A DNA stretch of 64,000 nucleotides from Branchiostoma lanceolatum. Its lineage: Eukaryota; Chordata; Leptocardii; Amphioxiformes; Branchiostomatidae. Position numbers and translations under genes: made by a program. The DNA is taken from positions 8,371,383-8,435,382 of the forward strand of contig NC_089732.1 of assembly GCF_035083965.1 (NCBI RefSeq). Reading direction: 5' to 3'. Under the pieces are notes generated by a model. The model made no database searches, had not been told where the DNA came from, and saw only the letters and a list, made by a program, of their open reading frames with translations. Positions 1 through 64,000 of the stretch are shown in pieces (position 1 is the stretch's first letter; every line of letters begins with the position of its first letter).

Positions 1-365
1 CTATATTGATTAAATTGTATGGATGACATCCACTTAGAACCCCAAAGCCGATGCGAGAGTGCGAATAAAAAGAAGTTTGGCACCGAAAAGATTGCGGCCT
101 AGATTGCGGCCTAGATTGTGGCCTGATTGCGGCCTACATTTTACTTTGCGGCCTACATTGTGACCTACAATTTGTGGCCGCAAAGTAAAGTTTAGGCCAC
201 AATGTAAAATGTAGGCCGCAATGTAGGCCGCAAAGTAAAATGTAGGCCGCAATGTAGGCCGCAAAGTAAAATGCAGTTGTAAGGAAGATTGATTCCAATG
301 GAACAGGATCTAGGAATGAGACCGTAACAACAGATTTGTAAAGGTCGACTTAAATTGAACTAAGG

Positions 366-3300
366 CTATATTGATTAAATTGTATGGATGACATCCACTT
401 AGAACCCCAAAGCCGATGCGAGTGTGCGAATAAAAAGAAGTTTGGTACCGAAAAGATTGCGGCCTAGATTGCGGCCTACATTGCGGCCTGATTGCGGCCT
501 ACATTGTGACCTACAATTTGTGGCCGCAAAGTAAGATTAAGGCCACAATGTAAAATGTAGGCCGCAATGTCGGCCGCAAACTAAAATGTAGGCCGCAATG
601 TAGGCCGCAAAGTAAAATGCAGTTGTAAGGAAGATTGATTCCAATGGAACAGCCTAACACAGGATCTAGGAATGAGACCGTAACAACAGATTTGTAAAGG
701 TCGACTTAAATTGAACTAAGGCTATATTGATTAAATTGTATGGATGACATCCACTTAGAACCCCAAAGCCGATGCGAGAGTGCGAATAAAAAGAAGCTTG
801 GCACCGAAAAGATTGCGGTCTAGATTGCGGCCTAGATTGCGGCCTGATTGCGGCCTACATTTTACTTTGCGGCCTACATTGTGACCTGCAATTTGTGGCC
901 GCAAAGTAAAGTTTAGGCCGCAATATAAAATGTAGGCCGCAATGTAGGCCGCAAAGTAAAATGTAGGCCGCAATGTAGGCCGCAAAGTAAAATGCAGTTG
1001 TAAGGAAGATTGATTCCAATGGAACAGGATCTAGGAATGAGACCGTAACAACAGATTTGTAAAGGTCGACTTAAATTGAACTAAGGCTATATTGATTAAA
1101 TTGTATGGATGACATCCACTTAGAACCCCAAAGCCGATGCGAGAGTGCGAATAAAAAGAAGTTTGGCACCGAAAAGATTGCGGCCTAGATTGCGGCCTAG
1201 ATTGCGGCCTGATTGCGGCCTACATTTTACTTTGCGGCCTACATTGTGACCTACAATTTGTGGCCGCAAATTAAAGTTTAGGCCGCAATGTAAAATGTAG
1301 GCCGCAATGTAGGCCGCAAAGTAAAATGTAGGCCGCAATGTAGGCCGCAAAGTAAAATGCAGTTGTAAGAAAGATTGATTCCAATGGAACAGGATCTAGG
1401 AATGTGACCGTAACAACAGATTAAAGGTCGACTTGAACTAAGGCTATATTGATTAAATTGTATGGATGACATCCACTTAGAACCCCAAAGCCGATGCGAG
1501 TGTGCGAAAAAAAAAGAAGTTTGGCACCAAAAAGATTGCGGCCTAGATATTGCGGCCTACATTGCGGCCTGCAGCTGATTGCGGCCTACATTTTACTTTG
1601 CGGCCTACATTGCGACCTGCAATTTGTGGCCGCAAAGTAAAGTTTAGGCCGCAATGTAAAATGTAGGCCGCAATGTAGGCCGCAAAGTAAAATGTAGGCC
1701 GCAATGTAGGCCGCAAAGTAAAATGCAGTTGTAAGGAAGATTGATTCCAATGGAACAAGATCTAGGAATGAGACCGTAACAACAGATTTGTAAAGGTCGA
1801 CTTAAATTGAACTAAGGCTATATTGATTAAATTGTATGGATGACATCCACTTAAAACCCCAAAGCCGATGCGAGTGTGCGAATAAAAAGAAGTTTGGCAC
1901 CGAAAAGATTGCGGCCTAGATTGCGGCCTACATTGCGGCCTGATTGCGGCCTACATTTTACTTTGCGGCCTACATTGTGACCTGCAATTTGTGGCCGCAA
2001 AGTAAAGTTTAGGCCGCAATGTAAAATGTAGGCCGCAATGTAGGCCGCAAAGTTAAATGTAGGCCGCAATGTAGGCCGCAAAGTAAAATGCAGTTGTAAG
2101 GAAGACTGATTCCAATGGAACAGGATCTAGGAATGAGACCGTAACAACAGATTTGTAAAGGTCGACTTGAACTAAGGCTATATTGATTAAATTGTATGGA
2201 TGACATCCAATTAGAACACCAAAGCCGATGCGAGAGTGCGAATAAAAAGAAGTTTGGCACCGAAAAGATTGCGGCCTAGATTGCGGCCTACATTGCGGCC
2301 TGATTGCGGCCTACATTTTACTTTGCGGCCTACATTGTGACCTACAATTTGTGGCCGCAAATTAAAGTTTAGGCCGCAATGTAAAATGTAGGCCGCAATG
2401 TAGGCCGCAAAGTAAAATGTAGGCCGCAATGTAGGCCGCAAAGTAAAATGCAGTTGTAAGGAAGATTGATTCCAATGGAACAGGATCTAGGAATGAGACC
2501 GTAACAATAGATTTGTAAAGGTCGACTTAAATTGAACTAAGGAACTATTGATTAAATTGTATGGATGACATCCACTTAGAACACCAAAGCCGATGCGAGA
2601 GTGCGAATAAAAAGAAGTTTGGCACCGAAAAGATTGCGGCCTAGATTGCGGCCTAGATTGCGGCCTAGATTGGGGCCTGATTGCGGCCTACATTTTACTT
2701 TGCGGCCTACATTGTGACCTGCAATTTGTGGCCGCAAAGTAAAATTTAGGCCGCAATGTAAAATGTAGGCCGCAATGTAGGCCGCAAAGTAAAATGTAGG
2801 CCGCAATGTAGGCCGCAAAGTAAAATGTAGTTGTAAGGAAGATTGATTCCAATGGAACAGGATCTAGGAATGAGACCGTAACAACAGATTTGTAAAGGTC
2901 GACTTGAACTAAGGCTATATTGATTAAATTGTATGGATGACATCCACTTAGAAGCCCAAAGCCGATGCGAGAGTGCGAATAAAAAGAAGTTTGGCACCGA
3001 AAAGATTGCGGCCTAGATTGCGGCCTAGATTGCGGCCTAGATTGGGGCCTGATTGCGGCCTACATTTTATTTTGCGGCCTACATTGTGACCTGCAATTTG
3101 TGGCCGCAAAGTAAAGTTTAGGCCGCAAAGTAAAATGTAGGCCGCAATGTAGGCCGCAAAGTAAAATGTAGGCCGCAATGTAGGCCGCAAAGTAAAATGC
3201 AGTTGTAAGGAAGATTGATTCCAATGGAACAGGATCTAGGAATGAGACCGTAACAACAGATTTGTAAAGGTCGACTTAAATTGAACTAAGGCTATATTGA

Positions 3301-6300
3301 TTAAATTGTATGGATGACATCCACTTAGAACCCCAAAGCCGATGCGAGAGTGCGAATAAAAAGAAGTTTGGCACCGAAAAGATTGCGGCCTAGATTGCGG
3401 CCTACATTGCGGCCTGATTGCGGCCTACATTTTACTTTGCGCCCTACATTGTGACCTACAATTTGTGGCCGCAAAGTAAAGTTTAGGCCGCAATGTAAAA
3501 TGTAGGCCGCAATGTAGGCCGCAAAGTAAAATGTAGGCCGCAATGTAGGCCGCAAAGTAAAATGCAGTTGTAAGGAAGATTAATTCCAATGGAACAGGAT
3601 CTAGGAATGAGACCGTAACAACAGATTTGTAAAGGTCGACTTGAACTAAGGCTATGTTGATTAAATTGTATGGATGACATCCACATAGAACCCCAAAGCC
3701 GATGCGAGAGTGCGAATAAAAAGAAGTTTGGCACCGAAAAGATTGCGGCCTAGATTGCGGCCTACATTGCGGCCTGATTGCGGCCTACATTTTACTTTGC
3801 GGCCTACATTGTGACCTACAATTTGTGGCCGCAAAGTAAAGTTTAGGCCGCAATGTAAAATGTAGGCCGCAATGTAGGCCGCAAAGTAAAATGTAGGCCG
3901 CAATGTAGGCCGCAAAGTAAAATGCAGTTGTCAGGAAGATTGATTCCAATGGAACAGGATCTAGGAATGAGACCGTAACAACAGATTTGTAAAGGTCGAC
4001 TTAAATTGAACTAAGGCTATATTGATTAGATTGTATGGATGACATCCACTTAGAACCCCAAAGCCGATGCGAGAGTGCGAATAAAAAGAAGTTTGGCACC
4101 GAAAAGATTGCGGCCTAGACTGCGATATACATTGCGGCCTGATTGCGGCCTGATTGCGGCCTACATTTCACTTTGCGGCCTTCATTGTGACCTACAATTT
4201 GTGGCCGCAAAGTAAAGTTTAGGCCGCAATGTAGGCCGCAAAGTAAAATGTAGGCCGCAATGTAGGCCGCAAAGTAAAATGCAGTTGTAAGGAAGATTGA
4301 TTCCAATGGAACAGGATCTAGGAATGAGTCCGTAACAACAGATTTGTAAAGGTCGACTTAAATTGAACTAAGGCTATATTGATTAAATTGTATGGATGAC
4401 ATCCACTTAGAACCCCAAAGCCGATGCGAGTGTGCGAATAAAAAGAAGTTTGGTACCGAAAAGATTGCGGCCTAGATTGTGGCCTACATTGCGGCCTGAT
4501 TGCGGCCTACATTGTGACCTGCAATTTGTGGCCGCAAATTAAAGTTTAGGCCGCAATGTAAAATGTAGGCCGCAATGTAGGCCGCAAAGTAAAATGTAGG
4601 CCGCAATGTAGGCCGCAAAGTAAAATGCAGTTGTAAGGAAGATTGATTCCAATGGAATAGGATCTAGGAATGAGACCGTAACAACAGATTTGTAAAGGTC
4701 GACTTGAACTAAGGCTATATTGATTAAATTGTATGGATGACATCCACTTAGAACCCCAAAGCCGATGCGAGAGTGCGAATAAAAAGAAGTTTGGCACCGA
4801 AAAGATTGCGGCCTAGATTGCGGCCTAGATTGCGGCCTGATTGCGGCCTACATTTTACTTTGCGGCCTACATTGTGACCTACAATTTGTGGCCGCAAAGT
4901 AAAGTTTAGGCCGCAATTTAAAATGTAGGCCGCAATGTAGGCCGCAAAGTAAAATGTAGGCCGCAATGTAGGCCGCAAAGTAAAATGCAGTTGTAAGGAA
5001 GATTGATTCCAATGGAACAGGATCTAGGAATGTGACCGTAACAACAGATTTGTAAAGGCCGACTTAAATTGAACCAAGGCTATATTGATTAAATTGTATG
5101 GATGACATCCACTTAGAACCCCAAAGCCGATGCGAGAGTGCGAATAAAAAGAAGTTTGGCACCGAAAAGATTGCGGCCTAGATTGCGGCCTAGATTGCGG
5201 CCTGATTGCGGCCTACATTTTACTTTGCGGCCTACATTGTGACCTACAATTTGTGGCCGCAAATTAAAGTTTAGGCCGCAATTTAAAATGTAGGCCGCAA
5301 TGTAGGCCGCAAAGTAAAATGTAGGCCGCAATGTAGGCCGCAAAGTAAAATGCAGTTGTAAGGAAGATTGATTCCAATGGAACAGGATCTAGGAATGTGA
5401 CCGTAACAACAGATTTGTAAAGGCCGACTTAAATTGAACCAAGGCTATATTGATTAAATTGTATGGATGACATCCACTTAGAACCCCAAAGCCGATGCGA
5501 GAGTGCGAATAAAAAGAAGTTTGGCACCGAAAAGATTGCGGCCTAGATTGCGGCGTACATTGCGGCCTGATTGCGGCCTACATTTCCCTTTGCGGCCTAC
5601 ATTGTGACCTGCAATTTGTGGCCGCAAAGTAAAGTTTAGGCCGCAATGTGAAATGTAGGCCGCAATGTAGGCCGCAAAGTAAAATGCAGTTGTAAGGAAG
5701 ATTGATTCCAATGGAACAGGATCTAGGAATGAGACCGTAACAACAGATTTGTAAAGGTCGACTTAAATTGAACTAAGGCTATATTGATTAAATTGTATGG
5801 ATGACATCCACTTAGAACCCCAAAGCCGATGCGAGTGTGCGAATAAAAAGAAGTTTGGTACCGAAAAGATTGCGGCCTAGATTGCGGCCTACATTGCGGC
5901 CTGATTGCGGCCTACATTGTGACCTACAATTTGTGGCCGCAAAGTAAGATTAAGGCCACAATGTAAAATGTAGGCCGCAATGTCGGCCGCAAACTAAAAT
6001 GTAGGCCGCAATGTAGGCCGCAAAGTAAAATGCAGTTGTAAGGAAGATTGATTCCAATGGAACAGCCTAACACAGGATCTAGGAATGAGACCGTAACAAC
6101 AGATTTGTAAAGGTCGACTTAAATTGAACTAAGGCTATATTGATTAAATTGTATGGATGACATCCGCTTAGAACCCCAAAGCCGATGCGAGAGTGCGAAT
6201 AAAAAGAAGTTTGGCACCGAAAAGATTGCGGCCTAGATTGCGGCCTAGATTGCGGCCTGATTGCGGCCTACATTTTACTTTGCGGCCTACATTGTGACCT

Positions 6301-9300
6301 GCAATTTGTGGCCGCAAAGTAAAGTTTAGGCCGCAATATAAAATGTAGGCCGCAATGTAGGCCGCAAAGTAAAATGTAGGCCGCAATGTAGGCCGCAAAG
6401 TAAAATGCAGTTGTAAGGAAGATTGATTCCAATGGAACAGGATCTAGGAATGAGACCGTAACAACAGATTTGTAAAGGTCGACTTAAATTGAACTAAGGC
6501 TATATTGATTAAATTGTATGGATGACATCCACTTAGAACCCCAAAGCCGATGCGAGAGTGCGAATAAAAAGAAGTTTGGCACCGAAAAGATTGCGGCCTA
6601 GATTGCGGCCTAGATTGCGGCCTGATTGCGGCCTACATTTTACTTTGCGGCCTACATTGTGACCTACAATTTGTGGCCGCAAATTAAAGTTTAGGCCGCA
6701 ATGTAAAATGTAGGCCGCAATGTAGGCCGCAAAGTAAAATGTAGGCCGCAATGTAGGCCGCAAAGTAAAATGCAGTTGTAAGGAAGATTGATTCCAATGG
6801 AACAGGATCTAGGAATGTGACCGTAACAACAGATTAAAGGTCGACTTGAACTAAGGGTATATTGATTAAATTGTATGGATGACATCCACTTAGAACCCCA
6901 AAGCCGATGCGAGTGTGCGAAAAAAAAAGAAGTTTGGCACCAAAAAGATTGCGGCCTAGATATTGCGGCCTACATTGCGGCCTGCAGCTGATTGCGGCCT
7001 ACATTTTACTTTGCGGCCTACATTGCGACCTGCAATTTGTGGCCGCAAAGTAAAGTTTAGGCCGCAATGTAAAATGTAGGCCGCAATGTAGGCCGCAAAG
7101 TAAAATGTAGGCCGCAATGTAGGCCGCAAAGTAAAATGCAGTTGTAAGGAAGATTGATTCCAATGGAACAAGATCTAGGAATGAGACCGTAACAACAGAT
7201 TTGTAAAGGTCGACTTAAATTGAACTAAGGCTATATTGATTAAATTGTATGGATGACATCCACTTAAAACCCCAAAGCCGATGCGAGTGTGCGAATAAAA
7301 AGAAGTTTGGCACCGAAAAGATTGCGGCCTAGATTGCGGCCTACATTGCGGCCTGATTGCGGCCTACATTTTACTTTGCGGCCTACATTGTGACCTGCAA
7401 TTTGTGGCCGCAAAGTAAAATTTAGGCCGCAATGTAAAATGTAGGCCGCAATGTAGGCCGCAAAGTTAAATGTAGGCCGCAATGTAGGCCGCAAAGTAAA
7501 ATGCAGTTGTAAGGAAGACTGATTCCAATGGAACAGGATCTAGGAATGAGACCGTAACAACAGATTTGTAAAGGTCGACTTGAACTAAGGCTATATTGAT
7601 TAAATTGTATGGATGACATCCAATTAGAACACCAAAGCCGATGCGAGAGTGCGAATAAAAAGAAGTTTGGCACCGAAAAGATTGCGGCCTAGATTGCGGC
7701 CTACATTGCGGCCTGATTGCGGCCTACATTTTACTTTGCGGCCTACATTGTGACCTACAATTTGTGGCCGCAAATTAAAGTTTAGGCCGCAATGTAAAAT
7801 GTAGGCCGCAATGTAGGCCGCAAAGTAAAATGTAGGCCGCAATGTAGGCCGCAAAGTAAAATGCAGTTGTAAGGAAGATTGATTCCAATGGAACAGGATC
7901 TAGGAATGAGACCGTAACAATAGATTTGTAAAGGTCGACTTAAATTGAACTAAGGAACTATTGATTAAATTGTATGGATGACATCCACTTAGAACACCAA
8001 AGCCGATGCGAGAGTGCGAATAAAAAGAAGTTTGGCACCGAAAAGATTGCGGCCTAGATTGCGGCCTAGATTGCGGCCTAGATTGGGGCCTGATTGCGGC
8101 CTACATTTTACTTTGCGGCCTACATTGTGACCTGCAATTTGTGGCCGCAAAGTAAAATTTAGGCCGCAATGTAAAATGTAGGCCGCAATGTAGGCCGCAA
8201 AGTAAAATGTAGGCCGCAATGTAGGCCGCAAAGTAAAATGTAGTTGTAAGGAAGATTGATTCCAATGGAACAGGATCTAGGAATGAGACCGTAACAACAG
8301 ATTTGTAAAGGTCGACTTGAACTAAGGCTATATTGATTAAATTGTATGGATGACATCCACTTAGAAGCCCAAAGCCGATGCGAGAGTGCGAATAAAAAGA
8401 AGTTTGGCACCGAAAAGATTGCGGCCTAGATTGCGGCCTAGATTGCGGCCTAGATTGGGGCCTGATTGCGGCCTACATTTTATTTTGCGGCCTACATTGT
8501 GACCTGCAATTTGTGGCCGCAAAGTAAAGTTTAGGCCGCAAAGTAAAATGTAGGCCGCAATGTAGGCCGCAAAGTAAAATGTAGGCCGCAATGTAGGCCG
8601 CAAAGTAAAATGCAGTTGTAAGGAAGATTGATTCCAATGGAACAGGATCTAGGAATGAGACCGTAACAACAGATTTGTAAAGGTCGACTTAAATTGAACT
8701 AAGGCTATATTGATTAAATTGTATGGATGACATCCACTTAGAACCCCAAAGCCGATGCGAGAGTGCGAATAAAAAGAAGTTTGGCACCGAAAAGATTGCG
8801 GCCTAGATTGCGGCCTACATTGCGGCCTGATTGCGGCCTACATTTTACTTTGCGCCCTACATTGTGACCTACAATTTGTGGCCGCAAAGTAAAGTTTAGG
8901 CCGCAATGTAAAATGTAGGCCGCAATGTAGGCCGCAAAGTAAAATGTAGGCCGCAATGTAGGCCGCAAAGTAAAATGCAGTTGTAAGGAAGATTAATTCC
9001 AATGGAACAGGATCTAGGAATGAGACCGTAACAACAGATTTGTAAAGGTCGACTTGAACTAAGGCTATGTTGATTAAATTGTATGGATGACATCCACATA
9101 GAACCCCAAAGCCGATGCGAGAGTGCGAATAAAAAGAAGTTTGGCACCGAAAAGATTGCGGCCTAGATTGCGGCCTACATTGCGGCCTGATTGCGGCCTA
9201 CATTTTACTTTGCGGCCTACATTGTGACCTACAATTTGTGGCCGCAAAGTAAAGTTTAGGCCGCAATGTAAAATGTAGGCCGCAATGTAGGCCGCAAAGT

Positions 9301-10490
9301 AAAATGTAGGCCGCAATGTAGGCCGCAAAGTAAAATGCAGTTGTCAGGAAGATTGATTCCAATGGAACAGGATCTAGGAATGAGACCGTAACAACAGATT
9401 TGTAAAGGTCGACTTAAATTGAACTAAGGCTATATTGATTAGATTGTATGGATGACATCCACTTAGAACCCCAAAGCCGATGCGAGAGTGCGAATAAAAA
9501 GAAGTTTGGCACCGAAAAGATTGCGGCCTAGACTGCGATATACATTGCGGCCTGATTGCGGCCTGATTGCGGCCTACATTTCACTTTGCGGCCTTCATTG
9601 TGACCTACAATTTGTGGCCGCAAAGTAAAGTTTAGGCCGCAATGTAGGCCGCAAAGTAAAATGTAGGCCGCAATGTAGGCCGCAAAGTAAAATGCAGTTG
9701 TAAGGAAGATTGATTCCAATGGAACAGGATCTAGGAATGAGTCCGTAACAACAGATTTGTAAAGGTCGACTTAAATTGAACTAAGGCTATATTGATTAAA
9801 TTGTATGGATGACATCCACTTAGAACCCCAAAGCCGATGCGAGTGTGCGAATAAAAAGAAGTTTGGTACCGAAAAGATTGCGGCCTAGATTGTGGCCTAC
9901 ATTGCGGCCTGATTGCGGCCTACATTGTGACCTGCAATTTGTGGCCGCAAATTAAAGTTTAGGCCGCAATGTAAAATGTAGGCCGCAATGTAGGCCGCAA
10001 AGTAAAATGTAGGCCGCAATGTAGGCCGCAAAGTAAAATGCAGTTGTAAGGAAGATTGATTCCAATGGAATAGGATCTAGGAATGAGACCGTAACAACAG
10101 ATTTGTAAAGGTCGACTTGAACTAAGGCTATATTGATTAAATTGTATGGATGACATCCACTTAGAACCCCAAAGCCGATGCGAGAGTGCGAATAAAAAGA
10201 AGTTTGGCACCGAAAAGATTGCGGCCTAGATTGCGGCCTAGATTGCGGCCTGATTGCGGCCTACATTTTACTTTGCGGCCTACATTGTGACCTACAATTT
10301 GTGGCCGCAAATTAAAGTTTAGGCCGCAATTTAAAATGTAGGCCGCAATGTAGGCCGCAAAGTAAAATGTAGGCCGCAATGTAGGCCGCAAAGTAAAATG
10401 CAGTTGTAAGGAAGATTGATTCCAATGGAACAGGATCTAGGAATGTGACCGTAACAACAGATTTGTAAAGGCCGACTTAAATTGAACCAA
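366..10490. repeat. Higher-order repeat: 5413-bp block (about 15 monomers) and its second copy
   Basis: Variant monomers recur in the same order 5413 bp apart. The short unit at 366 returns at 5779. The unit with a GCAGCTG insert and GCACCAAAAAG at about 1530-1575 returns at about 6943-6990, and the GGAACTATTG variant at 2541 returns at 7954. The register holds to about 10160. There the second copy has lost one monomer: two adjacent near-identical units at 4748 and 5113 correspond to one at 10161. The unit at 10526 combines diagnostic changes of the 5478-type and 1851-type units, as expected from unequal exchange. Copy limits are approximate. Confidence 0.85.
1087..1443. repeat. Representative monomer with a 35-bp perfect inverted repeat
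   Basis: In this unit bases 1212-1246 and 1305-1339 are exact reverse complements (35 of 35) around a 58-nt spacer. The left arm begins ATTGCGGCCTACATTTTACT and the right arm ends AAAATGTAGGCCGCAAT. Nearly every other monomer has the same pair with at most a few changes, for example TTCC for TTAC near 5584. The layout predicts a long hairpin or cruciform in each monomer and therefore about 70 along the array. Confidence 0.93.
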
Positions 10491-13400
10491 GGCTATATTG
10501 ATTAAATTGTATGGATGACATCCACTTAGAACCCCAAAGCCGATGCGAGAGTGCGAATAAAAAGAAGTTTGGCACCGAAAAGATTGCGGCCTAGATTGCG
10601 GCGTACATTGCGGCCTGATTGCGGCCTACATTTCCCTTTGCGGCCTACATTGTGACCTGCAATTTGTGGCCGCAAAGTAAAGTTTAGGCCGCAATGTGAA
10701 ATGTAGGCCGCAATGTAGGCCGCAAAGTTAGATGTAGGCCGCAATGTAGGCCGCAAAGTAAAATGCAGTTGTAAGGAAGACTGATTCCAATGGAACAGGA
10801 TCTAGGAATGAGACCGTAACAACAGATTTGTAAAGGTCGACTTGAACTAAGGCTATATTGATTAAATTGTATGGATGACATCCACTTAGAACACCAAAGC
10901 CGATGCGAGAGTGCGAATAAAAAGAAGTTTGGCACCGAAAAGATTGCGGCCTAGATTGCGGCCTACATTGCGGCCTGATTGCGGCCTACATTTTACTTTG
11001 CGGCCTACATTGTGACCTACAATTTGTGGCCGCAAATTAAAGTTTAGGCCGCAATGTAAAATGTAGGCCGCAATGTAGGCCGCAAAGTAAAATGTAGGCC
11101 GCAATGTAGGCCGCAAAGTAAAATGCAGTTGTAAGGAAGATTGATTCCAATGGAACAGGATCTAGGAATGAGACCGTAACAATAGATTTGTAAAGGTCGA
11201 CTTAAATTGAACTAAGGAACTATTGATTAAATTGTATGGATGACATCCACTTAGAACACCAAAGCCGATGCGAGAGTGCGAATAAAAAGAAGTTTGGCAC
11301 CGAAAAGATTGCGGCCTAGATTGCGGCCTAGATTGCGGCCTAGATTGGGGCCTGATTGCGGCCTACATTTTACTTTGCGGCCTACATTGTGACCTGCAAT
11401 TTGTGGCCGCAAAGTAAAATTTAGGCCGCAATGTAAAATGTAGGCCGCAATGTAGGCCGCAAAGTAAAATGTAGGCCGCAATGTAGGCCGCAAAGTAAAA
11501 TGTAGTTGTAAGGAAGATTGATTCCAATGGAACAGGATCTAGGAATGAGACCGTAACAACAGATTTGTAAAGGTCGACTTGAACTAAGGCTATATTGATT
11601 AAATTGTATGGATGACATCCACTTAGAAGCCCAAAGCCGATGCGAGAGTGCGAATAAAAAGAAGTTTGGCACCGAAAAGATTGCGGCCTAGATTGCGGCC
11701 TAGATTGCGGCCTAGATTGGGGCCTGATTGCGGCCTACATTTTATTTTGCGGCCTACATTGTGACCTGCAATTTGTGGCCGCAAAGTAAAGTTTAGGCCG
11801 CAATGTAAAATGTAGGCCGCAATGTAGGCCGCAAAGTAAAATGTAGGCCGCAATGTAGACCGCAAAGTAAAATGCAGTTGTAAGGAAGATTGATTCCAAT
11901 GGAACAGGATCTAGGAATGAGACCGTAACAACAGATTTGTAAAGGTCGACTTAAATTAAACTAAGGCTATATTGATTAAATTGTATGGATGACATCAACT
12001 TAGAAGCCCAAAGCCGATGCAAGAGTGCGAATAAAAAGAAGTTTGGCACCGAAAAGATTGCGGCCTAGATTGCGGCCTACATTGCGGCCTGATTGCGGCC
12101 TACATTTTACTTTGCGGCCTACATTGTGACCTACAATTTGTGGCCGCAAAGTAAAGTTTAGGCCGCAATGTAAAATGTAGGCCGCAATGTAGGCCGCAAA
12201 GTAAAATGTAGGCCGCAATGTAGGCCGCAAGGTAAAATGCAGTTGTAAGGAAGATTGATTCCAATGGAACAGGATCTAGGAATGAGACCGTAACAACAGA
12301 TTTGTAAAGGTCGACTTAAATTGAACTAAGGCTATATTGATTAAATTGTATGGATGACATCCACTTAGAACCCCAAAGCCGATGCGAGAGTGCGAATAAA
12401 AAATAGTTTGGCACCGAAAAGATTGCGGCCTAGATTGCGGCCTACATTGCGGCCTGATTGCGGCCTACATTTTACTTTGCGGCCTACATTTTGACCTGCA
12501 ATTTGTGGTCGCAAAGTAAAGTTTAGGCCGCAATGTAAAATGTAGGCCGCAATGTAGGCCGCAAAGTAAAATGTAGGCCGCAATGTAGGCCGCAAAGTAA
12601 AATGCAGTTGTAAGGAAGATTGATTCCAATGGAACAGCCTAACACAGGATCTAGGAATGAGACCGTAACAACAGATTTGTAAAGGTCGACTTAAATTGAA
12701 CTAAGGCTATATTGATTAAATTGTATGGATGACATCCACTTAGAACCCCAAAGCCGATGCGAGAGTGCGAATAAAAAGAAGTTTGGCACCGAAAAGATTG
12801 CGGCCTAGATTGTGGCCTACATTGCGGCCTGATTGCGGCCTACATTGTGACCTGCAATTTGTGGCCGCAAATTAAAGTTTAGGCCGCAATGTAAAATGTA
12901 GGCCGCAATGTAGGCCGCAAAGTAAAATGTAGGCCGCAATGTAGGCCGCAAAGTAAAATGCAGTTGTAAGGAAGATTGATTCCAATGGAATAGGATCTAG
13001 GAATGAGACCGTAACAACAGATTTGTAAAGGTCGACTTGAACTAAGGCTATATTGATTAAATTGTATGGATGACATCCACTTAGAACCCCAAAGCCGATG
13101 CGAGAGTGCGAATAAAAAGAAGTTTGGCACCGAAAAGATTGCGGCCTAGATTGCGGCCTAGATTGTGGCCTGATTGCGGCCTACATTTTACTTTGCGGCC
13201 TACATTGTGACCTACAATTTGTGGCCGCAAAGTAAAGTTTAGGCCACAATGTAAAATGTAGGCCGCAATGTAGGCCGCAAAGTAAAATGTAGGCCGCAAT
13301 GTAGGCCGCAAAGTAAAATGCAGTTGTAAGGAAGATTGATTCCAATGGAACAGGATCTAGGAATGAGACCGTAACAACAGATTTGTAAAGGTCGACTTAA

Positions 13401-16400
13401 ATTGAACTAAGGCTATATTGATTAAATTGTATGGATGACATCCACTTAGAACCCCAAAGCCGATGCGAGTGTGCGAATAAAAAGAAGTTTGGTACCGAAA
13501 AGATTGCGGCCTAGATTGCGGCCTACATTGCGGCCTGATTGCGGCCTACATTGTGACCTACAATTTGTGGCCGCAAAGTAAGATTAAGGCCACAATGTAA
13601 AATGTAGGCCGCAATGTCGGCCGCAAACTAAAATGTAGGCCGCAATGTAGGCCGCAAAGTAAAATGCAGTTGTAAGGAAGATTGATTCCAATGGAACAGC
13701 CTAACACAGGATCTAGGAATGAGACCGTAACAACAGATTTGTAAAGGTCGACTTAAATTGAACTAAGGCTATATTGATTAAATTGTATGGATGACATCCA
13801 CTTAGAACCCCAAAGCCGATGCGAGAGTGCGAATAAAAAGAAGCTTGGCACCGAAAAGATTGCGGTCTAGATTGCGGCCTAGATTGCGGCCTGATTGCGG
13901 CCTACATTTTACTTTGCGGCCTACATTGTGACCTGCAATTTGTGGCCGCAAAGTAAAGTTTAGGCCGCAATATAAAATGTAGGCCGCAATGTAGGCCGCA
14001 AAGTAAAATGTAGGCCGCAATGTAGGCCGCAAAGTAAAATGCAGTTGTAAGGAAGATTGATTCCAATGGAACAGGATCTAGGAATGAGACCGTAACAACA
14101 GATTTGTAAAGGTCGACTTAAATTGAACTAAGGCTATATTGATTAAATTGTATGGATGACATCCACTTAGAACCCCAAAGCCGATGCGAGAGTGCGAATA
14201 AAAAGAAGTTTGGCACCGAAAAGATTGCGGCCTAGATTGCGGCCTAGATTGCGGCCTGATTGCGGCCTACATTTTACTTTGCGGCCTACATTGTGACCTA
14301 CAATTTGTGGCCGCAAATTAAAGTTTAGGCCGCAATGTAAAATGTAGGCCGCAATGTAGGCCGCAAAGTAAAATGTAGGCCGCAATGTAGGCCGCAAAGT
14401 AAAATGCAGTTGTAAGGAAGATTGATTCCAATGGAACAGGATCTAGGAATGTGACCGTAACAACAGATTAAAGGTCGACTTGAACTAAGGCTATATTGAT
14501 TAAATTGTATGGATGACATCCACTTAGAACCCCAAAGCCGATGCGAGTGTGCGAAAAAAAAAGAAGTTTGGCACCAAAAAGATTGCGGCCTAGATATTGC
14601 GGCCTACATTGCGGCCTGCAGCTGATTGCGGCCTACATTTTACTTTGCGGCCTACATTGCGACCTGCAATTTGTGGCCGCAAAGTAAAGTTTAGGCCGCA
14701 ATGTAAAATGTAGGCCGCAATGTAGGCCGCAAAGTAAAATGTAGGCCGCAATGTAGGCCGCAAAGTAAAATGCAGTTGTAAGGAAGATTGATTCCAATGG
14801 AACAAGATCTAGGAATGAGACCGTAACAACAGATTTGTAAAGGTCGACTTAAATTGAACTAAGGCTATATTGATTAAATTGTATGGATGACATCCACTTA
14901 AAACCCCAAAGCCGATGCGAGTGTGCGAATAAAAAGAAGTTTGGCACCGAAAAGATTGCGGCCTAGATTGCGGCCTACATTGCGGCCTGATTGCGGCCTA
15001 CATTTTACTTTGCGGCCTACATTGTGACCTGCAATTTGTGGCCGCAAAGTAAAGTTTAGGCCGCAATGTAAAATGTAGGCCGCAATGTAGGCCGCAAAGT
15101 TAAATGTAGGCCGCAATGTAGGCCGCAAAGTAAAATGCAGTTGTAAGGAAGACTGATTCCAATGGAACAGGATCTAGGAATGAGACCGTAACAACAGATT
15201 TGTAAAGGTCGACTTGAACTAAGGCTATATTGATTAAATTGTATGGATGACATCCAATTAGAACACCAAAGCCGATGCGAGAGTGCGAATAAAAAGAAGT
15301 TTGGCACCGAAAAGATTGCGGCCTAGATTGCGGCCTACATTGCGGCCTGATTGCGGCCTACATTTTACTTTGCGGCCTACATTGTGACCTACAATTTGTG
15401 GCCGCAAATTAAAGTTTAGGCCGCAATGTAAAATGTAGGCCGCAATGTAGGCCGCAAAGTAAAATGTAGGCCGCAATGTAGGCCGCAAAGTAAAATGCAG
15501 TTGTAAGGAAGATTGATTCCAATGGAACAGGATCTAGGAATGAGACCGTAACAATAGATTTGTAAAGGTCGACTTAAATTGAACTAAGGAACTATTGATT
15601 AAATTGTATGGATGACATCCACTTAGAACACCAAAGCCGATGCGAGAGTGCGAATAAAAAGAAGTTTGGCACCGAAAAGATTGCGGCCTAGATTGCGGCC
15701 TAGATTGCGGCCTAGATTGGGGCCTGATTGCGGCCTACATTTTACTTTGCGGCCTACATTGTGACCTGCAATTTGTGGCCGCAAAGTAAAATTTAGGCCG
15801 CAATGTAAAATGTAGGCCGCAATGTAGGCCGCAAAGTAAAATGTAGGCCGCAATGTAGGCCGCAAAGTAAAATGTAGTTGTAAGGAAGATTGATTCCAAT
15901 GGAACAGGATCTAGGAATGAGACCGTAACAACAGATTTGTAAAGGTCGACTTGAACTAAGGCTATATTGATTAAATTGTATGGATGACATCCACTTAGAA
16001 GCCCAAAGCCGATGCGAGAGTGCGAATAAAAAGAAGTTTGGCACCGAAAAGATTGCGGCCTAGATTGCGGCCTAGATTGCGGCCTAGATTGGGGCCTGAT
16101 TGCGGCCTACATTTTATTTTGCGGCCTACATTGTGACCTGCAATTTGTGGCCGCAAAGTAAAGTTTAGGCCGCAAAGTAAAATGTAGGCCGCAATGTAGG
16201 CCGCAAAGTAAAATGTAGGCCGCAATGTAGGCCGCAAAGTAAAATGCAGTTGTAAGGAAGATTGATTCCAATGGAACAGGATCTAGGAATGAGACCGTAA
16301 CAACAGATTTGTAAAGGTCGACTTAAATTGAACTAAGGCTATATTGATTAAATTGTATGGATGACATCCACTTAGAACCCCAAAGCCGATGCGAGAGTGC

Positions 16401-19400
16401 GAATAAAAAGAAGTTTGGCACCGAAAAGATTGCGGCCTAGATTGCGGCCTACATTGCGGCCTGATTGCGGCCTACATTTTACTTTGCGCCCTACATTGTG
16501 ACCTACAATTTGTGGCCGCAAAGTAAAGTTTAGGCCGCAATGTAAAATGTAGGCCGCAATGTAGGCCGCAAAGTAAAATGTAGGCCGCAATGTAGGCCGC
16601 AAAGTAAAATGCAGTTGTAAGGAAGATTAATTCCAATGGAACAGGATCTAGGAATGAGACCGTAACAACAGATTTGTAAAGGTCGACTTGAACTAAGGCT
16701 ATGTTGATTAAATTGTATGGATGACATCCACATAGAACCCCAAAGCCGATGCGAGAGTGCGAATAAAAAGAAGTTTGGCACCGAAAAGATTGCGGCCTAG
16801 ATTGCGGCCTACATTGCGGCCTGATTGCGGCCTACATTTTACTTTGCGGCCTACATTGTGACCTACAATTTGTGGCCGCAAAGTAAAGTTTAGGCCGCAA
16901 TGTAAAATGTAGGCCGCAATGTAGGCCGCAAAGTAAAATGTAGGCCGCAATGTAGGCCGCAAAGTAAAATGCAGTTGTCAGGAAGATTGATTCCAATGGA
17001 ACAGGATCTAGGAATGAGACCGTAACAACAGATTTGTAAAGGTCGACTTAAATTGAACTAAGGCTATATTGATTAGATTGTATGGATGACATCCACTTAG
17101 AACCCCAAAGCCGATGCGAGAGTGCGAATAAAAAGAAGTTTGGCACCGAAAAGATTGCGGCCTAGACTGCGATATACATTGCGGCCTGATTGCGGCCTGA
17201 TTGCGGCCTACATTTCACTTTGCGGCCTTCATTGTGACCTACAATTTGTGGCCGCAAAGTAAAGTTTAGGCCGCAATGTAGGCCGCAAAGTAAAATGTAG
17301 GCCGCAATGTAGGCCGCAAAGTAAAATGCAGTTGTAAGGAAGATTGATTCCAATGGAACAGGATCTAGGAATGAGTCCGTAACAACAGATTTGTAAAGGT
17401 CGACTTAAATTGAACTAAGGCTATATTGATTAAATTGTATGGATGACATCCACTTAGAACCCCAAAGCCGATGCGAGTGTGCGAATAAAAAGAAGTTTGG
17501 TACCGAAAAGATTGCGGCCTAGATTGTGGCCTACATTGCGGCCTGATTGCGGCCTACATTGTGACCTGCAATTTGTGGCCGCAAATTAAAGTTTAGGCCG
17601 CAATGTAAAATGTAGGCCGCAATGTAGGCCGCAAAGTAAAATGTAGGCCGCAATGTAGGCCGCAAAGTAAAATGCAGTTGTAAGGAAGATTGATTCCAAT
17701 GGAATAGGATCTAGGAATGAGACCGTAACAACAGATTTGTAAAGGTCGACTTGAACTAAGGCTATATTGATTAAATTGTATGGATGACATCCACTTAGAA
17801 CCCCAAAGCCGATGCGAGAGTGCGAATAAAAAGAAGTTTGGCACCGAAAAGATTGCGGCCTAGATTGCGGCCTAGATTGCGGCCTGATTGCGGCCTACAT
17901 TTTACTTTGCGGCCTACATTGTGACCTACAATTTGTGGCCGCAAATTAAAGTTTAGGCCGCAATTTAAAATGTAGGCCGCAATGTAGGCCGCAAAGTAAA
18001 ATGTAGGCCGCAATGTAGGCCGCAAAGTAAAATGCAGTTGTAAGGAAGATTGATTCCAATGGAACAGGATCTAGGAATGTGACCGTAACAACAGATTTGT
18101 AAAGGCCGACTTAAATTGAACCAAGGCTATATTGATTAAATTGTATGGATGACATCCACTTAGAACCCCAAAGCCGATGCGAGAGTGCGAATAAAAAGAA
18201 GTTTGGCACCGAAAAGATTGCGGCCTAGATTGCGGCGTACATTGCGGCCTGATTGCGGCCTACATTTCCCTTTGCGGCCTACATTGTGACCTGCAATTTG
18301 TGGCCGCAAAGTAAAGTTTAGGCCGCAATGTGAAATGTAGGCCGCAATGTAGGCCGCAAAGTTAGATGTAGGCCGCAATGTAGGCCGCAAAGTAAAATGC
18401 AGTTGTAAGGAAGACTGATTCCAATGGAACAGGATCTAGGAATGAGACCGTAACAACAGATTTGTAAAGGTCGACTTGAACTAAGGCTATATTGATTAAA
18501 TTGTATGGATGACATCCACTTAGAACACCAAAGCCGATGCGAGAGTGCGAATAAAAAGAAGTTTGGCACCGAAAAGATTGCGGCCTAGATTGCGGCCTAC
18601 ATTGCGGCCTGATTGCGGCCTACATTTTACTTTGCGGCCTACATTGTGACCTACAATTTGTGGCCGCAAATTAAAGTTTAGGCCGCAATGTAAAATGTAG
18701 GCCGCAATGTAGGCCGCAAAGTAAAATGTAGGCCGCAATGTAGGCCGCAAAGTAAAATGCAGTTGTAAGGAAGATTGATTCCAATGGAACAGGATCTAGG
18801 AATGAGACCGTAACAATAGATTTGTAAAGGTCGACTTAAATTGAACTAAGGAACTATTGATTAAATTGTATGGATGACATCCACTTAGAACACCAAAGCC
18901 GATGCGAGAGTGCGAATAAAAAGAAGTTTGGCACCGAAAAGATTGCGGCCTAGATTGCGGCCTAGATTGCGGCCTAGATTGGGGCCTGATTGCGGCCTAC
19001 ATTTTACTTTGCGGCCTACATTGTGACCTGCAATTTGTGGCCGCAAAGTAAAATTTAGGCCGCAATGTAAAATGTAGGCCGCAATGTAGGCCGCAAAGTA
19101 AAATGTAGGCCGCAATGTAGGCCGCAAAGTAAAATGTAGTTGTAAGGAAGATTGATTCCAATGGAACAGGATCTAGGAATGAGACCGTAACAACAGATTT
19201 GTAAAGGTCGACTTGAACTAAGGCTATATTGATTAAATTGTATGGATGACATCCACTTAGAAGCCCAAAGCCGATGCGAGAGTGCGAATAAAAAGAAGTT
19301 TGGCACCGAAAAGATTGCGGCCTAGATTGCGGCCTAGATTGCGGCCTAGATTGGGGCCTGATTGCGGCCTACATTTTATTTTGCGGCCTACATTGTGACC

Positions 19401-20000
19401 TGCAATTTGTGGCCGCAAAGTAAAGTTTAGGCCGCAAAGTAAAATGTAGGCCGCAATGTAGGCCGCAAAGTAAAATGTAGGCCGCAATGTAGGCCGCAAA
19501 GTAAAATGCAGTTGTAAGGAAGATTGATTCCAATGGAACAGGATCTAGGAATGAGACCGTAACAACAGATTTGTAAAGGTCGACTTAAATTGAACTAAGG
19601 CTATATTGATTAAATTGTATGGATGACATCCACTTAGAACCCCAAAGCCGATGCGAGAGTGCGAATAAAAAGAAGTTTGGCACCGAAAAGATTGCGGCCT
19701 AGATTGCGGCCTACATTGCGGCCTGATTGCGGCCTACATTTTCCTTTGCGCCCTACATTGTGACCTACAATTTGTGGCCGCAAAGTAAAGTTTAGGCCGC
19801 AATGTAAAATGTAGGCCGCAATGTAGGCCGCAAAGTAAAATGTAGGCCGCAATGTAGGCCGCAAAGTAAAATGCAGTTGTAAGGAAGATTAATTCCAATG
19901 GAACAGGATCTAGGAATGAGACCGTAACAACAGATTTGTAAAGGTCGACTTGAACTAAGGCTATGTTGATTAAATTGTATGGATGACATCCACATAGAAC
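5779..20000. repeat. Higher-order repeat: 7634-bp block and its second copy
   Basis: From about 5779 to 13412 and again from 13413 to about 19970 the same order of monomer variants appears with a 7634-bp step. Examples are the unit at 9528 with its copy at 17162, 10161 with 17795, 10526 with 18160 and 11623 with 19257. The first units of the second copy (13081-14898) carry variants private to the very first block, such as AAGCTTGG at about 796 and 13843, at an offset of 13047 bp, which is 5413 plus 7634. The array is therefore a mosaic of segment duplications. After about 19970 the order changes. Confidence 0.8.
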
Positions 20001-23000
20001 CCCAAAGCCGATGCGAGAGTGCGAATAAAAAGAAGTTTGGCACCGAAAAGATTGCGGCCTAGATTGCGGCCTACATTGCGGCCTGATTGCGGCCTACATT
20101 TTACTTTGCGGCCTACATTGTGACCTACAATTTGTGGCCGCAAAGTAAAGTTTAGGCCGCAATGTAAAATGTAGGCCGCAATGTAGGCCGTAAAGTAAAA
20201 TGTAGGCCGCAATGTAGGCCGCAAAGTAAAATACAGTTGTTAGGAAGATTGATTCCAATGGAACAGCCTAACACAGGATCTAGGAATGAGACCGTAACAA
20301 CAGATTTGTAAAGGTCGACTTAAATTGAACTAAGGCTATATTGATTAAATTGTATGGATGACATCCACTTAGAACCCCAAAGCCGATGCGAGAGTGCGAA
20401 TAAAAAGAAGTTTGGCACCGAAAAGATTGCGGCCTAGATTGCGGCCTACATTGCGGCCTGATTGCGGCCTACATTTTACTTTGCGGCCTGCATTGTGACC
20501 TACAATTTGTGGCCGCAAAGTAAAGTTTAGGCCGCAATGTAAAATGTAGGCCGCAATGTAGGCCGCAAAGTAAAATGTAGGCCGCAATGTAGGCCGCAAA
20601 GTAAAATGCAGTTGTAAGGAAGATTGATTCCAATGGAACAGGATCTAGGAATGAGACCGTAACAACAGATTTGTAAAGGTCGACTTAAATTGAACTAAGG
20701 CTATATTGATTAAATTGTATGGATGACATCCACTTAGAACCCCAAAGCCGATGCGAGAGTGCGAATAAAAAAGAAGTTTGGCACCGAAAAGATTGCGGCC
20801 TAGATTGCGGCCTGATTGCGGCCTACATTTTACTTTGCGGCCTACATTGTGTCCTACAATTTGTGGCAGCAAAGTAAAGTTTAGGCCGCAATGTAAAATG
20901 TAGGCCGCAATGTAGGCCGCAAAGTAAAATGTAGGCCACAATGTAGGCCGCAAAGTAAAATACAGTTGTTAGGAAGATTGATTCCAATGGAACAGGATCT
21001 AGGAATGAGACCGTAACAACAGATTTGTAAAGGTCGACTTGAACTAAGGCTATATTGATTAAATTGTATGGATGACATCCACTTAGAACCCCAAAGCCGA
21101 TGCGAGAGTGCGAATAAAAAGAAGTTTGGCACCGAAAAGATTGCGGCCTAGATTGCGGCCTACATTGCGGCCTGATTGCGGCCTACATTTTACTTTGCGG
21201 CCTACATTGTGACCTACAATTTGTGGCCGCAAATTAAAGTTTAGGCCGCAATGTAAAATGTAGGCCGCAATGTAGGCCGCAAAGTAAAATGTAGGCCGCA
21301 ATGTAGGCCGCAAAGTAAAATGCAGTTGTAAGGAAGATTGATTCCAATGGAACAGGATCTAGGAATGTGACCGTAACAACGGATTAAAGGTCGACTTGAA
21401 CTAAGGCTATATTGATTAAATTGTATGGATGACATCCACTTAGAACCCCAAAGCCGATGCGAGTGTGCGAAAAAAAAAGAAGTTTGGCACCAAAAAGATT
21501 GCGGCCTAGATATTGCGGCCTACATTGCGGCCTGCAGCTGATTGCGGCCTACATTTTACTTTGCGGCCTACATTGCGACCTGCAATTTGTGGCCGCAAAG
21601 TAAAGTTTAGGCCGCAATGTAAAATGTAGGCCGCAATGTAGGCCGCAAAGTAAAATGTAGGCCGCAATGTAGGCCGCAAAGTAAAATACAGTTGTAAGGA
21701 AGATTGATTCCAATGGAACAGGATCTAGGAATGAGACCGTAACAACAGATTTGTAAAGGTCGACTTAAATTGAACTAAGGCTATATTGATTAAATTGTAT
21801 GGATGACATCCACTTAGAACCCCAAAGCCGATGCGAGTGTGCGAATAAAAAGAAGTTTGGCACCGAAAAGATTGCGGCCTAGATTGCGGCCTGATTGCGG
21901 CCTACATTTTAATTTGCGGCCTACATTGTGACCTGCAATTTGTGGCCGCAAAGTAAAGTTTAGGCCGCAATGTGAAATGTAGGCCGCAATGTAGGCCGCA
22001 AAGTTAAATGTAGGCCGCAATGTAGGCCGCAAAGTAAAATGCAGTTGTAAGGAAGACTGATTCCAATGGAACAGGATCTAGGAATGAGACCGTAACAACA
22101 GATTTGTAAAGGTCGACTTGAACTAAGGCTATATTGATTAAATTGTATGGATGACATCCACTTAGAACACCAAAGCCGATGCGAGAGTGCGAATAAAAAG
22201 AAGTTTGGCACCGAAAAGATTGCGGCCTAGATTGCGGCCTACATTGCGGCCTGATTGCGGCCTACATTTTACTTTGCGGCCTACATTGTGACCTACAATT
22301 TGTGGCCGCAAATTAAAGTTTAGGCCGCAATGTAAAATGTAGGCCGCAATGTAGGCCGCAAAGTAAAATGTAGGCCGCAATGTAGGCCGCAAAGTAAAAT
22401 GCAGTTGTAAGGAAGATTGATTCCAATGGAACAGGATCTAGGAATGAGACCGTAACAACAGATTTGTAAAGGTCGACTTAAATTGAAATAAGGAACTATT
22501 GATTAAATTGTATGGATGACATCCACTTAGAACACCAAAGCCGATGCGAGAGTGCGAATAAAAAGAAGTTTGGCACCGAAAAGATTGCGGCCTAGATTGC
22601 GGCCTAGATTGCGGCCTAGATTGGGGCCTGATTGCGGCCTACATTTTACTTTGCGGCCTACATTGTGACCTGCAATTTGTGGCCGCAAAGTAAAATTTAG
22701 GCCGCAATGTAAAATGAAGGCCGCAATGTAGGCCGCAAAGTAAAATGTAGGCCGCAATGTAGGCCGCAAAGTAAAATGTAGTTGTAAGGAAGATTGATTC
22801 CAATGGAACAGGATCTAGGAATGAGACCGTAACAACAGATTTGTAAAGGTCGACTTGAACTAAGGCTATATTGATTAAATTGTATGGATGACATCCACTT
22901 AGAAGCCCAAAGCCGATGCGAGAGTGCGAATAAAAAGAAGTTTGGCACCGAAAAGATTGCGGCCTAGATTGCGGCCTAGATTGCGGCCTAGATTGGGGCC

Positions 23001-25922
23001 TGATTGCGGCCTACATTTTATTTTGCGGCCTACATTGTGACCTGCAATTTGTGGCCGCAAAGTAAAGTTTAGGCCGCAAAGTAAAATGTAGGCCGCAATG
23101 TAGGCCGCAAAGTAAAATGTAGGCCGCAATGTAGGCCGCAAAGTAAAATGCAGTTGTAAGGAAGATTGATTCCAATGGAACAGGATCTAGGAATGAGACC
23201 GTAACAATAGATTTGTAAAGGTCGACTTAAATTGAACTAAGGAACTATTGATTAAATTGTATGGATGACATCCACTTAGAACCCCAAAGCCGATGCGAGA
23301 GTGCGAATAAAAAGAAGTTTGGCACCGAAAAGATTGCGGCCTAGATTGCGGCCTACATTGCGGCCTGATTGCGGCCTACATTTTACTTTGCGGCCTACAT
23401 TGTGACCTACAATTTGTGGCAGCAAAGTAAAGTTTAGGCCGCAATGTAAAATGTAGGCCGCAATGTAGGCCGCAAAGTAAAATGTAGGCCGCAATGTAGG
23501 CCGCAAAGTAAAATACAGTTGTTAGGAAGATTGATTCCAATGGAACAGCCTAACACAGGATCTAGGAATGAGACCGTAACAACAGATTTGTAAAGGTCGA
23601 CTTAAATTGAACTAAGGCTATATTGATTAAATTGTATGGATGACATCCACTTAGAACCCCAAAGCCGATGCGAGAGTGCGAATAAAAAGAAGTTTGGCAC
23701 CGAAAAGATTGCGGCCTAGATTGCGGCCTACATTGCGGCCTGATTGCGGCCTACATTTTACTTTGCGGCCTACATTGTGACCTACAATTTGTGGCCGCAA
23801 AGTAAAGTTTAGGCCGCAATGTAAAATGTAGGCCGCAATGTAGGCCGCAAAGTAAAATGTAGGCCGCAATGTAGGCCGCAAAGTAAAATGCAGTTGTAAG
23901 GAAGATTGATTCCAATGGAACAGGATCTAGGAATGAGACCGTAACAACAGATTTGTAAAGGTCGACTTAAATTGAACTAAGGCTATATTGATTAAATTGT
24001 ATGGATGACATCCACTTAGAAGCCCAAAGCCGATGCGAGTGTGCGAATAAAAAGAAGTTTGGCACCGAAAAGATTGCGGCCTAGATTGCGGCCTATATTG
24101 CGGCCTGATTGCGGCCTACATTGTGACCTACAATTTGTGGCCGCAAAGTAAGATTTAGGCCACAATGTAAAATGTAGGCCGCAAAGTAAAATGTAGGCCG
24201 CAATGTAGGCCGCAAAGTAAAATGCAGTTGTAAGGAAGATTGATTCCAATGGAACAGGATCTAGGAATGAGACCGTAACAACAGATTTGTAAAGGTCGAC
24301 TTAAATTGAACTAAGGCTATATTGATTAAATTGTATGGATGACATCCACTTAGAACCCCAAAGCCGATGCGAGTGTGCGAATAAAAAGAAGTTTGGCACC
24401 GAAAAGATTGCGGCCTAGATTGCGGCCTAGATTGGGGCCTGATTGCGGCCTACATTTCTCTTTGCGGCCTACATTGTGACCTACAATTTGTGGCCGCAAA
24501 GTAAAGTTTAGGCCGCAATGTAAAATGTAGGCCGCAATGTAGGCCGCAAAGTAAAATGTAGGCCGCAATGTAGGCCGCAAAGTAAAATACAGTTGTAAGG
24601 AAGATTAATTCCAATGGAACAGGATCTAGGAATGAGACCGTAACAACAGATTTGTAAAGGTCGACTTGAACTAAGGCTATATTGATTAAATTGTATGGAT
24701 GACATCCACTTAGAACCCCAAAGCCGATGCGAGAGTGCGAATAAAAAGAAGTTTGGCACCGAAAAGATTGCGGCCTAGATTGCGGCCTACATTGCGGCCT
24801 GATTGCGGCCTACATTTTACTTTGCGGCCTACATTGTGACCTACAATTTGTGGCAGCAAAGTAAAGTTTAGGCCGCAATGTAAAATGTAGGCCGCAACGT
24901 AGGCCGCAAAGTAAAATGTAGGCCGCAATGTAGGCCGCAAAGTAAAATGCAGTTGTAAGGAAGATTGATTCCAATGGAACAGGATCTAGGAATGAGACCG
25001 TAACAACAGATTTGTAAAGGTCGACTTAAATTGAACTAAGGCTATATTGATTAAATTGTATGGATGACATCCACTTAGAAGCCCAAAGCCGATGCGAGAG
25101 TGCGAATAAAAAGAAGTTTGGCACCGAAAAGATTGCGGCCTACATTGCGGCCTGATTGCGGCCTACATTTTACTTTGCGGCTTACATTGTGACCTACAAT
25201 TTGTGGCCGCAAAGTAAGATTTAGGCCACAATGTAAAATGTAGGCCGCAATGTAGGCCGCAAAGTAAAATGTAGGCCGCAATGTAGGCCGCAAAGTAAAA
25301 TGCAGTTGTAAGGAAGATTGATTCCAATGGAACAGGATCTAGGAATGAGACCGTAACAACAGATTTGTAAAGGTCGATTAAATTGAACTAAGGCTATATT
25401 GATTAAATTGTATGGATGACATCCACTTAGAACCCCAAAGCCGATGCGAGAGTGCGAATAAAAAGAAGTTTGGCACCGAAAAGATTGCGGCCTAGATTGC
25501 GGCCTACATTGCGGCCTACATTTTACTTTGCGGCTTACATTGTGACCTACAATTTGTGGCCGCAAAGTAAAGTTTAGGCCGCAATGTAAAATGTAGGCCG
25601 CAATGTAGGCCGCAAAGTAAAATGTAGGCCGCAAAGTAAAATGCAGTTGTAAGGAAGATTGATTCCAATGGAACAGCCTAACACAGTACAGGATCTAGGA
25701 ATGAGACTGTAACAACAGATTTGTAAAGGTCGACTTAAATTGAACTAAGGCTATATTGATTAAATTGTATGGATGACATCCACTTAGAAGCCCAAAGCCG
25801 ATGCGAGTGTGCGAATAAAAAGAAGTTTGGCACCGAAAAGATTGCGGCCTAGATTGCGGCCTATATTGCGGCCTGATTGCGGCCTACATTGTGACCTACA
25901 ATTTGTGGCCGCAAAGTAAGAT

Positions 25923-26275
25923 TCCTTACAACTGCATTTTACTTTGCGGCCTACATTGCGGCCTACATTTTACTTTGTGGCCTACATTGCGGCCTACATT
26001 TTACATTGCGGCCTAAACTTTACTTTGCGGCCACAAATTGTAGGTCACAATGTAGGCCGCAAAGTAAAATGTAGGCCGCAATCAGGCCGCAATGTAGGCC
26101 GCAATCTAGGCCGCAATCTTTTCGGTGCCAAACTTCTTTTTATTCGCACTCTCGCATTGGCTTTGGGGTTCTAAGCGGATGTCATCCATACAATTTAATC
26201 AATATAGCCTTAGTTCAATTTAAGTCGACCTTTACAAATCTGTTGTTACGGTCTCATTCCTAGATCCTGTGTTAG
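25923..26275 (-). repeat. Terminal inverted monomer of the array
   Basis: The last direct monomer breaks off after GCCGCAAAGTAAGATT at about 25922. The sequence then continues with CCTTACAACTGCATTTTAC, the reverse complement of the monomer's 3' part. A full monomer follows in reverse orientation through TCAATATAGCCTTAGTTC (about 26202-26219) and ends at CCTAGATCCTGTGTTAG (26259-26275). This is the only inverted copy in the window and it forms the junction with the NHL exon. Confidence 0.93.
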
Positions 26276-26880
26276 ACGTGTTGAGTAAGTTTGACCTACA
26301 GGAGACAGGGCGTGAAAGAGGAGTTGCCGTGGACACCAGGAGGAACCTCATCCTCATTACGCAAACCTTGGTAGAATACTGGGCTAGACCCCGGGGAGAA
26401 GTGTTGGTTTTCAGGCCAGATGGAACACTTGAGAGAACTGTGGATGGGAAACCTCCAGGAATGGACTGGTTTTCATCCCTTTTCTGGCAGCAAAGGATGA
26501 AGCGGCTTATGTACATCTCTGTAGATGGAGAGGGGAGGATCCTTGTGTCAGACTGGGACAATCATTGTGTCTTTGTGTATGATGAGTTTGGTCAGTTTTT
26601 GTTCAAGTTTGGAGGTGAGGGAAGTGGTGAAGGTCAGCTGAAGCATCCCCGTGGCATCTGTACAGACAATTCGGGTAACATCATCGTGGCAGACAGGGGA
26701 AACAGTCGTGAGGAGGTGTTTGACAACACAGGCAGATTCCTCAAACACATCACTACAAATATAGAGCCAGGAGGCGTTGCCATGGCATCACAGGGCCTAG
26801 GCCAGCTGGTGGTGACCAGCTGTAAGAACCACACTGTGCACATTGTACCCTCTTATATGATCTACACTAGCGAGTGTTAA
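26276..26880 (+). CDS. NHL-repeat protein, C-terminal exon (TRIM2/TRIM3/TRIM71-like), 5' part not seen
   Basis: The open frame from 26276 to the TAA at 26878 encodes about 200 residues of a C-terminal NHL beta-propeller. At least three blades are visible, with the usual GVAVD, YISVDGEGRILVSDWDNHCV, VFVYDEFGQF, HPRGICTDNSGNIIVADRGN and GVAMAS signatures. NHL domains of TRIM-NHL proteins bind RNA or protein partners, and such genes are often multiplied in invertebrates. No RING, B-box or filamin domain is present here. There is no credible ATG: the frame begins in GTG TTA at the repeat edge, and TCCTGTGTTAG just before 26276 could be a splice acceptor in phase 1. It is either the last exon of a gene whose upstream exons lie beyond the array, or a truncated remnant. 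NHL identity is firm; the TRIM subfamily is a guess. Confidence 0.8.
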
Positions 26881-27054
26881 TCACAAGATGATTCTTTGTA
26901 TATTTCAAGTCTCTTATAAGTATGATCAGTTGGTAAACCTCTGTGAGGTATCTTGCTTCTCAAAAGCATGTTCTACAAATCAAATAGTTTAAAACTTAAA
27001 CTGAAGCTTGTATTATTTAGAATTTAAAGACAAATGAATTCAGCATTATAGTTG

Positions 27055-27940
27055 AGTTGGACCAGGGTAGGTTGGACCCTGAATGGCAAAGCCTTTATGA
27101 CAACTGATATGAAGAAGTTACATATCTTGTGAACATATGTTTTTCACAAAGTAAACTGTTTAAGACTCTTGAATGGAACTGTCTTATTTCCAGAAAGGGA
27201 TAATTGTAGAAGAGCCAGAGAAATGTGAAGGGTAAGGTACATGTAATCGTCAATAGTAATACATCTATATCTGTGATGACTATCAGCTTTATTCTTGTAA
27301 AACTTAGCAAGTGCACTTAAACCTGCCAAAACAGTGAAAGGCAGAATTGATCCAAAATGGGCCAGTCCATTGTGATTAATAAAGCACCATGTTGTGCCCT
27401 TTGCTAGGCGCTGTCATCTTGAATTTTTGTCGTTGTCATCTGCTGTAATGTTGCTACGTTGTTTTTTACTTACTCTTTACCAAATGTTGAACAGAACTGA
27501 AACTTGATATGTGTTTAGAAAATAACTCTGTGATTCCTTACAGTTACATTATACATCAGTCAAGTTCAAACCCGCATACATGTAAGTGCGACTTGAATCA
27601 GTAGAATATGGCTGTGTCATCAAGTCTGACAGGACTATTCCATGAAGAATTGTCAAGCAGCATCTTCCAGCAATGCCCTGGGAATTGTTGTTAGGCAAAC
27701 CAGGCCATGGTAGGTTGGAATCAGGATGGAAAAGTCATGTCAACATGACATGTAATACACTGCATGTACAACATACCTTTCAACCACTGTGTTTTTGTTG
27801 AATAAAGTACAAAGTGAATTGTTTTAAAACTCTTGGATGGTACTGTCTTATTTTCAGAAGGTTATACTTGTAGAAGAGCAAGAAAGAGATAAGATGTAAA
27901 GTACAGGAGTTCACCAATAGTAGTACATCTATGTTTATCA
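27055..27940. repeat. Diverged direct duplication (27055-27290 and about 27703-27940)
   Basis: The blocks share GGTAGGTTGGA (27066 and 27709), then ACTCTTG-ATGG-ACTGTCTTATTT-CAGAA, TGTAGAAGAGC and CAATAGTA-TACATCTAT in the same order, about 640 bp apart. Scattered substitutions show an old duplication or two insertions of one element. The rest of 26881-28709 is AT-rich sequence in which I see no gene. Confidence 0.7.
27378..27383 (+). terminator. Possible poly(A) signal of the NHL gene
   Basis: AATAAA lies about 500 bp after the NHL stop codon. Another AATAAA is at 27801. Neither has further support. Confidence 0.35.
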
Positions 27941-28709
27941 TTATAATCATAATCATAGAGGGCCTGTTCAACTCCTTTCCACTACTAGTACCGGTAATCC
28001 TCGACAACGGGGAATGAGCCATCATTGTCAATTATGAATATTGACATTATTCATGTTTAATCTATGTCTATCATGTTTGATTCCAAGGCCATAGTTAAAT
28101 GGGTGTTGAGCAGAAACATATGTTAATATAAAAGCAAAGATTCCTGCTAACATTTACATGTAATGCATGGAAAAGCAATCTCTACCAGTTGGTATTTTTT
28201 CTGAGAAAGCAATGATTCCAGTATGTTTATAAAATGATATTAGATTCATTATCATTCATACAACTCTTCAGTTTCCACCTGAACTTACATTGATGTATTA
28301 AACCGAAAGAAGATCATTAAAAAATGTGGTCTCTTTTCTATTCATTTGCATGGACACTTTAAAGAAAAGAAGAAAAAAAAGCATAAAACAAAAATACTTG
28401 CAATACTAGACATCCTAGTGAAAATGTAGACAGATATTGAACTTCTTTACATTTTTTTCAATAACAAACAAACCACCAGCTATGCCGGCAGATTATGAAA
28501 TGGAACACATAAAAGTGTAGAATCAAGGAAGGAAACTGGACTTACCCAAATTGCTGGGTACCTTAATAAGGACATAAAATAACTCTGCATTTCTGGCACA
28601 TGTCTTTATGGACACGTTATTCAAGCAGTGGATTAAATATACCAAACAGATTCTTGGTGTACACACCCTTCCTTACCAAAACTTGACTTGTGCCTGTGAT
28701 AACCCTTCC

Positions 28710-31700
28710 CTACGCCTGAGGACCCTCCTTGTCCCCCCCAGCCCCTGGCTCATGAGTGTACCCAGCTGCTATCCCCGTCCTCCCCTCCACAGCAGTGGTG
28801 ACATCAGTTTCTCCCAGCTTCTGCTCCAGACCCTGCCATGACAGAGACTGCAGGAAGGATGCTGTGAAGGAAAAGGACAAGTTTTAATGGAACAGCAAAG
28901 ATATTACAGTGTTATAATATAAATATAATACAATATCTCATCAGTACATAATATGTTGCTTCCCAATAAGAAATATCAAAGTCCTTGATAAGCAAAATAA
29001 GGTGTAACAAAAAATCTTTATCAACAGCATGCATTTATTTTTCATACGTGAGCATATAAGGGTAGTCAAGAAGTTGTTTTGAAACTATCAATGTGTTGCT
29101 TCCTTTGAAACTAACAGTGATTTAATCATGGATTATTCACGGCCTTTGCCAGTTTATGAAACCAAATGTTCTCCAATACCTCCAGAAATGCAGAGGCACC
29201 CCTGGCAGTTCATAAGTGAACACCAACGTTATACACCAGCACATACCTCCTGAGTTGACCTCAGCCACAGTGAGCACATCATCTCTCTTCACCACAGCTG
29301 TACTGCCTGTTGTCTGCTCCTCCCTCAGCCCCACCCTCCTCATTCCTCCTGAGATCAGCGACACGTCTGTTTCATCTTCACCTGTCCCTTCACTCATAGG
29401 CACGTGTGAGGGTGCACCTGGAAAAAGAGTTATGAGAACTTTATGACATTGCATTTGTATGTAGCTACATTGAAGAAGGTTACATTTTGTTCCTCCTCCT
29501 TTGGTTTTAACATCAGCTTAGATCAGGGAAAATGATTCACTACTTCTGACATGTGAGTCCTGTTGCTCTTTGCATTGATACAAAATTTGAAGATCTATAA
29601 ATCTAGACAAAACAAAAAACAATTTATTTTGTTTCTAACATATCATACAAAGTGAATCTTGATGACAATTTCAGGATAGCTGATATTACTGTAAGCCCTA
29701 CCTGGGAGAAGTTCTCTGAAGTCTGTGATGTACTCTCCTGTCCACTCTCGGCAGCTGTTGCACGCCAGCTCCATCTCAAACGGCGTCACTACCGGACGGT
29801 AGAACTCTGACGAATCAATCAAAGTATTCTCCGAACACGCCACGAGCACAAACACGTCGATTTCCATGAAATTTGCCAGCTTTGGCACGTTTAACTTCCC
29901 CATGACAAACGTGTAGCTCTTCTTTCCTGCTTTCTTTACAATCTCCTTCAGGTTGTTGATGACAGTAAGGTAGTCCGAGACTCCGAGTGTTCCCGCGACA
30001 ATTCCAACCACGTTTGCCTCCTTGGCTTTTTCTACCATATAGTACCTCTTCATCAGAGCCTTGTTGACATTGAGTGTTTCCTTCCGACAGTTTCGTCCAT
30101 CCGGGTTGTAACTGTAGAACATACACCTATTGTACCCCATCATAAGGTTTGTTAACGTTAGACTTTCTTTTCCAATGTAGAAGATGGAGTAGGAGTCCAA
30201 CTCTGTATCTGCTTGGAGACAAAATGTCCTCCCAAATCTACAGATGACTTGATTATCCTGATCTAGAGAATCTTGTGTTGTTGATGTGCTATCCGTATCT
30301 TGTTCACTCTTCTGTGTAGAGGACTCTGTGTCCAGGTTTGAGTGTGGTATGTTGAGACTAGATGTGACCAAACATGCATACTCCTGACTAAGTCTGGAAC
30401 TTATGTCATCTGAAACAGACAAACACCAAGATTATAATATTGGTACATGGCAATTGTACATTATAACAGCAAGAAAAAAATGTTTAGTAAAGGATGGGAC
30501 TGGTATATCTGAATTGGACAATTTTGGAAACAAGCTAGTACTGTGAAACTATTGAAATCTGTAAGGGTTTATATCATAAAGCTTTAAACAAAGCTTGGAT
30601 ATAGCTATGCAGGGATTGTATGTGACAGGTTATAACCAGTCACAGCCACATGCCTGTGCTTTATCAAAAAGCAGTGTAACATACTACTGTTTACCAGATG
30701 AGCAATACAGACACACACAGGCTTTTAGCTCAGATTTATAGCCAGGCCGTCCAAAAATTGGGGCGGGGGCAGACTTCTCCAATGGGCTCTATGGATTAAC
30801 AATTACCTCGTAGCTTTGCATGTCAATCAATTTTCATGCTGTCCCAATGTCTGGTATGAGGAAAAAACAACTGTGACAGTGAGTGTGGAAGAACACAAGA
30901 GCATGTAGTCATCAGGGAAACAAGGTGTCCTCTGGGTGTGCCCTGCAAAAGGAGGGTGTCTAATTTCTTTGTATTCTTAGTTTAGGGCATCCAGAAGACA
31001 CCCTTACGCCTAGCTAGCTAATAGCCTGGGTACGCATAAAGGAGACTTACTGATGCTAGCCGAGTAAGTGACATCAGACATGATGATAACTCTGGCATGT
31101 TGGTCAGGTATCAGTTTCCTGAAACTCTGCACACAGTGTTCCACATCCACAGGTTGACAACAGAACACGTACAGTACAGGTAGATGGGAGGTGGGGCTGA
31201 GGCAGGACTGGCCATAGTGGACGATACAGTCTGCATTCACATGCTGGGCTGCCACTTCATCTACACAGCAACTATGGGGAGACAAAATATGTTTTTTCAA
31301 AAATGTCACATTGCATGTTGATCTGTTTAATAATGAGTACATGTGACTTAACATTAAGCATATCATATGTATATGTCTACTTTGTTTTTATTATACTAAT
31401 AGGCCAGATGAGCATAAAATGATAGTAAAATAGATGTATAACAACTTAGGTACCTTCCATAGGATGTGTCTCCTAAGATGTACACCTTTGCTCCAGTTTC
31501 CTTTTCCATCTTCAGTGCAACTTCTGTGGAATCTACAAGGAGAGCGTCTGGGAACTGCAGGGCAACCTAAGATGCAAGCAGGAAGATCATCTTATAATCT
31601 ATCATTGGATCCTGGCCAAGGCATTATATCTTAAACATCATTTTTTTAATCATTTACGTCAATCATTCTTGGTCAGCCTTATTTTTGCACAGTTCTACAG

Positions 31701-32124
31701 GATTATCCTCATGGTTAGAGGTAGGGTTAACAGGATCACGGGGTTTCATTCAAAGGAAACTGGAAAGTGCAAAAAAACCATCCTGTCAACAGTGAGACTT
31801 TTCTTTATTGACAGGAACATCCTTTCAATAAAGCTTTATTGACAGGAATATCCTGTCAATAGTGCAAAAACATTTTATTGACAGGAACATCTTGTCAATA
31901 GCCTCAGCCTTTTCTATTTGTCAGACGTCAGTGCCAAATAATTTTTCACTATGGGGAGGGGGGCACCGACCTACCTTGTGAAAGCCATGTTTTTTCACCC
32001 ACTGCACGCATCTTGGGATCTCGTACAACGCTTCCACAGACTCATGAGACGTTCTGGAAGGAGAGGAGATACCGAGAGATCTGTTGATGACTTCCGAACT
32101 GTCAGTGCTAAATGCCACGGCCAT
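28710..32124 (-). CDS. DPH2: Diphthamide biosynthesis protein 2 (six exons)
   Basis: Coding exons in transcript order are 32124-31975, 31566-31454, 31271-31051, 30409-29702, 29417-29247 and 28861-28710. All phases agree and the product is 504 aa, close to the roughly 490 aa of the human protein. Dph2 pairs with Dph1 in the radical-SAM-type enzyme that moves the 3-amino-3-carboxypropyl group of S-adenosylmethionine onto a histidine of elongation factor 2, the first step of cytosolic diphthamide synthesis. Family signatures visible are [109 protein letters not shown]-type FEMELAC, SRSW-type SLSWQGLE and [14 protein letters not shown]-like. Cysteines at the expected places (SCC, QSC, VAC) are kept. 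Exon 6 must use the acceptor before 28861; a nearer AG at 28848 breaks the frame. ATG at 32124-32122 is the only suitable start. Confidence 0.95.
31745..31911. repeat. Cluster of short palindromic repeats in DPH2 intron 1
   Basis: The motif ATTGACAGGAA-ATCCTGTCAAT, itself a near-perfect inverted repeat, occurs in three or four variants (31778-31911) separated by AGTGCAAAAA and CTTTATTG. This suggests a small insertion built from a palindromic unit. The element type is not recognised. Confidence 0.6.
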
Positions 32125-32648
32125 TATCTTCGTAGAGCTTCCAGAAGTTGTTTCTCAGTGTTGCAACATCCCAACTCACATGTGTGGTCACATGGGGGCG
32201 ATGACATGTAAAATACAAAGTAAGTGCTCATAAAAGACATGAGCAAGATTAATGATAACATAGACTAAACGCTTCTAAAAATAAATTTATTTCAGTCAAA
32301 TAAGACAGGATGCTACATTATATCTTATAAACACGACGATTGTTAAATATCAAGAAACTATTAAGGCAGTTTATGTTTGCTACCCTTCTTTTTGCTCTCC
32401 TGAGTTGAAAGTTCAAGCTTAGGAGGGTAAATTGTAGGTTACCAGTAATGTTAAATGTATAATTTCTCGACTCAAGTTGGCATAAATTTAGGCAAAATAC
32501 AATGCTAATTATGTCAAAATTCCAAGAACTATGCATTTTAAAAGCTTTTGATAGTATTTTACTAGTCTTCTAAGTGTCTATAGTATGGAGCAAACTACAA
32601 AAGGTGTTGACGAAAAACTTCATAGTGAGCCCTGGTAGAGTTTCCAAG
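32125..32648. promoter_or_regulatory. Bidirectional promoter interval between DPH2 and SRPRB
   Basis: The two start codons face away from each other across 524 bp, so both promoters must lie here or in unseen 5' exons. The interval is AT-rich with no clear TATA box at a fixed distance. ACATGTGTGGTCACATG (near 32177) is a partial palindrome. I can point to no specific factor site. Confidence 0.6.
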
Positions 32649-34812
32649 ATGTCAGACGCTGGCGTGGCGGATATGCTGGACCCTGCCATGATTGTGCCCG
32701 TGCTGGTCGCTTTGCTGGTCGTGGTGCTCACAGTCGTGCTCCTCAAGTTTATATTCGGCGGAAGAAGCAGTAGAAATGCCGTACTATTGGTGGGACTGTG
32801 CGATAGCGGGAAGACAACACTCTTTGGGCAGGTACGTGGGGAGGGGGGCACCGGAAGTAATTTTTTTCGATGCTGTGTATTACGTGTTTTAGTATAGTTC
32901 TCAAACCAAGGTCTGTATTGAAATGGAAACGCAGTTTAGCTAGCCCTAGTTCATAGAATTAATTATAGCTAAGCACCTAGTTTTGCATTTTACCTCTTGC
33001 GTAAGGTCAGAGGAATAATTTTTTGTCACCATATGGCATGGTAAGATATCAGATAGGGGTTAATATATTATAGACAAGTCTGACCATGGCTAATTAAACC
33101 AACTCGGACCAACACCCACATCTAATCGGACCAACACCTAGGCCCAGTCCTATACCAGGGTGTTGGTGTGGACAAATCGCATAAACAATTGGCCTGATGC
33201 CTTCTTTCCCGAAGAGACGGCATTCAGGTAAAAACAGTCAAAGTGGGTTAAGCGCATCCATATGCAAGAAACGACATCGTGCCACTGGATGACGGGGCAA
33301 AAACCTGTCGTGTTAGTACGTTTTGAGGATCCAAACTGCCGGCGCAGTGGTAATCAACACGATTCTCAATAAAGACTGCATTTCTTTCTCATATACAACT
33401 TTGATGCTTAGAACTTGTTTACCTATTCAATTTGTCCGATCTATATGCTTAAAACTTCTTAAGAGTAGAGTGTTGGGTCCGAGTTGGCATATATTTTTGT
33501 CTGATTTGAGTTTTGACTGGTCCAAGGTGGTAAAGGAAAAAAGCTTGAATGCAGCCAGAGATTGTTCCCACAACTACCTGAGCTGCAGAACACAGTTGAT
33601 CATCATCAAGGTGGTAATTGTCTGATTCATCCTTATTCCTCAGATAAGTACCTACTAGATTAGTTGAAATGTTAACATTTTTGATATTTCAAAATTCAAC
33701 ATCTTTTTCACAGCTAACAGAGAGAAAAGCAGTGAAGACTCACACCTCCATCAAGAAAAACCAAGGGACATACAAACTACAGGAGGGCAAGAAAGGCAGT
33801 CTACAGGTGGGTTAGAATGCTGGTGTCAGTGTGTGTGTGGGGTGGGGTATAATAGCTATAAAATCTATTATGTCTACTCTTGCATGTCAAATAAAACTAT
33901 GCTTCCTTCTGTATCATGCCCTTCTTATTTTTGTCATAACACTTAATAAATATAAATATATTTGACTTTAAAAGCACTGTTACAGTACTGAAAATACCCT
34001 GATTATTCTTTATGCAATTGAGTTGAAATGCTTAGTGTTACATGAAAATGTAGTGTAAAAATCTACATGTTTACAGAAAAGTGGGGATACTGACATCCTT
34101 GTTCAATCCTCCTCCACACAGCTTGTAGACCTCCCAGGACATGAGCGACTCCGCCTCGTAAACCTAGACGAGCACAAGGCAGCAGCCAAAGCCATCGTCT
34201 ACCTGCTGGACTCTTCCACGTTCCAACGCGAGCTACGAGACATCGCAGAGTTCCTGTACGTCCTGCTGGTGGATGCCGCGCTGGCAAAAGCGCCCTTCCT
34301 GATCGTGTGTAACAAGCAGGACATGACCCTGGCCAAGTCTGAGAAGGTCGTGAAGGGAATGCTCGAGAAAGAAATCAACATGCTACGAGTGACTCGCCAA
34401 GCAGCTCTTGAAGGTACATTTCTTCTATCTTCGTATTGAAAATGGACAAATTTTGAACAAATTAGAATTGCTGTTACAGCTCTTTAAGTCCATAACAGTT
34501 GATTGTCATTTTGTTTTATTGTACATAATAATATCATCAAAAATTACACATAGCAAAGAATTCTCATCCTTTTTTCATTTGTGCCTCTACTGATTTTCTG
34601 CTTTTTTTTCTTCTTTTGGTCATGTTAATGATGTTTTTTGTACAATAGGTACAGATGGCAGTAGTGGTAACAACAACACCTTCCTGGGGAGGAAGGACAA
34701 AGACTTTCAGTTCACACAGCTGCAGCAGCAGGTGACGTTTGTGGAATGCAGCTGTCTGGAGGGGAAACTGAACATCACAGGGGTGGAAGACTGGATCAAC
34801 AGTGTGGCATAG
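32649..34812 (+). CDS. SRPRB: Signal recognition particle receptor subunit beta (four exons)
   Basis: Exons are 32649-32831, 33714-33806, 34077-34413 and 34649-34812; phases agree and the product is 258 aa. SRP receptor beta is the ER-membrane small GTPase that anchors SRP receptor alpha and so helps dock ribosome-nascent chain complexes at the translocon. A hydrophobic segment lies at about residues 13-36. The P-loop GLCDSGKTT is at about 49-57, a G2-like HTSIKK follows, G3 DLPGHERLR starts at about 110, and later come LLDSSTFQRELRDIAEFLY, G4 CNKQDM and the VEFLECS-like FVECSCLEGK (G5). The start chosen is ATG at 32649. The frame is open 25 codons further upstream without an ATG, so a 5' extension is unlikely. 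Transcribed away from DPH2. Confidence 0.96.
33097..33490. repeat. Possible inverted-repeat element in SRPRB intron 1
   Basis: CCAACTCGGACCAACAC at about 33100 faces GTGTTGGGTCCGAGTTGG at about 33470. The two are near-perfect reverse complements about 370 bp apart. Inner copies of CGGACCAACACC and GGTGTTGGTG add to the pattern. It is probably a degenerate MITE; target-site duplications are not clear. Confidence 0.5.
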
Positions 34813-34958
34813 ACAGTGGATCAGTCACACTTGTGCTAGCCATGCTTTATAGTGTAGCTACAGCTTTTGGAAAGTCTACCAGCATTGCAAAGCAGTTGAA
34901 TTGAAAGTTACCATATTGTGTTGTAATTCTTTTCTTTTTTTACAGTGAATGATTCGCT

Positions 34959-34964
34959 AATAAA
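34959..34964 (+). terminator. Poly(A) signal of SRPRB
   Basis: AATAAA lies about 147 bp after the SRPRB stop codon, in AT-rich sequence typical of a 3' UTR end. Confidence 0.7.
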
Positions 34965-35695
34965 TGACTTCAGAACAGCTAATGTTTGGCATTTGTTATG
35001 AATTATTTTTCATATTGTCTTCAATGAATGTTTGGATGTTGACAGTTTGACTTAATTTGTTGATAGCAGAGGTGCTCTCATATTTTGTTTGAACAGAAGA
35101 CATTTACACAGAGGGTGTAGTACATTTTGTTCATGTCTAGTTGCAGGTACAATGTAATGGGATGAAACTTCATAAAAGTATGTCACATATATTTGCATCA
35201 GCCAGTTATTTAAGTATTTGGGCAGTTTTATGCCAAATAAAACAGCTACAGCTCATAGATGAAGTCTCTCATATGTTAAATTTGCTTTCTTTGTGTTTTC
35301 TAAACAGTACACATAGAACTTCAATCAATCAATCTTTCGCAGGCATCAGTGTCTGATGCATGGTGGCTGCAGACATGCATAGGGCTCGCCAGGCTGGTCT
35401 GCTCTCAGCATAGACCCTCCAGAACTTCTCAGCGTTTTTTTTTTTAAATAAAGGATTGCTCCTTTGAGAAGTTAACATGAAACCTTAATTTATTTCCTAC
35501 TCTGCTTAGAGACATAACATCATGTGTCTCTAGGTTTTTAGCTACATAAAATATGTAGGAACGTGAAGTATATAAGGCCTCACCAATTTATTTGTTGCTT
35601 CTCGGGATCACTAACCTATTTTGTACAATTTGGGAAAAAATGGGCAACAGCTCCCATTCACAAAATTTCACTTACTACAATGTACATGAGTTTCC

Positions 35696-35816
35696 TTATT
35701 ATTCATCCTCGTCCACCAGGACCTTTCCGCTCTACGTTACATCGCTCGCGGAAGCCTTTTCCGCGAGCGATGTAACGTAGAGCGGAAAGGTCCTGGTGGA
35801 CGAGGATGTTATTATT
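35696..35816. mobile_element. 105-bp palindromic MITE-like element with 8-bp target-site duplication
   Basis: Bases 35704-35753 and 35759-35808 are exact reverse complements (50 of 50) around the 5-bp spacer GCCTT. The outer ends read CATCCTCG and CGAGGATG. The element is flanked by TTATTATT on both sides (35696-35703 and 35809-35816). An 8-bp duplication and an end starting CA fit hAT-type transposition, but the flank is simple in sequence, so chance is possible. The remainder of 34965-36500 is intergenic; I see no gene in it. Confidence 0.75.
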
Positions 35817-36549
35817 AGGATCTTTTGTGTAGTGTATTTTGATTTTTTTTCTGTTTACTAAAGAAATGGGAGAACTGTTACACATGTATTGGTACAGTCA
35901 TCACTAGTGAACATTCAGAATTGTAGCATTACATGTACATCAAAGCAAGTCCTTGATCAAAGGGATTCAATTTTGCAATTTTTTCTGAAAAAAAGTCAGA
36001 GAATCAAGGAATAAAATTGGTGTGGCCTGATGGGTCATTATTACCTACAGAGAAAGTGTTCAAACATTTTATTTCTACTTTCAGTTGGTTTTTTAAAAAG
36101 ATTTTTTCCCCTACAAACCTCCCTCAAAATATCTTTCAAATTCTTCAGCTATCCTGTACACGTCATTCATCCCGAGAGATTAAGGGCAGACAGTACTAGA
36201 TAAGCCCTCTTTGTGGATGCACCACTTTGTTGTGGCAACCACTGCAATACATTGCATCATGTAATGCATATATTCATGACTCTTGTAGTTTCTTCTGGAG
36301 CCATCTTGGCTGTTCGACAGGTCCCGATTTTTGTATGGGCAATCTAGAAACCTTTCATTAAGATCCAAACATATTCATATACTTATATATTGACCATATC
36401 TGAAATATCGTTAACTTTGGTATTGCAGGTCTTTTCCATCTATCTGTATAGTGTCTTACGAAAATCACGAAACTGTATTGTTCAAAGGTTGGTTAAAAAA
36501 ATGGCGAAGGCATTTTGAAGCAGAAAAACAACCTAAATCATATTTGGAC

Positions 36550-36780
36550 AGACGAAACGTCATCGGCTACGTCACTTGTTTTTCTCACTTTTCTGTTCTG
36601 GGCATGCCTAGGTGTGTTGGGGGTGTGGCACGGAGCTATTTCTGACACTTCGCGCTGATTGGCTTATGATGAAGTCATATCTATTTTGAGGGGGTTCCCT
36701 CACAGCACTGCTTTCTGATTGGATCGTGTCGACATATTCCTTAGCGCTGATTGGTTGACCTGCTACGTCACGGCTTAATG
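36550..36780 (+). promoter_or_regulatory. Promoter region of the bZIP gene: CRE-like and inverted CCAAT sites
   Basis: AACGTCAT (36557-36564), TACGTCAC (36568-36575) and TACGTCAC (36764-36771) are CRE/ATF-like sites. ATTGG (CCAAT on the other strand) occurs at 36658, 36718 and 36750, twice within the longer word GCGCTGATTGG (36652 and 36744). NF-Y and CREB/ATF sites commonly occur together in stress-responsive promoters. A bZIP gene with bZIP sites upstream may regulate itself; that is inference. Confidence 0.6.
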
Positions 36781-36819
36781 TTGCTGGGGGTTTCATCATA
36801 AAGTGTAACACCGGCCGGC

Positions 36820-36898
36820 AGCGTCACTTCGATCAAGGCAAGTCTGTGAGTAAGGAGAGAGGCAGGGATCGAGGCAGTCCGCAAGGACCGAGGAGAAG
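36820..36898 (+). other. Probable 5' non-coding exon of the bZIP gene
   Basis: The GC-rich, AG-rich stretch ends at GAGGAGAAG before a donor GTAATC at 36899. It lies downstream of the CCAAT/CRE cluster. The next good acceptor, TTTTCTCAG, is at 37251-37259. No ATG of this exon leads into the bZIP frame. The transcript start is not known. Confidence 0.45.
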
Positions 36899-37385
36899 GT
36901 AATCTTGGCTTGCGTATCTTCGTCGCAATAGTGTCAAAATCAACGTTTACTCTGCGTCCTTCGCGAAAAGGGGGCGACTGTTACAAACCCGGAAGTGAGT
37001 CCGGTAGATCATCCTTACAGTACATGCTCGCACATGTTCCAAAATTTGCAAATGGCGGCGCTGTCAGAAGATACTACCTTAAATTTCGGTATATGCTTAC
37101 TATAAAATGGTCATATGGCATTTATTCGACCATTGACAATGCCGAAGAACAATCCGGTAATGTTTTACAGCCAAGTCTTGCAGGGTGTCGAGCGAGTCTT
37201 TTTAATTTTGAACCCGCCTTGGTGGTTTTTGTCTAACATGCCTTCCCGCCTTTTCTCAGGTAAAACTACCTGTGAAAGTGGAAACATCTGGACTTGAGAG
37301 ACTCGGCACCCCCGAGAGCTTCATCATTTCGGACAACACGGAGGCATCCTTCCCTACAATCGCCACCCCAAGCTTAAGTAACACC

Positions 37386-39083
37386 ATGCAGACAGACGCC
37401 AACGTTTTCTTGTACGACGCAACTGCCATTGCTGCCATTGAAGACGGGAACAACACGGCTCAAGACGTGCCCGCCACCCCCACCTCCTTCGAGGAGCTTG
37501 TTGCAATGCTGGACATCCCTGGGTTTACCACAACTACCGAGGATGACCACACACAGTGCGCTACGTTGGACCCTGGTACCAAGTGGCCTATTTAACACCG
37601 GTGAGTGTTTCTTAATTGTGGAGTAATTTGCAAGCACTTAATCATTATGTGTTACTGTAATATAGAAGGATAGAACAATATTCTACTTACGCTGTGGGTA
37701 GTTACTGGCACATCTCTTGGACGCGGGAAAACTCAGGGAAGTCGATCAGGAAAACATTACGTGGTTTACAAGGGTTGGGTGGGGAAATAAATACGCTGTG
37801 ATGACCATTGTTGTTGGTATGTACATGTATTACTCATGATTGCGCAACGTGTCATCATAGTGTCATCACCACTACAGGCTTTGCTTGCTACATTTATACA
37901 TTACTTTTGTCTACGTTACCATAGTGTTGCATCATGTACACAGTTTTGATTTGATTCTCCATGGGCGACTCAGTAGTTTTGAATCATTCATGGTTTCAAA
38001 CTGAAAGGTGTTTCAATCAGGTTAGCTTTGATTGCGCAATCACATGCAATACCCTGACAAGAATCGTCCAAACAAATAGCCCCGCCCACAACCGCTAGGC
38101 ATGCTAACCCAATTTTGGACACTTGCTGTCATAGTGTTGGGCTTTGTCCATGCTAGAAATAATGACTATTTCTACAGATTGCATCACATTGTGCAATTCA
38201 TATAGACAGAAGTTGTAGCTGTGGGGGATCAGTTCAAAGTATTCCCCTCTTGGTTCCACATGTGTAAACAGTTAGAATTCCACAGGTGTGGTTTATCTGC
38301 AAAAAAATTCTTACATTTACCAACATTTGTTTTTATCCTGTTTTCAGACAAGCTCGTCGGCACCTCTTCCCTGTCTGACGGCACCAAGTGTGTCGAGGAC
38401 ATCACGGAACTGACTGACTGCAATGGTGACTTGAGCGAGTTTCTGAGTGGTGATCTTGCTGGGCAGATGTTGGACATGGAGGATTTTCTGGAGTTCAGTG
38501 ACCTGTCCCAGTTTATGGGGATGGTGAGTTTTCTTCAACTTTCATTTGCTTTTCAAACCTTTTGTTGATTATACTTATTATTGATGATTATAAAAATATA
38601 AAGTTTAATTGTTTGCTTTGGTTGTTTCCTTTTCTAGAAACAAGTGCAAAGTTTAAATACTTGGACTTTGTTTCACTTTAGGTTGGCGCAGAGGGAGAGG
38701 AAGCAACTGATGTAACAGCCAATGCTGGTGTAGCACGCATGCTGTTCCCTGTTGCTGACGACCCTCCCACCGAAGCCGCCATCCCCCAGGCTTCCACTTC
38801 TGATGAGCCTCCAATGAAGATGGCCCGCCTCTCGGCCTCCGAGAGTATCCCATCATCCCCCAGTCCTTCCCCTGCTGACCCACCAATCGACAGGCGGCGC
38901 AAGAACAACGTTGCAGCCCAAGTCTCCCGCCGCAAGCGTAAGGAACGCGAGGCGAACATGGAGCAGAAGGCGGTTGAGCTGGAAGCTGCGAACGCCAAGC
39001 TTCGCGAGAAGGTGGCACAGCTGGAGCAGGCGACGACGGAGATGAAGCAGCGGCTCATCCAATCACTGGCCTTCGGAAAGTAA
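37386..39083 (+). CDS. bZIP transcription factor, subfamily unresolved (XBP1/C-EBP/ATF-like)
   Basis: Coding exons are 37386-37575 (exon itself from 37260), 38348-38523 and 38682-39083, giving 255 aa. The C-terminal bZIP has the basic region RRRKNNVAAQVSRRKRKERE at about residues 193-212, with the N-x-x-A-A-x-x-x-R DNA-contact pattern. It is followed by a leucine zipper with heptad leucines in AVELEAANAKLREKVAQLEQ and a C-terminal MKQRLIQSLAF. Acidic segments TSFEELVAMLDIPGF and GDLSEFLSGDLAG, MLDMEDFLEFSDLSQF resemble activation domains. A serine/proline-rich linker lies between. It should act in the nucleus as a dimer. The VAAQ core recalls XBP1 and the KNNVAA start recalls PAR/C-EBP types, but neither fits fully, so no symbol is given. 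The frame stays open from 37260, but the first ATG is 37386. The donor at 37575 is weak; a strong one lies 25 nt later. Confidence 0.85.
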
Positions 39084-40086
39084 AGCCGCGGCAGCTATTC
39101 TACGGGTGACCCTGACCATGGTGAAATAGACAGTTGAACTTGAACTGCGGACTCCAGTGGTAAAACTAGTGACATAGTGTTACTGATGACGAGTTTCGGT
39201 TCACTTTCAGCTAAGTCTTTGCCATGGATTAGTCACTCTTTTATGTTTCCATGTTGATCCTTGTAGACATGTTTTGTGTTTAATAATTTAAGAGACGTAC
39301 AAAACGCTAGTGATTCAATGTAACCCAGTAGATGTACATGTAGACAGTGGCCGCTCTGAGGGCAGGAGGGTGGAAATGGTCTTGGAAAATGTTTCCACAA
39401 GATAGAGATATGTGTGTTTTTAAGATAATAGGAAAGTTCTGTCTTGTCTCTAACCCTCCTGTACTGGAAACGACCTAAGATATACATAGCGCCCACTTCT
39501 TTAAATGTTCGCAATGCCACTACTTCTGCTCTACATTGGTTAAGAGAGCAGAAGGTGGCTAAGTGGGCATATGTTTGTAGTCCTGTAAATTGTTGCTTGT
39601 GGAGGTAGAAGTAGACCAACAAATGTACCTCACTGAAAAAATCAGCCAAAAATATGACTATAGACCAGTATAGCATATTAGTATTTTGCTATGCCTGAGT
39701 ACCTGACATTTGTTAAAAAGGGTGCTAGGCAAAAGACAAAAAACAAGGTAGTATAGATGATCATCTATTGTTGGATGTTAAGCAACAAAAAAACTTGACA
39801 AAAAGAAAATGAAAAAAAAAATCAAAATGAAAAAAGAAATGATGTACAATTGTGAAGGACTGAAATTTACTCAGGCCAGCTACTTGAATGTGACTGAATA
39901 TCTAGAATCGGTTTAGAAATGGTTCGAATATTTAATGAAGAAGGGTATGATTTAATATACACTTCAGAAGTCTGGTGTTAACCACATATCTAACCCTTTC
40001 TTAGGTATTGTTGGAGAGATTATCCATCAGTGAAGGAATTTTGTTGGAGATTTTCATATTGAAATGATATGATGTGTGATGTTTTG

Positions 40087-40217
40087 AGGGCTGTGCCATA
40101 ACTGGGGGTGGTCAAAATTTTTTCTTCAGAATGAAAGGGTGTACTGTGTAGCAATTTTAATACAAGAGGGATTAAGACAATTTTCTTGACCACCCCCATC
40201 ATAATTGGCATAGCCCT
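40087..40217. mobile_element. MITE-like inverted repeat in the bZIP 3' UTR
   Basis: AGGGCTGTGCCATAACTGGG with GGTGGTCAA (from 40087) and the reverse complement of TTGACCACCCCCAT plus TTGGCATAGCCCT (to 40217) match over about 30 bp with few changes. The ends lie 131 bp apart. It sits between the bZIP stop and the poly(A) signal, so the transcript would carry a stable hairpin. The rest of 39084-40554 is AT-rich 3' UTR-like sequence. Confidence 0.65.
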
Positions 40218-40554
40218 TAACTTGTATTTGTATGTAACAGCAGGACATATGTAATGGCAGTATGACATCTTTCAGATCTTCTAATCAGACCGCTGGCTGG
40301 CTCACGAAATTGAAAGTTGATCTGTTAGACTTACAAAGAGCTACTGAGTGTGCAATGTAGTAAAAGCCTTTGTAATGATAGAGAGTGTACAAAAAATGTA
40401 GTCAGAACACTTGTCTGTACTTCAGTTGAAAAAAAAGCACTATAGAATCATGGCAGTATCTTGATGTTTTAAATCATTTACCCTATAGTGCATTTTCTGC
40501 TGTTACAGGTGGGAGTAAATTTGTACATGCTTTTGTAAGGAAGGATCAGATGTA

Positions 40555-40560
40555 AATAAA
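40555..40560 (+). terminator. Poly(A) signal of the bZIP gene
   Basis: AATAAA lies about 1.47 kb after the bZIP stop codon, immediately before an opposite-strand signal. Confidence 0.65.
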
Positions 40561-40596
40561 AAGACACTGGTGATCTAATGATCTTGTTTGTTACTT

Positions 40597-40602
40597 TTTA
40601 TT
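40597..40602 (-). terminator. Possible poly(A) signal of DMAP1
   Basis: TTTATT on the plus strand reads AATAAA on the minus strand, about 590 bp after the DMAP1 stop codon. It lies 36 bp from the convergent bZIP signal. Confidence 0.5.
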
Positions 40603-41191
40603 GTTACTCTTAAGTTGTACAATGAAGGCTGACCTTTATACTTGCAAAAGAGAGGACATACACAGTATATTCCCCTAGGGTTGAAATTACAGAAATGAGG
40701 GAGGGGGGCAGGGAAGAAGCAAATATCCACACCTACCAGATATGTCAGGGTGTATGAAACAAAATCCCTGTATTTACAAAACGTCTTGAGGGAGAATAAG
40801 GCAGTTCTACCTTGGGAACTTAATACTTCTAGTAAGCCCAAAGTGTAATCAGCAAATATACTCAAACATACAAATTGCTGTTCCCAATGCGGCAAGGAGG
40901 TAAAGTTTAAGATACCATATCCCACCAATTTACTGGTATGACGTTTTGATGCAACATGAGAAATGTTGCATCAAAAACTTTCACCTAAAACTTTCAACCA
41001 TGCACTGACTTTTTTTTAAGGTTACTAGAAATCATGATCTACATGTAGTTTCTCCCTTTTATGACTGGATTATTATGTACATGTATGTAGCCTTTTCCTA
41101 ATGTTTTACAATCAAATCTAAACCAATCCGTTAATCTTATATCATATCATTATAACCAAGATTACACTGCACAGAATAACGCACTCCACAT

Positions 41192-44100
41192 CTACAACTT
41201 CTTTGTCTTCTTGATGGCACTGCCTGGGTCGGCCGCGCTAACCCTGCGTTTTCTCTGCTGTAGAGAGAGGCAAGAACAGAACTTAGGCCACACCGATTTA
41301 GCCCTGGCATGCTTTACAGACCAGCTTTCCAAAAGAATAGGGAAACGGTAGTTTACGAAACTGAGGTTGTTTTCTCATCCAAAGCAATGAAGTTGAAAGA
41401 GCATTAGCTTTTGTATGTCTTTACAGTGTCTCCAGAATCAAATAAATGTGGCCTTATGCCTGAGTTTAGAAGCCTCTAAACCTACAGAAAGCACTCACCC
41501 CATAATCTTTATAAATAGACAAACAGCACTGCTGTACTACAAACCCAGAAGAGGTAAAAAAAATCAGACTGCCAAACAGGTATAGAATTGGTTGACAGTA
41601 GCAGCAAGCAGGCAACTTTGACAAAGGTCCACCAAGGCTACACACAGCACCGCAGTCAGTGCATACTTACTGGGGTGGAGGGACCAGTCGACACAACATC
41701 TATGATGTCAGAGGCCTGGAAAGGACAGAAATAGATGATGTTAGAAGAGCTGCTAGAGAAGAACCCAACATGAGACATGGAACTTGTTGCCTTTGTACTG
41801 TGTTAATAACATAACAAGTGAACATGAATGCAACAGACAGTCATTTTGATCTGAACTTAATTGTTTTAACAATTTCTTACATCAAAAACTATAAAACATT
41901 AGTTTTTGATGTAAGAAATGTCCTTTGCCAAAAGGGCAATGACGATTGGATGAGATCAGAAAAAAGCCTGTACTTTATGAATATGAAGATTAAAAAGTTG
42001 TACCTTTTTCCGCGAAGGTGATTCCTCACTCTCCGCAGGGGCGGCTCCTGAAGTGCTCGGGCCGGCCGTTGTGGGAAGGACGGTCAGCGGCATCTTTCCC
42101 GGGGCGAGGGCTTCGAACCGATGTCGCAGGGTCTGCAGCTCAAACTCACAGTTGGCATACGCTAACTTCAGGTCGTACAGGAACACCATGTCACTCCTAC
42201 AAACATACAAACAAGCAAGCAAATTATTTCTCATTCATTTTACCTTGAGGAACAGAAAACAGTGGAATTGAGTAAAAGAAAGCTGTAAAATCTCATGAAG
42301 CCTCCAACGTACCTGAGTTCGTTGAACTCCCGACATATCTCTTCTGTAGGCATGGGATATAAGTCTGTGACAAAAGAAATTCAATGGTCAGATATCAATC
42401 ACAAGCCGGCTTACTTACTTACTAGTGTCAACCACATTATGAATTCAGACTAGTGTTAGCTGAGGGTTGCTTTCTGAGCTATGGTTCAAAACATCAGTTC
42501 AATCTCTAAGAATATGATGCTAAAGTAAAATAATGCATCTGACAAACAAATAGTTTCTTAGACTTAATCTTGACATGATAACACCAACAGTAGCATCACA
42601 AACTCAGACAAAGAGACAGAAAAAGCTTACACAATGTACTTACCTATTCCTAACTCCTCCAGAAGTTGTTCTATGGCCTTAACCTTCTTCTGTCCCACTG
42701 AGGATGGAAGCTTCATCTACAAGAGATGAGAGAGTAACATGTAAAACAGCTTCAATCTTATAGTACAAAACCAGTCAGTGAAACAAGGATGAAATGGACC
42801 TGAGAACTTGGGAAGGACTATGTTATAATGTATGAGGATGCAAACTTACTCTCTGGCTTCTGAGGGACACCCCAGCCTGCTTGAAGTCAGGGAACTTGAT
42901 ACCAGTTGGGATATCGACAGAGCCCTGGAAGAAGAAAATGTTCAAGAAATGTAAATGGGATTAGAATTACATTTGCAAGCAATTAGTTTTGCCACACAGC
43001 ATTAGGATGAGTATTTTCCAAGCATACAAACAGTGTATTATGAAATCGTTCACCATTTGATGGTGTAATTTTATTCCCTTTGTATCAATCTTCAGAATCA
43101 TCTCAGATTCTCAATACTTAGATATTTTCATACAAATAGCACAAGATGACAAGTCTCTAGTCTACCCACCGAAGATTCTCTCTTCTCTTTAGTGAGAAGT
43201 TTTTTCTTGGTGGATTTTCTCTCGGATCTGCGTGCATCGGAGCTGTCTGCTGCTGTGATGAGTTTCTGCAGGTCTTGAGTCTTCTTCTCTCTCTCCTTCT
43301 TTCTCATCTCAATCTTCTTCAGCTCTTGATTAAGATACTCTTCTTCCTTCACCTGTTCAGGTGTTCTGTTGAAATAAGAAATGATACAATGTAAATGTTG
43401 AAATTTTTACGGTGAATTAATGTTTGAAGTTTTTGCTTAAATCCATTGCAGAACATGCTTGTTTTGTCTGTCTGCCTGCAGCTGCCTACCACATTGTTTC
43501 AATCGCAAATTTAAAACCACCACGAACACTCCATTTTCTCCCTACCCCAAAGTAACAAATACACCATGCACACTACCTGTTAAAGAGACGATCCAGCTGT
43601 TCTTTGCGACGTCTCTCATGGTCAGCGTCGAACACGTAAACTTTGGGCTCCTGGCCTGGTGGGGCTCGTATCTGAAAAGGCAGTGTTGTGTTATTCAGGT
43701 AAATAAGGAGCTTTGGTCTCTACAGACAACACAGGTAGATTTGGTGACTACTATAGCAATGTAGTATTGAGTGCAGGTCTGTCTCCAGGACCCATCCCTC
43801 TGTCCTGGGACAAAAATGTCACCACATGTGTCCAAAAAATCTGTCTTACCCTTGAGTTTGAAATAATAGTAGCGCTACAATCACACAATGGAACAACTTT
43901 TTACGTTAGTTTTAAGTTTGCGGTAAAGAGTTCACAGTGAAGTTGGAAACATAAAACCACTGTAAACATTTCTGCATTTACAGTAATTTGTTTGAGAGAA
44001 TACTGAAGAACGGAAAATGTACCTACCTTGGTGAGTTTACTACAGATGTTGTAGTACGAAAGAATAGTGAAGAACAGAAAATGTGAGTACCTTGGTGAGT

Positions 44101-47100
44101 TTGCTGCAGATGTTGTAGTAACAAATAATACCGAAGAACAGAAAATATGACTACTGTACCTTGGTGAGCTTGCTGCAGATGTTGTAGTATCTCTCCTTCA
44201 GGTCCTCGATGCTGCGCTTCTTGAACTGATCATGGTCATATCTGTCGTGGATGACAAACCAGCGAAGGTCAAACTTCCGACACAGTCCGAAGAGATGGTC
44301 AGTTTCTGGCCGCGTCCACCCTTCCTCATGCAGATGGAGCTGGTATTCCTGTTCTGAGTAGATCGGCACCTGTACTGACTGTAACAGGGAATATGATTCA
44401 TAAGAATATAATATAACACATTCATTTTCAAAACTATACATTAACACATAACAGGTCTACAAGTTACAACATAGTCTTATGATGTAATATGTTCACATCT
44501 TTCAGAATTTATCTTAATACTGAATGTTAGTACACAATGTATTTACAATTGAATACAAGACTACAACTAGACTGGCCGTCATTTGCTTTAAGAGCAAATT
44601 CAGGATGTTTCGCCCATATTCCTCATGCAAGAAGTGGGCTGTCCCAAAATAACTCCTGGGCAAATCCAAGTTTCTGCATAATTTATGCAAATGAGGTCCT
44701 CATGACCAGAAGTTATGTCCAGGTGCTTTCACCTTTCCTACGTGTACCTACATGTTCAAGATGACATCCGCAGCTTTTACAGTAAGGGGAATACAACATG
44801 ATGCAAAAATTATGCAAGTGAGGTCCTCATTAGCATAATTTTTGGCCAGGTGCATTCACCTTTCCTAATGGTACCTACATCTTAAGGATGACATCCGCAG
44901 CTGTCACGGTAAGGGAAATACAAGTTAATGCAAGAATTATGCAAATGAGGTCCTCATTAGCATAATTCATGGGCAGGTGTGATCACCTTTCCTAACGGTA
45001 CGTACATGTCAAATCTGACATCTGCAGCTTTTCCGGTAAGGGAATTACAAGTTTAAGCATAAATCATGCAAATGAGGTCCTCATTAGCATAATTTATGGC
45101 CAGGTGTGTTCGCCTGTCCTAAAGGTACCTACATCTCAAAGATGACATCCGCAGCTTTTACGGTAAGGGACATACAATTTCATGCATCGATTATGCAAAT
45201 TGGGTCCTCATTAGCATAATTTATGGCCTGGTGTGTTCGCCTTTCCTAAAGGTACCTACATCTGAAAGATGACATCCGCAGCATTTACGGTAAGGGACAT
45301 ACAACTTTATGCATACATTATGCGAATTAGGTCCTCATTAGCATAAGTAATTGTCAGGTGTAGTCACCTTTCCTATAGGTACCTACATCTCAAATATAAC
45401 ATCCGTACCATGTAACATAAGGTACATATAACTTTCTGTAATACCATTACCCTGACATCTGCTTGGTTTTAAGTCCCAGATCAGGGGACGTGTAGGAGGG
45501 CTTATGTTACAGTATGACCTAGTTCTTGCTGGCCCCGACAGAAAATAACCAAAAATTGCATCCAAAATGTGCAAAATAAATCATTTTGAAGTAGTGTATG
45601 CCAAAAAAAATAATGGGGTCCTTTGGGTAAATATCCAATGCACAACTAAACCAAATTTCAGGTCCTCAGGTTTCAACACCACGGCACTGGAGGCCATCAT
45701 GTGCGACTTTTGTCTGAAAATGACCAAAAAACCTCCATAAAATCATTTTAAAAACTTATATCAAAAAAATTTTAAAAGGGTCTGGGGGTATACACGTACT
45801 CTACCTGCATACCAAATTTCAGCTAATTTGGTCGACGGACGACCGAGAAGAAGCGATTTGAAGATTTGACAGGAGAAGAAGAAGGAGAAGGAGAAGAAGG
45901 AGAAGAAGAAGAAGAAACCTTACAAAAACAATATGTTTCGTTGGCGAAACATAATGAAGCCTACTACCGCCTACCACAAGCTTTATAACAAAGACACACA
46001 TGAATGACTGCTTAACCTGACCAATCAGAGACCAAGAATTGCACAGCCTATTCCATTTGCAGCAAAAAGTTTGAACCTGACCTTGTTAAATCTGGCAAAA
46101 GGATAATCCTTCCCCTCGTCTGCCACTCGTCTCCAGTGGTTGAAGATGGCGCCATCCTTACGGGCAGGGTTGGTGAAGGGCATAAACTTCCATGGACGGA
46201 CCTTTTTTCACATACACGAAAAGAGGCAAGAATGATGATAACAGTAAGACACTGTGTGCTAGCAAAGGAAAGCTATTAAGATAATATACTTTTAAGTTCA
46301 GGGCTGTCTCTAGCTTTGAATTTTTTTCTATCCCACTCATTGTTTTGGAGCCCATGTGGTCAGTTTTTGCTCTAAAATCTGTCAATTTATAAAAAAAAAA
46401 ATTAATTTCAAACTTTAAATAATTCCTTTTCAATTTCATGTCATGAAGTCAAGAGAAGTTTTTTGACAGACTGGATGATTTTTTTCCCTGTCACAACAAG
46501 CAAATTCCATTTTAGGACAGATAGATAGATCTTAGAGATAGCCCTGTATAACAATAAGTTACATATGAAGTCTTTCCAAACTAACAAATAGAGTAGGCGA
46601 GGTTTAAAAGTAATACTTAATCAAGTTAAATGGTTGATGATTAGATACCAAAAGTAAACACAAGCTATCAGCACTAAAAAATATCTAGTTACCTAGCAGA
46701 GGTATAAAGAGTATAAAAGGAGGTCTACCTTGCTGCGGCCCAACTTGGCCTTCAGGGTGCGGTAGCCTTGGTTGGAGGCACTCGGAATGATGGGAGGGGC
46801 GTCCCTGAAATAGGTGGAACTGAGCGGGAGGGGGGCTAAGTCAATGGGAGCCCTCACGTCACAACATCTATTACAGTTTATTCATAAAGTGAAATGAAGG
46901 AATCTGACATAAAAGAAAGACACAAGGGTGAACATGGGGATTAAGTTAGACATACTTTTTAATCCTTTTTTGTGGGTGGGTTAAACATCAGATGATCTAC
47001 AAATAAGCAATGGCCTAGAAACATTCATTGCAGATAATTCCCTTTCAACCTTCGACCTGCTGAGTGCCATGTTGTTTGTTTGTTTATTTGAACCTTTGTT

Positions 47101-47857
47101 TCTTCATGTTCATTCACTCCATACAATGTGACAATACAAGTTCTGTGCTAAAAAGGTAACTCAGCAGAATCAAAGGTTAAGATAAATATGTATGAGTGAA
47201 ATGTTTCGTGTGGTAGCACTGGAAGCTTTGCTTACTTGTTGTCTGAGAACAACAGGGCATAGACCTCCCTGTGCATCCCCTCTGGTCTTTTGAATGTCGG
47301 CGTGTCTGACAGTTTCTTCACCTTTTTCTGAAGATTGAATATAAACATGTGACTGTAGAATCAGGTAAAAACCTGTATACTGTAAATGCAGAAATGATCG
47401 CGGTGGTTTTATGTTCACGGTTTTCGCGACAACCGTTTCACCGCGAACTTAAAACTACCGCAAACATTTTTGTCCAATACTGTAGCAGTATGTGACTATA
47501 GCCCTACCGCAAACTTAAAACCAACGCGAACACTCCATTTTCGCCTTAGTGTGAAATAAAAACAATGTGAATTTGAATGCATTTACAGTATCTTATAAGA
47601 TCGCTACTAAAATTCTGGCAAATTCTTCTCTAATCATTTGGCTGTAGATGGCTACGCAACCAACACTTACACAGCCATTACAAATACACATGCAAACCGA
47701 TAACTACTTCTGGTTTACTCTTACTTTTAACAGAAGTACATGTACGTAGTATACTTACAGTTTTCATGATGCTTTCCCGTGGTGTGCTCCCCTCCCCCTC
47801 CTGGCCCGATGGACCACTAAGCTCAAGGATGTCACGTACATCACTTGTCGTTGCCAT
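41192..47857 (-). CDS. DMAP1: DNA methyltransferase 1-associated protein 1 (13 exons)
   Basis: Exons in transcript order are 47857-47759, 47327-47236, 46804-46729, 46201-46082, 44378-44160, 43671-43577, 43365-43170, 42924-42850, 42716-42644, 42364-42313, 42196-42004, 41715-41671 and 41257-41192. All phases agree and the product is 466 aa, against 467 in human. DMAP1 is a nuclear scaffold subunit of the TIP60/NuA4 acetyltransferase and SRCAP remodelling complexes and binds DNMT1. Visible signatures are SDVRDILELSGP, FKRPEGMHREVYALLFSDNK, RPWKFMPFTNPARKDGA, HWRRVADEGKDYPFARFNK, VPIYSEQEYQLHLHEEGWTR, then the SANT-like ETDHLFGLCRKFDLRWFVIH-DRYD and KKRSIEDLKERYYNICSKL, a basic coiled coil QELKKIEMRKKEREKK, and SDIIDVV near the end. 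The start follows the family: ATG, then ATTSDVRDIL. Oddities: partial triplication of the exon 5 end, and several repeats in introns 1 and 4. Confidence 0.97.
43905..43985 (-). mobile_element. Fragment of the TACTGTAAATGC MITE family in DMAP1 intron 5
   Basis: The stretch ends ACATTTCTGCATTTACAGTA and includes GTTTGCGGTAAAG and CATAAAACCACTG, the reverse-oriented end of the element seen complete at 47378 and 51639. A more diverged relative may lie at 43386-43560 (intron 6 side), with AAACCACCACGAACACTCCA. Confidence 0.6.
44001..44200 (-). repeat. Three tandem copies of the 3' end of DMAP1 exon 5 with its donor
   Basis: Units of 64-69 bp begin near 44001, 44067 and 44131. Each contains, on the minus strand, the 30-nt exon end coding for YYNICSKLTK followed by GTA (GTAGGT, GTACTC and GTACAG). 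The last unit is the true exon end (44160); the other two lie in the intron. They differ from it only at three third-codon positions. There is no AG acceptor directly in front of the extra copies. Confidence 0.88.
44640..45425. repeat. 127-bp tandem repeat, six copies, in DMAP1 intron 4
   Basis: GTCCTCAT recurs at 44696, 44823, 44950, 45077, 45204 and 45331, exactly 127 bp apart. Each unit has ATGCAAATGAGGTCCTCATT, AGCATAATTTATGGCCAGGT, CACCTTTCCTAAAGGTACCT and GATGACATCCGCAGCTTTTA in order, with scattered changes. The unit holds an octamer-like ATGCAAAT and a GAGGTCCTC palindrome. Confidence 0.93.
45600..45956 (+). mobile_element. Probable transposon 3' part with (GAA)n tract, DMAP1 intron 4
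   Basis: The 127-bp array is followed by ACCAAATTTCAGGTCCTCAG, ACCAAATTTCAGCTAATTTG, GGTCGACGGACGACCGAGAA, a GAA-rich tract (45871-45915) and TATGTTTCGTTGGCGAAACA. Array plus tail look like one repeated-head insertion that ends at about 45956. No coding frame is kept and the class is unknown. Confidence 0.5.
47378..47590. mobile_element. MITE, 213 bp, in DMAP1 intron 1
   Basis: It starts TACTGTAAATGCAGAAATG and ends TGCATTTACAGTA. The inside alternates CGCGGTGGTTTTATG and GTTTTCGCG with ACCGCGAACTTAAAAC and CGCAAACTTAAAACC, a repeated inverted pattern. The same family appears in MCCC2 intron 4 and DMAP1 intron 5, so it is dispersed in this genome. Confidence 0.8.
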
Positions 47858-48511
47858 GACTACAGCAGGCTGGAAAGAAGTATGTACGAGAAACATCTAT
47901 GAGTCGACATGAGAAGAGCTAAGAAAACAGCCATCACACAAAGTTATTGTTTTTAATTTTATGCATGGTAAGTGAAATTTGGCAACAAAGAAAGTTTTTG
48001 GCAATCAAATTCTCAGCTCCGAGAAATTGCTGTCACACAAGAAAACCTTCAAATATTACATGCATCCTTTGGGCTTTCATATCAAATTCCCAAAACATAT
48101 CATGAACGTGTATTTTTGGCTGTTTCTAAAAAATCCCGCCTTTGCTTTGTTAGGTGCGTGCTAAACACTGCCCCCCTCCCCACAAACACAGTTTGCTAGA
48201 ACTCATTTTACCACGTTAAGAACTAATCTACCGAATAACAATCACCACAGAATACATCTTGAATGTTTGTAGTATCTAAAGGTCCTCTACTCACCTACAA
48301 CAATCCCCCCAAAACGTGCAAATATTTAAGTTTTCTCAGCTACTTTTTAGGACATAATTTTTTCTACGGAAAAATTGCAGTGCATTGTGGGAAGATATGT
48401 CAAAGGTTATACCATTCACCTTTGACCCTAATGACACTTGCTACCTACTTTCTGCTTTCTTCTGTATTTCAAGCAGAATTTTGGACATTTCGATCATAAT
48501 TGACCTCAATT
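47858..48511. promoter_or_regulatory. Bidirectional promoter interval between DMAP1 and MCCC2, with a ZNF143-like site
   Basis: The start codons are 654 bp apart and divergent. On the minus strand 48377-48395 reads CTTCCCACAATGCACTGCA, which fits the Staf/ZNF143-THAP11 consensus (TTCCCA-n-ATGC), a site common in housekeeping bidirectional promoters. Site function is inferred. Confidence 0.6.
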
Positions 48512-51500
48512 ATGTTATCAAGAGGGCTCTTAAGAGTCCCAGTGTCGTTTGGAGTTCGTTCAGGGCTCGCTAGGTCCCTTGGAACTCATGCTAGACCCTT
48601 CAAGACGCTGGACGGTGCAGTGGACACCTCAAGCAAGACTTTCCAAGAAAACTTGAAGACGAGCGAGAAGTTGGAAGAGAAGTACACTGCTGTTCTTAAA
48701 CAGGTCTTGGCTGGAGGCGGTCAGAAGGCGATCGACAGACACGTGAAGAAGAACAAGAAATTGTTGGTTCGTGACAGGTATGCGTGAGACGGTTTTGCTT
48801 TTTTTGTGATCACAATTATGTATTTGTGACCGAAATAATTTTCACGCCAGTGAAAATCGCAGAAATTGCATATTTTGCATGGCAGATGCCCTTTAATGTA
48901 TCAATCTATTTTGCCCATCCTTTGAAATTGGTGGTACGTGTGATGTTCTGTCATTGTTATTATACCACATGCTCAAATTTTTCTCACCATTATAAATTTT
49001 GTTTGCAATACACTCCTACACACTAGAACCATTTCTAAAGATTATTGTAATGATTAAGGTAACTGCTTGTCAATAGTCTCCAAATGAGCATCGGATAAAA
49101 CAACCTGTGAAGACCTCGCTTGGTATTTTGATATCAGCTAGCTATTGTGAGCAATACATGTACAACATGAACAAATTTGAAACGTTAATATTCTATTGAT
49201 ACAAAGGTTAGATACATGTATCACCCCTTAGGCTTAATCTTGACACCTTTTTTTATTACTTCAATTCATTGTATATACTGGTGAAAAAATTATTATAGTA
49301 ATTCCATTCAACTGTTTATGTCCTCAGGTTTAGCTACTAGTAAGTGTGTTCATTAGTACCCTCAGTCTAGCTTTCGCAGCCTGGTCCATCAATGATCCAG
49401 CCGTTTCGCTAACAGTTTATTATTTATAGCAGCTTGAAATTAATACAGTACATTGCTTTTTCCAGGCTACGACTGTTGCTGGATGAAGGCTGTGAGTTTT
49501 TAGAGCTGTCCCCGCTGGCTGGGATGGGCATGGAGTATGGAGATATCCCATCAGCAGGCATGGTTTGTGGTATGTCAGTCCAAGTTGTTATATCTACCCG
49601 GTGCATGTACAAATTTTCCCTCAGAAATTACAGAGGATAGCAATACTTCAGTGAGAGGTGTGTGAGAGGAAGGAACTTCTCTATTTTACTAAAGCAAGAC
49701 TTGTAATGTACTGTTAAGTTCTACATGAATGAGGAAGGTGACAGCCGGTTACCAAAACACTGACTAAATAAAACACTTGGTTGTGTACAAACAGTCTTTT
49801 TATTCAGTCCACTCAAGGACATTATATTGGTCCACTATTGTAACCCTGGCTTTAGACAGGATAGGACTTGTTCAGTGAGAGGAAGAATGCAAACAGATCT
49901 AGACATTTACAGAACTGAATTAACTGCAAGAGTGTATTTTCAGATATCAAATTACTAGTTCTGCCTATCTTTTTATGTCCTGTCTAATTGATTAGCTCAT
50001 GGTGTAATGCTAAAAAAACAGAACTTAACAGTACATCCGTAAATGGTTTCATCATGTTGGTAATTATAAGTCACTGAATAACAAAATTCTTTGTAGACAA
50101 CCAAGTGTTTTGTTCACACCAACATTTTGCTGATCGTCTGTCACCTTTCTTAGGGCAATACTGACTGGTTTATGTTGCATTGCAGCTATATATAGGTGTC
50201 ACTGCTTATAAATGTGGTTCCAAACATAAAGGAAGGCAATAGACGCCCACCGAAACATTATGTTGGTGTGAATAAAACACTTGGTTGTGTACAATGAATT
50301 TTGTTATTCAGTGACTTAAGTACCAACATGATTAAACCATTCATGGATGTACAGTGGTAAGTTCTGTTCTTTAGCATTCCAACCATGAGCTAATACCTTT
50401 AGACAGGACTTAAAAAGATAGGCAGAACTAGTTACCTGATATCTAAAATGTACTCTTACAGTTTTTGTTTGGTTCTCTATTTAGATTTCAGTTTGCTTTC
50501 TTTGTCACTTTGATATGTATACAATAGCGGAAGTGCTGGAGTAGAAACAGGATGTTAACCATGGCCTGGACCCCAGTATTATTCATGTAAATGATGTGGT
50601 CAGGGATTGTTACCAGGGCCTTTGTCAGGATTTGAATTTTCAATAGATTGTGATATCCTAGGGTTTATAATTTTTTGGAGGTTGAGTTTGAAAAATAGAT
50701 TCCATTTGCTGCAGGAATCGGTGTGGTGAGTGGTGTACGCTGTCTGGTGACGGGCCACGATGCCACGGTGAAAGGCGGAACATCCTACCCCATCTCGGTG
50801 AAGAAAGGGCTCAGAGCACAGGAGATCGCTCAGGAGAACCACCTGCCATGTATTTACCTGGTGGACAGTGGAGGGGCTTTTTTGCCTTTACAGGTGAGTA
50901 CCTCATAAGGTAAGCACCTCCCAGGTGTATAGTTGTGGCCACCTGATCACCTGTTACGTCTGTGTGCCTGACAGACAGATGAGCATCTGTAAAAAAAATG
51001 TTGGCAGATGTATATCTGTATCTGTTTAGGTTAACCAGTGTAACTGCTACCCTGTTGTTATGACTTATAATTTGATAGTCATAATTTGACTAAAGTGTTT
51101 CAAACTCAACTTTTAATTTCAAAAATATTTTGTGTCTTTCAAAAATTTGAACTTCTCCCTGCTGCTAAACCTGTAACCAATAAAGAATTGGTAACCAAAC
51201 AGCTACTTCAGTGTGCTGAAGGTTAAATTGTGTTTCAAGCTTAAATGTCATTGATATTTTTTTCTTCCAGTCTGACATATTCCCTGACAAGAACCATGGT
51301 GGAAGGATGTTCTACAACGAGGCCATCCTGGGGTCTCTCGGGATCCCCCAGGTCTCTGTCGTGGTGGGTTCCTGTACTGCGGGAGGCGCGTACATCCCTA
51401 CCATGACAGAGGAGGCTGTCATTGTCCGTGGAATGGGCACCATTTTCCTTGGGGGGCCCCCGCTGGTCCAGGCCGCTCTGGGGGAGGTAGTCAGTGCGGA

Positions 51501-54500
51501 GGAGCTGGGTGGGGCCATGATGCATTCCAGGTGAGTTGTGAAAGCTTTATAGCTCACAGATTGCACAACAGAACATCAAGGCTTTTCTAATAGAGCAAAG
51601 GGACCAGTAGTTGAAACTGTATTCTTCTTATTTAATGTTACTGTAAATGCAGAAATGTTCGCTTTGGTTTTATGTTTGTGGTTTTCGCAATAAGCTTTTT
51701 GCTGCAAACTTAAAACCGCCGCAAAATTTTTTGCCCTCCTTTCCCCTTATCTACTATTGCCTCAAACGTGAGCTTAAAACCATTGCAAACACTACATTTT
51801 CTCCCTACCGCAAAATTAAAACCACACGAACTTAAATGGATTTACAGTAGTGGTACATTTGAATACACCAAAGTACCATACAGACCTGTGTCTGTATGAG
51901 AAGTTTTTCAAGAGTAAAATGTATCAATCTTGCAAACCATTCATGCATTTGTTTCTCCAGTGTAAGCGGCTGCACAGATCACTATGCAGAAACAGAGCTT
52001 GAAGCCTTTGAGACGGCGCGGGATATCGTGGCAGGCTTGAACCGACCAATGGCTGAGTACCTCCACAGCCACGACGGGGTTCCCATGGAGGACTCCCTGC
52101 GCCCAATCTCTGAACAGCACCACAAATACGAGCACCCCCTGTACCCAACAGAGGAACTGCAGGGACTGTTGCCAGGATCAAAAGACTTTGATATTTTCAA
52201 GGTATCTATAGAGTATACACAGCTTTGTGCTTAGTCTACAGGCTTTGTATGTTCTTCTCGCATTGGAAACAGGTGGTTTTTAGCCTTCTTCTTGCTGGCT
52301 AAACCAACAACCACAAATTTGTTGCCAAAAGGCTACTTCAGCAAATAAGGCATGAGAGTGTTTGATTATCTCTGAGTGCTGAATTGTGTAATCAAAGATG
52401 TGATATGGCCCTTCTTGGTGTAATGTAATGTTTTGATATTTTGATAATCTGCATATGTTTCCTTTGGTTTAAGGTTATAGCAAGACTAACAGATGGAAGT
52501 AGATTCCATGAATTCAAACACAAATATGGAACATCACTTGTGACAGGATTTGCCTTTATCCAGGGGTGAGTAGTACTCAAATTTTTCAACTTCTGTGCAC
52601 AACCCTTCACTCTCTGATAAATCAAAGGAAACAAAGAAACTGTTAGACCATAATTAACTAATCATAGATTTCTGTCAACAAATATTTTGCCAGCAGAATC
52701 GGCGATTTTACCGGTATAGATCCCTATCTGAGTCTCTGTGGAAAGAAACTCGGATCCAGGTCTCTACCGGCAGAATCAGCAATTCTACCAGATCGGAGTC
52801 TCTACCCTGACATAGATATTCTTTTAATAGGCATTTTGCAGGAATAGTGGCCAATAATGGACCGCTCTGTGAGCAAGGTGCCTTGAAGGGAGCTCACTTT
52901 GCCCAGTTGTGTGCCCAGAGAGCTGTACCAATGATCTTCCTGCAAAATGTGTCATGTGACCGGCCGACAGCCAATAACGCAACAGAAGCTGCCTCCCTGA
53001 GTAGCAGACTAAAGGCTCATGGGAAGATGGCGTCAGCTGTGGCCAGTTGTTTTGTGCCCAAAATTACTCGGAAATGGTGTCGGACCAGAGACAATACCAA
53101 TGGTGTGTGGAAATAGTTCCCTCTTATTTTTCTTAATCCTCAAAATAGGCCCTTTGAACTTTAGAATGTTGCTTTTAAAATTCAGCTTTTTGCCATTCAA
53201 GTCAATCAAATAAGAATCAGTCAGATTGTAGGAAGATTGCAAAAGTTATCTTTGAATGGCAAGATATTCATTTTTTCTTTTCTTTGCAGTGTGGACGGTC
53301 ATTTTCTCCGAGGTTCCTTTTTGTGTGGCCCAATGCAAAGGTGGGAGTGGCAGATGTACAGGAGGCTGTAGATGCAGCTGTACAGGTGAGTGAATGATGT
53401 GATGAATGAATAGATAGATGATTGAATTAATACATACATGAGTGAATGAATGAATGAATTGATTGGTTGATGATCGACCAATCAATTTATTGATTGATTG
53501 ATAGGTCGCTTGATTCGTTGCTTGGTTCATTGGTTGGCTGGTTGGTCAATTAATTGATTGATTGATTGATTGATATTTATTTGTACTTGCAGGCTAAGTT
53601 TGGTGATGTTAAAAGTGAGGAGAGAGAAAAATTCCAATCCAAGATAGCAGCAAGGTAAGAGGCATTTTAGAATATAACTTTTCTGCAATGTATTGGCCAT
53701 GTAACTTGCCATGTATAAAAGGTCTTAATGATGTTATCTATAGAAAGTCACAGAAGTGCTGTGGGAGGCCTTAGAGATACTGTAAAAGGTCTTAGAGTTA
53801 CTGAGAAATTTCTTAAAGATACTGAGAAAGTTATTTGAGACCTTGTACAAGGTCTGGCAGATACTTTGGAGGGTCTTAGAGATCTTGTGGAAGGTCTTAT
53901 AGAGATAAAGGTCACAGATATACATGTACTGTATATGTAACTTGGGCCTTTTAGAATATATTCAAATTTGTAGAATTTTGTCTTACTTTAATACTATTGT
54001 ATGTTGAAGCTGTACAATTTTGGATCTGGAATGTGCCCCCCTCCCACCCCAGGTTATCCCAGCAGACCAGTGCCTTCTACTCCAGCAGCAGAATGTGGGA
54101 TGATGGGATAGTTCTGCCACAGGACTCAAGAAGGGTGAGTGGATTTCCCTTAAGCTGCCAGGCCTGGATATATCTGGGATACAGAAGCATGTCCTATGTG
54201 CGACGCCCAGTTACAACTGGTATAGGGTATTCCCCGGAAGAAAACAGTATTGCATGCATATACATGTAGCGCGTGAAACCCGAATATTAGGGGAGTTAGG
54301 ACCGCCGGCTGTTCGTGGTTTTTTTTAGGGAAGTCAGGGGTCAAACATTTATGCTTTTTATTGGGCTGAAACTCTTGCAGCTTAAGGGTTAAGACTCACT
54401 TTAAGAATACATGGACAAGTACAAGCAATGCATATGAATTTTGTCATCACCATCCCAAACTATACATGTACATAGTATCAAGGAGGTTAAAGCAAGATTA

Positions 54501-54952
54501 ACCTCTTTGAAAGTAATAGTACATAGTAGTTCCTGAATTATGTATTTATGTCATATCTGTCAGACATTTTAACATTCATCTTCTCTTGTTATAAGTAGCT
54601 TACTGAATGCTTGCTTTGAAAGAGTTGCCTTTCAAATTTCCTATCAATTATGTATGAAAGGTTGTGGTACAGTAGATCATATGTACATGCAAGTATTCTT
54701 GCCTCTGATATCTGAATAGAGACCAACATATTATATCCAATAGTAGATGTTTAGAGTAAGAATAGTGTAGATGAAAATGTAACTTGCTGTTGAAAGATGT
54801 TTTTTTCTTTTGAGATGAGAAGACATTAGTTGCACCTTTGGTGAACTTGAACCTTATTGTTACAGATACTGGGACAGTGCCTGAGAATAGTCCACAGCAC
54901 TCTGGATACAGACGCAACCGAAAGGCGCAAGTTTGGAGTCTTCAGGATGTAA
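48512..54952 (+). CDS. MCCC2: Methylcrotonoyl-CoA carboxylase beta subunit, 11 exons, with an apparent frameshift in exon 7
   Basis: Exons are 48512-48777, 49466-49569, 50715-50893, 51271-51530, 51961-52201, 52474-52565, 52831-53102, 53290-53385, 53593-53654, 54053-54134 and 54866-54952. The N-terminus [20 protein letters not shown] is Arg-rich and lacks acid residues, as in mitochondrial presequences. The protein is the carboxyltransferase half of the biotin enzyme (partner MCCC1) that carboxylates 3-methylcrotonyl-CoA in leucine breakdown in the matrix. Signatures include [133 protein letters not shown] and the C-terminus RKFGVFRM. Exon 7 must start at 52831, not at the AG of 52841, to keep phase. 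Within exon 7 the frame shifts near 53069: VPKIT continues in another frame as [11 protein letters not shown]. All other junctions agree. Confidence 0.9.
49922..50463. mobile_element. Large inverted repeat (two arms of about 200 bp) in MCCC2 intron 2
   Basis: The left arm 49922-50123 runs AACTGCAAGAGTGTATTTTC ... GTTCACACCAAC. Its reverse complement matches 50262-50463 (GTTGGTGTGAATAAAACACT ... TGTACTCTTACAGTT) with only scattered changes and small gaps. Shared blocks include AGATAGGCAGAACTAG and CATGAGCTAAT. The spacer is about 138 bp. A further direct copy of the AATAAAACACTTGGTTGTGT piece is at 49766. It is probably a foldback element or two head-to-head copies. Confidence 0.8.
51639..51849. 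mobile_element. Second MITE copy, 211 bp, in MCCC2 intron 4
   Basis: It starts TACTGTAAATGCAGAAATG and ends GGATTTACAGTA, with GGTTTTATGTTTGTGGTTTT, AACTTAAAACCGCCGCAAA and AAACACTACATTTTCTCCCT inside. It shares ends, length and inner order with the copy at 47378. Confidence 0.8.
52680..52805. repeat. Imperfect hairpin sequence in MCCC2 intron 6
   Basis: CAGAATCGGCGATTTTACCG and GGTCTCTACCGGCAGAATC with AGATCGGAGTCTCTACC form overlapping direct and inverted matches around GAGTCTCTG. It is probably a degenerate short element; its limits are uncertain. Confidence 0.4.
53396..53580. repeat. Tetranucleotide repeats in MCCC2 intron 8
   Basis: Runs of GAATGAAT (53440-53460) are followed by TTGATTGA and TTGGTTGG variants (53457-53575). 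They are low-complexity and lie just before the exon 9 acceptor. Confidence 0.85.
53745..53915. repeat. Degenerate minisatellite in MCCC2 intron 9
   Basis: About seven imperfect units of 22-28 bp share GGTCTTAGAGATACTG-GA-A, for example at 53768, 53790, 53810, 53850 and 53872. Confidence 0.65.
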
Positions 54953-55374
54953 ATAGACCATTTGTGACTCCTACATTGTCCTACAATACCCTGGGTGCAG
55001 CTCAGAAGTGAATGTTTACTTGCCTTTGAGTTTTGATAATGAAATTATCCCATAGAGATTGATTAATTCTGATGTTGATTTCATGTTCATTTTCATGCCT
55101 TGATTGAGTTGTAAAATTGATAAAGATATGTTATAATTGTTACATTGTTGAAAAATGTATCTGTAAATGGTTATGTTAAGATATGTACTGATTGTTAGGT
55201 TGATGGAACAACCTTAAGTCACCAACAGTGTGGTATAAAAATAATGCACTAGAACAATATCATTGTCAAGGTGGAAAAAAAGCTCTGTATATCTTACAAA
55301 GTAGAAGGTTTATATCTTCACACTTGTTTTCCCTTTCTGCATGTTAGTTTCAATTTAAGTGTTTGTAAAAATTG

Positions 55375-55380
55375 AATAAA
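55375..55380 (+). terminator. Poly(A) signal of MCCC2
   Basis: AATAAA lies about 420 bp after the MCCC2 stop codon. Confidence 0.7.
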
Positions 55381-58300
55381 GAATCACCTAGAGATAGCCA
55401 GTGAAATAATGTACAGTCATATGTCTGGTAGTGTGGCAGCTAGCATCATGTTTCAAGTTCTTTTTACAACATACTACATACGTTTTTAAAGGTAAAAAGT
55501 CATCCAAACACTTTTGAACAGTATCTTTTGTGCCACGCCAAGACTTTCTCTTAGTATCTTCAAGAAGCAACAGCTATGGTCTCATTATCGACTCATGATC
55601 CAGGTGAAACATCTATATGTGAAGTTTTTTTTCCTCTTATTTTTATTGCATAACAAATGATTTAGCTGATGTACTTAAGTGCTCTATCAAATCTGAGATG
55701 AAAACTTGTTACTTGATTTATAAATTATTTGCAACAGTCATCTAACAATACTCAACGACGTAATTTTTTGTCCTATTATGTCATATGATAACAGAGATTG
55801 AGGTAATGCAAGCACTTTGTACATATTCTTTGAATGATATTGAACACAATAAAAAAGAACATGACAGACTGTTGTCTAGGTTTTTGGTCACATGTGACAT
55901 ACAAGTTTGTCCTGAAGACATGCAACTTACACCCCAGGCATATAAGATACATTTTGTATGTTGTTAGCAGGAGGGGATTTTTTGTTGTTATGCATGTTTT
56001 CACAAGCACTCAAGGCCTCTGAGTTTTGCAGTTAAATGTGGCCTGTACTATGTGTGGTGGTTTGCAGCAATGAAGGCAATCAGAGATGGCAGACTTCACC
56101 CACTGAAGTCATGATGCTTTGTAAGAATAAGTTAGAAGCAAGAACAGAGAGATATGTAGGCAAGCCAAAATAATACTCCCTTTGGTTGAGCCTTGTAACC
56201 TTTTTTGGTCTCGTCATATCCGTGGTATAGTTTTAGTAGTCACCAAGGTACGGTAATACCGGCTTGGAGCCAGTGAGGATCAATGAGACATCCCTGTGTT
56301 ACGTGCTACATAGCGGTCAGTGACATGGAGGCTGGAACTATTTTAGAAACACGTGCACAGCCAAGGACGTTTGTAAACGCGTTCTCGTGATTTTTTTTCT
56401 ACCAAGGGTAACGTTAGGTACAGCCCAGGCGTTAATTAGTGGAAACTTTGGCGTGGGCTGATTTTGTTGGAGAGCCAATCTGTATAGTTTCGACCAAGGG
56501 AGAGAGGCGTGGAAATAAGCTACCGGTGTACCGGGCCCTCTATGTGCCAGTCCAACAGCGGGATAGTGAATGTTCCCTTACGTATATTCTGCCCTAGAAA
56601 AGAGAGAGAAACATTGATAAAAGGGCAGGCAAAGTCATCACCATCTGTGGGACAGGCCATATATGGGTTCGCATTCTTCTCATTTACAATATACCTAGGA
56701 GTTTCTTTTTTAAACAGCCTTGAACACACCGACTTAAGTCTCCTTTGAAATGTTGATGTCATAGAATACGTGTGTAGTACTGTGTACATACACCCAGGCA
56801 TTGATCAAAGAAAAGTCATCTCCATCTGGGCTATCGAATCATTTGCAGTAAGTATACACCGACTATACTACACTACAGCTAGCTACTCCAGCTGTTTCCT
56901 CACTTTTAGTGACCTTTAATAATCTCAATAATGACATTGTATATGTATGACATAGAAAGATGAGCGCACACCTAGACATTGATAAAAGGTCCGTATGTTG
57001 GGTCACACCTTGGTTGCAGTGATATCGATACTATGTTTTCCCATTTAGAATCCCGCCGTATGCCGATTCCAGGCTGCGATGCTATCTATAGCCTTTCCTC
57101 GTATGATATAAAAGCCTGTATTACGTGGTTATATAACATGGCATACGTGGTGATAGTGTAGCAGTGCGCCCCTTCAACAGAATGTTATGGGCCCGTGCCG
57201 CCTGTATCGATGGCTGAAGACCTAGGCTAGGGTGGCTTACGTGCCAGCTGTGCGGTTATACCTTTGTTTATTGTGCGTATCGCTTAGCCGGTGTAACCTA
57301 CCTGTTCATGCGTACAAGTTCACGGTGCTAACGTGACTGATTTATTTGATCCGTTGCACGCCGGGCGTGCCCTCAACTTGGTATGACTAACGTTTCTAAG
57401 GTATTGTTACCCTAAGCTAACCAAGCTCTCTAACCTCCTGGGAAATCCTACGCGTAGGGCTTTGTTATTGTACTTCCTACTAAACGTTTCAAACGCACAG
57501 TCCTTCCTATGCGGACGTCCGCAGAAGTTAGAAGAGTGCTGACAGGAAAACCGCATCTGCTTGGAGATTGGGCCAATATGTCTGAATTACGAGGCTAACG
57601 TGGCCTACGTGCAGGTTGTGCAGCTGGGATTGCCTCCTAATGATCATATACGTAAGGTGACGTCACGAGACAGACCTTTTAGACAGGAGCGGACGGCTAC
57701 AAAACGTCGTCTGTGTGGCCAGCCGCCGGGAGAGCCGGGCGCACGGATTTGATAGAGATATCCCTTTAATATAACCATCAACTAATCGGTCTACTAGTGG
57801 TCAAAACAACGCGGGCAAAGGTGACAGAAGAAGGTATGTAATCATTTCTAGGTGCTGTGGGCTGTATTTTTTGCGATTCACGAATTCGCCAGTTGAGCGT
57901 TTTTAAGGCATGTATACGTGATAGGTAACAGGTACATGTAGATACATTCCGTTAAGGTCAAGGTTTACAAAAATATCAGCGTGAAACAAATCTATTTGTT
58001 TAAGAAAGTCAGGTTGTATATATATATATGTCTGTGGAAAGAATAGTGATTGTTTTGCGTTTCTGTAGTGGTGCCCTCCCACCACAGTACAGACTTGGTA
58101 TTCCATTTGCGCTAAAAACTCATTTGTCAGCTGTGCTCAGATCTACCTGCTTGATTGAATGGAAATAATGGAAACCTTTTAAGTACCGCATTACCAGTAA
58201 TGGCTCCTGTAAAACAAAAGGTTAAATCTGAATAATGATTTCTGTATGGGTTTTGTTTTTCGCGAGAGTTCTCAGTGTAACGGCATGACTTGAGTATTAC

Positions 58301-58847
58301 ATTCGTATGCTACGGCAATTAAAATGCCATTGCTTCTAAACCGGTATCCCGGAGAATAATGTCAAGTTGTAGTTTGCTTCTACTAGTCGCTTGGATGAGC
58401 TAATAAGCCAGCTGGCAATTTTCAGCCCGATTACGAACAAACAGAGCTTTTATATAGTATGTATTGAAAATATATGGTTTGAACTATTGTATCAAACTGT
58501 AAACCGCAATGTTATAACAGAATATTGATATTGGAATATGTTCGGCATATCTCTACGTTATACTTTTTGTTCCGTCTTAGCTGAGATAAGTATGACCTTC
58601 TGTCGCTTAAAGAGACACATTGTTTGTGCCATACGGAGAGGTCATGGCTATATGGAACAGTGGAATGTCAAACAGGAAGTTTACACGGTACCGCACGTAG
58701 TCGGATTCCCCATGCGCTACTATAGAGGCATCACGTACATGACCCAGGCTGACCACGCCGTCGGCTACAGGGAAAATATTTGTCAGGGAATTTTGGCCAC
58801 CATAGCATTTTCATTTGCAGGTGCAGTTGTTACTCAGAGGGGAAAAT

Positions 58848-59105
58848 GTTAACCTTCCCGTGGACTGACTCCTTGCCAATTATTCCTTTTTTGCCGAATG
58901 TTACCCCCGTAGGAAGGCCTGGTGGAGGCTTTACATGACCTCTGGGTTTCTTTACGATGGTGTCGTTGACCTTGAAGTCTGACTCCTTGTCATTTATGGG
59001 TTCGAATTCTGCCCGGTCTACTATGACTTCCAAGGTGACCGCGGACATGTTTGAATTGGCATGTCTAATTAGTTGGGGTTTTGCCAAAAGTTTGGGTCTT
59101 AAGAT
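58848..59105 (-). CDS. Unidentified possible exon or gene remnant
   Basis: The minus strand is open for about 85 codons to a TAA at about 58848. The composition is protein-like: KPQLIRHANSNMSAVTLEVI, then VDRAEFEPINDKESDFKVND, TIVKKPRGHVKPPPGLPTGV and TFGKKGIIGKESVHGKVNIF. The proline-glycine stretch and lack of repeats argue against a random frame. I do not recognise the family and see no matching exon nearby. It could be the end of an unrecognised gene, a retrocopy or chance. Confidence 0.3.
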
Positions 59106-59775
59106 CTAACGTAACATGTATTGTTAGGGGCGAACCGGGACAAATCGCCAGGGGGGTCGGTGGTAAAGTGCGACTTTGACTATAATTTTTTCCCTGAAAT
59201 ATCCAATGAAGTAATGTTCTTTAGACAATCAGAAACATTCGGTCATCGCACGGTCGGTCATTGCACGTAAACCACATACACCCCCCCCCCCCCCAACACA
59301 CACACACAACACCCAATCTTGGATCATGCATATGTAAGGTGGAAACTTGCCACTCGGCACGAGTGTGGGGGGTGGGGTGTCCTTACCCTTTCTCACGTTG
59401 TGATTTGTTGTTGACTAGTCTTAGCAACGTGTCGTGTTATATCTCACGTTGAAGACTACATGCGCCATCCCCTACTCGGCGCGCAGGCAATTCACAGCAC
59501 TTCTGTCATTTTGATGCTTACCCATAAGCGCACGTTGCAACTTAGTCGAGTCAATTAGCCTCAGTAACGTTAACGTGCCGTGAGATGCCGCGTGAAGACA
59601 TCTCACGTTGCGAAGATGAACTCAAGTCTGATACTTGACGCCACTCGGCAGAGAACGTGGGCAGATGCGTCAGCCACGTGAGATTAGACAGCATTGCCGT
59701 TAAGGGTACTTAACACAAGGTTTCCTGCCGACTACGTGCAGTGCCTCTCAATGTACGTGCGCTAATAATAGGACG

Positions 59776-59816
59776 CTGTTGTATAAGGATATAGCTAATA
59801 TATCCTTATACAACAG
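59776..59816. repeat. Perfect 18-bp inverted repeat
   Basis: CTGTTGTATAAGGATATA (59776-59793) and its exact reverse complement (59799-59816) enclose GCTAA. It is intergenic, with no T-run or clear target-site duplication; its role is unknown. Confidence 0.85.
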
Positions 59817-60277
59817 TATAAGCATAGCAGGAAAGCCTAGAGACATAAGAGAACACGGGAGGTTTACAGAGGATTGTAGCGGGGATGCAGCAGAGTCACG
59901 ACCGCAAAGGAAAGCTTGTGGGCATGTATTAAATCAATGCATCACGAACCCTTAATCAACGTGACCTTCAAACCGTTTAACGAGTCGGCGCTGCGACAGT
60001 AAAAGTTAGCTCTACATTAGACTAATAATTCAGCGTTGAAAAACGTTCAAAATTCATATGTTCCCATTACGAAAGTGGTAAGCAACTCCTCTCCTTTGTC
60101 AGATATAATGACGTGGATTCAGAGAGCGAGGTTGCGGTGAACATTCGGTGAAGGTAGAGCCTGGAACTGGACAGGAAGGCGTGAAGGAGGTCTAAAACTC
60201 CCAGTTACTTCTCCCCTGCTAAATGTACTGCTTTTCTCATCTACAGATTTAACTAGAGATAGGAGAGGATTTCTGAG

Positions 60278-63200
60278 ATGTCTTTTGTTGAGAAGCCCGT
60301 GGAGAGGGCGGTGGCCATAAAGGCCCTGAAGCCCTGGTGGGACGTGGCCATCGACTACATCCTCATCGGCTTCTTCGTCGTGGGCATCGTCTGCACGCTG
60401 AAGGCACTGATGGGGCACGAGATTCTCTGCTTCCCGGATTTACAGGGAAACGATACTTACCAAGGGTGAGGTCAACGGGGGGTAGAGATTGAGATGGAAT
60501 AGGTGTAGATGGCGCTGAATGCAGTGGAATGGAATGGAATAGGGGTAGATTGGGTGGAATCCGGAATGGATGAAATAGAATCGAATGGAATAGGGTAAAA
60601 TCCAGATTGGAATGGAGTGCAACCGACAGAAATGGGATGGAATAGTATGGAATCCGGAATCGGAGTGGAATCCGGAATGGATGCAATGTAATCGTATGCG
60701 ATTGGGAAGATTAATCGATTCCGGAAGGGAATGGGGTGGAATCGAGTGGAACGTGATGGAGTAGAATGAAATGGACTAGAGAATAAAATGGACTTCACTG
60801 GACTGGAATGAATGAATGGGCATGCCAAATGGAACTGAACGAAAGACGATACAATGGAACAGAATGGAATATGCGAGAATAGAGTAGAATAAAATAAAAT
60901 TGTATAGTGAATGATAGAATAGTATAGTATAGTATAGTATAGTATAGTATAGTATAGTATAGTATAGTATAGTATAGTATAGTATAGTATAGTATAGAGA
61001 GAAGAATCAGTATAGAATAGAATTATGAATTTTTTTTTTTTAATGCGGTTTTACTTTTCGTCTGCAATGCTGGTCCTTTGTGTTTTGTTCCCTCTGCATA
61101 TGTGCTGTGCGTTATCCCTGTCCTGTGCGTTACGCCTCCAACTCGTGTTACTTGTCGACGGTCAGGCGGTAGGTTTTTATTTTACGTTTTGTTCCTCAAA
61201 TGAGTTTTCTTTTAAACATATTTACATTTTATCTTTTTCTATATGCGAACCGTTTGGACTCTTCTCGCCTCTAGCGGGTAGGTCACTGATAGATGTGGAC
61301 TATTTTTGTAAGAAAAATGCATCAGACACAATGTGTGGAAAACTGGACACGATGCCTAACCACGAAGATCGTGCTAAAATTGTGCTTTATCTAAGTTTTC
61401 TCAAGCGTCGGTCATATAGTTTCGTAGGTATTTCAATGTAACATCTACTAACATAATTCCACCAGGATACATAATTCCGCCGGCCACCCTGTAAAGATAC
61501 GTCCAAACAACCCAACGTCCCCCAGTATAATGCACTCCTGTATATCTAAACTTTGCGTACCGGGGGGTGCTGCACTAGAGATCTCTCAAACCCACTCTCA
61601 AAGTGGTGGACTTATGTAACCTGGCAAATTAATGTTTATAGGGGTTAATGCTCCTGTTGATATTCCAAGCAGTGGAACAAATGTGTCGGGCAGTTTGTGA
61701 CGTCCTCCGTCTCAGTCCAGGAATGGTAGTTAGTTAGTTGAACTTTCATTCCAAATATAATTCCGCCCACAGTTTCATCTCGCGAGAAGAGGCGATCCAG
61801 TACTACAGTGTGCCCATGAGTGACTTCGTGCGCTCCTCCTGCCACGCCACCCTCCCCCTCTACCTACAGTACTTCCTCTACACCGTGCTGGTGGAGAAAC
61901 TGTCCATGTTCGTCATCAACACCTTCTGGCTCAACTTCCCGCACATCAGTAAGTGGAGATCAAAGGCGTAACTGTTGTTTCAATGCGAGCGATGTTCATG
62001 TATCGGATTTTAGTAGGGTCGTGTGGCGTAACGACAGGGTGTTCGGCCCGGATTCGAATCCCATGATGCTGTGCCCTTGGGAAAAGTACTTTACACGACT
62101 TTCCTCACTCCACTCCGGTGTAAAAAAAATGGGCTTGTTGTTCTCTGTTTGATAAAACAAGTTTTTTTTTTTTAAATGAGTGCAGTTCCATTGTCATTTG
62201 TCATTGTCAAAAGCAAGATAAAAAAATTCTTAGACTTCTTCTGGAATATTGACCCTCTCTCTCCTGTCACGTAACTTTCCATACTCTTCTTCTTCTTTTA
62301 GATACCCTCTAACAACCACTAATGAAATCACTAATGGGTCATACTCGTGACGTCAGGAGTAGGTCAAAGGTGACCAGAGTTTTTATTCTATGCTCTTAAC
62401 ACTACGTTGTTGTTTGTCAACAGTTTCTGGTGTGATCCGCTTCTACACGCTGGTGTTGGAGACGTCACACCTCCGCCCGGCCTTCGACCTGCGCATCCGC
62501 GAGTTCCAGCGGCTGGATGAGGAACTGCAGGAGGCCGACAGCCCGCTCCACAACAATCCGCACAGCACGTCTGCTGCGGAGGTGAGATCTAGAGTAAGGA
62601 AACATCTATTGTCTTTTATCATTTCCCTTCTTCCTCTCAACCCATCTCTTGCAGCCTCTCCATGGCACTAGAAGTTTTTGTAAAGTGTGCGTTACAGTTT
62701 GACGGTAAAAAGTAGTGAGGCTTTCTTTGAGTTGTCTTGTATTAGATCACGTTAGCCCTTGCGCTCCCTTTGTTTAAGTCTAGTCTGTCGTCTTTTGTCT
62801 TTTCCCTTATCCCTCTCACTTTAAGACTTTTGAATGAATAAATGTAATTAGTGTGTAACCTTGACTGTTGATAAATATGATGTTACATCCCGTGTTCTTG
62901 GTTCAGGCGAAGGTACGAGAACGCACCTATGAAGACGCCCAGATCACCCAGTTCTGTGAGACCATCATCCGTTACGAGGAAGGCTTCCGCTACTCGCGTA
63001 TCTGCCTGGGCTATCTGATCAAGTCTCTCCTGATGGCCACCCTGTGCGGAGGCATCCTGTCCTACAGCCTGCCGCACTACTGGGTCTTCCCGCACTTGTT
63101 CCATTGCAGCCTGCCCATGCTCAAGGACATCGGCTACAGCGAGTTCATGTGTGCTGGTAAGTCTTTAAGTCTACCAGATCTTCAGAAGTAACGTTAGAGT

Positions 63201-63779
63201 GCGCAGTCCAGTGGTCTGGTGACACTGCCAAGAGGTTGGGAGTTCGAATCTTTTGCACTTATTTAATTCATTCTCTCGTTTAATTTTCCTTCCTTCCATT
63301 TTTCGTTCACTCTCACTCACTCACTCACTCACTCACTCACTCACTCACTCACTCACTCACTCATTATTTCATTCGCTTTTTACATTTTCAGACGACATCG
63401 GAATGCTGTTCTTCGTCTCCTTCGTGCTGACCCGCATTTGGATCTGTCTGATCGGGTTCTTCGCTCTCTTCGGAGCCGTCTTCTGCTCGAAGAGCCTCAT
63501 CCGGTAGGTGTCGCTTTTAAGCAGACCACGATTTGCTTAGTGGTCATAACACCGTTGTAGTCTTAATTGTCTGTTATATCTTCTACACCTCAGCGACTAT
63601 CTGTCTGTGAAAGGAGATGGTGACTTTCTCACACGATCGTACTTGTTCCAGCTCCATGCGCAAAGAGGACAGTGCGGACATGGACTTCCTGTGCCGCCTG
63701 TTTGAGCTGCAGAACCGCGCCGCCCTGGCGTCCTTCAAGGCCATGATCAACTCCGCCATCAAGATCAAGAGCTATCTCC
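60278..63779 (+). CDS. LRRC8: LRRC8-type volume-regulated anion channel subunit, first six coding exons; continues past the window
   Basis: Exons are 60278-60465, 61773-61948, 62424-62581, 62907-63156, 63392-63503 and 63652-63779; phases agree and 337 residues are visible. LRRC8 proteins form hexameric plasma-membrane channels for chloride and small osmolytes opened by cell swelling. They have a pannexin-like four-helix part, then leucine-rich repeats. Here KPWWDVAIDYILIG (residues 18-31) is the family hallmark at helix 1. Helix 2 is in LYLQYFLYTVLVEKLSMFVI followed by NTFWLNFPHI, helix 3 in ICLGYLIKSLLMATLCGGIL (about 206-228) and helix 4 in MLFFVSFVLTRIWICLIGFF (about 261-287). The cytoplasmic part after helix 4 (DFLCRLFELQNRAALASFKA) begins as in LRRC8. 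The repeats should follow beyond 64000. Vertebrate LRRC8 genes have most of the coding sequence in one exon, so this intron-rich form differs. Paralogue assignment is not possible. Confidence 0.82.
60478..60880. repeat. Degenerate GGAAT satellite-like repeat in LRRC8-type intron 1
   Basis: Irregular repeats of GGAATGGAAT, GGAATCCGGAATGGATG and GGAATAGGGTA run for about 400 bp, starting soon after the exon 1 donor. It is probably a pentanucleotide-derived satellite. Confidence 0.85.
60915..60997. repeat. (TATAG)n microsatellite
   Basis: About 15 uninterrupted copies of AGTAT follow GAATGATAGAAT. The tract directly continues the GGAAT-rich region. Confidence 0.95.
62011..62150 (+). mobile_element. 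tRNA-derived SINE-like fragment, LRRC8-type intron 2
   Basis: GTGGCGTAACGACAGGGTG resembles an A box. GGATTCGAATCCC (62050-62062) is a near-consensus RNA polymerase III B box. After it come TGTGCCCTTGGGAAAAGTAC and ACGACTTTCCTCACTCCACT, a tail I associate with dispersed marine invertebrate SINEs (from memory). There is no intact cloverleaf. Confidence 0.6.
63192..63252 (+). mobile_element. Second tRNA-like SINE head, LRRC8-type intron 4
   Basis: CAGTGGTCTGGTGACACTG (A-box-like) and GGGAGTTCGAATC (B-box-like, 63238-63250) are spaced as in a tRNA gene. The copy is cut short. Confidence 0.5.
63311..63363. repeat. (CACT)n microsatellite
   Basis: About 12 uninterrupted copies of CACT lie within intron 4, 30 bp before the exon 5 acceptor region. 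Confidence 0.95.
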
Positions 63780-64000
63780 GTAAGTCCACTTTCCCTTCGA
63801 ATACAGGGATATTGAAGTTTTTCAGGCAGTTATACGTTAGTCTGTCAAGTTTGCATTTTTGTCGGTCGTACTGATGTTGCATCTAACATATCCCTAAATA
63901 CCCCGTTTAAAAAAAATCCCGTATATATGTTACCCTACGGATTTAGGTGAAGTAGCGATAGGTAACATAATGGATGTACCATCAGTACCAGCTCGTTTGA

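Follow-up and report, generated by a model that had tools for sequence, protein, structure and literature searches.

The first 26 kb of the 64,000-nucleotide window (the whole stretch of Branchiostoma lanceolatum DNA that was analyzed) is occupied by a tandem array of hairpin-forming monomers, which is probably (a probability of roughly 70%) a young, homogenizing satellite in a gene-rich stretch, generated by unequal exchange or slippage, with a foldback or MITE-like unit as its plausible seed. Its repeats are organized as a hierarchy in which opposed 12- and 19-bp sub-repeats make up a foldback, the foldback is contained in a 365-bp monomer, and monomers recur in blocks of ∼14–15. Doubt attaches to the length of the array but not to its existence, and the array has a richer order than first described: the multi-monomer blocks, a right-hand edge made up of monomers lacking exact twins, and an inverted terminal monomer were all missed in the earlier note on this DNA.

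Organization of the array

The array runs head to tail on the forward strand from 1 to 25924 and comprises 71 complete monomers (334–377 bp, consensus 365 bp) followed by one 174-bp partial monomer. TRF reported a single array at 1–25890 with a period of 365 and 71.4 copies, and a monomer anchor recurred 72 times on the forward strand, from 6 to 25756, and once in inverted orientation at 26176 (0-based positions). Since the start of the array as seen is the left edge of the window, 26 kb is a lower bound; the initial description of about 72 monomers over about 26 kb thus resolves into 71 complete monomers, one partial and one inverted, with the length standing as a minimum. Forty-four distinct sequences were found among the 72 forward-strand monomer pieces, and pairwise substitution identity among the 71 complete monomers averaged 96.9%, with a lowest value of 93.5%. 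The longest stop-free stretch in the array was 157 codons. These are the features of a satellite, i.e., a long head-to-tail run of similar noncoding monomers.

G+C content was 43.7% in the array and 41.2% in the flank, and the CpG observed/expected ratio was 0.98 in the array versus 0.55 in the flank, the array value partly mirroring the unit itself because the sub-repeats carry CpG. CpG columns of the monomer alignment exhibited no excess of transitions (7 of 34, as compared to 22 of 125 other C/G columns; p = 0.80), in a tally that takes no account of the relatedness of copies, and CpG decay as a mark of germline methylation was rejected on this basis. The array displays no sign of methylation decay, consistent with its being youthful or unmethylated.

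Three near-identical blocks of ∼14–15 monomers each (∼5.1–5.3 kb) were detected on the forward strand by an ungapped lag scan of the array against itself: copy 1 at 1–5282, copy 2 at 5631–10695 (lag 5413 from copy 1), and copy 3 at 13048–18329 (lag 13047 from copy 1). Copies 1 and 3 differ by 8 mismatches over 5282 bp (99.85% identity), copy 2 differs from 218–5282 of copy 1 by 19 mismatches over 5065 bp (99.62%), and the longer segments 5631–12325 and 13265–19959, at a lag of 7634, differ by 25 (99.63%). In contrast, substitution identity among the first 15 monomers averages 96.7%, so that blocks resemble one another more closely (99.6–99.85%) than do the monomers within them, a signature of multi-monomer block duplication. 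Successive block lags of 5413 bp (15 monomers) and 7634 bp (21 monomers) are irregular and do not form a regular tandem order; the arrangement is therefore higher-order-like only, less regular than the classic kind. Alleles in lancelets diverge by several percent, and by that measure the block copies would be younger than a typical pair of alleles. From this one assembly we infer a recent expansion.

The right-hand edge of the array (19601–25924, forward strand), made up of 17 complete monomers and the terminal partial monomer, differs from its interior. An exact twin elsewhere in the array was found for 44 of the 54 inner monomers versus none of the 17 edge monomers, as expected from unequal exchange. 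Unique monomers are also present, such as m16, which lies 36 alignment columns from its nearest relative with 31 consensus columns deleted.

A foldback in every monomer

Inverted arms of at least 35 nt with up to two mismatches were present in 60 of the 71 complete monomers, the remaining 11 reaching 26–30 nt. Perfect arms of at least 34 nt were found in 36 of the 71, and perfect 35-nt arms separated by a 58-nt spacer in 31. The earlier note had assigned a perfect or near-perfect 35-bp inverted repeat to each monomer, which holds for the 60 with at most two mismatches, the exact 35/58 geometry being confined to the 31. This geometry forms the perfectly matched core of a larger foldback, which spans roughly consensus positions 89–275. 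By reading, the left arm is composed of ATTGCGGCCTAC-like 12-mers and a 19-mer and the right arm of their reverse complements; a more fitting description of the monomer is a foldback whose arms consist of 12- and 19-bp sub-repeats in opposed orientation. In all 71 monomers, the center of the foldback is bridged by 47–72 base pairs.

When folded as DNA, the consensus reached −91.1 kcal/mol, as compared to −37.9 ± 4.1 kcal/mol for 200 dinucleotide shuffles. An example monomer-length segment containing one foldback (727–1091, forward strand) reached −151.5 kcal/mol when folded as RNA (z = −12.8 against 100 dinucleotide shuffles), and letter-shuffled monomers (n = 200) never yielded perfect arms longer than 12 nt. 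Among 103 flank segments of 365 bp, a control that splits long repeats at segment borders, three reached at least 20 nt (longest 32), and a search of the whole flank returned 22 inverted pairs of at least 22 nt, including a perfect pair of 50 nt and one of 59 nt at 95%. DNA folding placed 11 of the 103 flank segments below −50 kcal/mol, with a lowest value of −97.7 kcal/mol, and the monomers at −63.7 to −96.7 kcal/mol. Because the flank has their equals, single hairpins of such strength are not unique to the array; what is special about the array hairpins is their regular recurrence, not their individual strength.

Variation in the hairpin

Pairing was assessed over 72 predicted pairs in 43 distinct aligned rows, from an alignment of the 71 complete monomers that left out the inverted terminal one. 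The reference pair was retained in 2835 cells, broken in 84, replaced by another Watson–Crick pair in 3, and changed in a compensatory manner in 1; a further 173 cells were gapped. Covariation was thus nearly absent (1 compensatory change in 88 variant cells), and the foldback was not less variable than the remainder of the monomer (41 of 187 columns variable inside versus 38 of 178 outside; p = 0.90). Variation in the array carries no sign of selection on hairpin pairing, in a comparison where few variable stem pairs and the youth of the array leave little power to detect weak constraint. A selected hairpin or structured RNA was rejected on the near absence of compensatory change, the equal variability of the foldback, and the lack of an Rfam match. 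Of the proposal that the array could form some 70 cruciforms or long structured transcripts, the structural potential is borne out, and a function for the hairpins goes unsupported by variation at the predicted pairs.

The same alignment contained 18 distinct indel types, 11 of them (by hand count) in the foldback at consensus 102–250, approximately the number expected for the 51% of the monomer that the foldback occupies. Nine of these 11 measured 11, 12, 19, or 31 bp, lengths that correspond to one or two sub-repeats, and the arms therefore change in length by gain and loss of sub-repeats. The seven indels outside the foldback measured 1, 1, 1, 3, 5, 10, and 15 bp.

The right-hand boundary and neighboring genes

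A single inverted monomer terminates the array (25922–26275, reverse strand), with 99.15% identity to 23550–23903 by BLAST. The last forward-strand monomer breaks off within its own foldback near 25924, and the left inversion breakpoint lies in the foldback of this partial monomer, with ∼2 bp of shared sequence at the joint as judged by eye. The inverted copy aligns to array monomers up to 26275, exactly the array end first given. Open coding sequence for an NHL β-propeller, the C-terminal part of a TRIM2/3/71-like protein, extends from 26276 to 26880 on the forward strand, confirming the earlier placement of the array directly against a coding exon. The stop-to-stop frame 26224–26880 contains NHL repeats (Pfam, E = 5.9e-16) and matched, among solved structures, the NHL domains of Thin, TRIM71, TRIM3, and TRIM2; it corresponds to the C-terminal part of such a protein, and upstream exons, if any, lie outside the window; the gene may also have been truncated. 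None of the 15 printed alignments of 25901–26400 to the array passes 26275 into the coding sequence.

Two AG dinucleotides, at 26262–26263 and 26274–26275, both leave the NHL frame open and are in the same phase (phase 1, determined by hand), and either could be a candidate splice acceptor. For this reason, the foldback satellite may be pictured within an intron of a TRIM-NHL gene, with the inverted terminal monomer supplying the 3′ splice site, an arrangement that we consider quite unlikely. If true, a fast-changing hairpin array would set the splicing or length of a coding gene, and would constitute a satellite-scale counterpart of the lancelet mirages described below and a route to new exon boundaries.

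Within ∼26 kb to the right of the array lie sequences for diphthamide synthesis, SRPRB, a bZIP factor, DMAP1, and a carboxyl transferase; of nine frames compared to Pfam, two were without a match. The original impression that the array does not sit in a heterochromatic desert is accordingly correct on the right side, which is gene-rich for ∼26 kb.

Other repeats in the window

Several further repeats were observed in the flank. At the SANT exon of DMAP1, on the reverse strand, a 64-bp tandem repeat is present in three copies (43997–44189), each containing the 3′ end of the exon (YYNICSKLTK) followed by GT. By analogy, this triplicated exon/intron boundary appears to resemble the lancelet “mirages,” described in the available parts of two accounts for Adh3, globin, and troponin C, with a similar case in PGBD5 (PMC3087553, PMC3902484); DMAP1 is not named in those parts. 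The structure is in itself a hint of a lancelet origin of the DNA. A second tandem array, of 127 bp × 5.9, occupies 44662–45405, and three of its six units carry a near-perfect ∼41-bp palindrome (20-nt arms, 1-nt loop, up to two mismatches). An inverted repeat with perfect 50-nt arms (100% complementary) and a loop of 5 nt lies at 35704–35808 and would be a very recent inverted duplication, a structural element, or an assembly artefact. Two related MITE-like elements, at 47377–47591 (215 bp) and 51639–51849 (211 bp), start with TACTGTAAAT and end with ATTTACAGTA, and a start similar to both, TTACTGTAAATGCAGAAATG, is found beside the DMAP1 repeat on the reverse strand near 43986. Nested long inverted repeats at 49732–50448 (59 nt at 95%, 50 nt at 90%, and 39 nt at 87%) look like a MITE-like element of ∼500 bp or more.

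Origin of the array and alternative explanations

Unequal exchange or replication slippage acting at several scales would both make and homogenize an array of this kind. The foldback may have arisen as, or from, a foldback or MITE-like element, tandem duplication of which would have seeded the satellite. Its hairpin probably raises local instability, to which the sub-repeat-length indels in the arms and the inversion breakpoint in the foldback may be attributed, and would be a by-product of how the foldback arose and of that instability, not a structure under selection. There is no need of a host function to account for the array.

A transposon seed is suggested by analogy: the monomer has the long inverted arms with internal repeats (the 12/19-bp sub-repeats) that characterize foldback and MITE elements. 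A three-monomer query (361–1460) against 26281–64000 returned short matches only (E about 5) and no other copy, and the unique part of the monomer yielded no inverted repeat of at least 7 bp. The only target-site-like repeat is the 7-bp AAGATTG at consensus 88 and 285, which overlaps the first sub-repeat and could be due to chance. The arms could equally stem from an inversion within a minisatellite.

Among the alternatives, a shorter real array may have been inflated by duplicated contigs, through expansion or misjoining in the assembly. Such an error would fit the near identity of blocks 1 and 3, which differ at only 8 positions over 5282 bp, and the lone inverted monomer at the edge. However, the block copies differ by 8, 19, and 25 substitutions, and contig copying would not create unique monomers such as m16; both observations argue against simple assembly duplication, leaving room for errors in length, and this explanation is considered unlikely. 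It is improbable, too, that the array belongs to the centromere or pericentromere and that its dyad symmetry contributes to centromere specification. The array does extend past the left edge of the window, but its right side is gene-rich, with the sequences named above lying within ∼26 kb. In addition, the CENP-B-box core motif occurred, at up to two mismatches, nowhere in the array versus 46 times in the flank, and a CENP-B-type box in the array was rejected. Many centromeres need no CENP-B box, and its absence is for that reason a weak argument. Higher-order repeats and dyad symmetry are each known from some centromeric satellites (PMC4053949, PMC13081366, PMC9070824), and the available parts of the latter two sources place dyad-rich satellites at or near centromeres; those of PMC9070824, however, report for its species, in Drosophila, that dyads are enriched on the Y centromere only.

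Least probable, to the point of being very doubtful, is a role in which structured or double-stranded transcripts (hairpin small RNAs) from the array regulate the neighboring gene or silence related sequences. Such a role would be in keeping with the strong RNA fold of a monomer-length segment (−151.5 kcal/mol, z = −12.8), but runs counter to the scarcity of covariation, the undiminished variability of the foldback, and the lack of an Rfam family at the gathering threshold. If the array is indeed a young satellite grown from a foldback unit, it offers a readable snapshot of a hairpin-unit satellite being built at several scales beside genes, and the preserved unique monomers and terminal inversion would make it possible to test hairpins as starting points of tandem growth and of inversions. 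The array alone establishes neither a new kind of element nor a function.

Comparison with known systems

Database comparison yielded no Rfam match in the window at the gathering threshold, no exact 32-base match to the monomer in viral contigs, no exact 28-base match in a prokaryote genome collection, and no megablast match among plasmids to a 701-base stretch of the array. The monomer family, which the earlier note did not recognize, is thus without a match in these four sets, none of which is a eukaryotic repeat library. No such monomer or 365-bp lancelet satellite appeared in the titles and abstract openings among the literature matches listed, which include few subscription journals, and the main text of Melters et al. 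(PMC4053949) mentions neither amphioxus, lancelet, nor Branchiostoma. The array looks like a young satellite in active reshuffling and of a known general kind, not a new type of functional element.

Several described systems share individual features with it, as judged from the available parts of the respective sources. As in the amphioxus “mirage” minisatellites, tandem repeats meet an exon boundary (PMC3087553, PMC3902484); mirage units hold the exon/intron boundary itself, whereas the present monomer is without neighboring coding sequence and is not a mirage in that sense. Primate centromeric repeats likewise arrange divergent monomers in near-identical multi-monomer blocks (PMC4053949), but the present blocks are irregularly spaced and built from a foldback monomer. 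The macro-dyad satellites of Tribolium also combine inverted symmetry with hairpin-capable satellite DNA (PMC13081366); there, the symmetry lies between long arrays of tens of kb, whereas here it lies within monomers and in one terminal inverted monomer. MITE-derived satellites include miDNA4 of Xenopus tropicalis (PMC9659126), in which, as may be the case here, a short inverted-repeat sequence is a possible seed of a tandem array; the MITE is documented for miDNA4 and inferred for the present array. Tetris of Drosophila virilis is a foldback element whose internal repeats gave rise to satellite arrays containing as many as 66 copies (PMC4079207). In the Tetris/TIR-220 system, the satellite unit is a ∼220-bp repeat within one arm and a transposon with target-site duplications was found, whereas here each 365-bp monomer contains a whole foldback and no transposon copy was found in the window. 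The two systems nevertheless have in common inverted arms with internal tandem repeats tied to satellite arrays of kb size, and unequal exchange has been proposed for Tetris/TIR-220 as well (PMC4079207).
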